Positions 1 to 64,000 of a stretch of DNA of 64,000 bases are shown here, one piece after another. The stretch's first letter is position 1. Each line of letters opens with the position of its first letter. Origin of the DNA: Pontibacter mangrovi (lineage in GTDB: Bacteria; Bacteroidota; Bacteroidia; Cytophagales; Hymenobacteraceae); the NCBI RefSeq assembly GCF_006385705.1, contig NZ_VFRQ01000007.1, forward strand, positions 248,001 through 312,000, read 5' to 3'. A program made the translations under genes and the position numbers. The notes beneath the pieces were generated by a model. That model was not told where the DNA came from. It did no database searches and saw nothing but the letters and a program-made list of their open reading frames with translations.

Positions 1-150
1 AGGCTGCAGGAAAGCAGCATCAAGTACAGGCTTGTCCGGCAGGAATACCCGGAAGCAGCTTTCTGGGCGGACTCTACATATCTTCTGGCCCCGGAGGAGG
101 CTGAACGGCGCGTGGAGCTGTTAGAGGAAACAGAGGTAATTGAAAAATAA
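1..150 (+). CDS. C-terminal fragment of an unidentified protein (partial)
   Basis: An open frame runs from the window edge to a TAA at 148-150 and encodes about 49 residues rich in Glu and Arg, ending in EETEVIEK. The start lies outside the window. No motif identifies it. Its gene-like composition and the lack of stops in this frame only suggest it is real. It runs convergently towards the XRE regulator gene that ends at 198. Confidence 0.45.
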   Translation, partial: RLQESSIKYRLVRQEYPEAAFWADSTYLLAPEEAERRVELLEETEVIEK

Positions 151-197
151 TAGGCGGCTTGTAGAGAGGCCGCCTGATGTATCCGATCCTCTGGCGG

Positions 198-617
198 TTA
201 CGCCTGTTGTTGCTGCCGGAGAATCTCCACCTTCTCTCGCTCGCTAGCCAGCAAGCGCTCGTAGAGTTTTTTATTTTCTTCAATAACTTCTAGAAGCTTA
301 TCAAGAGGATTGAAAGTACACTGGGAGAAAGTGCCACCTGGTCCTGAGTTACCAACGGAGCTATCATTTAAAGTCTGAATAAACACACCCCCGTCTTCTG
401 TAAAATTCTTTATTGCTTCAGCGGATACACCCAGGGCTTTACCTATCTTCTCTAGCGTCGTGTCATCCACATCCTCCTCCTGCTCTATGCGGGAGATGTT
501 CTGCTGGGTCGTTCCCAGTTCAGTGGCTAATGCAGACTGCTTCACTCCCAAAGCGGTCCGCATTCTTCGCACGTGGTCACCCAGGTGGATTGGTCGTTTT
601 CTTTCTGCTGTTTCCAT
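198..617 (-). CDS. XRE-family helix-turn-helix regulator
   Basis: This 139-residue protein has a Cro/C1-type helix-turn-helix near residues 12-66: HVRRMRTALGVKQSALATEL, then TTQQNISRIEQ and a third helix around KIGKALGVSAEAI. The C-terminal half (about 70-139) holds a Gly/Ser linker and a coiled-coil-like stretch ending LEVIEENKKLYERLLASERE, which probably dimerises. Many Bacteroidota islands carry similar single-gene regulators. It starts at ATG 615-617 and is read away from the phage-remnant gene at 928, so the 310-bp AT-rich divergent spacer is where it could act. The regulatory target is not visible from sequence alone. Confidence 0.85.
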   Translation of the reverse strand: METAERKRPIHLGDHVRRMRTALGVKQSALATELGTTQQNISRIEQEEDVDDTTLEKIGKALGVSAEAIKNFTEDGGVFIQTLNDSSVGNSGPGGTFSQCTFNPLDKLLEVIEENKKLYERLLASEREKVEILRQQQQA

Positions 618-927
618 ACATTAATATACTAAAAATTGAGCATTGGGCAAGAGTTTAATCAATGTTAAGAACAATAATATACATGTAAATTACAAACGAT
701 TAAACTTACGCTTTATCAAAAGTACTTTAAATATAGGAGTTATTAAGCTTTTCTAAATGAGAAACAATAATGAACACTAAAGAAAAAGCTTAGGTAAGGA
801 GCATCTGCTACAAATGTGAAATTCTATTACATGTTTACGCCACAGCTTGCCTAAACAACAAACACCTGAAACTGAGAGTAACGCCAAATCTATAAAGAAT
901 TAATACCGCTTCCTGTAGAGTTTACTA
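618..927. other. AT-rich divergent intergenic region
   Basis: This spacer separates the XRE regulator (read leftwards) from the terminase fragment (read rightwards). It is strongly AT-rich and shows no convincing ORF, tRNA or strong hairpin. Regulator binding sites are expected here, but I see no clear long palindrome. Confidence 0.5.
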
Positions 928-1425
928 ATGCCCCCCAAGCTAATCAACGATCTGACCGACCAGTTAATCGAGTACCATGAGCCGCAATTCATCTTTATCC
1001 AGGACTCTGAGTGGGGCAACGCCCGCAGGCCAGACTCAGACATGACCTATAACGAGCAGTTTGCCGAGCGCCTGCGCAAGGCCGGGTGGAGCGTGAAGAT
1101 CGTGAACATGGGACGCGTACCACCGCACCAGACCAGGTACCACCTGGCCCACGAGTTCCTGGGGGAGAAAGACTCAAGGCTGCCGGCGATCCGCTTCAAC
1201 AAGTATAACTGCAAAGATATCCTGACGGCCATGAGCCTAGCGCCAGTGAAGCAGGGCCGCGACGGTCAGATCATGAAGGACAAGAGCAGCGAGAAGAAGC
1301 TCACGGTACCGGGGCAGGAAGCCACCCACTTCACCGACACCGTGGACCTGCACTTCCTTTCTATCGACAAGCACATCCTCCACATCCAGCCGGACTTCTC
1401 AGACTTCATGCTAATATCTGCCTGA
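928..1425 (+). CDS. Phage terminase large-subunit C-terminal fragment
   Basis: This 165-residue product resembles only the C-terminal nuclease-side end of tailed-phage large terminases. It has a stretch around residues 50-80 with VPPHQTRYHLAHEFL, then VKQGRDGQIMKDKSSEKK and finally THFTDTVDLHFLS, matching the usual 'DG.I.KDKSSE...H.TDA.DY' ending. The ATPase half (Walker A and B) is absent, so it cannot be a working packaging motor. The ATG at 928 follows an AT-rich spacer, not phage sequence. I read it as a decayed prophage piece that still has an open frame. The assignment is by motif memory. Confidence 0.55.
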   Translation: MPPKLINDLTDQLIEYHEPQFIFIQDSEWGNARRPDSDMTYNEQFAERLRKAGWSVKIVNMGRVPPHQTRYHLAHEFLGEKDSRLPAIRFNKYNCKDILTAMSLAPVKQGRDGQIMKDKSSEKKLTVPGQEATHFTDTVDLHFLSIDKHILHIQPDFSDFMLISA

Positions 1426-1445
1426 GCCAGCCCACCCTACAAACG

Positions 1446-1480
1446 AAAGCCGCAGTCCTACCAGCTGCGGCTTTTTCTTT
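1446..1480 (+). terminator. Rho-independent terminator after terminase fragment
   Basis: Perfect 10-bp arms AAAGCCGCAG (1446-1455) and CTGCGGCTTT (1465-1474) enclose a 9-nt loop, followed by a T-rich run. It lies 20 bp after the stop of the terminase fragment. Confidence 0.75.
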
Positions 1481-1716
1481 TCCATTCATATATCGCCGAG
1501 GACGCTCGAGGCAATTGCCAAAACTCAACAGTGCGCCGTCGGGGTGAGCAGTTAGATTTTGAGATTCTAAAAGTGTGTCGGGCACACAAAAAAGCAGTGT
1601 ATCGACTGGAAACACTCATTCTAGAACAAAATTATGAGATTGGCTCAATTAACTTTTACTCATGACTTTCTTAAAACTCTATAAACTGTTTCCTTGGCGT
1701 AGCTTCTTTCTTACAA

Positions 1717-2574
1717 TTAATCTTTTTTACTAGTATCTATTTCATCAATGATAATCTCTTCTTCGTTCACACCTTCAATTATTGGAACTTTCCAAGTCAT
1801 TATTTTTATTGGCTTATTCTTGACATCTAAATCTATCAAAAGCTTTGGATTAGCGGTATGCTTCATTTCTGGCAGGTATCCTGGAGCACCAGCCCAAGCA
1901 TTTGAGAAATCCGCCTTTTTCTGGTTAGCTTCTTCCCAATGAGCAATAGTTTCATCTACAAAACCGTGTAGCTTCCAGAACACATCGTTAACATGACTTG
2001 AAAACGGAGCACCTAACCAATCGTTCTCGACTGACTCATTCCATGGATCATCTGGTATCTGCTCACTCCAGTGCAGGTGCATCCAGCCATGAATTGTTAA
2101 TTCCATCTCAGTGCCTACCTCATCCAGTGAATGGCTTTTTAACCACTCTGGATTTCTAAATTCGTTTTCTACCCTATTCTTAAATATCTCTGTGGTAGCA
2201 GGAAGTTTTGCCCATTCAAAAACTCTGTCTGCACCTGGCCAGATTGGAGGCATTGGCCACGTTTGATTATCATGTGCATAAGGAATTGGATCCCATCCCT
2301 CTACTTTAGTGTAGTTTGGATTTGGCATGTGTTGAAGATGATCATTAACCATTTCGATCATTTCTTGATGCATGAAGAAAAAATCTAGACCGGCTCCGTT
2401 TTCCCTCTCAAACCTCGGAGGTTGCCACCCAAGATCTACCAGTTCATTCCTTTGTGCATCAGAAAGGCTTTCCCATTGATTCTTATTTCTTACTAAATGC
2501 CAAATGTGGTGATAGGCTCTCACTTCACTAGCAGATAGCATTTGCTTTATCATTGGAGGTAATTTTGTATTCAT
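1717..2574 (-). CDS. Divergent tyrosinase-like (type 3 copper) protein
   Basis: This is a 285-residue protein with no signal peptide. Its histidine pattern fits the tyrosinase/hemocyanin superfamily: H22/H26 and H69 (in DFFFMHQEMIEMVN) for the first copper site, H162-x3-H166 (IHGWMHLHW) and H203 (NDVFWKLHGFVDETIAHWEE) for the second. The last segment mirrors the usual DPxFxxHHxxVDxxW block but lacks the first His of the pair. PvdP-like and related bacterial tyrosinase homologues oxidise phenolic substrates; the substrate here is unknown. It sits alone, with low GC content, inside a phage remnant, which suggests a transferred cargo gene. It could instead be a non-catalytic relative. Confidence 0.5.
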   Translation of the reverse strand: MNTKLPPMIKQMLSASEVRAYHHIWHLVRNKNQWESLSDAQRNELVDLGWQPPRFERENGAGLDFFFMHQEMIEMVNDHLQHMPNPNYTKVEGWDPIPYAHDNQTWPMPPIWPGADRVFEWAKLPATTEIFKNRVENEFRNPEWLKSHSLDEVGTEMELTIHGWMHLHWSEQIPDDPWNESVENDWLGAPFSSHVNDVFWKLHGFVDETIAHWEEANQKKADFSNAWAGAPGYLPEMKHTANPKLLIDLDVKNKPIKIMTWKVPIIEGVNEEEIIIDEIDTSKKD

Positions 2575-2617
2575 AGCTCTTATTTAATTTTGATATAATG
2601 CTTAATCCTTTATGCGG

Positions 2618-3456
2618 CTAGTTAACTAATGCAAGACCAAAGCTCAAAGAATTAACTTTATTAAATTTTGGCTCCATTCTACCAGTTTTATATTCAACTA
2701 TCAGTTTGATGTTTTTAACAAAACGGTATCCAAGAGCTATATTAAAATACCCAATAGACTTATCATTAATAATTCTTTCATCTTGCTGAAAATACCTGTA
2801 ATGTATATATCTAACATTTAGATCTGCTTTATATTAAAAGTTTTCATCTAGCTCTGGCGGTAGGGTCAAGTCAGATCTTTTACCCCAAAATTGCCATTGA
2901 AATGAAGGTCGAATCTTTATTCGATTAACGTTTTCTGTTACATCAGTACTATCTACTTCACTAATTCCTTGATTATAATCTGCGCCTAAGCTACCTTCTA
3001 TATAACCTAATAAGTCTCTTCTAGAATAATAGTAGATCAAATCGCCACCAATGGTTAAATAACCTTGATAAACTTCAAATTCTTTGTCTGCTGCAAGTTG
3101 AGGAGCTAAAATATTAATTTTATATAGTCCTGTCCACATCTTATCATCTCCACCATAAAGCAGATCTTTGATATAGCTGTTTACAGTTAGCAGTATGTTG
3201 TTCTCAGAGTTTTCTGTACCATCCCCAAGATGTACTTCTGATGAAGGGCTTAAAAAAAAGGACCGCTTAATACCTTTAATTCATACTTATCCTCAGCCTT
3301 AGTAGCTGATTTTCTGTTAAATTGAAAATCAATAGTAGGCTCGTTTTTTATGAAGTTATAACCATACCCAAAAGTGGTTGTTGCATCTTGCCCATACGCT
3401 ACATTAGTAATAACCATTAGCATAAATAGGATGTAGCGTTTGGTTGCTTTTTTCAT
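2618..3456 (-). pseudogene. Outer-membrane beta-barrel protein, frameshifted and with a nonsense codon
   Basis: Reading leftwards, a secreted protein starts with MKKATKRYILFMLMVITNVAYGQ (signal peptide, start codon ending at 3456). It runs to about 3250, where a run of eight T on the coding strand puts a TAA in frame. One extra T restores a long frame (FLSPSSEVHLGDG..., then YGGDDKMWTGLYKINI). That frame is cut again by a TAA at 2834-2836 and continues YKADLNVRYIHYRYF... to the TAG at 2618-2620. Alternating hydrophobic strands and aromatic ends suggest a barrel of about 275 residues. Two independent lesions argue for decay, although the homopolymer alone could be phase-variable. Confidence 0.6.
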
Positions 3457-3712
3457 AGACGTAATCAATAAGCTTTTCTACAGATTTAACAGAGCTGAAT
3501 AATTTGTTATAAGTTTCTCGCTGATCTAAGAATAGAAATCTTGAACATAACCTATGAGTTAGAACATCTTTGTGAGTTGCAGACATTAGTGCAATCAGAT
3601 CAAGATGAGAATCTTCAGAGTAGTCGATAAGCTCAATTATTCTGTGCTGTGGGTAACTAGATAGAATAGCTAATTCTTCTGTCACATCTTGTTTAACATC
3701 ATTATAATCCAT
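3404..3712 (-). CDS. Small hypothetical protein upstream of barrel pseudogene
   Basis: This 102-residue protein (MDYNDVKQDVTEELAIL...) is mostly helical and charged, with no motif I recognise. It starts at ATG 3710-3712 and its 3' end overlaps the start of the barrel gene by about 50 bp in another frame. The two may be translationally coupled, or the C-terminal end may have been extended by a mutation. Its base composition is as AT-rich as its neighbours at 1717-3456, so it belongs to the same imported segment. Confidence 0.5.
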   Translation of the reverse strand: MDYNDVKQDVTEELAILSSYPQHRIIELIDYSEDSHLDLIALMSATHKDVLTHRLCSRFLFLDQRETYNKLFSSVKSVEKLIDYVYEKSNQTLHPIYANGYY

Positions 3713-3875
3713 ACATTATCCTTTTTATTGTTAGATAAACAACATATCTTAAAATTATTCTATACAGCTTACGCTTTGATTTGTTACATTTTATAATTAA
3801 AAATTTTATAATTAAAACTTTTTAATATTTTCCTGTCTTTTCATCCTCTCAATCTACTCCTGAAATTCGCTGTTG

Positions 3876-4226
3876 ATGAGCAAGCATATTATCAGGTTAA
3901 AGGAAGCCCTGGAGCTGATGGAGAACGCCACCGAGCCTTTCTCTATCCGCTATGTGGCGTGCAATAAAAAGAAGCGGACCGGCGGCTACTGGGTTAGTAT
4001 AGACCGCTGCTTTGTCACCGGCGATCAGCCGAAGAAAGGCAAGGCAACCCTAGCTAAAGCCAGCACCTCCCCTGCCCCCACCACCTCCAGAAATCCGCAC
4101 CACTTCGAAAACTACACCCGCAACCTGAAGGTCGTGCCCGAGGGGCACAGCAAACCGAGCGGACAGATCCGCAAGTGCAGCATCTGGCTCATCAAGGAAG
4201 TCAACGGAATGGAAGTGATCATCTGA
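3876..4226 (+). CDS. Small phage-remnant hypothetical protein
   Basis: This is a 116-residue protein. I prefer the ATG at 3876 over the TTG three bases upstream. It begins with a helix (HIIRLKEALELMENATEPFSIRYVACNKKKRTGGYWVS) and ends in a short beta-rich tail (IRKCSIWLIKEVNGMEVII). Its stop overlaps the start of the portal-like gene (TGATG), the tight coupling typical of phage head genes. Composition returns to the GC-richer type here, matching the terminase fragment at 928 and suggesting both belong to one interrupted prophage. Confidence 0.55.
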   Translation: MSKHIIRLKEALELMENATEPFSIRYVACNKKKRTGGYWVSIDRCFVTGDQPKKGKATLAKASTSPAPTTSRNPHHFENYTRNLKVVPEGHSKPSGQIRKCSIWLIKEVNGMEVII

Positions 4227-4843
4227 TGAGAACAGTTGTAAACGAGGAGGGCACCTTCGGCTATGTAAGCAGCGGTGCCGGCGCCATTGTAAAGCTTAAC
4301 CTGCCACGTGCCGCCAGCACAGGCACTGCCGGCAAGGGAGCTGAGGCGCCGGGAGCCGTGGCCACCACGCCGGTGGTAAAAGCCAAGAGTGAGGAAGTAG
4401 CGCTGTGGGGCGACGATAACTTTTTCCCGCAAAACGTGATGAAGGACGTGGAGCGCAACGAGGTGCTCTCCGACACCCTGAGCTGGAAAGCCTGCGCCTG
4501 GTACGGTTCCGGTGTGATCTATGGTTATGTGGAGCTGGACGAGCAGGGCAACGAGGTCTTCATCCGGAAACAGGATCCGGAGGTGGAGGCTTTCTTCCGC
4601 CGCTCCAACGTAAACCGCTATGCCCTGGAGGTGCTCACCGACATCTCCTTTTTCGCCAATGCCTTTCCAGAACATATACTTAGTAAGAACCGCTAGAAAG
4701 TAGTGATGCTTACGGCGCAGGATGCCGTGTTCTGCCGCTTCTCCAAGCCCAAGACCGACGGCGTTATTAACTACTGCTACATCAACGCCAACTGGGACAA
4801 CGGAGGCAATACCTCCGACCACACGACTTTGGCTTTTAACTAA
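4226..4843 (+). pseudogene. Phage portal-like protein, N-terminal part with internal stop
   Basis: The frame starts at ATG 4226 (overlapping the previous stop) and reads through a block like the N-terminus of phage portal proteins: WGDDNFFPQNVMKDVERNEV, SWKACAWYGSGVIYGYVE, then DPEVEAFFRRSNVNRY. A TAG at 4694-4696 interrupts it. The same frame continues KVVMLTAQDAVFCRFSKP and ends at a TAA at 4841-4843. CAG to TAG, a single C-to-T change, would explain the interruption. The product is far shorter than usual portals (400 or more residues), so the 3' part is lost as well. Confidence 0.6.
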
Positions 4844-5154
4844 CCATCAACCTATATTATTGCTTTACCGCCAAATCCTTCTCCAAAAAAGCAGTTGGGA
4901 CAAGGAGTATAACTTTTAGCAACTGAGCTCCAGTGCATACGGCTAAGTAGATGCCGGTTATTACGTCTCCAAGCAGGAGGCGATGAAAGCAGTTCCTGGA
5001 AAATTGGTGATACCAATTTTAAAGTGTTAAGACCTACTTAAAGTCATACTAAGCCTGAGCCGTTCCCACTTCTGGTTTTATGCAGGACTACTTTTAGCTT
5101 AGTCTCATTTTAATATCAAACATTCACACTAAGGCAGCTTTAACATAGACAAAG

Positions 5155-5162
5155 TACCTTTG
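5155..5162 (+). promoter_or_regulatory. Bacteroidota -7 box for the helicase fusion gene
   Basis: The sequence TACCTTTG matches the TAnnTTTG -7 element of Bacteroidota sigma factors. A weak TTTAAC lies at roughly the -33 distance. It is about 180 bp upstream of the ATG at 5344, leaving a long 5' leader. Confidence 0.45.
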
Positions 5163-5228
5163 TATAATTTTACTATATTGGAGCTGATGCAAAAGATTAA
5201 AATCTAACACTAGAAAACAAAAAAACAT

Positions 5229-5310
5229 ACAAGATGCTAGAGGTAACACTATCTCCACGGGATGCACAATATTGCACCGGATTACGTGTATGCATCAGTC
5301 AGCATCTTGT
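5229..5310 (+). promoter_or_regulatory. Inverted-repeat leader upstream of the helicase fusion
   Basis: Perfect 10-bp arms ACAAGATGCT (5229-5238) and AGCATCTTGT (5301-5310) are separated by 62 nt. Inside them sit the perfect 6-bp arms GATGCA (5261-5266) and TGCATC (5291-5296). The two nested stems end 33 bp before the ATG at 5344, between the presumed promoter and the gene. This could be a structured mRNA leader, an operator pair or a small RNA. No known riboswitch is recognised. Confidence 0.4.
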
Positions 5311-5343
5311 TGAAGACAAACTTTAATACCTTAAGCCCAACCA

Positions 5344-8300
5344 ATGGAGCACGTTGCATTCTTTGATCTTGAAGTTAGTAAGCAGCCCAAAACACAAATC
5401 CAAAGCATTGGAGCATGGTTTAGAGGCAGCACACTTCACAGCACATCTGTTCACGATTTTGAGGTGTTTCAGCAGAGTGCACAATTCCTTTGCGGTCATA
5501 ACATCTTAGCACATGACTTACCTGTTCTGAAATCTGCTGGGGCACCTGCACCCATTTTTCAGAAGCGGTTTATCGATACGCTCTACCTTTCACCGCTTTT
5601 CTTCCCAAACCGACCTTACCACCGGCTGATAAAAGATTACCGCCTGGTAAGCAAACATTTTAATAACCCGGTAGAGGATTCTAAGATAGCGGCAGATCTC
5701 CTGCAGGATTGCATCAGTGCTTACTACAATGTGCCGCCGGTGCTAAGAGAGGTTTTAAACAGGCTCCTTCACACAGACACAGCCTTCAGTGCTTTTTTTG
5801 AACTTATAGAAGACACTTGGTTAGGTAATGAAGAGAAACCGCCCGAAGAGCAGATTAGAGCATTCTTCCACAACAGGATCTGTGAGAACACGGACCTGGG
5901 AACGCTCACAGCTCAGTTACCTGCTCCTTTAGCCTATGCTCTGTCTCTGATCAATGCACCAGATCAAGGCTCTATTATCCCCCCCTGGCTGTTACATCGC
6001 TTTCCGGAGATTGTTAATGTGCTGCAACAGCTAAGAGGTACTTCCTGCCAACAACCCTCCTGCCATTATTGCGAAAAGTATCTCTCGCCTATAGCAGGCT
6101 TACAGAAGTATTTTGGCTATGAAGGCTTCAGGAAGTTTACTCCTGAGGAAAAGACGCCGTTGCAGCAACAGGTAGTGGAAGCCGGATTGGAGGGAGAATC
6201 ACTCGTGGCTATTTTCCCGACAGGCGGGGGTAAGTCCCTAACGTTCCAATTGCCTGCCCTCATGAAAGGCGAGGCAAACCGGGGACTAACCGTAGTCATC
6301 TCTCCCCTGCAGGCGCTCATGAAAGACCAGGTGGATGTGCTCCGAAACCGCTTCGATATCACCACTGCCGTGGCTATCAATGGACTGCTTTCTCCGTTGG
6401 AACGTGCCGATGCCATTCAGACGGTGCAGGAGGGTGGTGCTACGCTGCTGTATATTTCTCCTGAGTCACTGCGCTCCAATACCATTTACCGGCTCCTCAA
6501 AGGCAGACAGATCGAACGTTTTGTAATTGATGAGGCGCACTGCTTTTCTTCCTGGGGACAAGACTTCCGGGTTGACTACCTGTATATCGGTCGCTTCTTA
6601 AAGGAACTGGCTGAGGCAAAGAACCTGCAACAACCTATACCTGTCTCCTGCTTTACCGCAACGGCTAAGCCTGAGGTAGTGCAAGACATTGTTAAGTATT
6701 TCAAGGAGCAGACAAACCTAGACCTGAAGCTATACCAAACCAATGCGTCCCGTAAAAACCTTACCTACAATGCCTCAAAAGCTGAGGGTAAGGAAGCCAA
6801 GCTACAGCAGTTAAAAGACCTGTTGCAGGATCTGACGGAACCGGCCATTGTGTATGTGAGCCGAACCAAAACGGCAGAATTCGTTGCCGAAGAGCTTAAA
6901 AAGTCAGGCATTCAAGCAGCGGCTTTTCATGGCAGAATGGAGTCTGATCTGAAGATCAGAATTATGGACAGCTTTATGGCTAGCGACATAAACGTGATTG
7001 TGGCCACCTCCGCTTTCGGGATGGGCGTTGATAAGGAGAATGTTAAGCTGGTCGTGCACTATGACATCTCGGACTCGCTGGAGAACTACCTCCAAGAGGC
7101 TGGTCGTGCCGGCAGAAAACCAGACTTGCAGGCTGACTGCCATTTGCTCTTCGACGAAAACGACCTGAACGACCACTTTGCCCTCTTAAACCAAACCAAG
7201 CTTTCCAAAAAAGAAGTTGGCCAGATATGGAAAGCGGTTAAAGACTTTAAGCGGCTAAAGTTCACGAAATCTGCTTTGGAGCTGGCCAAGCAGGCTGGCT
7301 GGGACACTGACATGATGAACCTGGAAACTCAGGTAAAGGCCGCCATAGCCGCGCTGGAAGATGTAGGCTATCTAAAGCGGCAAATGAACTCGCCCCGGAT
7401 ATTTGCTCAAAGTATCCTGGTGCGCAATGTAGAGGCTGCCAATAAGATCATTCATGCCAACCCAGACAAATTTCCGGGTGATCAACTACAACAGGCTGTT
7501 AGGATTTTTCAGTACCTCATCTCCCGCGAAGACACGATGGTCGACGCACTGTCTGATCATTTGGGTATTGAAAAAGAAGCAGTAGTTAGGATACTGCTTT
7601 ACTTCAAAGAGCTCGGCCTGCTTGGCGATACCAGAGACCTGACAGCGCTCATAAACCCTGCCCGAAGTGAAAAGAACTCAGAACGGTGTTACCAGCGCTA
7701 TGCGAAACTGGAGAAGGCGCTATTGGAGGTATTGTTACCGTCTGAGGATTCACCGGCTGTTTTCCAGGTGCACCTGCGGGACATCAACGAAAAGCTGATC
7801 GACAAAGGGTGTGATGGCAGCTCCATGGAGGCGATCCGGAACCTGCTGCAATTCTGGGAGCACAAGCATTACATCAAGAAAGAGCGGATGGATGCCCATA
7901 CCCTGCTTTACCGCATTGGCTTCCGCACAGGAAAGCAAGAGATAAAAAAGGCCATTCAGGATCGCCTTACCCGGGCAGCAAACGTCGTGCAATGGCTCTG
8001 CCAACAGAATGCAATCGAGATTGCAAACAAGCAAAAGCAGGATGAGGCTGCCCTCGAGTTCTCGATGGTGGAAATGAAAAAGCAGGTGGAGCGCAACAAC
8101 ATCATGCTGCCGAAAGCCGCGCTCACGGAGTATGAGGCTGACTTGCTATACCTGCACATCATTGGCTCCATTAAACTGGAAGGTGGTTTGTTTGTACTCT
8201 ATAACCCGATGACCATTGAGCGGCTCATAGAAGATAACCGTAAGCAGTACACCATTGAAGACTACAGCAAGCTGGAGCGGCACTATGAGAAAAAGGTAGA

Positions 8301-10239
8301 GCAGATCCATATCATAGGTGAGTACGCCAAAAAGCAGCTCCGGAACCACATAGAAGCCCTTAGCTTCGTGGACGACTATTTCCGCCTGGGCTATGAAGCT
8401 TTTGTGCAAAGGCATTTCCGAAATGAAAAAGGTAAACTGAAGCAGCCTACCACAGACAAAAAGTACCGGGAAATTTTTGCGGCGCTCTCTCCAGATCAGA
8501 CACAAGTCATCAAAGACAACAAGAGCCCTCATATATTAGTAGGTGCCGGACCTGGCAGCGGTAAAACACGGGTATTGGTGCACAAGGTGGCCGCTTTACT
8601 GATGATGGAGGATATTAAGCCGGAGCAGTTCCTCATGCTTACTTTCTCCCGGCCGGCCGCTACCGAGTTCAAAGAAAGGCTGCACAAGCTGATCGGAAAA
8701 TCTGCCTATCACATTGACATCTATACCTACCATGGCTTTGCCTTTCAGCTCCTGGGCCGCGTGGGCGATCTGAAAAAATCTGACAATGTGATTAAGCAGG
8801 CTACAGAGGGATTGGCAAACGACGATGTGCCAAGCGACCGGCTAAAGTGTAAGAGTGTGATTGTGGTAGATGAGTACCAGGATATCAGCCAACAGGAGTA
8901 CGACTTCCTGAACAAGATCATCGAGCTGGCCGACGATGTGCGCGTGATTGTGGTAGGAGACGATGATCAGAACATCTATGAGTTCAGAGGTTCTTCTGTG
9001 TCTTTTATGCGGGATTTTGTGCGGGACAAGCAGGCAACAAAATACCTGTTCAGCACCAACTACCGGGCATGCTTTAATCTGGTAGATTTCTCTAACCAGT
9101 TCCTTGCGCTATTCAAGTCCGACAGGTTAAAAGCTGGACTGCCCCTGATGGCCTATAAGCAGACCTTTGGTGCTATTTGCCTGACCCGTTACGTGCCTGG
9201 TTCTGACCTGGTTACTCCTTTGGTGCAGGATGTGGTAAAGCGAAAGCTCACTGGTACTGTAGCCGTGCTGACGCATACCAACGAGGAAGCTTTGCTGGTA
9301 CAAAACCTGTTGCTTCAACATCATATACCTACCCGCCTGATCATGGCGCAGGATGGTTTCTCTTTGCGGCAGTTGCTGGAGCTGAAGTGTTTCAACTGGT
9401 ACATTCGCGATAAAGTCAGCAGCGAGCTTGGCTTTATCTCGAAAGAGGACTGGGAGCAAAGTCGCAACCGGATGGAGCAGGAGTTTGCCGGCTCAACTAA
9501 TTTAAGCCTGAGCTTAGAGGTGATAGCTGAATTTGAGCGAACAAGTGGCGAACGAAAATTTTGGTCAGACTGGCTGGCTTATGTACAGGAGGCACGTGCC
9601 GAGGATTTTATTTACCCGGAGGCGAATAAGGTATTGGTTTCTACCATGCACAAGGCCAAAGGAAAGGAGTTTGACCATGTCTTTTTAATACTAAAAAATT
9701 ACAAGCTGGAGAAAGAGTCGAATAAGCGTGTCGTGTATGTGGCCATTACCCGAGCCAGGCAATCCCTGCATATTCATACCGACCAGTCTTACTTTGACCA
9801 GATAAAAGTTGATCAGCTGGCGAGAGCCGAAGACCATACCCTATACCCGGCGCCAAAAGAGCTGCAACTGGAAACGAGCATGAAAGATGTGAAACTAGGT
9901 TTTTACAAGCAGCCGCATACTAAAGAAGTAGTCAAACAACTTAAGGCTGGTACTTCTCTAGAGCTGCCAAGAGATTCCGCAGATGGTTTGTTGTTCTCAG
10001 CTGCCCCTGTCGTAGCCTTCTCTCAGAAGTTCAAACAAGAGCTCGCGAAATTAATTACGCAGGGTTATACCTTGCAAAGTGCCGAAATAGCGCATGTTGT
10101 AGTTTGGTATTGTGAGGATGATGGGAAAGAATATCGGGTAGTTTTGCCGAGGCTCTTTCTTACGAGACAAATTAACAGGTCTAATCTAGACACATACGAT
10201 ATAGAAATTTCTTCCCTTACTAGTTGCGAATATGAATAA
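5344..10239 (+). CDS. DEDD exonuclease-RecQ helicase-UvrD/PcrA helicase fusion (1631 aa)
   Basis: Three enzymes are fused. Residues 1-125 look like a DnaQ-type 3'-5' exonuclease: D8-x-E10 in FFDLEV, GHNILAHD near 51-58, and D118 in EDSKIAADLL, without the usual His before that Asp. A RecQ-type SF2 helicase follows, with Walker A TGGGKS (K297), DEAH at 396-399, the RecQ loop CFSSWGQDFR, and QEAGRAGR near 585. A UvrD-type SF1 helicase closes the protein: Walker A GAGPGSGKT (K1074), DEYQD from 1176, GDDDQNIYEFRG, STMHKAKGKEFDHV near 1436 and a VAITRAR motif. Such multi-helicase fusions are expected to unwind and degrade DNA. The location in an island full of restriction systems suggests anti-phage defense, which is an inference. 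The stop overlaps the next gene. Confidence 0.85.
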   Translation: MEHVAFFDLEVSKQPKTQIQSIGAWFRGSTLHSTSVHDFEVFQQSAQFLCGHNILAHDLPVLKSAGAPAPIFQKRFIDTLYLSPLFFPNRPYHRLIKDYRLVSKHFNNPVEDSKIAADLLQDCISAYYNVPPVLREVLNRLLHTDTAFSAFFELIEDTWLGNEEKPPEEQIRAFFHNRICENTDLGTLTAQLPAPLAYALSLINAPDQGSIIPPWLLHRFPEIVNVLQQLRGTSCQQPSCHYCEKYLSPIAGLQKYFGYEGFRKFTPEEKTPLQQQVVEAGLEGESLVAIFPTGGGKSLTFQLPALMKGEANRGLTVVISPLQALMKDQVDVLRNRFDITTAVAINGLLSPLERADAIQTVQEGGATLLYISPESLRSNTIYRLLKGRQIERFVIDEAHCFSSWGQDFRVDYLYIGRFLKELAEAKNLQQPIPVSCFTATAKPEVVQDIVKYFKEQTNLDLKLYQTNASRKNLTYNASKAEGKEAKLQQLKDLLQDLTEPAIVYVSRTKTAEFVAEELKKSGIQAAAFHGRMESDLKIRIMDSFMASDINVIVATSAFGMGVDKENVKLVVHYDISDSLENYLQEAGRAGRKPDLQADCHLLFDENDLNDHFALLNQTKLSKKEVGQIWKAVKDFKRLKFTKSALELAKQAGWDTDMMNLETQVKAAIAALEDVGYLKRQMNSPRIFAQSILVRNVEAANKIIHANPDKFPGDQLQQAVRIFQYLISREDTMVDALSDHLGIEKEAVVRILLYFKELGLLGDTRDLTALINPARSEKNSERCYQRYAKLEKALLEVLLPSEDSPAVFQVHLRDINEKLIDKGCDGSSMEAIRNLLQFWEHKHYIKKERMDAHTLLYRIGFRTGKQEIKKAIQDRLTRAANVVQWLCQQNAIEIANKQKQDEAALEFSMVEMKKQVERNNIMLPKAALTEYEADLLYLHIIGSIKLEGGLFVLYNPMTIERLIEDNRKQYTIEDYSKLERHYEKKVEQIHIIGEYAKKQLRNHIEALSFVDDYFRLGYEAFVQRHFRNEKGKLKQPTTDKKYREIFAALSPDQTQVIKDNKSPHILVGAGPGSGKTRVLVHKVAALLMMEDIKPEQFLMLTFSRPAATEFKERLHKLIGKSAYHIDIYTYHGFAFQLLGRVGDLKKSDNVIKQATEGLANDDVPSDRLKCKSVIVVDEYQDISQQEYDFLNKIIELADDVRVIVVGDDDQNIYEFRGSSVSFMRDFVRDKQATKYLFSTNYRACFNLVDFSNQFLALFKSDRLKAGLPLMAYKQTFGAICLTRYVPGSDLVTPLVQDVVKRKLTGTVAVLTHTNEEALLVQNLLLQHHIPTRLIMAQDGFSLRQLLELKCFNWYIRDKVSSELGFISKEDWEQSRNRMEQEFAGSTNLSLSLEVIAEFERTSGERKFWSDWLAYVQEARAEDFIYPEANKVLVSTMHKAKGKEFDHVFLILKNYKLEKESNKRVVYVAITRARQSLHIHTDQSYFDQIKVDQLARAEDHTLYPAPKELQLETSMKDVKLGFYKQPHTKEVVKQLKAGTSLELPRDSADGLLFSAAPVVAFSQKFKQELAKLITQGYTLQSAEIAHVVVWYCEDDGKEYRVVLPRLFLTRQINRSNLDTYDIEISSLTSCEYE

Positions 10240-10993
10240 AGAAGAGGCTTATATTATTCTGGATGCATTGGCCGAAGGATGCTCCCCTTTCACCGGTGAA
10301 CTTTTAGAGAATGACTCTATATTGAACGAGCGCAAAGTTATTAGAGCCCTACAGGTGGCACTTGATGCACTAAATGTGAGGCCTATTCCGAATCAGCAGC
10401 TTAGCCCTAAATCGGCAACTCTAGTAGATGTGCAAAATGTGATGGCTGTGATAGGAGTTATGAAAGCTGCTAGTTTGGTGCCCACTGTAAGTAAATTAAC
10501 AAAATATCTATTGGGCAGCAAACAGTTCAAAAACAATGAGATTACACAGCATGAACTTTATGGCTCACTAAGACATGAGTTTACTTACACATCCTTAAAA
10601 CCAATTATAGCGCAATTGGCAAAAGATAATCATGATATTTCAGCGGCTCTGGTTGTTGCCCCCAAAGCAAAACCGTGGGATGATGTTGATTATTTTGAGC
10701 AACCGACATTTTGTACACTCTCGGACAAGGGAATTAATCAATTAAAAGAAAAAATCACTGAATTAGGGATACAAAAGCATCCCCCACTCCTTTCAGACTA
10801 TATCATCCAGGCACGAACTATTTATGCAAGAGCATATGAACCTTGGTCAGCAAAAGAGTTGGAGTTTTTAAATAAGGCTTTAAAATACACGAATGATTTG
10901 CAGCTACTTTCATCATGCTTCCAGCGAGGTGAAAACTCACTTAGAGGAGTAGGTAAACGATTAATATATGAGGGCAAAGTAAATAAGGCGTAG
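10232..10993 (+). CDS. Small partner of the helicase fusion
   Basis: This 253-residue protein starts (ATG 10232) inside the last codons of the helicase fusion gene, so the two are translationally coupled. Its N-terminus (AYIILDALAEGCSPFTGELLENDSILN...VIRALQVALDAL) has the 'G.dP.TGE.L..dS.l....ViRAL' pattern I associate with short helicase-linked proteins. The C-terminus (YEPWSAKELEFL...LLSSCFQRGENSLRGVGKRL) looks like a SANT/Myb-like or sigma-like DNA-binding helix-turn-helix unit. A role as DNA-targeting subunit is inferred from this layout. The gene end is markedly AT-rich compared with the helicase. Confidence 0.6.
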   Translation: MNKEEAYIILDALAEGCSPFTGELLENDSILNERKVIRALQVALDALNVRPIPNQQLSPKSATLVDVQNVMAVIGVMKAASLVPTVSKLTKYLLGSKQFKNNEITQHELYGSLRHEFTYTSLKPIIAQLAKDNHDISAALVVAPKAKPWDDVDYFEQPTFCTLSDKGINQLKEKITELGIQKHPPLLSDYIIQARTIYARAYEPWSAKELEFLNKALKYTNDLQLLSSCFQRGENSLRGVGKRLIYEGKVNKA

Positions 10994-11142
10994 TTTGAGT
11001 TAATGAGTAGTTGAGATTGAGGCGGCTAATTGTAGTTAGAAAGATCAGCCATCGGGAAAGAACTAAATTCAATAAACTACTTCTTAAGAGCCCTCTAATA
11101 AATAAAATTCATTGTTCCATATACCAGCCCCGCTACTAGCTC

Positions 11143-12627
11143 ATGCAAGCTAAAGAACCTGAAAACAAAAAGCCCATCATCAACTGCCATACCCACATTT
11201 TTACCGGTGATCATGTGCCTCCATACCTGGCGAAAACTTTTGTGCCCTGGCCTATTTACTATTTATTCTCCCTCTCCTTTTTCATAAAGGTCTTTCGGTT
11301 CTGGTACAGAGGTCCCTATACCTGGCAATTCAAGCCCTGGTACCGGAATATGCGGAAGAACATCTATGAAATAAAGATGGCGATTAAACGTAGTGCAGTG
11401 CTGCCAGTCGTTCGCACCTTTATTGAGGTACTTGTTTCTATTCAGGTTTTATTTATCCTCATAGACTGGCTATCATCGCTAGCTAACTCATCCAATTCCA
11501 CTACTGGAAAGCCCTTTGAAAGTACAAGATTATGGCTATCACAACATGGGCTACTTTTTATACCTGCCTCTACCATAGGTAAACTGCTGCTGATATTGCT
11601 GCTGTTTATCTTTTTCAGCACAGGCAGAAACGTAGTGCTCTTTATTCTGAGAAAGTTTACCTCCTTGCTGGGTGTGCTGCCAGGTCCAAAGACGAAGGAA
11701 TTGTTCAGGCGCTATCTAAACATTGGAAGGTTCTCGTTTTACAATAATCAACTCAGAATATACGGTCGCTTGAGAAACCAATATCCCGCTGATACCGGGT
11801 TTGTGGTGCTGCCTATGGACATGGAATACATGGGAGCCGGAAAGCTTAAAGAAGAGCATAAATACCACCAGCAAATGGATATGCTGAGGCGCATAAAGCA
11901 AAAGGATAAATATAAGAACACGTTCTTCCCCTTTGTTTTTGCAGACCCCAGAAGAATGCTCGACGAAGGTTCCAAGCATTTTGATTATGTAATTGACAAT
12001 GGGAAGGTTATCCTGCAAGATTGCTTTATCAAAGACTACATCGAGACCTACCAGTTCAGTGGATTTAAGATCTACCCTGCTCTCGGCTATTATCCATTTG
12101 ATGATACCTTACTGCCTCTTTGGAAATACGCAGCAGATAATGGCCTGCCCATCACCACGCATTGCATTAGAGGCACAATCTATTACAGAGGTCCTAAGCA
12201 AAAGGCTTGGGATCATCACCCCATTTTTGAACAAGCCAGCGGAAAGGATACATATGAGCCGCTTCTCCTGATGGAGATCAGGAACAGGGATTTTACAACC
12301 AATTTTACACATCCGCTTAACTACCTCTGCTTACTGGAGGAAGAACTTCTGAGGAAATTAGTAGCTCAATCCCGAAATAGAAAAGTACAGGAGTTGTTCG
12401 GCTACTATGATGAAAACACCAAATTAAAGTACGACCTCAGTCATCTAAAACTGTGCTTCGGGCATTTTGGAGGGGATGATGAATGGAACCGCTTTATGGA
12501 ACTGGACAGAGACAACTATTCGGCGCAGTTAGTTAAGAATCCTGAGCGGGGAGTGCAGTTTCTTTCCAATAGTTATGGCAAACCAAGCGTATCCGCCCGA
12601 CGAACTACAGGTTTGATTTTTCCTTGA
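11143..12627 (+). CDS. Membrane-anchored amidohydrolase-like protein, 3' end replaced by IS66
   Basis: The visible frame of 494 residues starts with an amidohydrolase metal motif H16-T-H18 (INCHTHIFTGD). A long insert follows with two or three hydrophobic membrane helices (about 90-115 and 140-175: VLVSIQVLFILIDW, IGKLLLILLLFIFF). The barrel then resumes with FFPFVFADPRR, GFKIYPALGYYPFD, PLWKYAADNGLPITTHC and LCFGHFGGDDEWN, the usual strands bearing later metal ligands. The gene runs into the left end of the IS66 element at 12589, so the last residues (after about AKPS) are IS-encoded and the true C-terminus is missing. Substrate unknown. It lies 150 bp after the helicase partner on the same strand. 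Confidence 0.7.
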   Translation: MQAKEPENKKPIINCHTHIFTGDHVPPYLAKTFVPWPIYYLFSLSFFIKVFRFWYRGPYTWQFKPWYRNMRKNIYEIKMAIKRSAVLPVVRTFIEVLVSIQVLFILIDWLSSLANSSNSTTGKPFESTRLWLSQHGLLFIPASTIGKLLLILLLFIFFSTGRNVVLFILRKFTSLLGVLPGPKTKELFRRYLNIGRFSFYNNQLRIYGRLRNQYPADTGFVVLPMDMEYMGAGKLKEEHKYHQQMDMLRRIKQKDKYKNTFFPFVFADPRRMLDEGSKHFDYVIDNGKVILQDCFIKDYIETYQFSGFKIYPALGYYPFDDTLLPLWKYAADNGLPITTHCIRGTIYYRGPKQKAWDHHPIFEQASGKDTYEPLLLMEIRNRDFTTNFTHPLNYLCLLEEELLRKLVAQSRNRKVQELFGYYDENTKLKYDLSHLKLCFGHFGGDDEWNRFMELDRDNYSAQLVKNPERGVQFLSNSYGKPSVSARRTTGLIFP

Positions 12628-14113
12628 AGTTCTGGGGGTAGAGGTCTTTTAGATTTTTGTGGTTGATGGACATGATGTTCTCCAGGGTGTACTTGAGCCA
12701 CTGATATGGATTCACCTCATGCTTCTTGCAGATGGCCAGGAAGGAGTAGATCATGCCGGCCCGCTTTGCCGCCTCGTGGCTTCCGGCAAAGAGATAGTTT
12801 TTGCGCCCCAGGGCCAGCGGCCGGATGGCATTTTCCACCAGATTGTTATCTATCTGAAGCTCCCCGTCATACAGGTAGGCGGAGAGGGCGTCCCAGCGGG
12901 CGTAGGCGTAGGCCATGGCCTTGCCGATCTGACTCTTGGGCAGCGTGTTTTTGATCTCTTTGAAGATCCACTTGCCCAGCTCGTTTAGCACCGGAAGCGA
13001 TTCAGAGAGCCGCAGCTCCTTTATTTGCCGGGCATCCAGCCCTTCTTCCCGGGCTTTCCTTTCCGTGGCGTATAAGAGCTGGATGAGGGTGAGCGCCCTT
13101 TCGGCCCTGGCCCGGTCATTGTCCAGAGCCCGCTCGAACTCTCTGCGGGCGTGGGCCCAGCAGGCCAGGTGGGTGACCTCCTTTTTCCTGCCGTACTTCT
13201 CGTACACTGCGTAGCCATCGGTTTGCAGGTAGCCCTGGAAACTGTCGAGCATGGCCTTTACCCCCACCGCAGCGCGCGTGGGTTGGTAGTCAAAGAGCAC
13301 GGTCTTGTCTAAAGGGGAGTGGTAGACCCAGTAGTAGCCCTGGTGGGTGGCCCCCTTTTTGTCCGAGTCGAGCACCTTGATCGGGCTCTCGTCGACCTGC
13401 AAATAGCCTTTGGCCTTGGTGTCGAAGAGGAGCTGCTCATAGAGCGGCTCCAGTTTTAAGAGGGCTTCTTTGGTCCAGCCCTCGATGGTGGAGGAGGCCA
13501 GGGAGATGCCCTCCCTGGAGAAGCGCTGCTTCTGGCGATACAGCGGCAGGTGATCAGCATATTTATCGACCAGTATAGAGGCCAAAAGGCCGGCTCCCGG
13601 GATGCCCTTGTCGATTACTCTTTCCGGCAGAGTTCCGATCACCACGCCCGCTTTGTCTTTGGGAGCGTACTTATAGCGGACGTAGCGGCGGATGAAAAAG
13701 CGGGCCGGCTCAGAGTCCAGCTCTTCGGTGACTTCCCTGCCGATGCACACCATCTCCGAGAGGTCCCCCTCGGGGTGGATCTCCACTTCCACCACGGGCA
13801 GGTGCCCGGGCAGTTTGGCCCGTCCCTGGTGGCGGGGGCGCTGGCGCACGTATTCTATTTTCTGCTTTATCTCCTGCTGCTGCTCTTCTACCTCTTGTTC
13901 TGCAGCTTCGAAGGGAAGTGCGGTCTGGTGGGCGTCGCCTTCGAAGCGTTCCCGCTTCTGGCCAAACTGCATCCGGCGGAACATGGCCAGCTGGGCCTTG
14001 AGGTAACTCACCTCGTCTTCCAGCTGGACGACCTTTTCATCCCGCTGCTCCTGTTGCTGTTTGAACAGGGCGATGAGTTGGTCTTTGGAGAGGTCTTCCA
14101 GCTGCTTTTTCAT
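12605..14113 (-). CDS. tnpC: IS66 transposase TnpC
   Basis: This is the 502-residue DDE transposase of the IS66 element. The N-terminus is a leucine-zipper-like coiled coil (KKQLEDLSKDQLIALFKQQQ). A Cys/zinc-binding-type middle segment is followed by the catalytic core: YLQVDESPIKVLD, YLQTDGYAVYEKYG, and the final DNNLVENAIRPLALGRKNY with the catalytic Glu. Length matches intact family members and no lesion is seen. It lies downstream of tnpB with a 60-bp gap and its stop codon falls just inside the left inverted repeat. Confidence 0.95.
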   Translation of the reverse strand: MKKQLEDLSKDQLIALFKQQQEQRDEKVVQLEDEVSYLKAQLAMFRRMQFGQKRERFEGDAHQTALPFEAAEQEVEEQQQEIKQKIEYVRQRPRHQGRAKLPGHLPVVEVEIHPEGDLSEMVCIGREVTEELDSEPARFFIRRYVRYKYAPKDKAGVVIGTLPERVIDKGIPGAGLLASILVDKYADHLPLYRQKQRFSREGISLASSTIEGWTKEALLKLEPLYEQLLFDTKAKGYLQVDESPIKVLDSDKKGATHQGYYWVYHSPLDKTVLFDYQPTRAAVGVKAMLDSFQGYLQTDGYAVYEKYGRKKEVTHLACWAHARREFERALDNDRARAERALTLIQLLYATERKAREEGLDARQIKELRLSESLPVLNELGKWIFKEIKNTLPKSQIGKAMAYAYARWDALSAYLYDGELQIDNNLVENAIRPLALGRKNYLFAGSHEAAKRAGMIYSFLAICKKHEVNPYQWLKYTLENIMSINHKNLKDLYPQNFKEKSNL

Positions 14114-14174
14114 TACCTAAAGGTAGGCACAAAAGTGCGCTTATCCTACTCAAAAGGCTGTTTTTGCCGCTTTT

Positions 14175-14513
14175 TCAGCTACTTATTTTATAGCGTTTTT
14201 TGCGCGTGATCTTCTCTGCCTGCAGCCCCTCGATCATAAGCACCAGCTCCGCCCAGGAGAGGCTTGTGCCAGCAGTGGGCACGGCGAAGGTGCCCTGCTC
14301 CAGGCGCTTGTAGTAGAGCACAAAGCCGCCCCGCTCCCAGTGCAGGAGCTTGAGGTGGGTGCGGGAGCGGTTGAGGAAGACGAACACCTCGCCGCTGGTC
14401 GGCTCGCGTGCCAGCTCCCGGCTCACCAGCCCGCAGAGGCCGTCGAAGGATTTGCGCATGTCGCAGCTGCCCTGGTAGAGGAAGTAGCGGTGCTCGGAGG
14501 TGAGGCTCAGCAT
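14175..14513 (-). CDS. tnpB: IS66 accessory protein TnpB
   Basis: This 112-residue protein has the family's hallmark YLYQGSCDMRKSFDGLCGLV-type opening near residues 10-30 and VFVFLNRSRTHLKLLHWERGG-like centre. TnpB proteins of IS66 elements are required for transposition, with unknown biochemistry. Its ATG shares a base with the stop of tnpA, indicating coupling. Confidence 0.92.
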   Translation of the reverse strand: MLSLTSEHRYFLYQGSCDMRKSFDGLCGLVSRELAREPTSGEVFVFLNRSRTHLKLLHWERGGFVLYYKRLEQGTFAVPTAGTSLSWAELVLMIEGLQAEKITRKKRYKISS

Positions 14514-14788
14514 TAGTAGAGGTGCAGCAGGCGGCTTACCAGCTGCAGGTCCCGTGCCGGCAGGCGTACCTTCACCCCGTTGGGGTAGATCACTTCCAGT
14601 TGGGCAGCTGGCTCAGGCGGGCTTAGCTGCACGAAACCCGAAGTGGCTTGCTTTTCCTTCCTGACCTTGTGGATCCAGTAAGTGAACTGGGAGAGTTTCA
14701 GGCCCTGCTCCTGGCAGAAGGCCCGCTGGCTCAGCCCGCTCTCTTCATAGAGCTCCACTAGCTGGAGCATTTTCTCTTGATGGGTCAT
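14513..14788 (-). CDS. tnpA: IS66 accessory protein TnpA
   Basis: This is a 91-residue small helix-turn-helix protein of the IS66 type: LVELYEESGLSQRAFCQEQG is the HTH, followed by LSQFTYWIHKVRKEK and a short C-terminal part. It is the first gene of the element and starts at ATG 14786-14788, about 60 bp inside the right inverted repeat. Confidence 0.88.
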   Translation of the reverse strand: MTHQEKMLQLVELYEESGLSQRAFCQEQGLKLSQFTYWIHKVRKEKQATSGFVQLSPPEPAAQLEVIYPNGVKVRLPARDLQLVSRLLHLY

Positions 14789-14876
14789 CTTGCTTTTTTT
14801 GCCAGCAAAACTAACCCCTAAGCCTCAGGCAGGAAAGATGCATTTGGTCGGGCGGATACGTCACTTCAATGTTTCT

Positions 14877-14900
14877 ATTTACTGGCCCTGTTGGTGTACT
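14877..14900 (+). repeat. 24-bp direct repeat, left copy
   Basis: The bases 14877-14900 (ATTTACTGGCCC... ending GTGTACT) are identical over 24 bp, in the same orientation, to 27123-27146. The left copy lies 17 bp outside the IS66 right end and 39 bp before the HNH gene's stop. The right copy overlaps the left end of the IS256 element. Confidence 0.8.
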
Positions 14901-14938
14901 TAAATGTTTTAAACCTATGTCTGGGTTTGATGTTGCAT

Positions 14939-16078
14939 TTACGATACATGAATACTGGGCTTAGATTGTGCGCTAGTTTTGCTAATTCTCAAACATTCTT
15001 CATAAAAAGCTTTCTTAAGAAAGTTCAGCTCTACTAAAGGGTACTCATTACATTCATCAACTAATTCTTTAGCCCATTCATCGTAGGTTAAGTCTTTATT
15101 TTGCTTAATTCTCGCATTATGAATTCCACTACTAAATTTATCGTACCACTTTTGGCCTGAGAACTGCCCCAAAAGCTTTGCCTTATATCTTTCTTCAATA
15201 CCGAAAGTTTCCATCCAACTTTTTACTTCATCCTCTCTTTTGCTACAGGTCGCTTTTATTGATATCTCACTGTTTTTAAGCTTTTTAGAAAAAGGCTTTG
15301 TTAATGAAATCTCTAGTCCAATTTGCCATTTGCTTTTAGAATAAGGGTAAAAAGCCTTTCGCCTTACAGCTGCTACACGTTTACTAGACTTTGTTAATAT
15401 TATTATTCTTTCATGTTTATAAGTTGAATTACACTCATCACACATGATTGCTAGATTCTGAAAGTTAATTGAGCTGAATGGGTACTTTCCTTTAGGGATT
15501 AGATGATCATATGCTTCAAGTTTGGAATGGTCATTACCCTTTATTGGATTCATGCCACAGAATGGGCATAAGCCTTCATGACCGCCAAAATTAATATTAA
15601 AGAACTCCTTGTAATGGCTCTTTTTAATTTTATTAAAATCTCCGAAATCCTTTAAAAGGAAAGGAGAATTATTACCATAGAGTCTTTTATAAAATTTTTT
15701 AAGCTCTATAGATAAAGATGGATATAAAAGATCTAATGTTTTGTAAGAAATTGGCAGCTTATTAGTGTTTACAAATAAGCTATGTATATTATTATTTAAT
15801 TTATACCAATGCCGTAACTGCTTTTTCTGAGCTTTACTAAGCTTTAAAAATTCGGCATAAATTTTTTCAATACTAAGATTAAACTGATATCCCCATTTTT
15901 CAGGATCCGTTAAATAATCAAAAGATTCATATATGTCTTTTAAATCCTGGCAACGGTCCAACTTCGTGCTATCAAATGGAGTCCTAGCTCTTGACCAAAC
16001 TTTTAAGAAAAGGAAATTAGAGTACCTTTGAAATTTTAGTATCTCATGATTATGAACATACTTATATGTAAATAGCAT
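14939..16078 (-). CDS. HNH nuclease, last gene of the restriction operon (PtuB-like)
   Basis: This 379-residue protein has a zinc-ribbon HNH motif in its middle: C171-x2-C174 (CPFCGMNP), D191-H192 (YDHLIPKGKYPF), N207 (INFQNLAIM), C213-x2-C216-N217 (CDECNSTYKH). The first 160 residues are helical. Its ATG (16076-16078) overlaps the stop of the AAA ATPase gene. A AAA ATPase plus HNH pair is the Septu (PtuA-PtuB) layout, in which the HNH protein cuts nucleic acid when the ATPase senses infection. Assigning Septu-like function is inference. The protein is longer than most PtuB proteins. Confidence 0.75.
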   Translation of the reverse strand: MLFTYKYVHNHEILKFQRYSNFLFLKVWSRARTPFDSTKLDRCQDLKDIYESFDYLTDPEKWGYQFNLSIEKIYAEFLKLSKAQKKQLRHWYKLNNNIHSLFVNTNKLPISYKTLDLLYPSLSIELKKFYKRLYGNNSPFLLKDFGDFNKIKKSHYKEFFNINFGGHEGLCPFCGMNPIKGNDHSKLEAYDHLIPKGKYPFSSINFQNLAIMCDECNSTYKHERIIILTKSSKRVAAVRRKAFYPYSKSKWQIGLEISLTKPFSKKLKNSEISIKATCSKREDEVKSWMETFGIEERYKAKLLGQFSGQKWYDKFSSGIHNARIKQNKDLTYDEWAKELVDECNEYPLVELNFLKKAFYEECLRISKTSAQSKPSIHVS

Positions 16079-17901
16079 CAGTTCTTTTCTCTCTTATCTA
16101 TTAATTGGTTAATTAGGATAGTGCGTTCAACAGAGTCTCCGAGTGTTGTAAAAATTTCCTCTTTCAACCCTTCTAGATCCTCTCCATTTGCAATCCTCTT
16201 CTCGAACTCAATTACTTTTTCATTAGCCAAATCGCCAATTGTATCAACTCTATTAAATAACTCAATAGTGATTAAATTTACTGAAGCTCCAAATGTGTTA
16301 AAGTTAGGTCTCTCTACTGTAGCAACTTTAGTGTGTTCATTCTTTTTGAATAATAAAACATTTTCTTGATGGCAATCAGATACAATGAATGGAGAGTGAG
16401 AGGTAATAAGTAACTCACAAACATTTGTTTTGTTAGGCTGTGCCAAGCAATCTCTTAAGGTGGAAATAAACTTCGCTCGCCAATCTGGATTAAAATGTGT
16501 TTCAGGTTCATCTAAGAGGAAGAGAGAATTTGTATTTCTAAAAAGTAAACAGATACCCAATGCGTGTAAGTACTGATGCTCTCCATCTGATAATGATTTG
16601 CTCAATATATGCTCGCTTGTACCTTCCTTTTCAATAGTAAAATCTTTGAAACGCATGATACGTTTCTCAGATGCTAGTACAGGAACAGTCTCATTAACAT
16701 AAAGACTACTAGAAAGGTATAGATCTTCTTTAGTTTTTCGATCTACATCATAAAGATTAAGCGTTAACAGAGTTTGAAAAGCTCTAAAAAGCTCAAATGG
16801 ATCTTCATTAAAATGGGCTTGGAAAGCCTTCTTCATCTCACTATGACCGATCAATTCACCCAAGTCATTTTTAAGAATTTCTCCTCTTGAGTCACGTTTG
16901 TCAAGGTCGATAAAGTAATCAAGATAAAGTGTTTTGGTTGTAGCATCAAAGAACTGACTAGTTGCGCAACTAATCAATTTATCTATGACCTTATAATCTT
17001 TTGAAGTCTCATCTTTACGTTTTAGCTGTTCAGTCAATTCATAAAAGTCATTATACTGGTCTCCTAATGATTGTTCTTCAACTAAATTGCTTTCTTCAAA
17101 GCGATATTTTGGAATACTCTGGTTTTGATTGATAATTATTCTAAACTGCCTAATTGCTTTTATTCCTATAGCATCATAAATAGGTTTAAGTATCTTTTCA
17201 TCCTGCATCAGGTAGTTAGTAAGAAAAACAGCTTGGCTATGTTGATTATCTAAATAGGTAAGCCGCCCTTCTGGTTGGGCGTAACCTGTCTCGTTTCTTA
17301 ATGCATCCTCATATTCATCATATTGAATGAATCGCATTTTGAAAAAAGGAAGGCTTAGTATTTCATTTTCACCTGATGAATACGCAATTATGAACTGAGG
17401 TAAAAGTGCTTTTATAGTACTTCGTCCAGGAGGATTTTGAGCGCCAGGCTCATATAGATGTCTATTCACCCACTCAAAATTAGGTGACATGCCCACGACT
17501 TTGGTGATCTTAACATGTACCATGGCAGTAGTAGGCAAAGTACTACCAAAATATTTAGAGTTTTTTAAAGTGATATCACTTGTTAAAGGAATTAGATATT
17601 CAAGCTCAAAAGCGTCAGGTGTGCATTTCTCAGGAAAGAATCCATCTGTATGAAGTCCATTAAAGTTACCCTCTCCTTCAAAGCCCTCAGGTTTATAATC
17701 AAGATAGATGCATTCGATATGATAGAAGATAGCTGCTAAAGCTTCAAGTATGTTAGATTTGCCACTACCGTTTCTGCCTACTAGACAGTATGGCATAAAA
17801 TCCTTCATTACTGCTTGGTCATCATAACGAAGAAAGTTTACTTCAAAACCTGCCTGCAGGCTTCTGAAATTGGTATTCAGTTTAAGCCTCAGCAGTTTCA
17901 T
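16078..17901 (-). CDS. Restriction-associated AAA/SMC-like ATPase (PtuA-like)
   Basis: This is a 607-residue ABC/SMC-type ATPase (OLD/RloA/PtuA clan). Walker A is GRNGSGKS at 42-49. The signature-like KSLSDGEHQYLHALG lies near residue 430, Walker B is LFLLDEPETHFNP near 460, and the H-loop is LLITSHSPFIVSD near 490. No TOPRIM domain is visible after the ATPase. It overlaps hsdS upstream (20 bp) and the HNH gene downstream, so it belongs to the type I restriction operon. A named family of 'restriction system-associated AAA ATPases' exists and this fits it by location. It probably acts with the HNH protein, not with HsdR. Confidence 0.8.
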   Translation of the reverse strand: MKLLRLKLNTNFRSLQAGFEVNFLRYDDQAVMKDFMPYCLVGRNGSGKSNILEALAAIFYHIECIYLDYKPEGFEGEGNFNGLHTDGFFPEKCTPDAFELEYLIPLTSDITLKNSKYFGSTLPTTAMVHVKITKVVGMSPNFEWVNRHLYEPGAQNPPGRSTIKALLPQFIIAYSSGENEILSLPFFKMRFIQYDEYEDALRNETGYAQPEGRLTYLDNQHSQAVFLTNYLMQDEKILKPIYDAIGIKAIRQFRIIINQNQSIPKYRFEESNLVEEQSLGDQYNDFYELTEQLKRKDETSKDYKVIDKLISCATSQFFDATTKTLYLDYFIDLDKRDSRGEILKNDLGELIGHSEMKKAFQAHFNEDPFELFRAFQTLLTLNLYDVDRKTKEDLYLSSSLYVNETVPVLASEKRIMRFKDFTIEKEGTSEHILSKSLSDGEHQYLHALGICLLFRNTNSLFLLDEPETHFNPDWRAKFISTLRDCLAQPNKTNVCELLITSHSPFIVSDCHQENVLLFKKNEHTKVATVERPNFNTFGASVNLITIELFNRVDTIGDLANEKVIEFEKRIANGEDLEGLKEEIFTTLGDSVERTILINQLIDKREKN

Positions 17902-19477
17902 TTACTATCAATTCCATTTTTTTAGTAGATGCATTAAATTGCTGGCGGATAAAAGCATCTTTTTCTGCCAGCCATTTGAAGACCATATTTGACACCTTAT
18001 CATAACTCGGTATTGTCTCAAAAGGGAAACTAGTAATTTCCTCCCAAAGCTGATCAAAAGTAAAAGGCTCCTTAAACTTACCTTTTACTAAACGATACTT
18101 CACATACTCTTCCCAAAAAGGGATCTCTCCTCTTATTTTAAGCTCGACTTCTAGTTTCCCGATTTTATTTTCAATTTCTTTAGGGGCTCCTATTGCCCCC
18201 TGAAGTTTATGAAAATCTGCTAAGCTTTTATTTTTTTTATCAATGGCTATGTCTGTACTGCTTCTTTTAGATTCATTATTGGCTGTGCTTTCAATTGAAT
18301 CCCTTTTAATGACTTCCAAATCTCCTCTAAGAGCTTTTGTGCTAAGAGAGTCAGATAACTCAATTAGAACTCTTCTATTATTTTTGTAAAGACTTTTTAA
18401 TTTGTCAATTTTCTCTCCAATCTGTTCAAATTCATACTGTAGTTTTTGATCAGGAACAATCATCTGTATTCTACCAACAATGTTCAGATTTAAATTTTCC
18501 TGATTACCACCTCGTGCCAATGAACGAAGATGTGAATACGAATTTTTCAGGGCATGAAATAGAAAAAATTGGTTTATATTATTAGAAGGCAATATAGCAG
18601 CGCAAGCTTGATTTGTTGCAGAACTAATTTTTAAAATTCCTACATTACCACGTGTTTTGCCTTGCCCATACATGGCTAGCAAAACAGTATTTTCTGGATA
18701 TACTTTACAGTTTGAATCTTTTATTGCTAATTCAGTTATTTTTTCTTGAGTATCATATATATATGAACCATCAACTTCAGTTGTTTTTGCCCAAGGAATT
18801 AATCCATTATAGTAGTCCAGTTCTCTTTTTCTGCTAGGCGTTCCTCCAGTACCTACCTTTGTTATTTTATTGATAGGCTTCTGAGGCCACCCCTTCTCAT
18901 TTCTAACAGGATCACCGAACATCTCTAGAAATTTCATTCTTAAGAATTCATCAATCAGATCAATACTTTTTTCTCGCTTTTTTATAAGATACTGGGCTCT
19001 TTCTAAAACGTCAGCGATTCTTTCTTGATCAACCAAGGACGTTGGAACATGAAGCTTAAAAAGAGATAAATCATTCTTATTAAAACCAGCCTGAGCAGCC
19101 CTTGCGCCAATATTTAAAATAAAATGTTGAAAATTTTTACCACTTAAAACATAGTATAAAAAGCGCTTAGAAAGGAGCTTTTCATTTGGAATAGTCTTTA
19201 TGATTGCAACATTATAAGCACCAGCTAATCCAGTTAAGATTTTCCCTACAGAGGCTCCATAACGACCAATTAATATATCATTCTTGTTACATTTATTAAG
19301 CTTCTTAGTATCCTTTACATATGCAATATGCTCTTCTTTCCCTTGAGTAAAGTCTCGAATTTGGAGCATACGCACGAAACCTTCTCTTGGCTCATCTATC
19401 CACTCTTCCTTTGGCGGTTGTGTTCCACCCTGAAAGTCACATATATCTGTTAAACGGTATTCTTTAGTTTCCATCAT
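17882..19477 (-). CDS. hsdS: Type I restriction specificity subunit HsdS with C-terminal extension
   Basis: This 531-residue protein has two target-recognition domains. The first spans about 5-150 (YRLTDICDFQGGTQPP ... IGRYGASVGKI) and the second about 195-370 (ITKVGTGGTPSRKRELDYYNG ... LLAMYGQGKTRGNVG). Each is followed by a conserved helix (DVLERAQYLIKKREKSIDLI; EQIGEKIDKLKSLYKNNR). It sets the DNA sequence recognised by HsdM and HsdR. About 130 extra residues after position 400 form an unusual tail (Lys/Ser linker, then GEIPFWEEYVKYRLVKGKF...). It overlaps hsdM by an ATGA-type junction and the ATPase gene by 20 bp. Usual S subunits are near 400 residues, so the tail is notable. Confidence 0.9.
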   Translation of the reverse strand: MMETKEYRLTDICDFQGGTQPPKEEWIDEPREGFVRMLQIRDFTQGKEEHIAYVKDTKKLNKCNKNDILIGRYGASVGKILTGLAGAYNVAIIKTIPNEKLLSKRFLYYVLSGKNFQHFILNIGARAAQAGFNKNDLSLFKLHVPTSLVDQERIADVLERAQYLIKKREKSIDLIDEFLRMKFLEMFGDPVRNEKGWPQKPINKITKVGTGGTPSRKRELDYYNGLIPWAKTTEVDGSYIYDTQEKITELAIKDSNCKVYPENTVLLAMYGQGKTRGNVGILKISSATNQACAAILPSNNINQFFLFHALKNSYSHLRSLARGGNQENLNLNIVGRIQMIVPDQKLQYEFEQIGEKIDKLKSLYKNNRRVLIELSDSLSTKALRGDLEVIKRDSIESTANNESKRSSTDIAIDKKNKSLADFHKLQGAIGAPKEIENKIGKLEVELKIRGEIPFWEEYVKYRLVKGKFKEPFTFDQLWEEITSFPFETIPSYDKVSNMVFKWLAEKDAFIRQQFNASTKKMELIVNETAEA

Positions 19478-21150
19478 ACAATCATGTCTTTCAAAGCTTT
19501 CAACTCAACCTGAATATTTTCTTCTAGTTTCTCAAGTTCTTCAAAGATCAAGACTGGCTCTATATAATTAATTTCGTCAAATACTTGATCACGGTATTTG
19601 CTCATACTTAAGTCGAAATTATTTTCTTCAATTTCCTTTTTGGGAACAAAGAAGTATTGTGCTGTTCTGTCAGTGTCAGTTTCAGGATTACGCTTTCTGT
19701 ATTTTGCAACAATATCCTGTAAATCACCATAATCCCTTACTCCACCATTTTTAAATTTCTCAGTACGTCTATCATTAAGTTCGTAACCGTCATCCTTCAT
19801 TTCGTAGAACCAAGTGTTCTCTGTTACACCTCCCTTGGTAAATATGAGTATAGATGTACTAACACCTGCATATGGTTTAAATACACCACTTGGCATCGTA
19901 ATTACGGCATTCAAATCCGCTTCTTTAACTAACTTTTCTCGAAGTTGTACAAAGGCTTTACCTGCACCAAAAAGTACTCCTTGAGGTACAATAATAGCAG
20001 CCACACCACCCATTTTTAGCATGGTATAAATACGCTCAACAAAAAGCAATTCAGTTTTTGTGGTCTGAAGTTTTAAGCTTTCATTTATATCGCCTTTATC
20101 AATACTACCCGTAAATGGAGGATTCGCCAAGACAATATCAAACTGTGCCTCCTCATTATAAGATTTGCTAAGGGTGTCTTTATAATTAATATGCGGATTA
20201 TCAATACCATGCATCATCAAGTTCATTAGACCTAGACGAACCATGGTAATATCTATATCATAGCCATAAAAGCTATCTTCCAGAATCTTCTTTACATCTT
20301 CTGTTAAAACAGCAGACAAAGTTCCTCTCTCAAACCCATCATTATCCTTAACCAACTTAGAAGGGTCTTTTTGACGTACTAAATTGGTTAAAACATATTG
20401 ATATGCTCCTAATAAAAAGCCCCCCGTACCACAAGCTGGATCTGCTACTCGTTTTCCCAGTTTAGGCTCTACTAAATCAGCTATAAGCTTAATAATATGT
20501 CTTGGGGTTCTGAATTGACCATTTTTACCTGCAGTAGCAATCTCACTAAGCAACATTTCATAAACATCACCTTGAATATCCTGGAAAGAATGGCCTCCTT
20601 CATTAGCGTCTTTCTCTATCTCAAGAAAAATCTCTTCAATTTTCTTTATAGCCTCAACTAATAAAGATGGCTTTTCGATAATGAACACAGCATTAGCCAT
20701 GTGCTGTGTAAATGGGGAAACGCTACCATTCAGTAATTTCAGGAAAGGAAAAACGTTATACCTGATATGTTCCAGCATTTTATCAGCTGGCATATATTTA
20801 AAAAAGCTCCAACGTAATTCTTCCTTAGATCTAGGTTTTTTAGCTTCTTCTAAAGCTTCTCTTAACTGATCAACTTCATGTTCCCAGAATGTTCCTGCTT
20901 TCTTTTTGTCAAATTCAAATTTAGTCTCATCAACATAAGGTATATATGTTCCACTAAAACGTGACTCATAGGCCTCTCCTGTCCATTCAGCATCACGAAT
21001 TCTTTTGGAATCCATATCATCTAATCGCTTCATGAAAAGCAAATAGGTAATTTGCTCTATCGCCGTCAAAGGATTACTGATACCCCCGCTCCAAAATGTA
21101 TTCCAAAGACTGTTTATGTGTGATTTAAGTGTAGCGTTATTCTGTAACAT
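19474..21150 (-). CDS. hsdM: Type I DNA methyltransferase HsdM
   Basis: This is a 558-residue N6-adenine methyltransferase subunit. It has the SAM-binding motif DPACGTGGFLLGA near 237 and the catalytic NPPF near 341 (LANPPFTGSIDKGD). The N-terminal helical HsdM_N domain is present (LWNTFWSGGISNPLTAIEQITYLLFMKRL). It methylates host DNA at sites set by HsdS and forms the core of the restriction complex. Start and stop overlap hsdR and hsdS, so the genes are translated together. No lesions are seen. Confidence 0.95.
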   Translation of the reverse strand: MLQNNATLKSHINSLWNTFWSGGISNPLTAIEQITYLLFMKRLDDMDSKRIRDAEWTGEAYESRFSGTYIPYVDETKFEFDKKKAGTFWEHEVDQLREALEEAKKPRSKEELRWSFFKYMPADKMLEHIRYNVFPFLKLLNGSVSPFTQHMANAVFIIEKPSLLVEAIKKIEEIFLEIEKDANEGGHSFQDIQGDVYEMLLSEIATAGKNGQFRTPRHIIKLIADLVEPKLGKRVADPACGTGGFLLGAYQYVLTNLVRQKDPSKLVKDNDGFERGTLSAVLTEDVKKILEDSFYGYDIDITMVRLGLMNLMMHGIDNPHINYKDTLSKSYNEEAQFDIVLANPPFTGSIDKGDINESLKLQTTKTELLFVERIYTMLKMGGVAAIIVPQGVLFGAGKAFVQLREKLVKEADLNAVITMPSGVFKPYAGVSTSILIFTKGGVTENTWFYEMKDDGYELNDRRTEKFKNGGVRDYGDLQDIVAKYRKRNPETDTDRTAQYFFVPKKEIEENNFDLSMSKYRDQVFDEINYIEPVLIFEELEKLEENIQVELKALKDMIV

Positions 21151-23948
21151 TATGCTGCTAAAAGTTTATGCGTTATATTAAGTATTTCATCAATTTCATT
21201 TGGATTGAAAATCCCTCTGATACCTTCAGGATGAATCATAGTGAAAGGTGCTTCAATTAGATTGCGTTTTTGCAGTTCACCTCTTTCAATGATATAGTTT
21301 TTGAGCAAGTCCAAAAATTGGAGTTGCCGACTACTTAAATAGCTGTGTGTAGTAATAAAATCAGTAAATACTTTAGCAACTGTTTCAGGAAAAGATTCCA
21401 GAATTTCAATTCCCAAAATGTGCTTAATAAACTGCACTAGTTGAGCTTTTCGATGATTATACACTCTCCTCAAAAGGTCAACAGTAATATTTGGATGTTC
21501 TTCGTAAAGCTCTACTGCTAATTGCTGAGCTTCTTCTTCAGTAATTTGATCACCACTTCTAATCTTAATCAAAAGCGGGTTAATTTCTTTGAGCTCATTA
21601 ATTTTTTCTTCAACTAACTCTTTGTATCGGCTAATACTAACGGATTCATGCTGTGGACCAAATTCAATATATTCTTTCTGTGTGATAATATCCTGTAGGT
21701 TAAACCTTGCCATTCCTAGCGGAGCTACAGTTGATTCAATGTATCGCATCAGAGGAGCAAGCCTTTCAATTAGGATATCATACTTCTGCTCATCATTTGC
21801 CGCCCAATATTGATTCGTTTGAGCTATCCGGATTAGGTCGGCTTCTTTAGCTACAATGTTAATGGAAGTAGGTAGCTCGGCTATTATTTCAACTATACTA
21901 TCTTTTAATGTCTCAAACTTGTCAGTTTCCTGACTTAGACGAGCCAAGGATACTTCTACAATATCCTTTTCAAAACGCATAGCTTTAAAATCCTTGTCAG
22001 AAATTGTTCTTAAAAGGGGCTTCACAACCGTTCTTAAAAAAACAATTTTATCACCACCTAAGTTATTCCAAAAGTTATCATCTTCTAGCCGCTGCAAATC
22101 ACTTTTGGCATCCATTATCACAACAGAGTTTTGTGGTAGCTCTGCAATTTGCTTTCTTAGCTTGGTTATTTCTTTTTTAGAAATTTCAGATTCATTTAGT
22201 TCAATTGCCTTTTCAATCTTATCAAGCCGTAAACCAAAGAGCTTTACCGGAAGTGGAATCTGAGGCTTCAACTCTTTCCCTTTTGGATTTAATTTGAAGT
22301 ACTCAAAGTTATCCCAACAATCCATAATGAGGAAAGCATCCTTCTCTGTACACCAAGGTTTTATTTTGGAGGGCTCTAATAAACGAGTGCCACGTCCGAT
22401 CATCTGCCAAAACTTTGTGTATGAAAAAACAGGTTTGGCAAAAACGAGATTGACTATTTCTCTGACATCTATACCAGTGTCCAGCATGTCAACACTTATA
22501 GCGACTCTAGGCATATTATTGTGAGTGAATTGGTCAAGCAAGCCGCCCTTTCCATAAGCCCTGGGATCATCAGAAACGATGACTTTGGCTAATTCACCTT
22601 TATATTCTGGATAAAGGTTGTCAAAGATTTGCTCAATTTCTCTAGCATGCTTCTTCCCAACACAAAAGAAGATTGTTTTACCAGGAAGTACCCCGTTAGG
22701 ATCCTTAATACAATCTTCCATGAAGGTTTTTACAATAAGGGCATTAGTCCCTCTATTGCTAACTGTTTTCTCTAATTCAGTTCCTTCATAATTAATCTCT
22801 TCAATTTCTTTTCCTTCTAGTATTAACTTCTTTTGGTCCTCTAAAGAAATAGTTCGCTTATTAATCCCTTCATCTTGGAATTTTGTTTTGATTTTCATTA
22901 CCTGGAAATTACACAGGTAAGGAGGAATATTATTTACAGCTTCTTCGTATGAATAGGCATAGGTTGGCACCCCATCCTCACACTCAAAAAGCTCAAATGT
23001 ATTATGATCAATAACATCCGTTGGGGTGGCTGTTAATCCTAGTGTGATAGTATTAAAGTAGTTTAGAATTTCTTGATATGTGTTGTAGATGCTTCTATGG
23101 CTCTCGTCTACCACAACTAAATCAAAAAAGTGAGGAGACAGAGTATTTTCTTTATCACGAATGATGTTCAACATGGTTGGGTATGTTGAGACATAAATTC
23201 GCCTGTCTCTCGCTATAGATTTCTCTCCAACTTTAGGCCACGTTGGTTCATTTGGTAAATGTTCCTTGAATGCATCCAACGTTTGGTCTCGTAATGCAAC
23301 TCTGTCGACAAGAAAGAGTACTTTCTCAGCCCAACCAGCTCTCATCAAAGATTCAACCAAAGAAATACAAGTTCTTGTCTTTCCTGTTCCTGTCGCCATA
23401 ACTAGGAGAAACTTACGCTTCCTTTTTTCAATAGCTTCTAATACCGAACGAATTGCACGTTGTTGATAGTCCCGTCCAGCAATTTTAGTATTGATAAATT
23501 CATTGGCTAAGGCTTTCCTGGATAGGCGAAGATTTTTGTATCGCTGTAAATCATCCTTTGTAGGAAAACCATGTACTTTCCTAGGTGGATAATTTTCTAA
23601 ATCCCAAAAGAAGATTTCATGCCCATTTGTATAAAAACAGAAAGGCAAGTCACTTCCATGCTGATTCTTAATGTTATAGCAATATTGTTTAGCCTGCTCT
23701 CGCCCAATAGCTGCATCAACTGATGTTTTTTTAGCCTCAACTACTGCGAGTGGTTTGCCATTTTTTCCTAAAAGGACGTAGTCACTGAATTGATGTCCAT
23801 TGTAAGGTGTCAAAGGTTCATTAACCTCATGTGGTAAACCAACATTTATATCATACTCAAGAATAACCTGGGTATAGTCATTGACATTCCAGCCGGCTTG
23901 TTTTAAGCGTTTGTCAATTATTTCTTTTCTGGTTTTTGCCTCATTCAT
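21150..23948 (-). CDS. hsdR: Type I restriction endonuclease/translocase HsdR
   Basis: I take the ATG at 23946-23948 as the start (932 residues) over an in-frame GTG nine bases upstream. The N-terminal nuclease shows D56 and E71-A-K73 (SDYVLLG ... AVVEAKK), the PD-(D/E)XK site. An SF2 translocase follows with Walker A MATGTGKTRTC near 185, a DESHRSIYNTY box and the late motif QMIGRGTRL near 490. A helical C-terminal part binds the methyltransferase. It cuts unmethylated DNA after ATP-driven translocation. It is the first large gene of the operon, 95 bp after the small leader gene, and its stop overlaps hsdM. Confidence 0.95.
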   Translation of the reverse strand: MNEAKTRKEIIDKRLKQAGWNVNDYTQVILEYDINVGLPHEVNEPLTPYNGHQFSDYVLLGKNGKPLAVVEAKKTSVDAAIGREQAKQYCYNIKNQHGSDLPFCFYTNGHEIFFWDLENYPPRKVHGFPTKDDLQRYKNLRLSRKALANEFINTKIAGRDYQQRAIRSVLEAIEKRKRKFLLVMATGTGKTRTCISLVESLMRAGWAEKVLFLVDRVALRDQTLDAFKEHLPNEPTWPKVGEKSIARDRRIYVSTYPTMLNIIRDKENTLSPHFFDLVVVDESHRSIYNTYQEILNYFNTITLGLTATPTDVIDHNTFELFECEDGVPTYAYSYEEAVNNIPPYLCNFQVMKIKTKFQDEGINKRTISLEDQKKLILEGKEIEEINYEGTELEKTVSNRGTNALIVKTFMEDCIKDPNGVLPGKTIFFCVGKKHAREIEQIFDNLYPEYKGELAKVIVSDDPRAYGKGGLLDQFTHNNMPRVAISVDMLDTGIDVREIVNLVFAKPVFSYTKFWQMIGRGTRLLEPSKIKPWCTEKDAFLIMDCWDNFEYFKLNPKGKELKPQIPLPVKLFGLRLDKIEKAIELNESEISKKEITKLRKQIAELPQNSVVIMDAKSDLQRLEDDNFWNNLGGDKIVFLRTVVKPLLRTISDKDFKAMRFEKDIVEVSLARLSQETDKFETLKDSIVEIIAELPTSINIVAKEADLIRIAQTNQYWAANDEQKYDILIERLAPLMRYIESTVAPLGMARFNLQDIITQKEYIEFGPQHESVSISRYKELVEEKINELKEINPLLIKIRSGDQITEEEAQQLAVELYEEHPNITVDLLRRVYNHRKAQLVQFIKHILGIEILESFPETVAKVFTDFITTHSYLSSRQLQFLDLLKNYIIERGELQKRNLIEAPFTMIHPEGIRGIFNPNEIDEILNITHKLLAA

Positions 23949-24043
23949 AAAAAGCACACCTAAAGTATTAAGATCGTTCTTGAGTTATCATTAAATCTTA
24001 AGAGAAGCTATCTCTGGTAATGGCTTAACTTTCTTTTCTTTGA

Positions 24044-24445
24044 TTAAAGTAGTTTATCAAGTACTCTTTTAAGTTCTTCTAACTTAGGCTTTATAATAGT
24101 CTCATGCTTTAGATAGTAATCATGTATAGCCTTTAACTTATTTCCATCTACAACTTGCTCATTTAAATTTGAGAGTGGTGCTTTTACCCCATTACTAGCT
24201 AAAAGAGAAGCTACAAAAAGAGTCGCAAGATCTATAGATCTATGAATTGGCATTTCTTCGCTTTGTCTACTCCACTTGTTACCTGTATGTCTCCAAACTT
24301 TCCCAGAAATATGGTTACCGTCATACTGAGCTTGACCAATTGATAAAGCTCTTGTATCGGTATGATGTGCGTGAGGCCCATCAATTTTGTCATAGTCATT
24401 GACAGCAACTATAGGTTTGTGTTGTAAGTGCTCAGGTGCATTCAT
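24044..24445 (-). CDS. Small conserved protein heading the hsd operon
   Basis: This is a 133-residue protein with no signal or membrane segment. Recognisable stretches are HKPIVAVNDYDKIDGPHAHH, ALSIGQAQYD and SGKVWRHTGNKWSRQSEEMPIHRSIDLATLF. These recall, from memory, a small conserved family often filed as DUF6530, whose function is unknown to me. It reads in the same direction as hsdR with a 95-bp gap and so may be part of the operon. It could be a regulator or a toxin-antitoxin-like add-on; the sequence does not decide. Confidence 0.6.
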   Translation of the reverse strand: MNAPEHLQHKPIVAVNDYDKIDGPHAHHTDTRALSIGQAQYDGNHISGKVWRHTGNKWSRQSEEMPIHRSIDLATLFVASLLASNGVKAPLSNLNEQVVDGNKLKAIHDYYLKHETIIKPKLEELKRVLDKLL

Positions 24446-24742
24446 TTTAGCTATACTAACAAAGAAAAGATCGTTAATTTGGAATTATCAAAATAATGAG
24501 GCTAAGGGCAGTTCATATTTCTTACAAGATAAAATATAGCATTTAGAATATTAAATAAAATATTGGATATTGTGAAGTTGTTGCAGTTATAACTTTGAAA
24601 CAGAGCAACTAATTTTTTCTTAAGTCTCTCAACACAATTATAGATGCAAATTAGCCTTAGTGAGTTAGACTGATATAAAAGGGTTTTACACTCTACAAAT
24701 ATTATAAGAACTAGGACTGTATAGAACCATCATCAAAGATCA
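24446..24742. other. AT-rich divergent promoter region
   Basis: Between the hsd operon leader gene (leftwards) and the PLD-like gene (rightwards) lies about 300 bp of very AT-rich DNA with many TATA/ATATTA words. Promoters for both directions are expected here, but no single -7/-33 pair stands out. No RNA gene or clear palindrome is seen. Confidence 0.45.
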
Positions 24743-26118
24743 ATGGAAATAAATCTTATACCAGGCAATTTAAATAATGCCAACATTAAAAACAGACTTA
24801 AACAAACTATTAGGGTAGCAGAGTCGATCCGAGGGTGCGTAGCATATTGGGTTATAAGACCTGATTTCTTAGGGCCTGCGTTTCACACTCTTTTAGGAAA
24901 AGAAGATTCCTTTTACTGTATTGATATACACAAGCCTACAGACATAATTAGCATTGATGATCATTACCATTTAGGTGCTACTACCTGTATTTACATCTTC
25001 GAAAAGCTAAGAGATCAAAAGACCACCCTCTGCTGCCTAAGACTCTGCTGCATGCTAAAATCATGCTATTTGATCTTCCTGATCAGAAGGCTGAAATCTG
25101 GATCGGAAGCCATAACTTAACCAACCGTGCCCTGAATGGAGGTAACATGGAGGCAAGCACTGTTATTAACTGTGATAGAGACTCACAATTATATAATCAG
25201 GTTAATGATTACTTGTATGAGATAAAGAATAAATATGAAGCTTATGATCCTAGTTTATTAGAGATATACCAATCTATTCAAAACGATAAAACTGAAGCTA
25301 ATCAAGAAAGCGAATTAGTCTATACTATTCCCTTTATAGGAAATAACATAACAGAGTTACCCAATCAGACTGTTATGCTGCTGGGTGAGAATGCAGCTGA
25401 TTTACAAAGTTTAGGATTAGGAAGAGTGAATCAAGATGTCTATATCAGAGCAGTAGACATCAAAAGTAATGAGGAAGTAGACTTTAAAGCCACTGTTATA
25501 AATAGTGGTCGGATCATCAATGCAGAGCCTAAGTCCTATAAGATGAGTTTCAGTGATCGCTTATATGCAATTCGAAAGGGGCCCTTTTTCCCATACCAGA
25601 GTAGAAGAAGCAAAGAACTTACAGCTACTGATCTTATAAAATTCTCCTATTATGCAAATATTGTTGTAGAGGCTCCATTGAAAGGGCATGAATTAAAACC
25701 TGTTAACTCACAGGGAAATAAACTTTGGCATTGGGAGAAAGAGGAGCCAGTACGTAGAAAAACGCATGGTTCATCTAGAAACTGGTGGGAATTACCTGAA
25801 GAAACTGAAGATGAGATAGTAGTTTATAGGGCAGTTATCAATAGCCAAGCAAAGCCTGACAATAATAAACAACAACCGGAGGAAACAAAGTATTCTTTGA
25901 AGGCAGCATTTAGCCGTCCAGAACGCGAAGAAATACTAAGCTTTTTCAATAAACACTTTGAGCTGCCATTCTTCGACACTGAACAAATTGGCCGTTTTCC
26001 TGAGCTTAAATTACCTGAAAAGGGATCTTATGAATTTGATGTCCTACTAAAAGACTTCAGAAGAGAGAGATTAGGCAGGAAAATGCGGCTTGTTAAAATA
26101 AAAAGGAGTCGGATATAA
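24743..26118 (+). pseudogene. Phospholipase D-superfamily nuclease, frameshifted
   Basis: The first frame (from ATG 24743) reads through AESIRGCVAYWV to CIYIFEKLRDQ near 25020. The second frame holds the catalytic part: the HKD motif LLHAKIMLFD (His codon at 25051) followed by WIGSHNLTNRAL with the typical G-S-x-N, then NGGNMEAS. The shift from one frame to the other lies between about 24990 and 25045, near short A-runs, and is consistent with a 1-nt deletion. The rest to 26118 continues about 330 residues of unknown fold. An intact protein would be about 455 residues. It could be a dead defense nuclease or a sequencing error; only one HKD motif is visible. Confidence 0.6.
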
Positions 26119-26160
26119 GTGCGTTAATACATTGCCTTTGTTATAGTAACAAGTCTAGCT

Positions 26161-27153
26161 ATGATAAATAAAATAGAAGTAGAACCTGATGGTATCTGGA
26201 AAGCAGTTTGGAAGATTAATACTTATGAGGAATATTTATCTAAGATAGTACCTGAACTATTCATCAATGATAATGCTCCCCAGCAGGTAAAAGACGGCTT
26301 TGCACTAGCTTGGAAACTACTAAGGCAGGCCTACTTCGAATATCAGTTTATTGATGTTGCGCTAACACAATCTATTATTACGCTAGAGAGAGCTCTTAGG
26401 CTGAAGTATGACGAGCTAAACAATAAGCCAAAAAAGAATATAACTCTCCAGAAACTACTCAAGTGGTTTTTGCACAATGGCTACTTTGAGCCGACAAACC
26501 CTCAAATATATGATCAACTTCGACTTATCAGAAATGGTAAAGTTCATGACACAAATCACTCATTTGGAGGCATTGCTTTCTTATCCAAAGTGCTAACACC
26601 TTTGCAGCTTATAAATGATCTTTATGAGGACAAAGAACTTAGGAAAAAGAGGCAAGAAGAAAGAAAACAATTAACTCATCACTTCCAAGAGCAGCTAATT
26701 GATGGAGGTATACTACACTTCGGTAATCAAAAGCTAATTATCATGGGAGCTTGGGTAGCTTTTGTGAACAACAAAAGTTACCCAATAACTTTGACCGTTG
26801 TGGTTTTGCCTATTTTTGACCCTACCCCCTATCTAACAAATAAAACAAGTTCTTTCCTTCCAATTAAACTAACGCTTTATAATTATTATGTTGGCGGAGG
26901 AGACATACTTTTGGAAGGCATCAATATTGAAACTAACGAGTCTGTTAAACTGACAAGAATCATAGAGCAAATAAATATGGAGAAGTTTAACAGCTGGAAA
27001 GCAACTGCTGAGCCAATCATCAAAGAACCTTTCCACCTTGGACTCTCTGTAGACTCTGCAATTAGTGATCTATTTTTAAAGAGAAGGGAGTGTAATTTAA
27101 ACTGTGTCATTTCCTTCTTCCCATTTACTGGCCCTGTTGGTGTACTGGTGTGA
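26161..27153 (+). CDS. HEPN-like protein, C-terminus truncated by IS256
   Basis: The visible frame has 330 residues. A helical segment (FIDVALTQSIITLERALRLKYDEL) is followed by LRLIRNGKVHDTNHSFGG, whose R-N-x3-H core matches the catalytic motif of HEPN-type ribonuclease or toxin domains. The C-terminal half is beta-rich. The last residues (TGPVGVLV) are encoded by the end of the IS256 element starting near 27130, so the true end is lost. It lies 42 bp after the PLD-like gene on the same strand. Whether it is a toxin, an immune effector or a generic HEPN protein is not decidable here. Confidence 0.55.
   Translation: MINKIEVEPDGIWKAVWKINTYEEYLSKIVPELFINDNAPQQVKDGFALAWKLLRQAYFEYQFIDVALTQSIITLERALRLKYDELNNKPKKNITLQKLLKWFLHNGYFEPTNPQIYDQLRLIRNGKVHDTNHSFGGIAFLSKVLTPLQLINDLYEDKELRKKRQEERKQLTHHFQEQLIDGGILHFGNQKLIIMGAWVAFVNNKSYPITLTVVVLPIFDPTPYLTNKTSSFLPIKLTLYNYYVGGGDILLEGINIETNESVKLTRIIEQINMEKFNSWKATAEPIIKEPFHLGLSVDSAISDLFLKRRECNLNCVISFFPFTGPVGVLV
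27123..27146 (+). repeat. 24-bp direct repeat, right copy
   Basis: This copy is identical over 24 bp to 14877-14900. It spans the junction between the truncated HEPN-like gene and the presumed left end of the IS256 element: the last 17 bases look like IS sequence and the first 7 lie outside. Together the copies bracket about 12.2 kb that holds the whole hsd-AAA-HNH operon and its neighbours. Confidence 0.75.
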
Positions 27154-28473
27154 ATCCTTACAGCAACAGGGCCAAACTTTTGAAGTGCGTCTCACTTCAA
27201 GTCCAGCTGCATCCTGTCCCCAAACCAGATCGAGAGCTGCTGGGCCGTCTGGCTCCAGTTGGCAAGTGGCATCACCCACTTTTTGCTGATGTTCTGGTGC
27301 GAGAGGTAAATCAGCTTCAGCAGGGCCATATCTGATGGGAAACCCCCCTTCGTTTTGGTCACCTTGCGCACCTGGCGGTGAAAGCCCTCGATGGTGTTGG
27401 TGGTATAGATCAGCTTTCTGATCGGCTCGGTGTACTTAAAGTACGTGCTCAGCTTGTCCCAGTTCCGTTGCCAGCTCTCGAGCACCTTGGGGTACTTTCT
27501 GCCCCACTTCTCCTCCAGTTCCAGCAGCCGGAGCTCAGCCAGTTCTTTTGACTCAGCCCGGTAGACCGGCTTTAGGTCCCGCATGAACTCTTTCTGATCC
27601 TTTGAGCCTACATACTTGATGCTATTGCGGATCTGGTGGACAATGCAGCTCTGCACCTCGGCCTGAGGGAAAACACTGCTGATGGCTTCGGCAAAGCCCT
27701 TGAGGTTATCGATGCAGGCGATGAGCATGTCGGCAACGCCCCGCTGCTGCAGGTCCGTGAGCACTGAGAGCCAGAAGGTAGCCCCCTCGCTTTCGGAGAC
27801 GTACACGCCCAGCAGCTCCTTGTGGCCGTGGCGGTCAATGCCCAGGATGTTGTAGACGGCCTTGGAGACGGTGCGCCCTTCCTGCCGCACCTTGTAGTGC
27901 ATGGCGTCCAGCCAGACGATGCAGTAGAGCCTATCCAGCGGCCGTGCCTGCCACTCCTTTACCTGGGGCACTATCTTCTCGGTGAGAGCGGCGAGCGTGT
28001 CGTGGGAAATGTCCATATCGTACATATCCTTAAGATGGGCCGAGATGTCGCGCAGGCTCATCCCCAAGCCGTACATGCTCAGGATGCGGGGCTCGAGGTT
28101 CTCGGCCAGCACCGTCTCCCTTTTTTTGATGATCTGCGGCTCGAAGCTGGCCGAGCGGTCGCGGGACGAGGCCACCTCAATGGTGCTGTCCGAGGTGCGG
28201 ACCTGTTTGCTGACTTTGCCGTTGCGGCGGTTGCCTTGTTGGCGCTGCTCTTGCGACAGGTGCAGGTCCATCTCCGCGTCCAGGGCGGCCTCTAAGAAGT
28301 GTTTCAGCAAAGGACCAAGTGCTCCGTCTTTGCCGAAGGTGGGTTTGCCGCTCCGGAACTCCTCCAGGAACTGGCGCTTGATCTTGTCCAGATCCAGCTC
28401 GTTTTTCTCTTCCATGTTGACTGTGTTAAAGGTAATACTGCTAATCCTTTGACACATTTTATCTTACAGCCTC
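27130..28473 (-). mobile_element. IS256-family insertion sequence
   Basis: About 1.34 kb. The ends are inferred from imperfect inverted repeats: CTGT-N10-GTGT is seen with identical spacing at 27134-27151 and, on the other strand, at 28469-28452. The element carries one minus-strand Mutator-type transposase. No clear target duplication can be seen, so the exact ends are uncertain by a few bases. It truncates the HEPN-like gene on its left. Confidence 0.75.
27192..28415 (-). CDS. IS256-family (Mutator-type) transposase
   Basis: The start is the ATG of MEEKNELDLDKIKRQFLEEF (28413-28415); 14 further in-frame codons upstream are probably not used. The 407-residue protein has the DDE core: LDAMHYKV for the first Asp, IACIDNLKGFAEAIS for the second, and YTTNTIEGFHRQVRKVTK for the Glu. 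HQIRNSIKYV is also typical of the family. The length is normal and no lesion is seen, so the element may still be active. Confidence 0.92.
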   Translation of the reverse strand: MEEKNELDLDKIKRQFLEEFRSGKPTFGKDGALGPLLKHFLEAALDAEMDLHLSQEQRQQGNRRNGKVSKQVRTSDSTIEVASSRDRSASFEPQIIKKRETVLAENLEPRILSMYGLGMSLRDISAHLKDMYDMDISHDTLAALTEKIVPQVKEWQARPLDRLYCIVWLDAMHYKVRQEGRTVSKAVYNILGIDRHGHKELLGVYVSESEGATFWLSVLTDLQQRGVADMLIACIDNLKGFAEAISSVFPQAEVQSCIVHQIRNSIKYVGSKDQKEFMRDLKPVYRAESKELAELRLLELEEKWGRKYPKVLESWQRNWDKLSTYFKYTEPIRKLIYTTNTIEGFHRQVRKVTKTKGGFPSDMALLKLIYLSHQNISKKWVMPLANWSQTAQQLSIWFGDRMQLDLK

Positions 28474-28523
28474 GCAGAGAAATCTACTCCATAAAGTTTA
28501 AGAGGTGTCTTGAACTTGGTGTT

Positions 28524-29891
28524 TTACCTATCGCAGATTATTAGCGATTTTCTGATACTGCTAATTAAATCATCTTTAACAGCGTCAAATAAAAGTGACA
28601 GTGCAACGTCTTTTCTATCTTCGTGGAAAGAAAGATTTTCAGTAATAATAGGTAGCTGAAAAGCCTTTACTTTTATTCTCCTCCCTCCCGCTAATTCATC
28701 CACAATTAGTAGTTCTGCTACCTTCTCCTGGTAACCTTCAATGGTTTTTGGATAGAAGAGTATGACCTCATCAACATTGAAACGCACGGCGTAGGCTAGC
28801 ATCTGGTACAGGTCCGCCTGCAATACTCCCTTCTTGGGGTCCTTTTCGTCTGAGTAGACAATCTTGTACTTGGTGTCCGCAATGACGCTCCTGTCGCCAA
28901 TCTGCAGCAGCAGGTCCGGGCGAAGTGCGAATGCCTGCCCATGGTCCAGGTACTGCGACGTCACCTGCGCCTTGGCCTGCACCTCTTTCACTTCTTTTTC
29001 GATAAAGCCGAAGACGAAATCCTCGAAGACGTATTCCATGGGCAGCAGGAAGGCAAACAGCTTCAGGTCGTTCTTGTAGCTAAAGGACACGCTGCTGCTC
29101 AGAAAGAGATAGCAGTAATCGCGCACCGTTTCAAACTCACTGAACATGGGGTTGAACTTGAGGCAGGCGCATTCCTCGGCCGTGGCCCTCACCTCGCTCA
29201 CCTCATCGAGGATAAAGAGGATCTCGCGCAGGTATTTTTTGTTCTCTGAGCTTGTGGTGACGGTGAAGAGCAGGCTTGTTACGTACTTGATGATGCGGTT
29301 GAACCTGTTGTCCACCACAAAGGCATCGTACGTACAGCTGAGCCTGTGCCAACGGCCCCTAGAGATATTCTCGTTAACGTAGGCATTGGTATCTAATCGT
29401 CCTTTGATATAGGGCAGCTCCCGGCTCACCTCCTCGTACTGCTGGTAAATGGAGCTTGATAGCAGCTCCCGGGTGTACTTAGAGAACAGGTAGATCAGCA
29501 CCTCAAAGAAGTCGCTCTTCAGGCTGCCCAAGGCGGTCTGGTAGCTGGGGAATTTGATTTTGCGGCAGTAGCTGAGCCACCAGAGGATATGCTGCTGCAT
29601 GCCCTGCACCTCACCCTCCGAAGGCTCAACGCCTGGACGGTAGAAGATCTTGGGCAAGAGGTTAACGCGCCGGCCCCCAAAGTGGATCACACCCACGTAC
29701 TTGTTGGACTTGATCTCCCTGGTCCTGTGCAGGAACTGGATAAACTGCTGCACCTCTACCCTGTCCGAATCGCCGTTCAGGTAAAAGTCCGACTTGTCCC
29801 GTTTCTTCCACACCTCATCCAGGAAATCCTCCAGCCCCTCTAGCTCGCATGGAAGCTCGGCCTTGTTCTGGTACTCAAAGAGGTTAATCAC
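28524..29891 (-). CDS. mcrC: McrC nuclease subunit
   Basis: This is a 455-residue protein of the 5-methylcytosine restriction partner family. The N-terminal half binds McrB. The C-terminal half has a PD-(D/E)XK nuclease: ALRPDLLLQIG near 320, then VIADTKYKIVYSD near 340, with D and D-x-K as catalytic residues. It also has the typical QADLYQMLAYAVRFNVDEVILFYP block. It probably starts at a GTG (29889-29891), overlapping the end of mcrB by 8 bp, the usual coupling for this pair. It cleaves modified DNA together with McrB. Its 3' side runs up to the IS256 element. Confidence 0.92.
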   Translation of the reverse strand: MINLFEYQNKAELPCELEGLEDFLDEVWKKRDKSDFYLNGDSDRVEVQQFIQFLHRTREIKSNKYVGVIHFGGRRVNLLPKIFYRPGVEPSEGEVQGMQQHILWWLSYCRKIKFPSYQTALGSLKSDFFEVLIYLFSKYTRELLSSSIYQQYEEVSRELPYIKGRLDTNAYVNENISRGRWHRLSCTYDAFVVDNRFNRIIKYVTSLLFTVTTSSENKKYLREILFILDEVSEVRATAEECACLKFNPMFSEFETVRDYCYLFLSSSVSFSYKNDLKLFAFLLPMEYVFEDFVFGFIEKEVKEVQAKAQVTSQYLDHGQAFALRPDLLLQIGDRSVIADTKYKIVYSDEKDPKKGVLQADLYQMLAYAVRFNVDEVILFYPKTIEGYQEKVAELLIVDELAGGRRIKVKAFQLPIITENLSFHEDRKDVALSLLFDAVKDDLISSIRKSLIICDR

Positions 29892-32520
29892 GCCGTCCCC
29901 TTATCTTGAGTGGCCAAGCGTTATCTTCTATATCCAGGCCGGCATTAGCCAGGATACCTTTCACCTCCTTCTCATCGTTCATGAAGTACTCCAAAAGCAG
30001 CGGGATCACCTTCTTGTTCATGCGCTCCACCAGGTTTCTGTTCTCCCCCATGAAGTAGGCATGCCCGATCTGGAAGTCATATCCCTTCAGTTCCACCACT
30101 TTCTTATTGATTCTTTCCAGCACGTCAGCATCATATACTTCTTGCCCCTCCAGCTGATACTGCGGGTACATGGCCTCGAACTCAAAGCGCCTTCTAAGCG
30201 CAATATCCAGCAGCGCAATGGATTTATCGGCCGTATTCATCGTGCCGATGATATAGAGGTTAGAGGGCACGGTGAACTCCTCACCCGAGGGCAGCGTGCA
30301 CCTGAGCGGAATGGCCCCGTGGGAGCGCTTGTCCGGCTCCAGCAGCGTGATCAATTCACCGAACACCCTGGAAATATTGGCGCGGTTAATCTCGTCGATG
30401 ATGAGCACGTAGTTCTGCCGCTCCACTTTCGCCGGCGCCTCCATACTGTCAGCGACATGCTTTAGGATGTGCTGGTAGACTAAAAAGTAATAGGTTATAT
30501 CGTGATAGGCTGGGCGCGAGATCGTCTTTAGCTCCTTTGCCTCCTTCCTGCTTGTGACACTATGCCTGTACATCTCTCGCAGGTCGCTGAACTTCATCCT
30601 AAGCCCATTGGTATGCCTCCACTTATCGCCGGTGTAGCGGAAGGCATCCTCCTCCACCTCGGAGATGTGGGCAGCTTCCGTGATCTTAAACTTTTCCCCA
30701 CTTTCCTGCACCTGCTCAATGAACCTGTTCAGGGCATCTTCAAAAAGCAATTCTCTGGACACCTCCTCCGGCTCCTTCTCCGACAGCCTCAGGTTGTGCA
30801 GGGCCCTGTCTGCGATGCACTTGAACACGCCATCCACCCTGCTGAAGGAAAGCTCCGTGCTGCCCTCCATGTCTGGCCTCAGCCCCTGAATGAAGTCTTC
30901 GTAGCTATAGTTCTGGTGGAAGGTGATAAACTCGATTCTGTCCCCAAGGTTATCATTGAAGACCCTCATGGCCTCGTCGTAGCTTTCTATCTTCCTTTCT
31001 TCAATAATCTCTGCGGCGCGCAAAAGCGTGGTGTAGGTCTTGCCGGTGCCGGGAGGACCGTAGAAGATGGTATTAAGCGGGTAATTCATGTTCTCTTTTT
31101 TTACTTCTCTCTTGCCCCAAATCGCTTTGATGTGCTCTGCCTTCTCGACCGTGCTGATAGTGGACCAGTAGCCGCCGTTGAAGTCTACCTCAAACGGAAC
31201 AAAGCCTTTCTCCCAGGCCACCTGCAGACGCTTTCCGTCCTTCGGGTTCGCTGTTACCTTTCCCCTGGCCTTGATCGCCATAACGGGCTTTGTCTTCTCT
31301 CTTGTGAAAACGGACTTGATGGCGATGAGGCTGCCCACGGGGACGGCGCTCACTTCGTTTAGGAACTTATCGTCATAGCCGTTTTCCCAGATACCCTGCT
31401 CTACGAACCTGCCGGTCTGGTCCTCCGGGTTATGCCCGTCCCAGTAGGCACCCATCAGGTAATGCGCTGTGGTCTCGAAAAGGCGGCTCCTTACCTCCGG
31501 GTTCTTGGCCGCCTCGATGATCCATTTGTTGTGCAGGTGAGCGAACTGCGCCCTGAACTGTGACACTCTTTGTTTCCTCCTGCTGTCTTCAGCAGGCACA
31601 GTGATCGCCTCAAAAAAGTCATTAACATTAACTGCCGCTGCTTCTAATGACACCCACCTTAACGGATTGTGTTTACTGCCGCCACCTTCCTCACCTACGC
31701 CTAGGCTCGGGTACTTTTGGCGCAGCTCACCTACTTGTGAAGAGGGCACGTAGAAGCCCAAGATGACATTCCGTCCACTCCTTTGGAGACTAGTCACGTA
31801 CTTACCACCAATCGTTAGCTGCATCCTGTTAGGCTTAGCTAAGGCAGCGGCATAGACGAGCTGATCTTCGCTGGAAAGGTTAAGCTTGGTGAGCACATGC
31901 CCGGCAGCGTCAAAGAACTTCTCCACCGCCTCACGGTCGTCAATCCGCTTCACCGCACCTTTAAGCTCCTCCCACTTGTCTGGATCGGCGCCAACCGAGT
32001 ATCGGTTTTGAGACTGTAGCAAGCCATCTATGTACGGCAGGTCCTGGCCCGCTTGAGTGCAGTAGATAGAGTTAATCAGCCTAGTCAGTTCAGCCGGTGA
32101 TTCGGTGAGATAGGCGCCCTGGTTCAACTCCAGCTTTTTGTTGTAGAACACTTTGCCCTGCTTCCTGATGCTATCCAGCAGCTCCCTATTCTCCTCCCGC
32201 AGCAGCTCGTCCCTGGTGACCACTGGGTCCAGGGTCTGAAACTCCTTCAGTGGCACCATATAAGCCGGGCCTTCCCCATTGGAATGTTCCGTACCGTCCG
32301 CCTCCTTAAATTTGTCTGCGGCACGCGAGACGCCGGTGATGCCGTAGTTGTCCGTTAGGTGCAGGATGACGTCGTCTGGCGCCACCGCCCGCATGGTGCT
32401 GTAGATGTCGACGCCACTGCTGCTCTTCGTACCCGACCACAGGGCCTTACCCAAGATAGGCTCACCTTGCAGCCTGTCGTCTCTGCCCTTTACGAGCTTT
32501 TTCTCAATCCAAACCTTCAT
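29884..32520 (-). CDS. mcrB: McrB-type modification-dependent restriction motor, EVE-like N-terminus
   Basis: This 878-residue protein has at least three parts. Residues 1-135 (MKVWIEKKLVKGRDDRL...YSTMRAVAPDDVILHLTDN...GVSRAADKFKE...) look like an EVE/PUA-type modified-base reader. About 150-470 is a MrcB_N-like region (IDGLLQSQNRYSVG, then VPVGSLIAIKSVFTREK...). The AAA+ GTPase follows with Walker A FYGPPGTGKTYT near 488, VLIIDEINRANISRVFGELI and IIGTMNTADKSIALLDIALRRRFEF. It senses modified bases, translocates and activates McrC. The gene is GC-rich compared with the hsd block, so it came from a different source. Confidence 0.92.
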   Translation of the reverse strand: MKVWIEKKLVKGRDDRLQGEPILGKALWSGTKSSSGVDIYSTMRAVAPDDVILHLTDNYGITGVSRAADKFKEADGTEHSNGEGPAYMVPLKEFQTLDPVVTRDELLREENRELLDSIRKQGKVFYNKKLELNQGAYLTESPAELTRLINSIYCTQAGQDLPYIDGLLQSQNRYSVGADPDKWEELKGAVKRIDDREAVEKFFDAAGHVLTKLNLSSEDQLVYAAALAKPNRMQLTIGGKYVTSLQRSGRNVILGFYVPSSQVGELRQKYPSLGVGEEGGGSKHNPLRWVSLEAAAVNVNDFFEAITVPAEDSRRKQRVSQFRAQFAHLHNKWIIEAAKNPEVRSRLFETTAHYLMGAYWDGHNPEDQTGRFVEQGIWENGYDDKFLNEVSAVPVGSLIAIKSVFTREKTKPVMAIKARGKVTANPKDGKRLQVAWEKGFVPFEVDFNGGYWSTISTVEKAEHIKAIWGKREVKKENMNYPLNTIFYGPPGTGKTYTTLLRAAEIIEERKIESYDEAMRVFNDNLGDRIEFITFHQNYSYEDFIQGLRPDMEGSTELSFSRVDGVFKCIADRALHNLRLSEKEPEEVSRELLFEDALNRFIEQVQESGEKFKITEAAHISEVEEDAFRYTGDKWRHTNGLRMKFSDLREMYRHSVTSRKEAKELKTISRPAYHDITYYFLVYQHILKHVADSMEAPAKVERQNYVLIIDEINRANISRVFGELITLLEPDKRSHGAIPLRCTLPSGEEFTVPSNLYIIGTMNTADKSIALLDIALRRRFEFEAMYPQYQLEGQEVYDADVLERINKKVVELKGYDFQIGHAYFMGENRNLVERMNKKVIPLLLEYFMNDEKEVKGILANAGLDIEDNAWPLKIRGRRD

Positions 32521-32869
32521 ACATTTGTCTGTTTTCCTTACAGTTAATTAGCAGTAGCTAATTGTTCTAATTATTAAGCACATCGATTAGCTTCACAAGT
32601 ATAAATATAGTTATATATTATATCGTAAAGAAACATCATACTTATCTTTTCGAAATGAAAGTCGATGGCGGGGTGGCATCATTATGATAACAAATTTTCA
32701 TATCTCGCTAGGTAGAGGATAAAGTTTGAACACTTCTTCCTACAAAAACTATCAAGCTTCAGAAACTCATTATGAAGTCCGTTTCATTTAATGAAAATCT
32801 TGCTGCCATACGTTAAATGTAATAAGAGCAGAGGTGTTTTTTTTGGATGAGTAAAAACGTATGTAAACC

Positions 32870-32910
32870 AAAAAAGCACTTACCAGATTTCTCTTCGTAA
32901 GTGCTTTTTT
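32870..32910 (-). terminator. Perfect 14-bp hairpin
   Basis: The arms 32870-32883 and 32897-32910 are perfect complements (AAAAAAGCACTTAC and GTAAGTGCTTTTTT) with a 13-nt loop. A/T runs on both sides would allow termination in both directions. It shares the AGCACTTA stem with the hairpin next to tRNA-Arg. Confidence 0.65.
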
Positions 32911-33153
32911 CCGGTAGGTCCGCCTGATATAGGTAAGGCTAACTCCATCTCATGTATAGAGCAGTTGTTTCACATTTGTAAGAAGCTCTACACCTCATAA
33001 TCTACTTCACAGCCGGCGGCTTTTACAGAAGGTTGTGGAGAGCATGTGTAGGTGCTTTCTTAGAAGTAAGAAAACATAAAGTGGTTGGTTCTGTGTGTAC
33101 TGATTCTGACCTAAGGACAAGCTCCATAGAAACTGTGTGCAAATTGTGTGCAC

Positions 33154-33192
33154 ATAAAAAAAGCACTTACAAGTTTTAGCTTATAAGTGCTT
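33154..33192 (-). terminator. tRNA-Arg operon terminator
   Basis: The stem AAGCACTTA (33161-33169)/TAAGTGCTT (33184-33192) is followed on the minus strand by a run of T (complement of the A-run at 33154-33160). It lies 10 bp after the tRNA 3' end, as expected for a tRNA transcript read leftwards. Confidence 0.7.
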
Positions 33193-33202
33193 GATTTTCA
33201 AG

Positions 33203-33276
33203 TGATCCCGTTTGGATTCGAACCAAAGACCTACTGCTTAGAAGGCAGTTGCTCTATCCAGCTGAGCTACGAGACC
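33203..33276 (-). tRNA. tRNA-Arg (TCT)
   Basis: 74 nt. The acceptor stem GGTCTCG pairs with CGGGATC (two G-U pairs). The anticodon stem-loop is ACTGC-CTTCTAA-GCAGT, giving anticodon TCT (reads AGA). The T-loop GGTTCGAATCC is present and CCA is not encoded. Its 3' end faces the accessory island, consistent with use as an integration site. Confidence 0.95.
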
Positions 33277-33346
33277 AGCGTTTGTAGGCAAGTATACACT
33301 TTACCCGTAAACAAAAAATTTCGGAATCTCTTCCGAAATTTTTAAG

Positions 33347-33420
33347 TCGGGGTGGCAGGATTCGAACCTACGACCTCCACATCCCAAATGTGGCGCGATA
33401 CCGGGCTACGCTACACCCCG
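33347..33420 (-). tRNA. tRNA-Pro (TGG)
   Basis: 74 nt. Acceptor stem CGGGGTG/CACCCCG is perfect. The anticodon arm CCACA-TTTGGGA-TGTGG gives anticodon TGG. The T-arm contains GGTTCGAATCC and CCA is not encoded. It has its own likely promoter (33475-33482). Confidence 0.95.
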
Positions 33421-33474
33421 AACTAATTTCGCTTTCCGATTCTTGAGCCTTAAACCCCTTCACAGATTGCGATG

Positions 33475-33482
33475 CAAAAGTA
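33475..33482 (-). promoter_or_regulatory. -7 box before tRNA-Pro
   Basis: On the minus strand this reads TACTTTTG, matching TAnnTTTG, with a TTTTG at roughly the -33 distance upstream. It lies about 55 bp before tRNA-Pro. Confidence 0.5.
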
Positions 33483-33536
33483 AACAAAATTTCAGAATTA
33501 CAAAAAGCTTCACAACTTTTTCATCTTCAATTTTCA

Positions 33537-33625
33537 GCGGAGAAGGGGGGATTCGAACCCCCGGTACCCTTACGAGTACGGCAGTTTAGCAAACTGCTGG
33601 TTTAAGCCACTCACCCACCTCTCCG
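33537..33625 (-). tRNA. tRNA-Ser (GCT)
   Basis: 89 nt with a long variable arm (CGTACTCGTAAGGGTACC region), as expected for Ser. The acceptor stem is CGGAGAG/TTCTCCG. The anticodon arm GCAGT-TTGCTAA-ACTGC gives anticodon GCT. CCA is not encoded. First of three leftward tRNA genes. Confidence 0.95.
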
Positions 33626-33941
33626 TGAGTTCCCTTACTGCTTAAGAGACTGCAAACATACTACATCAATCTGTACAACGCAATAGCTTACTCTAAAAAA
33701 TCACTGCTGCATTTCCGCTATTTTGCGGGAACAAAACCTAACTACTTGATCCTTCAAAACTTGCTCCTAAAACTATTTTTGTAAAAAAACAGCGGCTAGA
33801 GCAACTATACTTATACTTTACCGGCTACCGTTGTACATTCGAACCGGTTTCTGCTCTTTTTACCTGTTTTACGTGGCACCAGGAGTGGAAGCCGTTTAGT
33901 ATATTTGTAGCCAGCAGGCACTGTATTGCCTTTGCCATACC
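33626..33941. other. Divergent spacer between tRNA-Ser and batB
   Basis: The left part holds the tRNA-Ser promoter (33653-33660, minus). The right part holds a candidate batB promoter, TATATTTG at 33900-33907. The middle is AT-rich without an ORF. Confidence 0.5.
33653..33660 (-). promoter_or_regulatory. -7 box before tRNA-Ser
   Basis: The minus strand reads TATGTTTG (TAnnTTTG) with GCGTTG about 18 bp upstream. It lies 28 bp before the tRNA-Ser 5' end, an ideal spacing for a tRNA promoter in Bacteroidota. Confidence 0.6.
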
Positions 33942-34913
33942 ATGAACTGGAGTCAAACCCTCACATTACTGGAGTTCCTGTTTGGAGCAACGTTTGTCTT
34001 GCTCTACATCGGATACCTGATGCGGGTGCGCCGGGTGGCACTGTTTTTTAAGCAGCGTCCGCACGGGGTGTGGTTCAAAGTATTGCTGCGGCTTGTTTAC
34101 CTGGTGCTGATCGTGATAGCCATACTTGGCCCCTCCTTCGGTGCCATGAAAAAAGAGATCCGGACGATCGGCAAAGACCTATACATCGCTATCGACCTGT
34201 CGCAGTCGATGAACGCTACAGACGTGCAGCCTTCGCGCCTGGAAAAGGCAAAGCATGAAATGCTGCGGTTAATCGGGCGCTTTAACTCCGACCGTATCGG
34301 GCTCATGGTGTTTTCGGAGGATGCTTACGTGCAAAGTCCGCTTACCTATGACCAAAACGCGCTGCAGCTCTACATCCAGACACTCAGCAGCAACCTCCTC
34401 CCCTACTCCGGCACCAACTATGCCCCTGTGCTGCAGCTGGCTCTCGACAAGCTAAAGCAGCGCTCAAAAATGCCTGAGGAAGAGCAGAAAGCCCGTGTTC
34501 TTGTGCTTATCAGCGATGGTGAGAACTTCGGTGCGGATGTAGCGCAGCTGGCAAACGAACTGCAGCAACAGAACATCAGGGTTTATACCTTGGGAGTGGG
34601 CACCCTGGAGGGCAGCCGTATTCCGGAAGCAACCGGTTATGTAAAAGATGCGGAAGGACACGAAGTGATTTCCAAACTGAAACCAGAGCCCCTGGCAACG
34701 TTGGCTGACATGACGGGAGGCGCCTATTTTGAGATGAATGACCGGGTGAGCGAAGTCAGCCGCCTGATCAGCGCCATCAACAAGATTGAAGGCGAGCTGC
34801 GCGAAAGCAAAACCGTGGACGTTACCTCCAACAAGTATGTTTACCCGCTCGCGCTCGCGCTACTGCTCATTCTACTCGATATCCTGATAACCGTTAAGAT
34901 TATAAGAATATGA
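33942..34913 (+). CDS. batB: BatB-like VWA-domain membrane protein
   Basis: This 323-residue protein has two N-terminal membrane helices (about 8-25 and 50-70), a von Willebrand A domain with the MIDAS motif D-x-S-x-S (IAIDLSQSMNATD near 82), a second acidic loop LVLISDGENFG near 188, and a C-terminal helix (YVYPLALALLLILLDILIT). This is the BatB layout, in which the VWA domain sits in the periplasm or on the membrane face. It overlaps the next gene at ATGA (34910-34913). The usual batA and moxR genes are not next to it; the tRNA genes are. Confidence 0.8.
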   Translation: MNWSQTLTLLEFLFGATFVLLYIGYLMRVRRVALFFKQRPHGVWFKVLLRLVYLVLIVIAILGPSFGAMKKEIRTIGKDLYIAIDLSQSMNATDVQPSRLEKAKHEMLRLIGRFNSDRIGLMVFSEDAYVQSPLTYDQNALQLYIQTLSSNLLPYSGTNYAPVLQLALDKLKQRSKMPEEEQKARVLVLISDGENFGADVAQLANELQQQNIRVYTLGVGTLEGSRIPEATGYVKDAEGHEVISKLKPEPLATLADMTGGAYFEMNDRVSEVSRLISAINKIEGELRESKTVDVTSNKYVYPLALALLLILLDILITVKIIRI

Positions 34914-35830
34914 AGGGTTCTGTGATCGCTATCTGGCTTGTGAGCTTCTTCAGTGGAGGCATTTCGGTGGTGACGCGTATGAACCAACATACCGAAGAGG
35001 CTGCAGACGCATACGCCCGCAAAGATTATGCAGAAGCTATTGCCTCTTACAGATACCTGCTTAACGACCTGGAAGTAGATGACGACCACCTGCGCCTGAA
35101 CCTGGCCCATGCCTATTACGAGGCTGGCCTGCTACAGCAGGCCACTACGGCCTACCAGTACCTTGCCGACAACCCGGTTGGGCATATACGATCGCTGGCA
35201 CACCTGCAGTTGGGCAACATCAGCACCCATACGCAGAAGTATAAAAGAGCCTTGGCGCTGTACAAACTGGCGCTGAAAGCCGATCCTGCAAACGACCTGG
35301 CGCGCTATAACTATGAACTCCTGAAAAAGTACCTCCAACTGCACCCCAAAGAAGCGCTTGGAGAGGAAGAGGCCGAAAATGGGCAGGAAGACAGCCAGCA
35401 GGCGCCGCCGCCGCCAGACGAACAGGTGGAGCCGCAGCCTAAGCAAAACCCCGATGCGCAGGGAAACCAGGAGGCGGAGACTGAGACACAAGCTGAAGCA
35501 GATAACGGCGAGAGCGGTGCGGCCGGAGAGATGAAACCAAGCGAGCGGGAACAGCAGCAGTCGGGTGGCAGGGAAGCTGGCAGTGAGCAGGGCCTGCAGC
35601 TTGACAGCCCTTTTGACTCTAATGAGAAGGAACTGCGCCAGGAGCCGGAGGCAATATCCGAAGAGGACCAGATGGCCCAGACGAGGCGGGCACGGCTGCG
35701 CCAGGCTAACATGAGCCCTGAAAAGGCAAAGCTGCTGCTCGATGCCATGCGCAACGCTGAGCTGCAGTACATACAGCAGCTGCCCAAAAAACCATCGCAT
35801 ACTCCCAAGCCCAATACCCCTAACTGGTAA
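34910..35830 (+). CDS. batC: BatC-like TPR protein
   Basis: This 306-residue protein has an N-terminal hydrophobic segment and three TPR units (ADAYARKDYAEAIASYRYLL; AYYEAGLLQQATTAYQYLA; KYKRALALYKLALKADPAN). A long acidic and Gln/Pro/Glu-rich low-complexity region runs from about 145 to 250. It ends in a basic/Pro tail. Bat proteins were linked to aerotolerance in Bacteroides and are thought to assemble envelope complexes. It is translationally coupled to batB. Confidence 0.75.
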   Translation: MKGSVIAIWLVSFFSGGISVVTRMNQHTEEAADAYARKDYAEAIASYRYLLNDLEVDDDHLRLNLAHAYYEAGLLQQATTAYQYLADNPVGHIRSLAHLQLGNISTHTQKYKRALALYKLALKADPANDLARYNYELLKKYLQLHPKEALGEEEAENGQEDSQQAPPPPDEQVEPQPKQNPDAQGNQEAETETQAEADNGESGAAGEMKPSEREQQQSGGREAGSEQGLQLDSPFDSNEKELRQEPEAISEEDQMAQTRRARLRQANMSPEKAKLLLDAMRNAELQYIQQLPKKPSHTPKPNTPNW

Positions 35831-36141
35831 CACACAAAAACCCGGCGTTGCCATCACCCTTACTTCACGCGTTTTTGCTTCCCTTGGTAAGGATGCGTGC
35901 AGGCGTCGGAGCCAAAAAGGGAGGCCTAAAATAAGTTAACGCTCAGCTCCTTACCCCCAACCGCCAGAAACAGGCCACTGTTTACCGAAGAAATACGGCT
36001 GTTTGTTGAGCTCAAGCCTCTGTTTGTATAAACTACCCTTTCCGCGCAGGGCTCCCCCGCCAGATTAGGCTGTATTTTAAGTACATTTGCAGCTGACACT
36101 CACCATAACCACACAACCTACTACCAAGTCAAAATAAAGTT
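35831..36141. other. Intergenic spacer with promoter of the HD hydrolase
   Basis: About 310 bp without an ORF. A TACATTTG (36082-36089) gives a plausible -7 box 53 bp before the next ATG. No hairpin clearly ends the bat operon. Confidence 0.5.
36082..36089 (+). promoter_or_regulatory. -7 box for the HD hydrolase gene
   Basis: TACATTTG matches TAnnTTTG and lies 53 bp upstream of the ATG at 36142. The -33 region is AT-rich but without a strong TTG. Confidence 0.45.
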
Positions 36142-36780
36142 ATGAAGAAGCAACTAAAAGACGTTCTGGAGGTACTGCATCTTGCCGAGAGGCTGAAGTA
36201 TGAACTGCGCCACAGCTGGCTATCGAATGGCAGGCGGGAGAGCGTGGCCGAGCATACCTGGCGCATGTCGTTGATGGTCGTATTGCTGGAGCCTTACCTG
36301 GACTATGAGATAGATGTAGCCCGTACTCTTAAAATGGTGATCGTGCACGACCTGGTTGAGGCAGAGGCCGGCGATGTGCCAGCATTTGAAATCAAAACGC
36401 CGGCCCAAAAGGAAGCGAAAAGGGTGCGCGAGCTTCAGGCGGTAGATAACCTGCGAGAGGCACTCGGAAGCGGGCTGGGCTACCACGTACATGAACTCTG
36501 GCATGAGTTTGAGGATAAACTGACCTACGAGGCCCGCGTAGCCAATGCCCTGGACAAGCTGGAAGTGCAGATACAGCACAACGAAGCGAATATCAGCACC
36601 TGGTTGGAGGTGGAGCAGGAAATGGCACTTTTAATGGGGCAGCACACCGAGTTCGACAGCTGCCTGCAGCAGCTAAAAGAGCTGATTGAGGAAGAGGCCA
36701 TACAAAAGATGGAAGCGGCCGGCATCAAGGTTAATGCCGTGAAGCAACGCCTGATTTCAAGCAGTAAGGTAACTGCGTAA
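36142..36780 (+). CDS. HD-domain hydrolase (YfbR-like)
   Basis: This 212-residue protein has the HD metal-binding pattern: H33 in SVAEHTWRMSLMVVLLEP, the HD pair in MVIVHDLVEAEAGD near residues 69-80, and an Asp in ANALDKLEVQIQHN near 138. These match the YfbR/5'-deoxynucleotidase group that removes phosphate from deoxynucleoside monophosphates. The substrate here is inferred from family membership only. No membrane segment. It is a single gene with its own promoter. Confidence 0.85.
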   Translation: MKKQLKDVLEVLHLAERLKYELRHSWLSNGRRESVAEHTWRMSLMVVLLEPYLDYEIDVARTLKMVIVHDLVEAEAGDVPAFEIKTPAQKEAKRVRELQAVDNLREALGSGLGYHVHELWHEFEDKLTYEARVANALDKLEVQIQHNEANISTWLEVEQEMALLMGQHTEFDSCLQQLKELIEEEAIQKMEAAGIKVNAVKQRLISSSKVTA

Positions 36781-36840
36781 ACCGGCACCTCCCAGCCTGT
36801 TCATACGTGCTTTTTACGAGCTTCATTCACGCAAAAGCTG

Positions 36841-36848
36841 TACCTTTG
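36841..36848 (+). promoter_or_regulatory. -7 box for the DUF983 gene
   Basis: TACCTTTG, a good TAnnTTTG match, lies 26 bp before the ATG at 36874. Confidence 0.55.
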
Positions 36849-36873
36849 CAGGGTAACCTACAAACATAAAATC

Positions 36874-37266
36874 ATGTTTAGCAAAGGATCAAAACTGTAC
36901 AGCATTTTAAACTATAAGTGCCCCCGTTGCCACCAGGGAGATCTGTTTTCGCATAAAGGCTGGAGCTATACCAAGTTTAGCCAGATGCCTGAAAGGTGCC
37001 CTTGCTGCCACCAGAGCTACGAGCCGGAGCCCGGTTTTTACTATGGCGCCATGTATGTGAGCTACGGCATTACCACGGCCATCCTGGTTGCGGTACTTGT
37101 CGCGCTTAACGTTTTTCTGGAAGAGGTAACTATGGCTTGGTTTCTGGGGGCTCTGAGCGCCACGCTCTTATTGTTCTACCCTTTCATCTTCAGGATGTCG
37201 AGGGCGGTATGGATCAACTTCTTCGTACACTATAACAAACAGGTCGCGGAGAAAACCGAGTGCTGA
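36874..37266 (+). CDS. DUF983 membrane protein
   Basis: This 130-residue protein has two CxxC zinc-ribbon motifs (KCPRCHQGDLF near 13 and RCPCCHQSYEP near 43) and then two membrane helices (GITTAILVAVLVALNVFL and WFLGALSATLLLFYPFIF). This is the DUF983 signature, with FYYGAMYVSYG as the connecting loop. Function is not established. It is followed by a terminator. Confidence 0.85.
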   Translation: MFSKGSKLYSILNYKCPRCHQGDLFSHKGWSYTKFSQMPERCPCCHQSYEPEPGFYYGAMYVSYGITTAILVAVLVALNVFLEEVTMAWFLGALSATLLLFYPFIFRMSRAVWINFFVHYNKQVAEKTEC

Positions 37267-37288
37267 GCTAACTTGCTCATACTTCACA

Positions 37289-37321
37289 AATCCCCTGGCC
37301 GCTAAAGCCTGGGGATTTTTT
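37289..37321 (+). terminator. Terminator after the DUF983 gene
   Basis: The arms AATCCCCTGGC (37289-37299) and GCCTGGGGATT (37307-37317) pair with one mismatch, followed by a T-run. It also lies at the 3' end of the convergent VOC gene. Confidence 0.7.
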
Positions 37322-37709
37322 ATAGCTCGATATCGGGCATATAGGCCACCTCCAGCACAAAGCCGTTCGGGTCCCGGAAATCAACGGTATAGTACTGCTC
37401 GGTGTAGTGCGGCATCGCCTGAGGCCCGCGAATAATGTCAGCGCGAATCCCGCGGAGCCACTCCCCCACTTTGTCCACCACCGCGCGGCTGGGCGCATGG
37501 AAACAAATGTGGCGCACCCCTACGGTATCGTGCCGTTGCACGGGCATCTCCTTAAAGTATAGTTCGTGTATGCCGCAGCTAAACGATGTGCTGGTAAGCG
37601 CGTACCAGCCGATCAGGGGGAACAGTGCACCGTAGAAAGCCAGTGACTCCTCCAGGTCTTTCACCCAGAACTCCAGGTGGCTGATGCCCACCCCGTATTT
37701 ATACTTCAT
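37320..37709 (-). CDS. VOC-family (glyoxalase-like) protein
   Basis: This 129-residue protein has the vicinal-oxygen-chelate fold pattern: GISHLEFWVKDLEESLAFYGALFPLIGW at the start, VGVRHICFHAPSRAVVDKVGEWLR in the second half and VDFRDPNGFVLEVAYMP at the end, with His and Glu metal ligands in these segments. Substrate is unknown; the family covers dioxygenases, glyoxalase I and fosfomycin resistance proteins. It converges on the DUF983 gene. Confidence 0.85.
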   Translation of the reverse strand: MKYKYGVGISHLEFWVKDLEESLAFYGALFPLIGWYALTSTSFSCGIHELYFKEMPVQRHDTVGVRHICFHAPSRAVVDKVGEWLRGIRADIIRGPQAMPHYTEQYYTVDFRDPNGFVLEVAYMPDIEL

Positions 37710-37846
37710 CTTAAACTTGTAAAGATTTATCAGCCTAAAGTATGGATTAATCCGCCTTAACCAAAACGTGGCAGCTCAAGCTTTAGGCAAGTATGGGCCG
37801 GTGCTCATTACAAAATATTCTCCTGATTTAGACTTATACTTGCTTT

Positions 37847-38284
37847 ATGCAAAAAGACGAACATTACCAGCGGCTGGAGCGGCTCTACCACAAAGCCAAG
37901 GTGCAGGAGCTATTTAACGGCAGCACCATACAGGTGGGCCACAGCCGCGCCGAGATTACGTTACCGGTTCAAGAGAAGTACTTCCATGGGGCCAACGCCA
38001 TACACGGTGCCGTATACTTTAAGCTACTGGACGATGCCTCCTACTTTGCCGTAGCCTCTGTCGTGCGCGATGTGTTTATGGTAACTACCTCGTTTCAGCT
38101 AAACCTGGTGCGCCCCGTAACCGGAGGCCAGTTGAAAGCGGTGGGTACTCTTCGCTCCCAAAGCAAAAGCCTGTTTATAGCGGAAGCTACCCTCTACAAC
38201 GAGCGCGGCAAAGAAGTAGCTTTCGGTACCGGCCAGTTTATGCGCACCGCCCAACCGCTAGAGAGTTTGGAGGGATACAGTTGA
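37847..38284 (+). CDS. PaaI-type hotdog thioesterase
   Basis: This 145-residue hotdog-fold protein has the active-site helix motif HGAVYFKLLDDASYFAVAS (family pattern HGG.....D....A) near residues 50-68 and the beta strands SFQLNLVRPVTGGQLKAVGTL. PaaI-like proteins hydrolyse acyl-CoA thioesters; the substrate is not evident. Convergent with the S9 peptidase gene beyond a shared terminator. Confidence 0.85.
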   Translation: MQKDEHYQRLERLYHKAKVQELFNGSTIQVGHSRAEITLPVQEKYFHGANAIHGAVYFKLLDDASYFAVASVVRDVFMVTTSFQLNLVRPVTGGQLKAVGTLRSQSKSLFIAEATLYNERGKEVAFGTGQFMRTAQPLESLEGYS

Positions 38285-38351
38285 GTTGGGGAGTTTGGGA
38301 GTTGTAGAGACGCAATACCTTGCGTCTTTATACTTTATACTTCAGATAGTA

Positions 38352-38393
38352 AAAAAAGAAAACGGGAGCAAGTCTACACCTGCTCCCGTTTCT
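38352..38393 (+). terminator. Bidirectional terminator
   Basis: The arms AACGGGAGCA (38361-38370) and TGCTCCCGTT (38381-38390) are perfect, with an A-run before and a T-rich stretch after. It serves the thioesterase gene and the convergent S9 peptidase. Confidence 0.75.
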
Positions 38394-38412
38394 GCTTTAT
38401 CGAAAGTATAAG

Positions 38413-41286
38413 CTATTCCTGCAACTCTCCGGCTACTTCCGGCTCGGTTACCAGTTCCAGGCCGTAGTCTTTGCCTTTCACCACCGATGGCACACCCTGC
38501 TCCATCCATTTCGGTGCCGGGGCTCCTTTTAGAAAGTGGTCGAAATACTGCGACATGCGCACCGACAGGTCCTTGCGGTTCTTGCGCTGCATCAGGTTAT
38601 GGTCTTCGCCGTTGTACACCAGCATCCAAACTGGCTTTTGCAGGCGGCGCAGGGCCATAAAGTACTCAATACCCTGGTACCACGGCACGGCACCGTCCTG
38701 GTCGTTGTGCATGATCAGGAGCGGCGTTTGCACGCGGTCGGCAAAGAAAAGCGGCGAGTTCTCGATAAACTGCATCGGCTTCTCCCACAGCGTGCCGCCA
38801 ATGCGGCTCTGCGTGCGCTCATATTGGAATTGGCGGCTCAGGCCGGTGCCCCATCGGATGCCGCCGTAAGCGCTCGTCATGTTAGATACCGGTGCGCCGG
38901 CCATGGCGGCCTTAAACAGGTTGGTGCGCGTCACCATGTAGGCAATTTGGTAGCCTCCCCAGCTCTGGCCCTGCAGCGCCATGTTCTTGTCGTCCACAAA
39001 GCCCTGCTGCACCAGCATCTGCACGCCAGGTATAATGCAGTCCATGGCACTCTCGCCCGGGTACCCGTCCTTGTACACGATGTCCGGCACAAACACCAGG
39101 TAATCGTTGCTCACAAACAGCGGAATATTGATGACAGAGGCGCTAGGAGCCGGCACGCGGTGGTTGTGCAGGCCGTCAGAAGAACGCTCGTAGAAGTATA
39201 CCATCATCGGGTACTTCTTGCTCGCATCAAAGTTCTCGGGCTTGTAGAGCAGGCCCTGCAGCGGAATTCCGTCCGTCGATTTCCACTCCACCAGCTCCAC
39301 CGTGCCCCACTTATACGCTGCTGCCTGCGGGTTGGCGTCCGTTAAGCGCTGCACGTTGGCAAAGCTTAAATCAGAAGTATAAAGGTCGTTGTAGTTCCTG
39401 AAATCGCCGCGGCGGAAGGTAACCAGGTTATCATTTTTAGCTTTACTCAACGAAGTATAGGCATGGTCGGAGCCGATCAGTTTTTCCGGCTTTGCCTCTT
39501 TGCCCACGTAGTCTTTATAGTAGCCGTCCGCTTTGGTGCGGATGTTGAAGCCGCTGAGGTAAAGCGCGGCATCGGCAGGTATAAACTTCTGCTCCGGATC
39601 CAGCTTTTCGTAGCGCAGGCGCAGACTGTTCTGGCGGCCATACTTGTCGGTCAGGTTCACGGCGGCCTTTTTGCCCGATGGGTCCAGCTTCCAGATGTCG
39701 TGCTGGTCGTACACCAACAGGTAGCTGTCATCCTCTACCCAGCCGGCAAAGCCGTAGTCGTCGGGCAGCATCGGCATGTCAAATTCCACATCGTAGAATG
39801 GCACGTTGAGCTTTTTGGTAAGATTGACGTTTACGCCGTTTTTAGTGCTCATGGCATGCCAGCTGCTGTCCATCGGCTCGTACCAGTATACATACTTGCC
39901 CATCGGCGAGAGGCGCGGGTTGCCACGGGATTCGGAAAGAAACTGTTTCGTCGTTCCTTTCTTCAGGTCGATCAGGTAAGCGTCCTTGCGGGTGGGTGTG
40001 TCGTACCCGATGGTGATCTTATACTTCTCATCGCTCACGCCAAGCGCCACACTGCCCGTTTTGTAGGCATCCAGGTATACGTCCGGCATCTCCAGCGTCG
40101 CCAACTGCTGCATTTTGCCAGCCTTCACATCGTACATGGCCAGGAAGGAGCGCTTGAGTTCACGGTCGTTCTGCTTGAGCTGCATCGGCTGGATGAGCGG
40201 GTCTTTGTAGGTCCAGATATCGAGGCTTACCTTGTCCTCCTCCAGTTGGGTGGTGTCTTTTTCGTAGCGCACCGGCCGCGGAAACGTGCCGAAGAACAGC
40301 CGCTTGCCATCCTCGGAAAACACCAGGTTCCCGTGCTCGCTCACCATCCAGTCCTGCGGCATGCCTTTGGCCACGGTGTCGGCCAACACTTGTTTCTTGC
40401 GTGTTTTGGTGTTCCAGTAGTTCAGGCCAAAGTAGCGGATGTCGGCCTCTGCGGTATCAGCGGTAGCCACATAAGCCAGTTGGTTGCCGCTTTTATCCGC
40501 GCTGATGCCTTTGTAGGTTACCAGACCGGTGTCGATGGGCATTTCCTTCAAATCCGAGGTGCTGAAAGCGAACACACCGGCGTGGTGCAGCGAGTCCAGC
40601 TCATCCTTCACAAAGTATAGCATGTTGCCCTGCTCCGAGAAGATGTAATCCACCACGCGCGAAAAGCGGTGCTCCTGCCCCGTGTTCAGGTTGCGCAGCA
40701 CCAGTTCCGTGCCTTTGGCGTCTTTGTTTTTCTTAGGAGTAGATTTTTTGGACTCGGCCTTTTGCTCTCCTACTGCAGCTGTGTCCTTTGGGGCCTCTTT
40801 CTTCTCCGGCAGCGGCTTCTCCAGTTGGTAGGCCAGCCAGTCGCTTCCCTCTTTCGGCAGCTTATACGACTGCACACGCGGAACCTTCACCACGCTCATA
40901 TCCGCCAGCTTCACAATGGCCAGCGAATCTTTCGGCAGGTCGTCGCCTTTCTTCTTCTTTAGCTTCAGGGCGCGTACCTTCTGGTGCTCCGGTTTTATCT
41001 GGAAAACGGCAAACTTGCTGTCGTTGCTGAAGCTGGCTTTGGCGCCGCGGCTATACTTGGCCGTAGCATTGCGCACCATGCTGCGGATATACAGCTCGCC
41101 GTCGCCTTCCTGCGGATCGATGTTGTAGAGTACGTACTGGCCGTTGTTCGAAATTCTGTCTCCGCTCAGGCCTTTCCAGCTGTCGTACACTTCATGGGAA
41201 AGCGGTTTCTTGGCTGTTTGCTGCTGCGCCTGCGCCTGAAGAAGGCCGGTGCCGCACAGGGCAGCCACGAGTAAAAGTTTTTTCAT
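38413..41286 (-). CDS. S9-family serine peptidase, secreted
   Basis: I start at the ATG at 41284-41286 (957 residues), which gives a clean signal peptide (MKKLLLVAALCGTGLLQAQAQ); a longer frame upstream has no signal. The first 650 residues form a beta-propeller-like domain with repeated DxxG and WxxxP blocks. The C-terminal alpha/beta hydrolase has the catalytic Ser in GQSWGGYQIAYM, Asp in HNDQDGAVPWYQG and His in NGEDHNLMQRKN. It is a prolyl oligopeptidase or dipeptidyl peptidase relative, acting in the periplasm or at the cell surface. A Lys/Ala-rich stretch near 195-215 is a low-complexity insert. Confidence 0.88.
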   Translation of the reverse strand: MKKLLLVAALCGTGLLQAQAQQQTAKKPLSHEVYDSWKGLSGDRISNNGQYVLYNIDPQEGDGELYIRSMVRNATAKYSRGAKASFSNDSKFAVFQIKPEHQKVRALKLKKKKGDDLPKDSLAIVKLADMSVVKVPRVQSYKLPKEGSDWLAYQLEKPLPEKKEAPKDTAAVGEQKAESKKSTPKKNKDAKGTELVLRNLNTGQEHRFSRVVDYIFSEQGNMLYFVKDELDSLHHAGVFAFSTSDLKEMPIDTGLVTYKGISADKSGNQLAYVATADTAEADIRYFGLNYWNTKTRKKQVLADTVAKGMPQDWMVSEHGNLVFSEDGKRLFFGTFPRPVRYEKDTTQLEEDKVSLDIWTYKDPLIQPMQLKQNDRELKRSFLAMYDVKAGKMQQLATLEMPDVYLDAYKTGSVALGVSDEKYKITIGYDTPTRKDAYLIDLKKGTTKQFLSESRGNPRLSPMGKYVYWYEPMDSSWHAMSTKNGVNVNLTKKLNVPFYDVEFDMPMLPDDYGFAGWVEDDSYLLVYDQHDIWKLDPSGKKAAVNLTDKYGRQNSLRLRYEKLDPEQKFIPADAALYLSGFNIRTKADGYYKDYVGKEAKPEKLIGSDHAYTSLSKAKNDNLVTFRRGDFRNYNDLYTSDLSFANVQRLTDANPQAAAYKWGTVELVEWKSTDGIPLQGLLYKPENFDASKKYPMMVYFYERSSDGLHNHRVPAPSASVINIPLFVSNDYLVFVPDIVYKDGYPGESAMDCIIPGVQMLVQQGFVDDKNMALQGQSWGGYQIAYMVTRTNLFKAAMAGAPVSNMTSAYGGIRWGTGLSRQFQYERTQSRIGGTLWEKPMQFIENSPLFFADRVQTPLLIMHNDQDGAVPWYQGIEYFMALRRLQKPVWMLVYNGEDHNLMQRKNRKDLSVRMSQYFDHFLKGAPAPKWMEQGVPSVVKGKDYGLELVTEPEVAGELQE

Positions 41287-41580
41287 TACGGGTGAAAAAG
41301 ATTGGTTAGAAGGAATTGTATTGCGACTAAAGTTAAGCATAAACCGCCACACTGCAGCCACTGTTGATTTAGACGCCTAGGGCAATGGGAGGTTTAAATA
41401 GACAGAATGGCGGGCAGGTGTTTTTTCCAGTTGGACAGTCGGGCTCAATTATCAGCTGCCCCTCTCCCGAAGCAAGTCCGGGATTATGGACTTGGCGAAG
41501 GAGGGAGTTTTACCTCACCCCCGCCCTGTCCAACCACCCCTAGCCTCTCCGAGGAGGGGAATCATACTTACTGCTCTCAC

Positions 41581-41650
41581 TGTCATCTCGAGCAGCGCGA
41601 GAGATCTATCGAGAACCTTAAAAAGATCTCTCCCAAAGGTCGAGATGACA
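41581..41650. repeat. REP-like nested inverted repeat
   Basis: The outer arms TGTCATCTCGA (41581-41591) and TCGAGATGACA (41640-41650) are perfect, and the inner arms GAGAGATCT (41599-41607) and AGATCTCTC (41624-41632) are also perfect. This double stem of about 70 nt resembles bacterial interspersed palindromes. Confidence 0.75.
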
Positions 41651-41697
41651 GATAAGCCAAAGCTATCGAAAGCTGATCCCAATCTTTCCGTTGAGCG

Positions 41698-41752
41698 CCT
41701 TTGCTACCCTCCGGTGCCCTGCAAGGGCATTGCGACCGGAGGGTAGCAAAGG
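41698..41752. repeat. 18-bp perfect palindrome with inner mini-hairpin
   Basis: The arms CCTTTGCTACCCTCCGGT (41698-41715) and its perfect complement (41735-41752) enclose a 19-nt loop that itself contains GCCCT-GCA-AGGGC. It is a strong cruciform or RNA hairpin without a T-run, so it is unlikely to be a simple terminator. Confidence 0.8.
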
Positions 41753-42099
41753 AAGGGAACACAGCGCGATGCGGGAAGATGAGGCCTCCCGGCCTCGGAG
41801 GGCACCAAAGCCAGAGGTGAAACGATAGGTTCGTAAGGCTGAGGAGCAGCAGCAGCTAGTGAGGATAGCTTGCCTCAAGCTGCAGAAAGCGGCGGCTAAA
41901 TGAGGCACAGAAAGGCAGAAGCTAAAGCGAGGCACAAGCCAACGCCCCGAAATGCTCCGGGATCCTCGACTTGCGCCAGAGAAGAAACAGCAGCGGCATC
42001 ACCTAACATCAACACAACCTACCTAGGCTAACGCTCGTTTGGTTTTGAGCGTAAATCCCTGTAACTTCACAACGAAACCCAATAACTAACATCAAAACT

Positions 42100-43284
42100 A
42101 TGCAAGTCAAAGAAGTATATATTGTTTCAGCGGTACGTACCCCTATTGGTTCTTTCGGCGGCTCCCTGGCCAGCCTTTCGGCCACACAGTTGGGCGCGGC
42201 TGCCATAGAGGGTGCCCTGGAAAAAGCGGGCGTAGATAAAAAAGAAGTGCAGGAAGTGATCATGGGCAATGTACTGTCTGCTAATCTGGGTCAGGCACCT
42301 GCGCGCCAAGCGGCCATTTTTGCCGGTCTGGGCCACGAGGTGGAATGCACGACCATCAACAAAGTATGCGCTTCGGGCTCTAAGGCCATTATGTTTGCCG
42401 CCCAAACCATTATGCTGGGCCACAAGGATGTAATTGTGGCGGGCGGCATGGAAAGTATGAGCAATGTGCCGTACTACCTCGACAAAGCCCGTTTCGGCGC
42501 CAAACTGGGCCACGGCCAGATGACGGACGGCCTGCTAAAAGATGGCCTGTGGGACGTGTACAACGACTTCCACATGGGCAACGCTGCCGAAAACACTGCC
42601 CGTGAGATGAAGATCACGCGCGAGATGCAGGACGAGTACGCCATCAACTCCTATAAAAAAGTAGCGGAGGCCTCTAAAGCTGGCCTTCTGAAAGACGAGA
42701 TTGTGCCGGTGGAAATTCCGCAGCGCGGCAAAGACCCGATCACGGTTTCAGAGGATGAGGAGTTCAGTAAGGTGAATTTTGAGAAGATCCCGGGCCTGCG
42801 CCCTGTTTTTGATAAAGCAGGAACGGTAACGGCCGCCAACGCCTCTACCCTGAACGACGGTGCCGCAGCCCTGGTGCTGATGAGCAAAGAAAAGGCTGAG
42901 GAGCTGGGCGTGAAGCCGATCGCGAAGATACGTGGCTTTGCTGATGCGGAGCAGGACCCGATCTGGTTTACCACTACTCCATCGCTGGCTATCCCTAAGG
43001 CACTGAAAAACGCGGGTGTTTCTCCGGAGGAAGTGGATTTCTACGAGATCAACGAGGCCTTCTCGGTCGTGTCTATTGCCAATAACCAGAAGCTGGGTTT
43101 GGAAGGCGGCAACGTGAACGTGTTCGGCGGCGCTGTTTCGCTGGGTCACCCGCTGGGAGCCTCCGGTGCCCGTATCGTGACTACGCTTTGCAACGTGCTG
43201 GATAAGAAAGGCGGCAAGATCGGCGTATCCGGCATCTGTAACGGCGGCGGCGGCGCCTCTGCCATCGTGATCGAGAAAGTATAA
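42100..43284 (+). CDS. Acetyl-CoA C-acetyltransferase (thiolase)
   Basis: This is a 394-residue thiolase of normal length. The nucleophilic Cys is C90 in INKVCASGSKA. The His is near 350 in GHPLGASGARI and the second Cys near 383 in SGICNGGGGASAIV. The N-terminal IVSAVRTPIGSFGGSL is typical of the family. It condenses two acetyl-CoA to acetoacetyl-CoA or runs the reverse reaction in fatty acid breakdown. A terminator follows. Confidence 0.93.
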   Translation: MQVKEVYIVSAVRTPIGSFGGSLASLSATQLGAAAIEGALEKAGVDKKEVQEVIMGNVLSANLGQAPARQAAIFAGLGHEVECTTINKVCASGSKAIMFAAQTIMLGHKDVIVAGGMESMSNVPYYLDKARFGAKLGHGQMTDGLLKDGLWDVYNDFHMGNAAENTAREMKITREMQDEYAINSYKKVAEASKAGLLKDEIVPVEIPQRGKDPITVSEDEEFSKVNFEKIPGLRPVFDKAGTVTAANASTLNDGAAALVLMSKEKAEELGVKPIAKIRGFADAEQDPIWFTTTPSLAIPKALKNAGVSPEEVDFYEINEAFSVVSIANNQKLGLEGGNVNVFGGAVSLGHPLGASGARIVTTLCNVLDKKGGKIGVSGICNGGGGASAIVIEKV

Positions 43285-43560
43285 CTTGCCCTTGGGCATA
43301 TAATTTGCAGGAAGCCTTACGTTTAGCGCGTAAGGCTTCCTTTTTTAGATCAGGATTTACCGGCTCTTAGAGAACCAGAGTGGATAAAGTATGCTTAGGG
43401 AAGTATAAAGTATAGTCTTTTAGGAAACGACAGCCATATTTGATTACCTCCTTAAAACCTGATAGTGAGCAGGATTGGAATGATTGAAGCATAAATCCTG
43501 TTTTTCCTTACGTATCCCGTAAACCCTGATTCTGACAACGTATACATTCACGTTATTAAT
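43285..43560. other. Spacer between thiolase and repeat-protein genes
   Basis: It begins with the thiolase terminator and then contains clustered AGTATA-type words near 43390-43420. No gene is seen. Confidence 0.5.
43309..43346 (+). terminator. Terminator after thiolase
   Basis: Perfect arms AGGAAGCCTTACG (43309-43321) and CGTAAGGCTTCCT (43329-43341) enclose a 7-nt loop (TTTAGCG, 43322-43328), followed by a T-run. Confidence 0.85.
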
Positions 43561-44871
43561 ATGCGAAAACTCCTGGCACTCCTGCTTCCGTTAGGCCTGA
43601 TGCAAACTATGGCCCTGGCACAGCAGCAAGTGGTTACCTACCACGACGAAGCATTCACACAAGTGAAGGAAGAATACCACATCACTCCCGACTCAGCCAT
43701 TGTAGGGTACTACCACCGCTACTACCCCACCGGCGAGCCTGAGGCGCTGGTAAAGTTTGTGGAGGGCAAAAAAGACAGCGTCTATACTGAGTTTTATCAG
43801 AACGGACAGCCCAAACTACAGGTAACTTACCAGCTCGATGTAAAGCAAGGCCCTTTTAAGGCATACCGGCCCGACGGAAAGCTGCTGCAGGAAGGCTTCT
43901 TTGAAAATGACCAGCAGAGCAGGCTTTTCAAAATCTATTACCCGGACGGCACCCTGCAAAAGGAAACGGAGTTCGTGAACGGCTCTCCTGAAGGCGTCAT
44001 GCGGGCGTATTACCAATCGGGCAAGCTGAAGTCTGAGATCACCTACCATGACAGCAAGCAGAACGGACCGGCCAAAACATACTACCCCAACGGCCAACCC
44101 GAAACTGAGGCGAGCTATAGCAACGGCATGCTTCAGGGCTCCTACAAAACATTTTACGATAACGGGCAGGTAGAGACGGAAGTGCAGAACGAAGCCGGTG
44201 AGAAGCAGGGCACGTTTAAGAGCTACTACCGCAGCGGGCAACTCAGCACCCAAGGGCAGTTCGTTGCCGGTAAGATGCACGGACCGGCCAAATCATACTT
44301 TGAGAGCGGCAAGCCTCGCAGCGTTGTCACCTATAAAAACGGGGAAATAAGCGCTGGCCAGTATTTCTACGAAAACGGCAAGCTGAAAGAAGAAACCAAC
44401 TCCAGCGGCTCCGGCACCAAAACCCTACGGTATTACCCCAGCGGAAACCTGGAGGCCGAGGAGCAGCTGAAGGACAAGCAAAAGCACGGCACCTGGAACG
44501 TATACTACGACGCACCCGGAAAAGCACTGAAGCTGCGCGAGGAGTATAAAGACGGAAAGCTCACCAGAGAGCAACTGAGCTACTATGAAAACGGACAGGT
44601 GCAGGAGAAACTTTCCTATGAAAACGGCAAGATCGTGGGCATGAGCTATACCTACTATCCATCCGGCAAGCTCAAATCAGAAACCAACCATAAGGACGGG
44701 CTGCGCTTCGGGCCTTACAAGGCATACTTTGAGGATGGCAAAACCCAGGTGCAGGGGCAGTTCCGAAATAACCGCGAAACCGGGACCTGGAAGTACTATA
44801 GCCCGGAAGGCAAAGTGATAAAAACGCGCGCCTACCGCAACGGGCAGGTGCTGGAGGAAAAAGAGAATTGA
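43561..44871 (+). CDS. Secreted YwqK/MORN-like repeat protein
   Basis: This 436-residue protein has a signal peptide (LLALLLPLGLMQTMALAQQ). The rest is almost entirely tandem repeats of about 23 residues with the pattern YYxxGxLxxExxYxxGxxxGxxKxYY: for example YYPDGTLQKETEFVNG, YYQSGKLKSEITYHD, YYPNGQPETEASYSNG, YYRSGQLSTQGQF, about 14 copies. These match the YwqK/MORN-like beta-repeat family that some databases call 'toxin-antitoxin system YwqK antitoxin'. No toxin partner is seen here, so that label should not be taken literally. Its stop falls at the start of a long hairpin. Confidence 0.75.
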   Translation: MRKLLALLLPLGLMQTMALAQQQVVTYHDEAFTQVKEEYHITPDSAIVGYYHRYYPTGEPEALVKFVEGKKDSVYTEFYQNGQPKLQVTYQLDVKQGPFKAYRPDGKLLQEGFFENDQQSRLFKIYYPDGTLQKETEFVNGSPEGVMRAYYQSGKLKSEITYHDSKQNGPAKTYYPNGQPETEASYSNGMLQGSYKTFYDNGQVETEVQNEAGEKQGTFKSYYRSGQLSTQGQFVAGKMHGPAKSYFESGKPRSVVTYKNGEISAGQYFYENGKLKEETNSSGSGTKTLRYYPSGNLEAEEQLKDKQKHGTWNVYYDAPGKALKLREEYKDGKLTREQLSYYENGQVQEKLSYENGKIVGMSYTYYPSGKLKSETNHKDGLRFGPYKAYFEDGKTQVQGQFRNNRETGTWKYYSPEGKVIKTRAYRNGQVLEEKEN

Positions 44872-44920
44872 TGTGAAACAGAGCGGGCAGCCACCTTAGG
44901 CTGCCCGCTCTGTTTCACAT
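44871..44920. terminator. Perfect 22-bp hairpin between convergent genes
   Basis: The arms 44871-44892 (ATGTGAAACAGAGCGGGCAG then CC) and 44899-44920 are perfectly complementary over 22 bp with a 6-nt loop. It starts at the last base of the repeat-protein stop codon and lies 11 bp from the stop of the convergent M16 gene. Few T residues follow. Confidence 0.7.
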
Positions 44921-44930
44921 CAGTTTATAC

Positions 44931-46334
44931 TTACTGCGTGACAGGCACTTTTTTCAGCTCCTCCTGAAACGCTTGCAGCTGCTTGTCAATCTGCTTTTTA
45001 TCGCCTACCACTACCAACGTCATGTCTTGCGGGCGCAAATACTTTTTAGCGGTTTGCTGCACCTGCTCCGGTGTAATGGCGTGTATGTTCTCCACCTGGT
45101 TTTCCAGAAAGGAGTCCGGCAGGTCGTGCAGCTCCAGAAAGTTCAGCTGCCCAATAATGCCTCCCGGCGTGGAGTTGCGCAGCACAAAAAGCCCGGCCTC
45201 ATAGTTCTGGATGCCCTTCAGCTCCTCCTCCGTCGGTGGCTCCTTGCGCAGCCGCTCTATCTCATACACGATCTCCTTCAACGAGTTGCCGGTGTGCTCG
45301 GTCGTCACATCCGCCTGCTCCGACCAATCGCCCACTTTATACCTGGCCACCAGTGCGCTGGACGGCGAGTAAGTATAGCCTTTGTCTTCGCGGATGTTGC
45401 GGGTGATGCGCGATCCGAAAGAGCCGCCCAAGAGGGAGTTGGTCACGCGCAAAGCCATGTAATCCGGGTGCGAGGGCGGCACAACGGGCAAGCCGAAAAT
45501 GATGGTTGACTGCGGCGCCCCCGGGCGGTCCACCACGATCATCTCGCCTTTGGTAATAGGTTTGGCCACCGGAATAGCAGGTTCCGGCCCTTCTGCCCAA
45601 TCTGCTAAAGCCGATGTGATGGCCTCTTTCATTGCGCCTGCGTTAAATTCTCCGGCCACATACACGTTGGTGCGCTTTGCCCCAAACTGCCGCTGGTAAA
45701 AATCCTTTACCTCCTCCAGGCTGTAGCCATCAATCTCCTCATCTGTGGGGATGCCGCTGCCATAAGGATGGTCGCCGTAAAGGGCCTTATTGAATTTAGT
45801 TTGGGCTTGCATGCCGGGCTGCGCGCGCGCCAGATTCATACTTCGCTTAAAGTCCTTTTTCACGCGGTCCAGCTCCTCCTCCGGAAAAGAAGGCTCCTCG
45901 AGCACCTCCGCCATCAGGTTAACCAGGTCAGGGCCGTACTCCGACAGCACAGAGCCGCTCAAGGTCGTCTGGTCGCGCCCCACGTTGATGTAGAGTTGCC
46001 CGCCCATGCGCGCCACATCTTCCGCAATCTGTTTGGCCGTGCGGTTAGCGGTGCCCTCCATCAACAGCTGCCCGGTAATGTCGGCCAATCCGTTTTCCTG
46101 AGGGCTCTCATGCACGTTCCCCACCTGCGCCACCATCACCACCGTTACCTTGGGCACCTGCCCAAAAGGCACCATGGTGGCCTCCAGTCCGTTTGGCAGT
46201 TCAAACTCCTGCTTTGCCGGCAGGTTAAAGTTCTTGGGCTGCCCCCCCTCCGGCGGTGTTTGTTTCTGTGCCTGGGCAGTGCCAGCGCCTAAAGCCAGCA
46301 CCATTGCCCATACGATATAGAGTTTCTTTTTCAT
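44931..46334 (-). CDS. Non-catalytic M16 peptidase-like partner
   Basis: This 467-residue protein has a signal peptide (LYIVWAMVLALGAGTAQAQ) and an M16 fold (FELPNGLEATMVPFGQVPKVTV). At the position of the zinc motif it reads GLADITGQLLMEGT, so the H-x-x-E-H is missing and it is probably not an active protease. It lies 10 bp downstream of the active M16 gene. In this family two M16 halves commonly pair, one catalytic and one supportive. Periplasmic. Confidence 0.85.
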   Translation of the reverse strand: MKKKLYIVWAMVLALGAGTAQAQKQTPPEGGQPKNFNLPAKQEFELPNGLEATMVPFGQVPKVTVVMVAQVGNVHESPQENGLADITGQLLMEGTANRTAKQIAEDVARMGGQLYINVGRDQTTLSGSVLSEYGPDLVNLMAEVLEEPSFPEEELDRVKKDFKRSMNLARAQPGMQAQTKFNKALYGDHPYGSGIPTDEEIDGYSLEEVKDFYQRQFGAKRTNVYVAGEFNAGAMKEAITSALADWAEGPEPAIPVAKPITKGEMIVVDRPGAPQSTIIFGLPVVPPSHPDYMALRVTNSLLGGSFGSRITRNIREDKGYTYSPSSALVARYKVGDWSEQADVTTEHTGNSLKEIVYEIERLRKEPPTEEELKGIQNYEAGLFVLRNSTPGGIIGQLNFLELHDLPDSFLENQVENIHAITPEQVQQTAKKYLRPQDMTLVVVGDKKQIDKQLQAFQEELKKVPVTQ

Positions 46335-46344
46335 AATTGATGTC

Positions 46345-47799
46345 TTAAATCTGTGCCTGAGGGTTGATGATGAGGATGGTGCGGTTGGTTGGCCGCAGGT
46401 ATTTCTCCACGGTCTGCTGCATGAGCGCAGGCGTTACCTTGGAGAACTCCTCCTCCAGCCGGTTAATGCGCTCGGGGTCGTTGTCGAAGAGGGCAAACGT
46501 AGCCAGCAGGTCCGCCTTGCCGAAGCCATACATCTGGCTTACCTGGTCGTAAAGCGAGGAGCGCATCTTCACCATTGCCAAATCAAGCTGCTCCTGCGAC
46601 ACGCCGTTTTGCCGCAGCTTCTCAATTTCACCGTCTATCACACTGAGAATGGAGTCTGCTGAAACGGTTTTGTCATACACCAGATCGCCCATCCAAAGCA
46701 TGGGGCCGTTGTAGTTAAACATGTTGCCCAGGTAGTTGATGCCGCCGCTCACCGAGCCGGTATAGCCTTTGTCCTGCACCAGTGCCTGGTACAGGCGGCT
46801 GTCATCGCCCTCCAGCAAAATCTGGTTCAGCAGGCCCATGGCATAGTATTCTGGGGTGTTCCGCTCCGGCATGTGGTAGGCAAAGGCCAGGGCCGGCTTG
46901 TTTGCCAGCTTGTCATCTTTTGTAAAGCGCTGCTCCTTTTCTTGGGGCGGCTCCGTCAGGTTCACCTTCTCGGGAATGGTGGCCGAAGGGATATCGCTGA
47001 AATACTGCTTTACCCACGCTTTGGCCTGGTCAGGCTCAAAATCGCCTACCACCACCAGCGCCGCGTTGTTAGGCGCATAGTATGTCTTAAAGAACGACTG
47101 CACATCCTCCAGCGTGGCAGCGTCCAGGTCATCCAGGTCGCCGTAGAAGTTATGGGCGTTGTACCAGTTCTTGTTCGCATACTGCGGCATGTCGAGCCAC
47201 GGGAAACCGCCGTAGGGCTGGTTCAGCACGTTCACCTTCACCTCATTCTTTACCACCCCCTGCTGGTTTGTCAGGTTATCCTGTGTAATGTTCAGGCCCT
47301 TCATGCGGTCGGCTTCCGCCCACAGCATGGTTTGCAGCTTGTGCGCCGGCACTATCTCAAAGTAGTTCGTAAAGTCGAAGCGCGTGCTCCCGTTCAGGAT
47401 GCCGCCGTTTTTCTGCACCAGCTGGATAAACTCCATTTTGCCCAGGTTGTCAGATCCCTGGAACATCATGTGCTCAAACAGGTGGGCAAAGCCAGTGCGG
47501 TCTTTGGGCTCTATACGGAAGCCGATGTTGTAGTAAGCCGCCACTGTAACAATGGGAGCGGTTTTATCCGGCGACAGGATGACTTTTAGGCCGTTATCGA
47601 GGGTAAAGTACTCCACGGGCACCTTAAAGGCCGGGGCAGCGCCGATGGCCGCCACTGCGGTATCGGGTGTGGCTGCCGAAGTGTTCGAGGCGGTTGGCGC
47701 CGTCGCTTTCTGGCTGCAGGAAGCCAGCATCACCCCAACACCGAGCACGGCCAGGAGCCTCCGCAAGCTGTTCTGCGGTTTCTTTGTTTTAACAAGCAT
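46345..47799 (-). CDS. M16 zinc peptidase (catalytic partner)
   Basis: This 484-residue lipoprotein-like precursor starts LRRLLAVLGVGVMLASCSQK, with C27 as lipobox Cys. It has the inverted zinc motif H-L-F-E-H in TGFAHLFEHMMFQGSDN near 106-110, and an Ala/Thr/Pro-rich linker follows the signal. It precedes the second M16 gene with a 10-bp gap, giving one operon. It probably works as a heteromeric periplasmic protease on peptides or misfolded proteins. Confidence 0.9.
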   Translation of the reverse strand: MLVKTKKPQNSLRRLLAVLGVGVMLASCSQKATAPTASNTSAATPDTAVAAIGAAPAFKVPVEYFTLDNGLKVILSPDKTAPIVTVAAYYNIGFRIEPKDRTGFAHLFEHMMFQGSDNLGKMEFIQLVQKNGGILNGSTRFDFTNYFEIVPAHKLQTMLWAEADRMKGLNITQDNLTNQQGVVKNEVKVNVLNQPYGGFPWLDMPQYANKNWYNAHNFYGDLDDLDAATLEDVQSFFKTYYAPNNAALVVVGDFEPDQAKAWVKQYFSDIPSATIPEKVNLTEPPQEKEQRFTKDDKLANKPALAFAYHMPERNTPEYYAMGLLNQILLEGDDSRLYQALVQDKGYTGSVSGGINYLGNMFNYNGPMLWMGDLVYDKTVSADSILSVIDGEIEKLRQNGVSQEQLDLAMVKMRSSLYDQVSQMYGFGKADLLATFALFDNDPERINRLEEEFSKVTPALMQQTVEKYLRPTNRTILIINPQAQI

Positions 47800-47971
47800 A
47801 GGAACAATGGATTAGGTGAAAAACGTATACTTTACAAAATATTAAGAAGATACGATTTTTAAACACTTTAATCCAATAATATACCAGAATATTTGTAGAA
47901 CCTAGACCAACAGCGCATTTGCCTCTACCAAACGAACTCCATAAAAAGCTCCATAGCTCCCCCTGTAAAGC

Positions 47972-48000
47972 AAAAGGCCTCCCCTTTTAAGAGGGAGGCC
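47972..48000 (-). terminator. Terminator after small Cys-rich gene
   Basis: The stem GGCCTCCC (47976-47983) and GGGAGGCC (47993-48000) encloses a 9-nt loop. The A-run at 47972-47975 gives a T-run on the minus strand. Confidence 0.6.
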
Positions 48001-48022
48001 CGAATACACAAAGCAGTTTCAT

Positions 48023-48262
48023 TTATCGTACCCAGTTTTTACGCTCGCTAAAGTGATTGCAGCCAAAGCCTGCCCCTGTTATCATTTCAAAGCGCTTGGG
48101 TTTAGTGTCCTGAGGCCCTTCGTGCACGAGGGGCAAAACATAAGACGGTTCCAGGGCATGCTGGCCTGTAAGTTCGTCGCATACGCCGAACTCCTTACTT
48201 TGTAGTTGTACCTTGCCTGGGTCCTGTGCCCAGTGGGTGCAGTGGTTACATGTTGCTTCCAT
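48023..48262 (-). CDS. Small Cys-rich hypothetical protein
   Basis: This 79-residue protein has C-x2-C (ATCNHCTHW) near residue 5, a third Cys in FGVCDELTG and a C-terminal GFGCNHFSERK. The spacing suggests a four-Cys zinc or metal site, as in small phage- or chromosome-borne zinc-finger proteins. Function unknown. It starts at an ATG at 48260-48262 and is followed by a terminator, which supports a real gene. Confidence 0.6.
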   Translation of the reverse strand: MEATCNHCTHWAQDPGKVQLQSKEFGVCDELTGQHALEPSYVLPLVHEGPQDTKPKRFEMITGAGFGCNHFSERKNWVR

Positions 48263-48415
48263 AACTTTTTGGTTTTGATGGTATCTTGTATACCTGCAAG
48301 GGTAAAGGAAGGGTTGCTTCAGGCATAGGTTTTCTGGTAAACAGCCAACGCTTCAAGCATACTTTTAGCAAAAGGCATTTAGACAAACCGGTTTTGCTGC
48401 AAGCATTTTAGGCCA

Positions 48416-48423
48416 TACCTTTG
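48416..48423 (+). promoter_or_regulatory. -7 box for carbonic anhydrase
   Basis: TACCTTTG with TTTTG about 20 bp upstream (near 48392) forms a good Bacteroidota promoter 51 bp before the ATG at 48474. Confidence 0.6.
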
Positions 48424-48473
48424 CCAACTAAGCATGTACCCTGTAACTATACTTAACTATACACTTCAAACCT

Positions 48474-49115
48474 ATGACACCTTACGAACAGCTTTTTGAA
48501 AATAACCGCAAGTGGATAGAGCAGAAGACCGGCTCTAATAAGGACTTCTTTAAGCAGCTTGCGCTGGACCAAAACCCGGAGTTCCTGTACATCGGGTGCA
48601 GCGACAGCCGCGTGACTGCCGAGGAAATGATGGGTGTTGGGCCCGGCGAACTGTTTGTGCACCGCAACATCGCCAACCTGGTTACCAGCATTGACCTGAA
48701 CGTGATGTCGGTCATAAACTATGCTATCCGGGCGCTAAAGGTAAAGCACATTATCGTGTGCGGCCACTACGACTGCGGCGGCATTAAAGCGGCCATGACC
48801 CCGCAAGACCTGGGCCTGCTCAACCCATGGCTGCGCAACATCCGGGATGTATACAGGTACCACAAAGACGAATTGAAAGCCATCACCGACGAGCGCCAGC
48901 GCTACGACCGGCTGGTGGAACTGAACGTGATTGAGCAGTGCACCAACGTGATCAAAACGGCGGCTCTGCAGCTCAGCTACCAGGCCGAAGGCTTTCCGCA
49001 GGTGCACGGTTGGGTGTTCGATATCAAGACCGGCCGCATCAAAGACCTGAACATCGATTTCGAGCATATCCTGCACGACATCAAAGACATTTACGACCTC
49101 ACAAAAGGGGCGTAA
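48474..49115 (+). CDS. Beta-class carbonic anhydrase
   Basis: This 213-residue enzyme has the zinc ligands C-x-D-x-R (YIGCSDSRVTAEEM near residue 40) and H-x2-C (CGHYDCGGIKAAM near 100). The class-typical segments GPGELFVHRNIANLV and VHGWVFDIKTGRI are present. It interconverts CO2 and bicarbonate in the cytoplasm. Normal length. It has its own promoter and a shared terminator with the convergent DUF5686 gene. Confidence 0.95.
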   Translation: MTPYEQLFENNRKWIEQKTGSNKDFFKQLALDQNPEFLYIGCSDSRVTAEEMMGVGPGELFVHRNIANLVTSIDLNVMSVINYAIRALKVKHIIVCGHYDCGGIKAAMTPQDLGLLNPWLRNIRDVYRYHKDELKAITDERQRYDRLVELNVIEQCTNVIKTAALQLSYQAEGFPQVHGWVFDIKTGRIKDLNIDFEHILHDIKDIYDLTKGA

Positions 49116-49173
49116 GTACGTTAGACAGCCAGTCCTTTTAGGTAAAAAATAAAGCTGCTGTTCTCCGCTTCAT

Positions 49174-49219
49174 ATTAAAAAAGGACCTGCGCGTGATGGC
49201 GTTCAGGTCCTTTTTTAAT
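49174..49219. terminator. Bidirectional terminator
   Basis: Perfect 16-bp arms ATTAAAAAAGGACCTG (49174-49189) and CAGGTCCTTTTTTAAT (49204-49219), with T-runs on both strands. It serves the carbonic anhydrase gene and the DUF5686 gene. Confidence 0.85.
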
Positions 49220-49240
49220 GTGCGGCAAGTATAAATGAGT

Positions 49241-51847
49241 TTAAAAGTCGAACTTAAACGTGGCCCTTACCCCTAGGTCCGACACGTTTGGGTGGTTCAG
49301 GTAGGTCAGGCGCTTTACCAGGTCCACCCGGAAGAAGTTAAGAATATTGCCTACGCCTACACTCGTTTCGATGTAAGGCTTGCGCGCCAAGGTATAGGTT
49401 GCCTGCTGACCGTCGGCAAAAACCGGGAAGTGCAGCACGTTCGGGTTTGCCGACGGCTGGTTCTCCTCCCGTACTTTCCCGTAAAGAGCCTTTAGCGTGA
49501 TAAATTCCCGGAACTTGGTTTTCTTCAGCAAAGGTATTTTATTGAATATAAACCCGTTGAACGTGTGGTCGATGTGCAGGCTGGCATACTGGTCGCTCAC
49601 AAACTCCAGGAAGTTCATCAGGTTATAAGCCTGCAGTTGATAGGCATAAGACTGGTTGGCGCGATGGATCGTGAGGAGCGGGAACGGCACCTGCCCGAAA
49701 ATATAACCGCCCTCTGCTACCACATCAGAGTACCCTAGTTGCGACAGGTAAAAGCGCTTGTACATGTTCAAAGCCACCTTCTGGTAGGCATACTGGCTGT
49801 CCATGGCTCCTTTCAGGCCGGCAGCGGCGCGCAAGGTAACCACCGGGTTGCGGCCGGAAACCGGGGTGCGGTAAAGCTTGCCCTGCAGAAACTGCTCGTT
49901 CGGCGCCCAGCGCAGCTCCAGCGTTGCCTCCGAAGTTGTCAGGTTACTCAGCATGGCCGGTTCCTGGTCGTCACCTGCCTCCCCTGCCCTCACGAACTGC
50001 AAGGAACCCGCCGGGCTTTGCTGCCAATTCCTGAAGCCCAGCTTATACGAAAAGTGGTTCTCGAATTCGTGCAGGTACTCCAGGTTGTATGTCTCGTTGT
50101 ACAGCAGCTTATCGTTCTCCCCACGCTTAAAGGACAGTAGAATGTTATCTTCCTGCACAAACTGCAGGTCCTGCCCCGGAATTCTGGTGTCTTTCAGGTA
50201 GCTGACCCGCAGGGCCTTTACCGGGAAAGACCACACGGAGCGGCCCGTCAGGGAGTAGCTGCCCCCTACATAGTATTTCCATTTCTCGTCTTTAAACCCG
50301 TAGGCAGTATAAGCATCCAGCATCACTTTCTTGCTGAAATTATCCGTGGTGCGCCCACCGAGCCGCAACCTGAAGCCCTCTACCGGGTTAAAGCTGTAGA
50401 AAGCGTTTATCGGGCCAATCTCCACGTCCGGCCCCAGCCGCTTATAGCCGGCAATCAGGGCAGTGGCCCAGTCCATGGTGCGGTTGTATGACTTCATCTG
50501 CACCAGGCTATCCAAAGTAGTATAAGTATTCGCCTCCGCGGCAGAGAGCGAATCCTGGCGTACGCTTTCCCAGTATGCCTCGCTTTGCTGCTCCGTGTGC
50601 TGGGATAGCACCAGCGCCGGCCCATCATAAAACGCATCAGGCTGCGGCTCATGCAGCTTATAATCCTGGTAAGAAACCACGCGCTCCCCGTAAAAGCCCA
50701 TGTCGCTGTGCTGGCTCATCCCGAAGTCCACCTTTAGCTGGCTCTTGCTTAACTGGTAGCGCCCATCCTGGCCACGCTCAAAATCCTGGCTCACTTTCAG
50801 GTCCCGCACCCAGTTAATACTTACCCCTTTGCTCACGGCCATGTCCACGCGCTGCACGGCATAGGCGCCATCCAGGGTAACATACAGCTCTCCGGTAAAC
50901 ATAAAAGCAGTGGGGTTGCGCGGCTCAAAGAGGAGCTTTGCCAGCTTCTGCCCCGTTTCGGCAGTAACCGTGTCCTTCAGGTAAAACTTATAGAATGCAG
51001 GGGCCATGTCGGCGATAGGGCTCAGGAACTGGTTGGTGAGAATGGGGATGTTGTTCTCATAAATATCGATGTCCTGGTACATGTGCTTCATGTAGGCCAT
51101 CACGCCTTTATTGTCGATGTACTCACCGAAATTGACTTTCTTCTCTGCCTCCACCAGCTTTTTCCTGCTCTCCGGCTCTTTGCGGAAGAAGTGTTGCGCT
51201 ACCTCCTCCTGCACATAAAACGGAAGTATGGCTTTGCCGGGCAGCACGGTGGTATCCAGGTTCTCAAGTATAAAATCATACTTGCGCAGGAAGATGTTCC
51301 GTCGCAGCTTTGCGGGCGTATTCACCAGCGACATCTGCGTTTTCTCATACTGCACGTACTGCAGGTAATCGTAGCGTTCGGGCCTGTTTTTATACTTATT
51401 ATCCACGATGAGGCGGATCAGGTCTACGGCCGGATTGTCCTTGTTGCTATACTTTACCTTCCGCTTCTTGCCCACCACTTGCACTTCGCTCAGCTGCCTG
51501 GCGTCCGGCTGCAGGCGCACATCCAGGGTCTGGTCTTTGCCGGGGCTAACGGGCAGCGCAACCGGGCCATAGCCCAGGTAAGAAAACTGCACCTTGCTGA
51601 CGGCCTGGTTGGTGCGCAGCTGGTAATTTCCTTCATAGTCGGTGCTGGTGCCCAGGCTGGTGCCAGGCACAAAAACCGAAACCCCGATCAGGCGCTCGTT
51701 GGTAACGGCATCCGTAACATTTCCTTTGATAGTGGTAATGCTTGGCTGTGCTGCCGCAGGGCCAGCTGCTAAGCCGGTAAAAACAAGCAGCAACAGGCAG
51801 AAAAGGCGTACGCAGGGCCTTCTGTTTAAAAAGCTGATGAAGCACAT
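49241..51847 (-). CDS. DUF5686 outer-membrane protein with carboxypeptidase-regulatory domain
   Basis: This 868-residue precursor has a signal peptide (VRLFCLLLLVFTGLAAGPAAAQ). Next is a CarboxypepD_reg-like domain (ITTIKGNVTDAVTNERLIGVSVFVPGT...YEGNYQLRT, about 37-115), common in Bacteroidota surface proteins. The rest matches the DUF5686 type: PAVDLIRLIVDNKYKNRPERYDYLQY and a long C-terminal beta-barrel with alternating strands ending in FKFDF, a typical outer-membrane terminus. Function is not established. Single gene. Confidence 0.85.
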   Translation of the reverse strand: MCFISFLNRRPCVRLFCLLLLVFTGLAAGPAAAQPSITTIKGNVTDAVTNERLIGVSVFVPGTSLGTSTDYEGNYQLRTNQAVSKVQFSYLGYGPVALPVSPGKDQTLDVRLQPDARQLSEVQVVGKKRKVKYSNKDNPAVDLIRLIVDNKYKNRPERYDYLQYVQYEKTQMSLVNTPAKLRRNIFLRKYDFILENLDTTVLPGKAILPFYVQEEVAQHFFRKEPESRKKLVEAEKKVNFGEYIDNKGVMAYMKHMYQDIDIYENNIPILTNQFLSPIADMAPAFYKFYLKDTVTAETGQKLAKLLFEPRNPTAFMFTGELYVTLDGAYAVQRVDMAVSKGVSINWVRDLKVSQDFERGQDGRYQLSKSQLKVDFGMSQHSDMGFYGERVVSYQDYKLHEPQPDAFYDGPALVLSQHTEQQSEAYWESVRQDSLSAAEANTYTTLDSLVQMKSYNRTMDWATALIAGYKRLGPDVEIGPINAFYSFNPVEGFRLRLGGRTTDNFSKKVMLDAYTAYGFKDEKWKYYVGGSYSLTGRSVWSFPVKALRVSYLKDTRIPGQDLQFVQEDNILLSFKRGENDKLLYNETYNLEYLHEFENHFSYKLGFRNWQQSPAGSLQFVRAGEAGDDQEPAMLSNLTTSEATLELRWAPNEQFLQGKLYRTPVSGRNPVVTLRAAAGLKGAMDSQYAYQKVALNMYKRFYLSQLGYSDVVAEGGYIFGQVPFPLLTIHRANQSYAYQLQAYNLMNFLEFVSDQYASLHIDHTFNGFIFNKIPLLKKTKFREFITLKALYGKVREENQPSANPNVLHFPVFADGQQATYTLARKPYIETSVGVGNILNFFRVDLVKRLTYLNHPNVSDLGVRATFKFDF

Positions 51848-52354
51848 AGCTTATTGGATTATCATAATGAATGTATAGCAGGCAGATGAGGGCAGATAGG
51901 AGGCGACACTTCCTTTCTCCTCCTATCGGCCCCGTCACCGAAGTTTTTGATTTGGGAAATCAAGCCCGGCAGTACGTTTTGCTGAAGTAGAATATTGCCG
52001 TGATTGCAAAGAAAAAAGGGAGCGTCTCCTGAGATGAGCACCTGCGTGATTGTCCTACAGGGATCTTCCTTCCTCAACGCCCGGCCTTTTTCGGGCGCAA
52101 AAGTAACAGGTTAAAGTTTTAACTTGTATGCAGTGGCTCTGAAATTTTATAGTGCCGCAGGTTCCACAAGCCCTGCCACCGCCGAACCTAAAAGGATTTA
52201 AGCGCATCCCGGCTGCACTTTGTCCGGTAAAAACGGCCCTTCGTCTTATAAACCCGAGCCGAGGTCGCTTCCGAGATATATAATCCCTACTTTTGCCCAC
52301 CATTGTCGCTACAAATGATGTAGCTACTATCACCATTAACCCTAGCGTTTAACT
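51848..52354. other. Long divergent spacer
   Basis: About 500 bp between the DUF5686 gene and a rightward membrane-protein gene. A GC-rich hairpin (CGCCCGGCCTTTTTCGGGCG, about 52078-52097) lies in the middle. A TACTTTTG -7 box is at 52288-52295. No ORF with a recognisable domain. The hairpin region could be a small RNA, but I cannot support a family. Confidence 0.45.
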
Positions 52355-52819
52355 TTGAGCACAAAAAATCAGCTGTTGGCCCTTGCGCTTTACCAAATCA
52401 TTGGCGGCCTGCTCGGTATAGCCCTTACGGTGTGGGTAATGTTTGGCCAGGATACTACCGTTACCCTGCCGGCCCTGCGCCTGAGCTTGGTGGCCGGGGG
52501 GCTTTACCTGTTCTCCATACTTTGCGGGCGCCTTCTGCTCCGGCAGCCGGGGCGCGGCCTGCGCTTTTCGCTGCTCAACCAGGTACTGCAGGTGCTCCTC
52601 TTCTCCTTCGGCACTTACGGGTATCAGTATGTGGCGGGCCTGCGCCTGAGTGTAGGCGTGGACATGGTTGGCGGCTGGGTTTTCAAATTCAGGATGGCCC
52701 TCTCCTCCTTCCACTTCAGCCTGGACAGTGATTTAGGCCAGAAGTATATCGGGCTCAACCTGGTGGCGCTTTTCCTGATTTTCTGGATGGAACGCCTGCT
52801 GGAAAAGGTGCGGACATAG
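52355..52819 (+). CDS. Small hypothetical membrane protein, TTG start
   Basis: This 154-residue protein most plausibly starts at TTG (52355-52357). An in-frame stop lies 10 bp upstream, and the first ATG inside the frame would remove the first membrane helix (LLALALYQIIGGLLGIALTVWV). A second hydrophobic stretch (LVAGGLYLFSILCGRLLL) and a C-terminal one (YIGLNLVALFLIFWMERLL) follow. The middle holds LLFSFGTYGYQYVAGLRLSVG. No known family is recognised. Confidence 0.6.
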   Translation: MSTKNQLLALALYQIIGGLLGIALTVWVMFGQDTTVTLPALRLSLVAGGLYLFSILCGRLLLRQPGRGLRFSLLNQVLQVLLFSFGTYGYQYVAGLRLSVGVDMVGGWVFKFRMALSSFHFSLDSDLGQKYIGLNLVALFLIFWMERLLEKVRT

Positions 52820-52982
52820 TATTGTTTAGCACCGGGTGTTCGTCACGCAAAGTATAACTTTATACAGTGCTTTAGCAGAAACAGCAAAAGGAGCCTAAAC
52901 AATTTAGCCTCACAGCGCTTTATTAAACATTCCAGCCAGAAAAAGGAAACATCTTCGCCCTTGGCTATTCATAAGATGGTTT

Positions 52983-52990
52983 TATCTTTG
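52983..52990 (+). promoter_or_regulatory. -7 box of the efflux operon
   Basis: TATCTTTG (TAnnTTTG) with TTGG at 52961-52964, 19 bp upstream, forms a good promoter 32 bp before the TetR gene. Confidence 0.6.
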
Positions 52991-52995
52991 CAGCC

Positions 52996-53007
52996 GAATG
53001 AACATTC
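52996..53007. promoter_or_regulatory. Candidate TetR operator
   Basis: The 12-bp perfect palindrome GAATG-AA-CATTC sits between the -7 box and the TetR start, overlapping the transcription start region. Autorepression by the downstream TetR protein is inferred; operator length is at the short end for this family. Confidence 0.45.
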
Positions 53008-53021
53008 AATAGACAGAAGGT

Positions 53022-53594
53022 ATGGAGCCGATAGCTGATAAAAAGAAAGCCATTTTTGAGAGTACACTGGAGCTGGTGAAGGAAAAAGGCTTCCATGGTA
53101 CACCCATGAGCCTGGTAGCCAAACGGGCTGGCGTGGCGGCAGGCACCATTTACCATTACTTTGAGAGCAAGGAAGAGCTAATTCAGGAGCTTTACCAGTA
53201 CATCAAGAGGCAGGTTATTGAGGTGGTGCAGCGGGAGGACGCAACTGATAAGCCCTATCGCCAATGTTTCTTTAACCTTTGGTATGGGCTTTACCATTAC
53301 TATCGGCATAACGCCAATGTGCTGATGTTCTTTGAGCAGTTCGTTACCTCGCCTTACAATATTTACAAAGACGAGTTGGGCAAAGATGAGTTCTTCCGGT
53401 TGTTGTTCGGCTTCTTTGAGCGGGGCATCGCAGAAGGCCATCTAAAGCAGGTAAGCCCCAAAATAATGGGCACGCTGGCACACAGCAACGTGATCGCTAC
53501 CGTCAAAATTCAGGCCTCTGGCCGGCTCGACCTGCAGGAGGGCGACCTGGAGGAGATACCCCGCATTTTGTGGGATGGCATGCGCAAACAATAG
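53022..53594 (+). CDS. TetR-family regulator of the efflux operon
   Basis: This 190-residue protein has a TetR-type N-terminal helix-turn-helix: AIFESTLELVKEKGFHGTPM, SLVAKRAGVAAGTIYHYFES KEELIQELYQY. The C-terminal ligand-binding domain is all helical (CFFNLWYGLYHYYRHNANVL). It is the first gene before tolC/adaptor/pump and probably represses them. A 139-bp gap separates it from the TolC gene. Confidence 0.92.
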   Translation: MEPIADKKKAIFESTLELVKEKGFHGTPMSLVAKRAGVAAGTIYHYFESKEELIQELYQYIKRQVIEVVQREDATDKPYRQCFFNLWYGLYHYYRHNANVLMFFEQFVTSPYNIYKDELGKDEFFRLLFGFFERGIAEGHLKQVSPKIMGTLAHSNVIATVKIQASGRLDLQEGDLEEIPRILWDGMRKQ

Positions 53595-53732
53595 CATAAA
53601 GTATACTTTAACTGAAGCATTACCCGAAACACATATTATACAACTATGAGAAAAAAATGAATAACACCGTACGCCGCAACTTCAGAACCCATTATCAGAA
53701 AATTTACAACACCTAGTATACAGAACAACTAC

Positions 53733-55064
53733 ATGAAAGTAATGAGACGTTTAAGGCAAATGCTCCTTTGCGTGTTGATTTGCCCTGCGCTGGCACTGGC
53801 GCAAGAGGGCACGCCGCAGGCAGCCAAAAGCCTTACACTGGAACAGTGCGTGGACTATGCGCTGGAGAACAGGGCGGCTGTGGAGCAGGTCCTGCTCGAC
53901 CAGGCCATCGGGGAGCGCGAGATAAAAGCCGACCTCTCAGGCTGGTTTCCCCAGATTAACGCCAGTTTTAACGGAAGCAACAACATTAAGCTGCAGCAGA
54001 CTGTCTTCGGCGACCAAGTGGTAACGCTTGGCCAGAAGTATAACTCTAACCTGTTGCTGGAGGCCAACCAGACCATCTACAGCAGCGAGTTGCTATTGGC
54101 TTCCAAAGCCGCGCGCTTTACCCGCCAGCAGCTCGACCAGCAGATCATCGACACAAAAATCAATACCGTGGTGGCGGTGAGCAAGGCATTTTATGATGTG
54201 CTGCTTACGCAGGAGCAATTCCGCATCCTGCAAGTAAACCTGGCCCGCCAGGAGAAGCAGTACAACGATGCCCGCAGCAGGTATGAGGTAGGCCTGGTAG
54301 ACAAAACCGACTATCAGCGGGCCGCCATAACGCTGGCCAATATCCGCAGCGACATCAAGCGCGCACAGGAAGGCATCAAAGCAAAAGTAGCTTACCTCAA
54401 GCAGCTGATGGGCTACCCGATCGAGTCGGACCTGGACCTGGTGTATGATTATAGCCAAATGGAGCAGGCCGTGCTGGTGGATACGACCGAAATAGTGGAC
54501 TTTGCCAGAAGGATTGAGCTGCAGCGGCTGCAGACACAGCGCCAACTGGTAGGGTTGAACACCGCCTACCGCAAGTGGAGCTTTTTGCCTACTGTGTCGG
54601 CTTTCGGCAACTACAACTGGCTATACTTTAACGACCGCTTTTCTGAGCTCTACAACACGGCCTACCCCACTTCCGCTGTGGGGCTGCGCGTTTCCGTGCC
54701 TATTTTCCAGGGTACCAGAAGATGGCAGAATGTGCGTATCGCCCAATTGCAGGAAGACCGCCTGGACCTGGAGATCGAAGATACCCGCAAGGCCATCAAT
54801 ACCGAATACCAGACAGCGCTTGCCAACTACAAAGGCGACTACACCGAATGGCGCACACTGCAGCAGAACCTGGAGCTGGCCCAGGAGGTGTACGACATCA
54901 TTAAACTACAGTACGACGAAGGCGTGAAAGCCTACGTGGACCTGGTGGTGGCCGAGAGCGAGCTGCGCGCCACCCAGATAAACTATTACAACGCCCTTTA
55001 CAACCTGCTGGCCAGCAAACTGGACTACCAGCGTGCCTTGGGTAACATAGACATCAACCAATAA
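53733..55064 (+). CDS. TolC-family outer-membrane efflux channel
   Basis: This 443-residue precursor has a signal peptide (MLLCVLICPALALAQ). It shows the TolC repeat with long coiled-coil helices: LTLEQCVDYALENRAAVEQVLLDQ in the first half and LQRLQTQRQLVGLNTAYRKWSFLPTVSAFGNY in the second. It has no lipobox. It forms the exit duct for the RND pump encoded downstream. The adaptor gene follows with an intergenic distance of 15 bp. Confidence 0.92.
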   Translation: MKVMRRLRQMLLCVLICPALALAQEGTPQAAKSLTLEQCVDYALENRAAVEQVLLDQAIGEREIKADLSGWFPQINASFNGSNNIKLQQTVFGDQVVTLGQKYNSNLLLEANQTIYSSELLLASKAARFTRQQLDQQIIDTKINTVVAVSKAFYDVLLTQEQFRILQVNLARQEKQYNDARSRYEVGLVDKTDYQRAAITLANIRSDIKRAQEGIKAKVAYLKQLMGYPIESDLDLVYDYSQMEQAVLVDTTEIVDFARRIELQRLQTQRQLVGLNTAYRKWSFLPTVSAFGNYNWLYFNDRFSELYNTAYPTSAVGLRVSVPIFQGTRRWQNVRIAQLQEDRLDLEIEDTRKAINTEYQTALANYKGDYTEWRTLQQNLELAQEVYDIIKLQYDEGVKAYVDLVVAESELRATQINYYNALYNLLASKLDYQRALGNIDINQ

Positions 55065-55079
55065 TCATTGAAAAAGAGC

Positions 55080-56216
55080 ATGAAGAGCAGATATATGTGG
55101 CTGGCAGCAGCCATCGTTAGCCCCACTATACTTATGTCCTGCGGTGGTGATGAGGCCGGGCAACAGCAGATGAACCCGGCAGCCATGGCCGTTCCGGTTA
55201 CCACTTATAAGGTATCGGAGCAAAGCGTAACTGGAAAAGACTCCTACCCCGGCACCGTGGTAGCGCTACAAGAGGTAGAGCTGCGCCCGCAAGTGGCAGG
55301 TTACATTACCAATATTTATGTGCAGGACGGCCAGCGCGTGACCATGGGGCAGAAACTCTACGAAATAGACCGCAGCAAGTACCAGGCCTCCTACCAGCAG
55401 GCGCAGGCCAACCTGGCTAGCGCAAAAGCCAACCTGGCAAAGGTGCAGAAGGACATGGAGCGCTATGAAAGACTGGCCGAAAAGGATGCTATAGCCAGCC
55501 AGCAGGTGGATTATGCCCGCACCGCCGTGCAAACGGCCCAGGCGCAGGTAGCCGCCGCACAGGCGCAGGTGCAGAGCGCCTCCACTGATTTGGGCTACGC
55601 TGTCATCAACGCGCCTTTCTCCGGCATCATCGGCATCTCACAGGTACGCGTGGGCGCGCAGGTTTCGCCGGGCCAGCCCTTGCTGAACACCATCTCTACG
55701 ACAGACCCGATGGCCGTAGACTTTGCCATAAATGAGCAGGAGATCAGCCGTTTCGGCAGAATGCAGCAGGGCAACCAACCCGACTCGCTTTTTACGCTTA
55801 CGCTGAACAATGAAGAGCAGTACCCGCAAACAGGCAAACTGGTGGCCATAGACAGGGCCATCGGCCGCCAGTCGGGCACCACCACCGTTCGGGTACAGTT
55901 CCCGAACCCGAATGGTGCGCTCATACCGGGCATGACCGTTGGCGTGAACGTGCTGAACCAGGACATCGGCGAGCAGCTGGTAATCCCTTACAAGGCCGTA
56001 TCGGAGCAGTTGGGTGAGTTTTACGTGTATGTGGTGCAGGGCGACTCGGCTGTGCAGCAGAACGTGCAACTAGGCACTCGCTTTGGCGGCAACATCGTGA
56101 TACGGGAGGGGCTGAAAGACGGCCAGCAGGTAGTGACGGAAGGCATTCAGCGGCTACGCCAGGGAGCGAAAGTACAAGTTGGCGCGCCGCAGCAGCAATC
56201 AGAAGCTAAAAAGTAA
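55080..56216 (+). CDS. RND efflux periplasmic adaptor (MFP), lipoprotein
   Basis: I start at the ATG at 55080 (378 residues); a TTG 12 bases upstream is less likely. The lipobox is ILMSCGGDE. The adaptor then has lipoyl/hairpin segments (VVALQEVELRPQVAGYITNIYVQDGQRV), a long Ala/Gln-rich coiled-coil hairpin (about 100-160: QANLASAKANLAKVQKDMERY), and a beta-barrel (VDFAINEQEISRFG ... GKLVAIDRAIG). It bridges the inner-membrane pump and the TolC channel. Operon gene 3 of 4. Confidence 0.93.
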   Translation: MKSRYMWLAAAIVSPTILMSCGGDEAGQQQMNPAAMAVPVTTYKVSEQSVTGKDSYPGTVVALQEVELRPQVAGYITNIYVQDGQRVTMGQKLYEIDRSKYQASYQQAQANLASAKANLAKVQKDMERYERLAEKDAIASQQVDYARTAVQTAQAQVAAAQAQVQSASTDLGYAVINAPFSGIIGISQVRVGAQVSPGQPLLNTISTTDPMAVDFAINEQEISRFGRMQQGNQPDSLFTLTLNNEEQYPQTGKLVAIDRAIGRQSGTTTVRVQFPNPNGALIPGMTVGVNVLNQDIGEQLVIPYKAVSEQLGEFYVYVVQGDSAVQQNVQLGTRFGGNIVIREGLKDGQQVVTEGIQRLRQGAKVQVGAPQQQSEAKK

Positions 56217-56260
56217 TTTCTACACTCTTTGCATAAAGAACTTATACTACCTATAGAAAG

Positions 56261-59200
56261 ATGATTTCAGATGTTTTTATAAGAAGGCCCGTCACCTCCA
56301 TCGTGATCTCCATTGTGATCGTGCTGGTGGGGGTGCTGGCTATGATGAACCTGCCCGTAACGCAGTACCCGGACATCTCCCCTCCTACGGTTTCTGTTTC
56401 TGCCAACTATACCGGCGCTGACGCGCAGACGGTGGAGCAGACGGTGGCTACGCCTGTGGAAACGCAGATCAACGGAACGCCGGGCATGGCCTATATCACC
56501 TCTACCAACACCAGTACCGGGCAGATGAACATGTCGGTTACCTTTGAGATCGGCACCGACATCGATATTGCCACGCTGGACGTGCAGAACAGGGCCAGTA
56601 TTGCTGAGCCAAGCCTGCCCGAGGAAGTAAGGCGCCTGGGCGTGACCGTGCGGAAGCGTAACCCAAGCATCATGATGGTGGTGGGTATTTTCTCGCCTAA
56701 GGGCACGCATGACATCCAGTACCTGGATAACTTCACCAACATTTTTGTGCGCGACGCCTTGCTTCGTGTGCCGGGGGTGGGTGATATCAATGCCCTGGGG
56801 CAGGACTTTAGTATGCGCGTGTGGCTGAAGCCGGACAAACTGGCCCAGTACAATATCAGCACCAGCGAGATAACTGCCGCCATACAGGAGCAGAACCTGC
56901 AGGTGGCTGCGGGAACCGTGGGCGCCAAGCCGCAGCACGACTCTCAGGCTTTCCAGTACCCGATCACCGTAAAAGGACGCCTGCAGACCCAGGAGGAGTT
57001 CGGCAACATCATCGTGCGCACCAATCCGCAGGATGGTAGCCTGGTATACTTACGCGATGTGGCACGGCTGGAGTTTGGCCGCTTCGACTATGGCCGCGCC
57101 GCTACCATCAATGGCAAGCCTTCCACCATTCTGCTCATGTACCAGGCACCCGGCAGTAACGCCCTGGAGACAGCAGATGGCATATATGCCGCCCTGGAGG
57201 ACCTGAAAGCCACTTTCCCGGCTGACGTAGACTATGTGGTGTCGTTTGAGACGGTATCGGTAGTGCAGGTGTCCATCAACGAGGTGGTGCACACGCTGGT
57301 AGAGGCGCTGATTCTGGTAATCATAGTGGTGTTCCTCTTCCTGCAAAGCTGGCGCGCCACGCTGGTGCCCATCCTGGCTATCCCGGTGTCCATCATCGGT
57401 ACCTTTATTTTCTTTATTCCGCTAGGCTTTACCATCAACACGCTGACGCTTTTTGGCTTCGTGCTGGCCATAGGTATTGTGGTAGACGACGCCATTGTAG
57501 TGGTGGAGGCTGTGCAGCATTACATAGACCATGAACGGCTGTCGGCCAGGGAGGCCACGCGCAAAGCCATGAAGGATATTACCGCACCGGTAATCGCCAT
57601 TGCCCTGATTCTGGCGGCGGTGTTTATACCGGTGGGCTTTATACCAGGCATCGTAGGTAGATTGTACCAACAGTTTGCCATCACCATAGCCATCTCGGTG
57701 CTGATCTCTGCCTTCGTGGCCCTTACTCTGACGCCTGCCCTGTGCTCGCTGATGCTCAAGCCGATGAACGTGAACAGGGACTCCAAAGGCCTGAACAAGT
57801 TCTTCTACCTGTTTAACAACTGGTTTGCCCGCACAACCGAGTCCTACTCGCATGGGGTGCGTAAAAGTATAAAAGCTACGCCACTGGTGCTTATCCTGCT
57901 GGTTTGCCTTTATGTGGGTACCGTGGGGCTGTTTGCCACCAAGCCTACCGGCTTTATACCTACCGAGGACGAAGGGCGCCTTTTCGTAGCGATAGAGTTG
58001 CCGGAAGGCTCCTCTGCCACCAGAACAGAGGCGACGCTGGCTGAAATAGGGACGATCATGGCAGACATTCCGGCCATCCGCAACTATACGGCTATCGGGG
58101 GACTGAATGCCATTAACTTCTCCTTCAAATCGAACAGCGGTACCATCTTCCTGCAACTGCAGCCCTGGGACCAGCGGGAGGATGAGGCGGACCAGTTGCA
58201 GGGCGTTATGAACACGCTAAACCAGCGCTTTGCCGCCATTAAAGAAGCCAACATCCGGGTGGTAGCGCCGCCTGCCATTCCTGGTTTGGGCCAGTCCGGC
58301 GGCTTTAGCTTTATGCTGGAGCAAAGAGCCGGCGGCGACATCAAGGCTTTTGAGGCAACGCTTGGGCAGTTTGTGGCTGCTGCCAATGCCCGGCCTGAGA
58401 TTGCCATGGCCTATAGTTTCTTTAACACCCGCACCCCAGGCTATGAAGTAACGGTAGACCGCGAAAAAACAAAGCAGCTGGGAGTGAACATTGCGGATGT
58501 ATATGCCACCATGTCCTCGCTGATGGGTAGCCGCTACATTAATGACTTTACGCGCTACGGCCGTAACTTCAGGGTAGTGGCCCAGGCCGACACGGCTTAC
58601 CGCATGGATATTGAAAGCCTGAACCAGTATTACGTGATGAACCGCCAGGGAGGATCGGTGCCGCTGAGCGCGCTGATTACTTCCAAGCTGGTGGAGAACC
58701 CTGCCGTAATCTCGCACTACAACCTGTTTAGGGCTGCCGAGGTGATGGGTAGCGCCGCGCCGGGCTACAGTAGCGGCCAGGCACTGCAGGCGCTGCAGGA
58801 GGTGGCGGCACAGGTGCTGCCGGCCGGCTACGGTTACGACTTCTCGGGCCTGAGCCGGGAGGAACTGGCGGCCGGAAACAGCACGGTCTATATCTTCACG
58901 CTTTCTATCCTGCTGGTGCTGTTGCTGCTGGCGGCGCTGTATGAAAGCTGGTCTGTGCCGTTCTCCATACTTTTCGCCATTCCTCTAGGGATGTTCGGTG
59001 CCATTCTGGCGCTGACGCTGCTGCCTAAGCTGGACAACAACGTGTACGCGCAGATCGGTATGATTACGCTGATTGGTTTGGCCGCCAAGAACGCCATTCT
59101 GATTGTGGAGTTTGCCAAAGAGCGCGTGGACCGGGGCATGGAGCTGATAGAGGCGACGATAGAAGCTGTAAAACTGCGTCTGCGCCCGATCCTGATGACC

Positions 59201-59449
59201 TCCATGGCCTTTATTCTGGGCGTGGTTCCATTGGCGCTGGCATCTGGTGCCGGAGCCGTATCGCGTCAAACTATCGGTTGGGTAGTGATTGGCGGTATGC
59301 TGGCCGCCACGTTCCTGGCGATCTTTATTGTGCCGGTGCTCTATGTGGTCATCACCCGTTTGGCCTATGGCAAGAAAGGACTGGCTGAGCTGCGTGCCCA
59401 AGCCGACAACCGAGAAGATGAGGGGGGCGACCCTGCTTACGTTAACTAA
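56261..59449 (+). CDS. RND multidrug efflux pump (HAE1/AcrB type)
   Basis: This 1062-residue inner-membrane pump has 12 predicted helices in two halves. It begins with the typical MISDVFIRRPVTSIVISIVIVLVGVLA. TM4 contains the proton-relay pair D-D (GIVVDDAIVVVEAV). Two large periplasmic loops (porter domains) follow TM1 and TM7. It is an AcrB/MexB-like proton antiporter for drugs or other compounds. It is the last gene of the TetR-TolC-MFP-RND operon, followed by a strong terminator. Confidence 0.95.
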   Translation: MISDVFIRRPVTSIVISIVIVLVGVLAMMNLPVTQYPDISPPTVSVSANYTGADAQTVEQTVATPVETQINGTPGMAYITSTNTSTGQMNMSVTFEIGTDIDIATLDVQNRASIAEPSLPEEVRRLGVTVRKRNPSIMMVVGIFSPKGTHDIQYLDNFTNIFVRDALLRVPGVGDINALGQDFSMRVWLKPDKLAQYNISTSEITAAIQEQNLQVAAGTVGAKPQHDSQAFQYPITVKGRLQTQEEFGNIIVRTNPQDGSLVYLRDVARLEFGRFDYGRAATINGKPSTILLMYQAPGSNALETADGIYAALEDLKATFPADVDYVVSFETVSVVQVSINEVVHTLVEALILVIIVVFLFLQSWRATLVPILAIPVSIIGTFIFFIPLGFTINTLTLFGFVLAIGIVVDDAIVVVEAVQHYIDHERLSAREATRKAMKDITAPVIAIALILAAVFIPVGFIPGIVGRLYQQFAITIAISVLISAFVALTLTPALCSLMLKPMNVNRDSKGLNKFFYLFNNWFARTTESYSHGVRKSIKATPLVLILLVCLYVGTVGLFATKPTGFIPTEDEGRLFVAIELPEGSSATRTEATLAEIGTIMADIPAIRNYTAIGGLNAINFSFKSNSGTIFLQLQPWDQREDEADQLQGVMNTLNQRFAAIKEANIRVVAPPAIPGLGQSGGFSFMLEQRAGGDIKAFEATLGQFVAAANARPEIAMAYSFFNTRTPGYEVTVDREKTKQLGVNIADVYATMSSLMGSRYINDFTRYGRNFRVVAQADTAYRMDIESLNQYYVMNRQGGSVPLSALITSKLVENPAVISHYNLFRAAEVMGSAAPGYSSGQALQALQEVAAQVLPAGYGYDFSGLSREELAAGNSTVYIFTLSILLVLLLLAALYESWSVPFSILFAIPLGMFGAILALTLLPKLDNNVYAQIGMITLIGLAAKNAILIVEFAKERVDRGMELIEATIEAVKLRLRPILMTSMAFILGVVPLALASGAGAVSRQTIGWVVIGGMLAATFLAIFIVPVLYVVITRLAYGKKGLAELRAQADNREDEGGDPAYVN

Positions 59450-59491
59450 ACTCAACAACAAGAACCGAGTAACCTAAATACTACCGTTCAG

Positions 59492-59528
59492 ACAGCCCCG
59501 CCTCATTGAGACGGGGCTGTTTTTTTTT
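59492..59528 (+). terminator. Terminator of the RND operon
   Basis: Perfect arms ACAGCCCCG (59492-59500) and CGGGGCTGT (59512-59520) followed by eight T. Confidence 0.9.
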
Positions 59529-59716
59529 GGCATCTCCCCTATCCACTGCCTTATTTAACTACTTGCTGTCCGATAACCCATAGGAGCGAAGGAGACTACA
59601 GGCCCTCCCCTGCTTAGAAGGTCAGGCAGCAGGTAAAAGCTTAAATTTTTCCTGCGCATCTTTAATCTGGCAATGGGGCAACCTCTTAAAATACTTCACA
59701 ATCAATCATTTATACT

Positions 59717-59738
59717 TTAAGTGATAAAAATCACTTAA
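59717..59738. promoter_or_regulatory. CRP/FNR-family binding palindrome upstream of nirK
   Basis: The sequence is TTAAGTGAT-N4-ATCACTTAA: 9-bp perfect arms around a 4-bp spacer. Its core TGAT-N4-ATCA is the FNR/DNR/NnrR type. It sits 76 bp before the nirK ATG. Oxygen- or NO-responsive activation of nirK by a CRP/FNR-family protein is inferred; the regulator is not in the window. Confidence 0.75.
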
Positions 59739-59813
59739 GTGTATGACTACTGTCATAAGTGGCGTGGCGGCCGTGCTGTTATTTAGCATCAGAAAACCAC
59801 TAAACATCTGCTT

Positions 59814-61289
59814 ATGAAAAGGTCTACCATCCAAAAATCAGTCGTGCTGGCCGCTCTTGGCTTATATAGTATAGGCATCCTGAGTTCCTGCAGCACACAA
59901 ACCTCCCAGGCTGAAACAACGGCAAATACAGAGGAAGCCACTCCTAAAGAGCTGCCTGTGATTCAGGCCGAGCTGACGGATGCGCCGCTGGTGCCGGCTC
60001 CCATTGCACGTAAACATGCCGCCAAGGTGGTGGTAAACCTGGAGGTGAAGGAAGTAGTGAAGCGCCTGGCCGATGGTGTGGACTATACTTTCTGGACCTT
60101 TGGCGGCTCCGTGCCGGGCAAGTTTATCCGTATCCGCCAGCATGATGAGGTGGAGTTTCACCTGATGAACCACCCGGACAGCAAGAACCCGCACAACATC
60201 GACCTGCACGCCGTAACCGGTCCGGGTGGTGGCGCGGCCTCCACCTTTACTGCGCCGGGCCACGAAACGGTTTTCAACTTTAAGGCCCTGAACCCTGGCC
60301 TGTATGTGTACCACTGCGCCACAGCGCCGGTAGGTATGCACATAGCCAACGGCATGTATGGCCTTATTTTGGTGGAGCCGGAGGAAGGCTTGCCAGCAGT
60401 AGACAAGGAGTACTACGTGATGCAGGGCGACTTCTACACCAAAGGCGACTTTGGCGATCCCGGCCTGCAGCCCTTCGACATGCAGAAGGCCCTGAACGAG
60501 AATCCGTCTTATGTCGTGTTCAACGGCTCTGTAGGTGCCCTCACCGGCGACAAGGCGCTGACTGCCAAGGTAGGTGAGAAAGTGCGCCTGTTTGTAGGCA
60601 ACGGCGGTCCGAACATGATCTCCTCTTTCCACGTCATCGGCGAGATCTTCGACAAAGTATACACCGAGGGCGGCTCTAAGGCAAACGAGAACATTCAGAC
60701 CACGCTGGTACCTGCCGGCGGCGCAGCCATCACGGAGTTCAAAACCGATGTGCCGGGCAACTATGTGCTGGTCGACCACTCAATCTTCCGGGCCTTCAAC
60801 AAAGGCGCTTTGGGTATGCTGAAAGTAGAGGGAGGCGACGAAAAGAACATCTACTCCGGCCAAATACTGGATAAGATCTACCAGCCAGAGGGCAGCACGC
60901 TGCAGGAAATGCCAACAGCCAGCGCGCCTAAGGCAGCCGTGGCCACCAACAAGGAGATGCGTCTGGAGCTGGGTAAAACGCTGTATGCCCAAAACTGCCA
61001 GGCCTGCCACCAGGCTGAGGGCCAGGGCATTAAAGGCGCCTTCCCTCCTCTTGCCAAATCCGACTTCCTGAACACCGACGTGAACCGAGCCATTGGGGTG
61101 GTAGCGCACGGCCTGGAAGGACAGATCAAGGTGAACGGCGAGCTCTACAACAGCACTATGCCGAAGCTGAAGCTCTCTGATGAGGAAATTGCCAACGTAC
61201 TGACCTTTGTGATGAACAACTGGGGCAACAAGGGTGGCGAGGTAACCCCTGCTCAGGTAGATAAAGCGAAGAAATCCTTTAAGCACTAA
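59814..61289 (+). CDS. nirK: Copper nitrite reductase (AniA/NirK class II) fused to cytochrome c
   Basis: This 491-residue lipoprotein (lipobox LSSCSTQ) reduces nitrite to NO in the periplasm. Copper ligands are visible: H-N-I-D-L-H (type 1 and type 2 His plus the catalytic Asp), [18 protein letters not shown] (His, Cys, His, Met) and a late His in [11 protein letters not shown]. The [10 protein letters not shown] spacing is that of the AniA-type class II enzymes. A C-terminal cytochrome c domain (about 385-480) has the heme site C-x2-C-H (NCQACHQ, about residue 394) and a Met ligand in [13 protein letters not shown], providing built-in electron entry. A CRP/FNR-type palindrome precedes it. 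Confidence 0.95.
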
Positions 61290-61299
61290 TTTACCAGCA

Positions 61300-62088
61300 A
61301 TGCACCACAGACTAACGCTTATCGTTCTGCTGGCTGTTTTCTGCTGGAAAGCACAGGCACAAAAGTCTCTCCCGCAAGCCATGGTTTTGGTAAAGGGAGG
61401 CACTTTTGTGCCCCTTTACGGAGGTGACTCCACTGCCGTGAAAGTACAGAGCTTTCTGCTCGACGTTTACCCGGTGACAAACCAGCAATACCTGGACTTC
61501 CTGCAGAAGAACCCCGCTTGGCGCAAATCGGCGGTAAAGAAAATATTTGCCGACCAGAACTACCTGCGTGGCTGGGAAACGGACTTAAGCTATGGCCCTA
61601 ACCCGGAAAAGATCAGTAACAGCCCGGTGGTGAGCGTGTCGTGGTTTGCGGCGAAGGCTTACTGCGAGTGCCAGGGCAAGCGCCTGGCCACGGTGGAGGA
61701 GTGGGAATATGCCGCCATGGCCAGCGAAACCAAAGCCAATGCGGCCAACGATGAAAAGTTTTACCAGCGCAGTATCGAGTGGTACAGCCAGCCCAACCCT
61801 ACTTACCTGCCGCCTGTGCAGCAAAGCTTTAAAAACTACTATGGCCTGTACGGCATGATCGGGCTGGTGTGGGAATGGACGCAGGACTTTAACTCCGCCC
61901 TTCTCATCGGCGAATCCAGGGCCAACGCCAGCCTGGACAGGCAACTGTTCTGCGGCTCCGGCTCCAGCGGTGCCAAAGACACCAAGAACTACGTGGCTTT
62001 TATGCGCTATGCCTTCCGCTCCAGCCTAAAGGCCAACTACACGGTCTCCAACCTGGGCTTCCGCTGTGCCCAAAGCCTGCAGCCATAG
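61300..62088 (+). CDS. nirV: NirV-like formylglycine-generating-enzyme-fold protein
   Basis: This 262-residue protein has a signal peptide (LTLIVLLAVFCWKAQAQ). The fold is FGE/SUMF1-like: MVLVKGGTFVPLYGGDS, LLDVYPVTNQQYLDFLQKNP, SNSPVVSVSWFAAKAYCECQGKRLATVEEWEYAA, GLVWEWTQDF and SNLGFRCAQ. The catalytic Cys pair of true formylglycine enzymes is not convincingly present. Such proteins, called NirV, commonly follow nirK; their role in nitrite reductase maturation is proposed, not settled. It lies 10 bp after nirK, so they share an mRNA. Confidence 0.85.
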   Translation: MHHRLTLIVLLAVFCWKAQAQKSLPQAMVLVKGGTFVPLYGGDSTAVKVQSFLLDVYPVTNQQYLDFLQKNPAWRKSAVKKIFADQNYLRGWETDLSYGPNPEKISNSPVVSVSWFAAKAYCECQGKRLATVEEWEYAAMASETKANAANDEKFYQRSIEWYSQPNPTYLPPVQQSFKNYYGLYGMIGLVWEWTQDFNSALLIGESRANASLDRQLFCGSGSSGAKDTKNYVAFMRYAFRSSLKANYTVSNLGFRCAQSLQP

Positions 62089-62134
62089 CCTTTATACTTA
62101 TTGATTCCCGCACAAACTATTTAAAGAAGTTACC

Positions 62135-62770
62135 ATGAAAAGCCTTTTCTGCCTCAGTTTTATACTTGCCCTGGCCCTGAGTGGCTGCAAACAGCCGCAA
62201 CCCGCCGATGCGCATGCTTCGCACCAGGCTATGGCACCAACAGCAACGGCTGTGGCGACAAATCAGCCGCTCAGTGATATGTCGCTGTACAACCTCTCCT
62301 CGGAGTGGCAAAACCAGAACGGGGAGCCGCTTACGCTGCCGCAGCTGCAGGGCAAAGTGCAGCTGATGGCCATGATCTATACCAGCTGCACCTACGCCTG
62401 TCCCCGTATCGTGGCCGACCTCAGGCGCATTGAGGAGTCGCTGGACAAGTATGAGACAGGCGATGTGGGCATTGTGCTGGTCACCATGGACCCGGAAAAC
62501 GACACGCCCGAAAAGCTGAAAGCCTTTGCCCAGGAAAATAAGCTGAACCCCGACCGCTGGACGCTGCTGACCAGCTCGGAGGCAAACATACAGGAGCTGG
62601 CGGTGCTGCTGAACATGAAGTATAAAAACAGCGGCAACGGTCAGATCGCGCACTCCAACATCATCTCGGTGCTGAATGCGCAGGGAGAGATCATGCACCA
62701 GCAGCAGGGATTGGGCACCGACCCGGACGAGACGGTGAAAAGCATTGAGGCGCTGCTGCAGGCACTATAG
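62135..62770 (+). CDS. SCO-family copper chaperone lipoprotein
   Basis: This 211-residue protein has the lipobox LALSGCKQ, then a thioredoxin fold with the copper-binding C-x3-C-P motif (IYTSCTYACPRIVADLRR) and a late His in GQIAHSNIISVLN. SCO proteins deliver copper to the CuA site of cytochrome oxidase; beside nirK it may help load nitrite reductase or a nitrous-oxide or cytochrome oxidase. It lies 46 bp after nirV on the same strand. Confidence 0.9.
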   Translation: MKSLFCLSFILALALSGCKQPQPADAHASHQAMAPTATAVATNQPLSDMSLYNLSSEWQNQNGEPLTLPQLQGKVQLMAMIYTSCTYACPRIVADLRRIEESLDKYETGDVGIVLVTMDPENDTPEKLKAFAQENKLNPDRWTLLTSSEANIQELAVLLNMKYKNSGNGQIAHSNIISVLNAQGEIMHQQQGLGTDPDETVKSIEALLQAL

Positions 62771-62810
62771 AATATTTTAATTACAAATGAACGCTTCAAA
62801 CCACCTTGCC

Positions 62811-64000
62811 ATGAAAAAACGTGTACTTCAGCTTCTGCTTCTTTCCGGGGCAGGATTTATACTTTCCGCGCAAACAGCAACAGCGCAAGTCTCTTTCACG
62901 GGGCAGATCAGGACGAGAACAGAACTGCGCCACGGGCAAGGTTCTTTGCCTGCCAAAGATGCCAAGCCCAACTTTTTTACCAACCAGCGCACCCGCCTGA
63001 ACCTAGGTTACACGACCGACAGGCTCCGGTTTTTGATCTCGGCGCAAGAAGTACGGGTGTGGGGCTCGGATCAGTCCACGATCAGCAACCTGGAAGGCAG
63101 CAAGCTGTTCCTGCACCAGGCCTGGGGCGAGCTCATCCTCAGCGATTCTTCTAGCATCAAAGTTGACAACCTAAGTATAAAAGCTGGCCGGCAGGAGATC
63201 ATGTACGACGACTCGCGGCTGCTGGGCAACCTGGACTGGCTGCAGCAGGCCCGCCGCCATGACGCTGTCATCCTCAAGTTCAGCAACAAAGGCTGGCAGG
63301 CTGATCTAGGCTTTGCCTTCAACCAGAACCACGGCCAGGACACGCCGGGCAAGAGCGGCAACATTTACCAAAGTATACCGGCTGCCCCGGTGGCGCCCGG
63401 CACCAACGGCATCGGTATGATGTATAAAAGTATGCAGTACGGCTATTTTGCCCGAAACGCAACGTTCGGCAGGCTGAGTCTGCTGCTGTTTAAGGATGAC
63501 TTTCAGAAAACCCAGGTGCAGGACGGGGTGCTGCAGTATACCGAAGGCGTGAACAGCCGGGTAACCCTGGGAGGCGCGCTTTTCTCCAAGCTGTCGGATA
63601 ACTTGCGGGTAAACGCTGCTGCCTACTACCAGGGTAACGACGACCGGCTTGGCAATACGCTGGAGGCCTATAACCTGACACTGGACGCCGCCTATACCTA
63701 TGGCAAGCTCACCACCAACCCCGGCTTCGACTGGCTATCCGGTAACGGCAAAGACACCTCGGGCAACGTGAACCACCGCTTCGACCCGCTCTACGGCACG
63801 CCGCACAAGTTCTGGGGCTTTATGGATTATTTTTATGTAGCCGATGCCTTTGGCACCGACGGCAACCCCACCCGCTCGCCAGGCTTGGTGGACTATTTCA
63901 TCCGGAACAGGTATGTTGCCAGTGACAAGCTTTCAGCCTCGGTAGACCTGCATGCGTTTTATGCGGCCAACAGCTTTGCAGAGGGCGAGGTAAGCCCTCT
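62811..64000 (+). CDS. Alginate-export-type outer-membrane porin (partial, runs off window)
   Basis: The frame is open to the window end (about 396 residues seen). I choose the ATG at 62811, which begins a clean signal peptide (MKKRVLQLLLLSGAGFILSAQTATAQ); an ATG at 62787 in the same frame is possible. The mature part starts VSFTGQIRTRTELRHGQG and continues with QRTRLNLGYTTDRLRFLISAQ, LSIKAGRQEIMYDDSRLLGNLDW, and later YFIRNRYVASDKLSASV. This matches the alginate_exp barrel family, which often accompanies denitrification genes in Bacteroidota. Substrate unknown. Confidence 0.75.
   Translation, partial: MKKRVLQLLLLSGAGFILSAQTATAQVSFTGQIRTRTELRHGQGSLPAKDAKPNFFTNQRTRLNLGYTTDRLRFLISAQEVRVWGSDQSTISNLEGSKLFLHQAWGELILSDSSSIKVDNLSIKAGRQEIMYDDSRLLGNLDWLQQARRHDAVILKFSNKGWQADLGFAFNQNHGQDTPGKSGNIYQSIPAAPVAPGTNGIGMMYKSMQYGYFARNATFGRLSLLLFKDDFQKTQVQDGVLQYTEGVNSRVTLGGALFSKLSDNLRVNAAAYYQGNDDRLGNTLEAYNLTLDAAYTYGKLTTNPGFDWLSGNGKDTSGNVNHRFDPLYGTPHKFWGFMDYFYVADAFGTDGNPTRSPGLVDYFIRNRYVASDKLSASVDLHAFYAANSFAEGEVSP

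Follow-up and report, generated by a model that had tools for sequence, protein, structure and literature searches.

The window analysed here, a stretch of 64,000 nucleotides from Pontibacter mangrovi, contains a gene for an exonuclease-RecQ-UvrD fusion protein that overlaps the gene of a small partner protein, and this pair forms a unit found at no fewer than three chromosomal sites across four related genomes. We give an even chance to the reading that the pair is a mobile accessory DNA-processing machine with a putative adaptor, belonging to restriction-dominated defence islands. The observations behind this reading are the domain content, the motif residues, purifying selection, the presence of the pair at different sites and repeated linkage to restriction genes (Table 1).

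Table 1. Features of the two-gene unit and of the restriction genes in the same window (window coordinates).
Feature	Position	Strand	Basis or remark
Two-gene unit	5339..11056	+	outermost ends of the unbroken DNA homology to three further genomes (blastn)
Exonuclease-RecQ-UvrD fusion protein	5344..10239	+	1631 aa; named relatives 80-86% identical (Pontibacter, Rufibacter)
DEDD-type exonuclease-like domain	5344..6147	+	residues about 1-250; conserved motifs, AF2 model, weak DnaQ/PolB-exo profiles
RecQ SF2 helicase core	6097..7224	+	residues about 252-627; Pfam, TIGR00614, motifs, conservation
UvrD-type SF1 helicase core	8479..9783	+	residues about 1046-1480; Pfam, motifs, conservation
Partner ORF	10232..10993	+	253 aa
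Type I RM operon	14939..23957	-	context, outside pair; profile matches
HNH-like	14939-16078	-	type I RM operon
AAA ATPase TIGR04435	16078-17901	-	type I RM operon
HsdS	17882-19477	-	type I RM operon
HsdM	19474-21150	-	type I RM operon
HsdR	21150-23957	-	type I RM operon
McrC	28524-29891	-	PF10117 1.3e-70; context, far end of restriction island (28524..32520)
McrB-like AAA ATPase	29884-32520	-	AAA_5 2.8e-13; context, far end of restriction island

An earlier note, made from the letters alone, had described a 1631-residue triple fusion with intact helicase motifs, and both points were borne out by the ORF, Pfam, TIGR00614 and conserved residues, with the exonuclease part supported by motifs, weak profiles and a structural model. 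The fusion gene is real and intact. Pfam matches were obtained for DEAD (residues 271-448), Helicase_C (486-591), UvrD-helicase (from 1049) and UvrD_C (1426-1479), whereas the same scan gave no PDDEXK match and no RQC or HRDC match at E<=0.1. The RecQ core carries GGGKS (294), DEAH (396) and QEAGRAGR (584), and passes the recQ_fam model TIGR00614 (280.8 bits, cut-off 219.8) but fails the core RecQ equivalog TIGR01389 (301.1 bits, cut-off 640.2). The UvrD core scores 117.5 bits with the UvrD/Rep SF1 profile PF00580 (cut-off 23), and its motifs I-VI were located, including GPGSGKT (1069), DEYQD (1176), GDDDQN (1205), NYR (1239), HKAKGKEF (1436) and AITRAR (1467). In all 34 aligned relatives the RecQ residues K297, D396-H399, R588 and R591 and the UvrD residues K1074, E1177, Q1179, G1205, D1206, D1208, Q1209, R1241 and R1470 are invariant, and D1176 is kept in 33 of them.

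With regard to the N-terminal region, its motif residues are D8-x-E10, N53..D58, D78, H93 and N107-x4-D112, with cysteines at 180, 235, 240 and 243. D8, E10, D58, D78, H93, D112 and C180 are invariant in 52/52 aligned relatives, so that the four acidic residues of the DEDD superfamily are present in order as D8, E10, D58 and D112. Position 107 carries Asn in 49 of the 52 rows and Ser in the other three; in these 49, Asn stands where DEDDh enzymes have the general-base His (H-x4-D), an absence of the catalytic His that we counted against the main reading, and the DEDDy Tyr (Y-x3-D) is likewise missing, as position 108 is never Tyr in these rows. Pfam gave no match across this region of the window protein, and DNA_pol_B_exo1 matched only 4/52 rows (best 5.4e-4). 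A profile search of the PDB returned seven weak matches (E 0.094-0.31) with DnaQ best, one of the chains being named DEDDh and another being the unrelated molecule Ceg4. The AF2 model of the domain is confident (pLDDT 90.2, pTM 0.87), and its order of strands and helices agrees with an RNase-H-like fold.

The partner has an N-terminal motif ALAxGxxPxTGE...VIRAL and a C-terminal SANT-like unit (W205, E209, F230, R232), for which the AF2 model (pLDDT 83.4, pTM 0.50) predicts helices at 207-217, 223-230 and 234-246. The suggestion that this C-terminus is a SANT/HTH unit is thus supported by motif and three-helix model, with no Pfam match above the cut-off. A search of the PDB with the partner profile gave four chance-level matches, the PADLOC scan none, and a pattern scan of IMG/VR no copy. 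In all, 59 relatives of the partner were found. The noted overlap of the fusion stop with the partner start was confirmed as 8 bases in the ORF coordinates, and it is present in three of the four linked-pair genomes, the fourth having a 43-base gap. Both genes are under purifying selection, with dN/dS in six genome pairs of 0.04-0.10 for the helicase gene (dS near saturation in the three G035 pairs) and 0.09-0.18 for the partner gene.

The limits of the unit follow from comparison of the window genome (G000) with the three other genomes: blastn homology runs over 5340-11056 in G022, 5339-11022 in G015 and 5344-11014 in G035, and in all three comparisons continuous homology stops at the edges of the pair, the immediate flanking genes being unrelated. 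The window pair is located on contig C33 of G000, whereas the left flank of the G015 pair is syntenic with contig C30 of that genome and the left flank of the G022 pair with contig C1. The window and G035 share an island to the left of a tRNA cluster (281-292 kb of G000:C33 being syntenic with 529-540 kb of G035:C1), in which the pair and then McrBC follow one another with matching order and orientation; a single fixed insertion site was rejected, as the G015 and G022 pairs sit elsewhere. The 494-aa gene at 11143-12627 was rejected as a member of the unit because DNA homology with the other genomes does not reach beyond 11056 and no counterpart turned up by blastp in the nine other stretches compared, and a common third gene was rejected after clustering of 936 neighbouring ORFs, which gave no family in more than four loci.

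Restriction genes recur around the unit. Type I or IIG genes start less than 4 kb from the pair in G000, G015 and G035, three of the four linked-pair genomes, and McrBC lies 10.8-17.5 kb away in the same three, with the McrBC relatives 10.8 kb (G015) and 11.8 kb (G035) from the partner. When the restriction genes from the other loci were compared with G022, nothing matched in the 11.9 kb preceding or the 18.3 kb following the pair. In two other bacteria the helicase gene directly precedes McrB-McrC (L041, same strand, 3-base gap) or HsdR-HsdM (L019, same strand, 133-base gap), and on Allochromatium pALVIN01 it is one gene away from HsdS-HsdM-HsdR. A search with 21 restriction-island query proteins matched 5/62 non-Pontibacter loci and 0/13 recQ-only control loci (Fisher p 0.58, with a test set four times larger than the control). 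Similarly, PADLOC scans matched 162 models by 147 neighbour genes vs 59 by 144 control genes, yet with at most two (neighbour) and one (control) members per model there was no clear enrichment. The earlier note had placed the locus between phage debris and restriction systems; the restriction systems on the right stand, but phage debris on the left was not confirmed, only one of the five left-hand ORFs scanned having PHROG matches, mostly to HTH regulators. The upstream ORF at 4112-4822 had no Pfam match.

The helicase family is already present in databases, mostly named merely as RecQ-type helicases where named, and 117 of 120 among the relatives listed are near full length. Copies occur in Clostridia, proteobacteria, cyanobacteria and plasmids. 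Core status of the homologues had been set against the earlier reading; they are accessory instead, the helicase being patchy with 5/37 genomes of the genus and 20/341 of the order. The expectation that the pair recurs in defence islands holds for the restriction genes near three of the four linked pairs, but the partner is missing in the majority of distant homologues, and it was rejected as a universal companion of the helicase. With the partner profile, a full partner adjoining the helicase was recovered at four loci only, the window's own L001 and L009, L010 and L011; at L030, L031 and L094 the helicase adjoins a small protein whose N-terminus carries a motif like that of the partner; among 67 full-length loci this amounts to four with an adjacent partner (window included) and three more with a motif-level neighbour. 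A partner-like protein is encoded in 3 of 13 genomes with clostridial loci, in one of which it does not adjoin the helicase on the contigs examined.

NCBI proteins named RecQ family ATP-dependent DNA helicase (~1600 aa, TIGR00614 subfamily) are the same proteins with the same Pfam domain set, among them full-length relatives from Pontibacter, Rufibacter, Flavilitoribacter and other sources, but the name covers the middle part only and leaves the exonuclease, UvrD and the partner unmentioned. Among the papers listed by open-access literature searches, none had a title or abstract opening that mentioned the fusion or the pair. WRN has a DEDD exonuclease and a RecQ helicase in one chain, in which RQC and HRDC domains follow the RecQ core, and it is not known to have a UvrD motor; the RecQ core of the fusion matches WRN chains (E 4e-40 and weaker), but the alignment is limited to this part and the RQC and HRDC domains find no counterpart. 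RecBCD, AddAB and AdnAB combine two motors with a RecB-type nuclease on DNA ends, and RecBCD and AddAB are marked by a response to Chi and by dsDNA degradation that is processive and ATP-dependent. The fusion, with two motors and a nuclease, would act alike at DNA ends, but it is one chain with SF2 and SF1 motors and a DEDD-type nuclease, and it fails the recB model (46.5 bits, cut-off 696); the description 'RecBCD-like' thus holds as a functional analogy at most, as the protein showed no nuclease domain of the RecB type. The same genome encodes a separate protein whose PDDEXK_1 domain is the one seen in AddB/RecB, which we counted against the main reading. In PADLOC the fusion matches DpdF, from the Dpd system, best (1.7e-92, covering the RecQ part), but with the NCBI DpdF model it stays below threshold (233.6 bits, cut-off 550). 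The UvrD part matches GajB, the UvrD-like defence helicase of Gabija (2.9e-44), but the fusion has 1631 aa and no adjacent GajA was found, neither the partner nor the next gene downstream having a PADLOC match and the ORF upstream having no Pfam match. DruE is the helicase of Druantia type III. As presented in PMC13316683, Druantia type III (DruH-DruE) is a two-component anti-phage system. The pair may resemble it in mode of action, by way of analogy only.

RecQ and UvrD family helicases are known to move 3'->5'. We infer nuclease and helicase activity, their polarity, a role for the partner, a link to restriction products and an anti-phage or anti-plasmid effect. The partner, with its TGE-motif domain and SANT-like helices, would act as an adaptor for DNA binding or docking and guide the fusion enzyme to DNA ends, for instance those produced by type I RM or McrBC. 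The two motors would unwind the DNA 3'->5', and trimming of single strands 3'->5' would fall to the DEDD-type domain; foreign DNA, once cut, would thereby be destroyed rather than re-joined or replicated. As the pair occurs at varied sites, usually beside restriction genes, it may be an unnamed clean-up machine against viruses and plasmids. The fuller form of this proposal, an unnamed two-gene defence system in which a SANT-tailed transferable adaptor and post-restriction clean-up turn cuts into complete destruction of the invader, travelling with restriction islands, is less likely than not.

The same parts could serve an accessory enzyme of DNA repair or replication restart, employed in the manner of WRN or AddAB, which spreads horizontally and beside restriction genes mends self-inflicted breaks, its presence in islands being due only to islands collecting accessory genes. 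RecQ, UvrD and DEDD domains are all typical of repair enzymes, some copies lie amid ordinary genes (Bacteroides L127), and the restriction queries matched nothing at 57/62 loci. This explanation is nevertheless doubtful in view of the direct linkage to HsdR (L019) and McrB (L041), the three genomes in which homologues of the partner lie among restriction genes, and a distribution in the genus that is patchy, unlike that of core repair genes. A role in maintenance or counter-defence, in which the gene would serve the DNA of the plasmid or integrative element that carries it, would fit the 10 of 494 matching plasmid records that cover at least 80% of the helicase, the nine IMG/VR copies spanning at least 1400 query residues, the ParA-ParB genes adjoining an Aliarcobacter plasmid copy, and the SSB and ParA genes near a Bacteroides copy; we consider it improbable, since the copies in the genus are on contigs with chromosomal synteny, beside restriction genes, and none of the 88 phage records with a match covers 80% of the helicase. 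The latter count also led us to reject a phage origin.

Whether the two genes belong together at all is a separate matter, as the partner could be a free-standing protein, often of restriction loci, that was joined to the helicase in one lineage. Most helicase loci lack an adjacent partner, and partner relatives without adjacent helicase occur in five cases, three of them among restriction genes: next to HsdS and McrBC genes in G025 (with no restriction gene seen beside the unlinked helicase, L163), after HsdR-HsdM-HsdS in G262, which lacks the helicase, and as a partial homologue amid HsdM and HsdR genes in G245; in L184 and L186 the surrounding genes match none of the restriction queries. 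Against this, partner and helicase occur in the same 5/37 genomes of the genus, once unlinked (hypergeometric 2.3e-6, relatedness ignored), an SF1 helicase-PLD protein of G726 carries the C-terminal module of the partner as a fusion, and the gene overlap, the continuous homology of the pair at different sites and the related motif in a neighbour of the helicase at L030, L031 and L094 all point to one unit, which makes separate genes rather unlikely.

New in this analysis are the pair as a unit at differing sites, with restriction genes near three of four linked pairs, the unlinked partner among restriction genes, its C-terminal module on a helicase-PLD protein, and the helicase directly before HsdR-HsdM or McrB-McrC. 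As the database name of this widespread protein hides two of its three domains, proper annotation will be useful regardless of its function. If the DNA-processing reading is true, bacteria would acquire a one-chain analogue of RecBCD together with their restriction systems, which would bear on the fate of foreign DNA past the first restriction cut, and on how the rescue of phages by recombination may be blocked.

The fusion helicase and its 253-aa partner lie where the earlier note had placed them, in two overlapping frames (see the table), and the two motors it had called intact are indeed so: Pfam assigns to the protein DEAD and Helicase_C domains as well as the N and C domains of UvrD, and the motif residues checked are invariant in 34/34 aligned relatives, with D1176 (33/34) as sole exception. 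Among the NCBIfam models, the helicase scores above the cut-off of a RecQ subfamily model and far under those of the core-RecQ, PcrA, UvrD, recB and DpdF models. The DEDD-type exonuclease proposed for the N-terminus was upheld in part, as the acidic residues D8, E10, D58, D78 and D112 are invariant in 52/52 relatives from several phyla, but no Pfam model matched residues 1-250 of the window protein and motif III carries neither His nor Tyr. The PolB exonuclease model was matched by 4 of the 52 aligned rows of this region, while a profile search of the PDB gave weak matches to DnaQ and a chain named DEDDh, but also to Ceg4. The structure predicted for this region (pLDDT 90.2) shows an order of strands and helices which, in our own reading, appears RNase-H-like. 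Residue 107 is Asn in 49/52 relatives and Ser in 3/52, and a weak profile alignment spanning motifs II and III (probability 13%, E 0.0021) sets N107 opposite the His of a plasmid 3'-5' exonuclease. The region is therefore a putative DEDD-type exonuclease-like domain that lacks both the His and the Tyr typical of such enzymes. DEDDh exonucleases use a general-base His where this family mostly has Asn, and the change possibly marks a subclass of DEDD exonucleases. C180 is conserved in 52/52 relatives, and together with C235, C240 and C243 may bind zinc.

Features of the window and of the loci compared
Feature	Position	Strand	Observation
Helicase ORF	5344-10239	+	ORF call
Partner ORF	10232-10993	+	ORF call, 8-base overlap with helicase ORF
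Residue 107 codon	5662-5664		motif III
494-aa ORF	11143-12627		sole match an amidohydrolase, under cut-off; no counterpart in other stretches compared
IS66-family transposase and two small ORFs	12605-14788		IS66-like layout, between pair and RM operon
HNH-like gene	14939-16078		in type I RM operon; weak PtuB/PDC-M01B matches
TIGR04435 'restriction system-associated AAA family ATPase'	16078-17901		664 bits, cut-off 300
tRNA Arg-Pro-Ser cluster, then VWA and TPR genes	33202-33624, 33942-35830
Small partner-like protein, viral contig L094	6849-7595		adjoins triple helicase, common motif
Small partner-like protein, L030	232-804		adjoins triple helicase, common motif
Small partner-like protein, L031	about 5600-6175		adjoins triple helicase, common motif
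SF1 helicase-PLD protein, G726 (L185)	5745-9197		1150 aa

A large database search returned at least 8000 candidates (E<=0.001), many of which may have one helicase only in common with the query; among the best 120 of these, 117 span at least 92% of the helicase. The best named matches among those 120 are Pontibacter and Rufibacter proteins (80-86% identity), which NCBI names 'RecQ family ATP-dependent DNA helicase'. Near-full-length copies were found in Clostridia, a Spirochaetes MAG, several proteobacteria and a Verrucomicrobia MAG, on nine IMG/VR contigs, and on plasmids of Bacteroides, Phocaeicola, Aliarcobacter, Sulfitobacter, Thiothrix, Cereibacter, Nostoc and Calothrix. Presence is patchy, with the helicase in 20/341 genomes of the order and 5/37 of the genus, and the same five genus genomes, counted regardless of relatedness, contain the partner. 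A search of the open-access literature found no description of the exonuclease-RecQ-UvrD fusion or of the helicase-partner pair.

The pair moves as one unit. Both proteins are 83-94% identical among the window genome (G000) and three others of the genus (G015, G022 and G035), and are under purifying selection (dN/dS 0.04-0.10 for the helicase, with dS near saturation in pairs involving G035, and 0.09-0.18 for the partner); the overlap is retained in three of the four, with a 43-base gap in the fourth. When 34 kb of the window was compared with the other three by blastn, continuous pair homology began at 5339-5344 and stopped at 11014-11056, further common DNA being the McrBC region, matched in G015 and G035, and, for G022, a gene at 27086-28473. 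The immediately flanking genes differ among all four, and the left flanks of the G022 and G015 pairs are syntenic with contigs C1 and C30 of G000, respectively, the window itself being on C33. The right-hand flank of the G035 pair is syntenic with that of the window, and thus one island beside the tRNA cluster is common to both genomes, although its content between pair and McrBC differs; no common left flank was found within the stretches compared. On contig C1 of G035 (~529-540 kb) the tRNA-side stretch ends an island with the same order of pair and McrBC. A 1.8-kb stretch of the tRNA/VWA/TPR region is matched, at least partly, in 50/50 genus genomes, and the tRNA cluster region is possibly a defence hot spot.

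After the pair, the window has first the 494-aa gene and IS66, then a type I RM operon that includes the TIGR04435 ATPase and the HNH-like gene, and finally McrC and McrB; these ATPase and HNH-like genes form a Septu-like pair inside the operon. In G035 the order is McrC-McrB, a set of type I RM genes (assigned by their similarity to other Hsd genes) and another McrC-McrB, and in G015 an unknown gene comes first, then a PLD protein, an AAA ATPase, a type IIG-like protein, a PLD-helicase and McrC-McrB. In both, the distal McrC and McrB share 71-76% identity with those of the window. Their distance from the partner is 10.8 kb in G015 and 11.8 kb in G035, against 17.5 kb for the McrC and McrB of the window. 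In G025 the helicase (contig C45) and partner (C33) are unlinked, and the partner is flanked by an HsdS gene on one side and, on the other, by genes resembling the window's McrB and McrC, with neither HsdM nor HsdR found around it. Recurrence beside defence genes, which the earlier note had proposed to survey, holds for the window, G035 and G015, but not for G022, where no restriction genes of this kind lie within 11.9 kb before or 18.3 kb after the pair, nor is it established family-wide: restriction queries matched 5/62 non-Pontibacter loci vs 0/13 recQ-only controls (Fisher p 0.58), and PADLOC gave 162 model names from 147 neighbour genes vs 59 from 144 control genes, with at most two members per model among neighbours and one among controls. 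The matches at two of the five loci were confirmed by Pfam: in Flavobacteria bacterium BBFL7 (L041), McrB and McrC follow the helicase on its own strand after 3 bases and HsdM and HsdS lie upstream of it, and in Desertivirga (L019) HsdR and HsdM start 133 bases after it. The others are a PLD-ResIII helicase (L045), a match 9.3 kb away (L025) and one at L042. On Allochromatium pALVIN01, HsdS-HsdM-HsdR-HNH is one hypothetical gene away from a relative matching query residues 7-1263, and on a Thiothrix plasmid cas6 starts ~4 kb downstream. Ten annotated plasmid loci, counted over the stretch shown in an incomplete gene table, had restriction or CRISPR genes in at least two cases and toxin-antitoxin-type genes (HipA, VapC, RES/BrnT) in at least four. 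The linkage between helicase and restriction genes is strong within a single genus, and outside it anecdotal.

Small genes adjoining the helicase in L030, L031 and L094 carry a partner-like N-terminal motif, found by the motif profile with E 0.0012 (L030) and 0.24 (L031), and by profile comparison over 46 columns (probability 46.8%, E 2e-4). The three proteins matched no known family; that of L031 has 11 database matches, itself included, and that of L094 ends by eye in a SANT-like tail, where Pfam HTH matches are under cut-off. Such a protein was present in 3 of the 13 genomes to which clostridial loci belong, in one case on other contigs. The partner itself was matched in 5/341 order genomes, four of which also contain the helicase; G262, where HsdR, HsdM, HsdS and the partner are consecutive genes, has no helicase match, and in G245 a partial, C-terminal copy sits between HsdM-like and HsdR-like genes. 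The phylum set gave matches in 3/395 genomes (the window's own, G563 and G726). In the copies of G563 (L184) and a Persicobacter plasmid (L186) the N-terminal motif was not matched, nor did restriction queries match any surrounding gene, so that three of five stand-alone copies apart from the helicase (G025, G262 and G245) are in restriction settings. In G726 a protein with an SF1 helicase (AAA_11/AAA_12) and a PLD domain ends in a tail homologous to the SANT-like module of the window partner, a fusion which would fit an adaptor role.

RecQ and UvrD family motors both move 3'->5' and the exonuclease family trims 3'->5', and the same directions are predicted here from the domain families. Both type I enzymes and McrBC cut DNA and translocate along it. 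The machine would open and trim the ends they leave, which would prevent the invader's rescue, and the partner may target or load the helicase onto these DNA ends. Anatomy and neighbourhood together suggest, as the simplest account, that the pair is a restriction-associated DNA-degrading machine.
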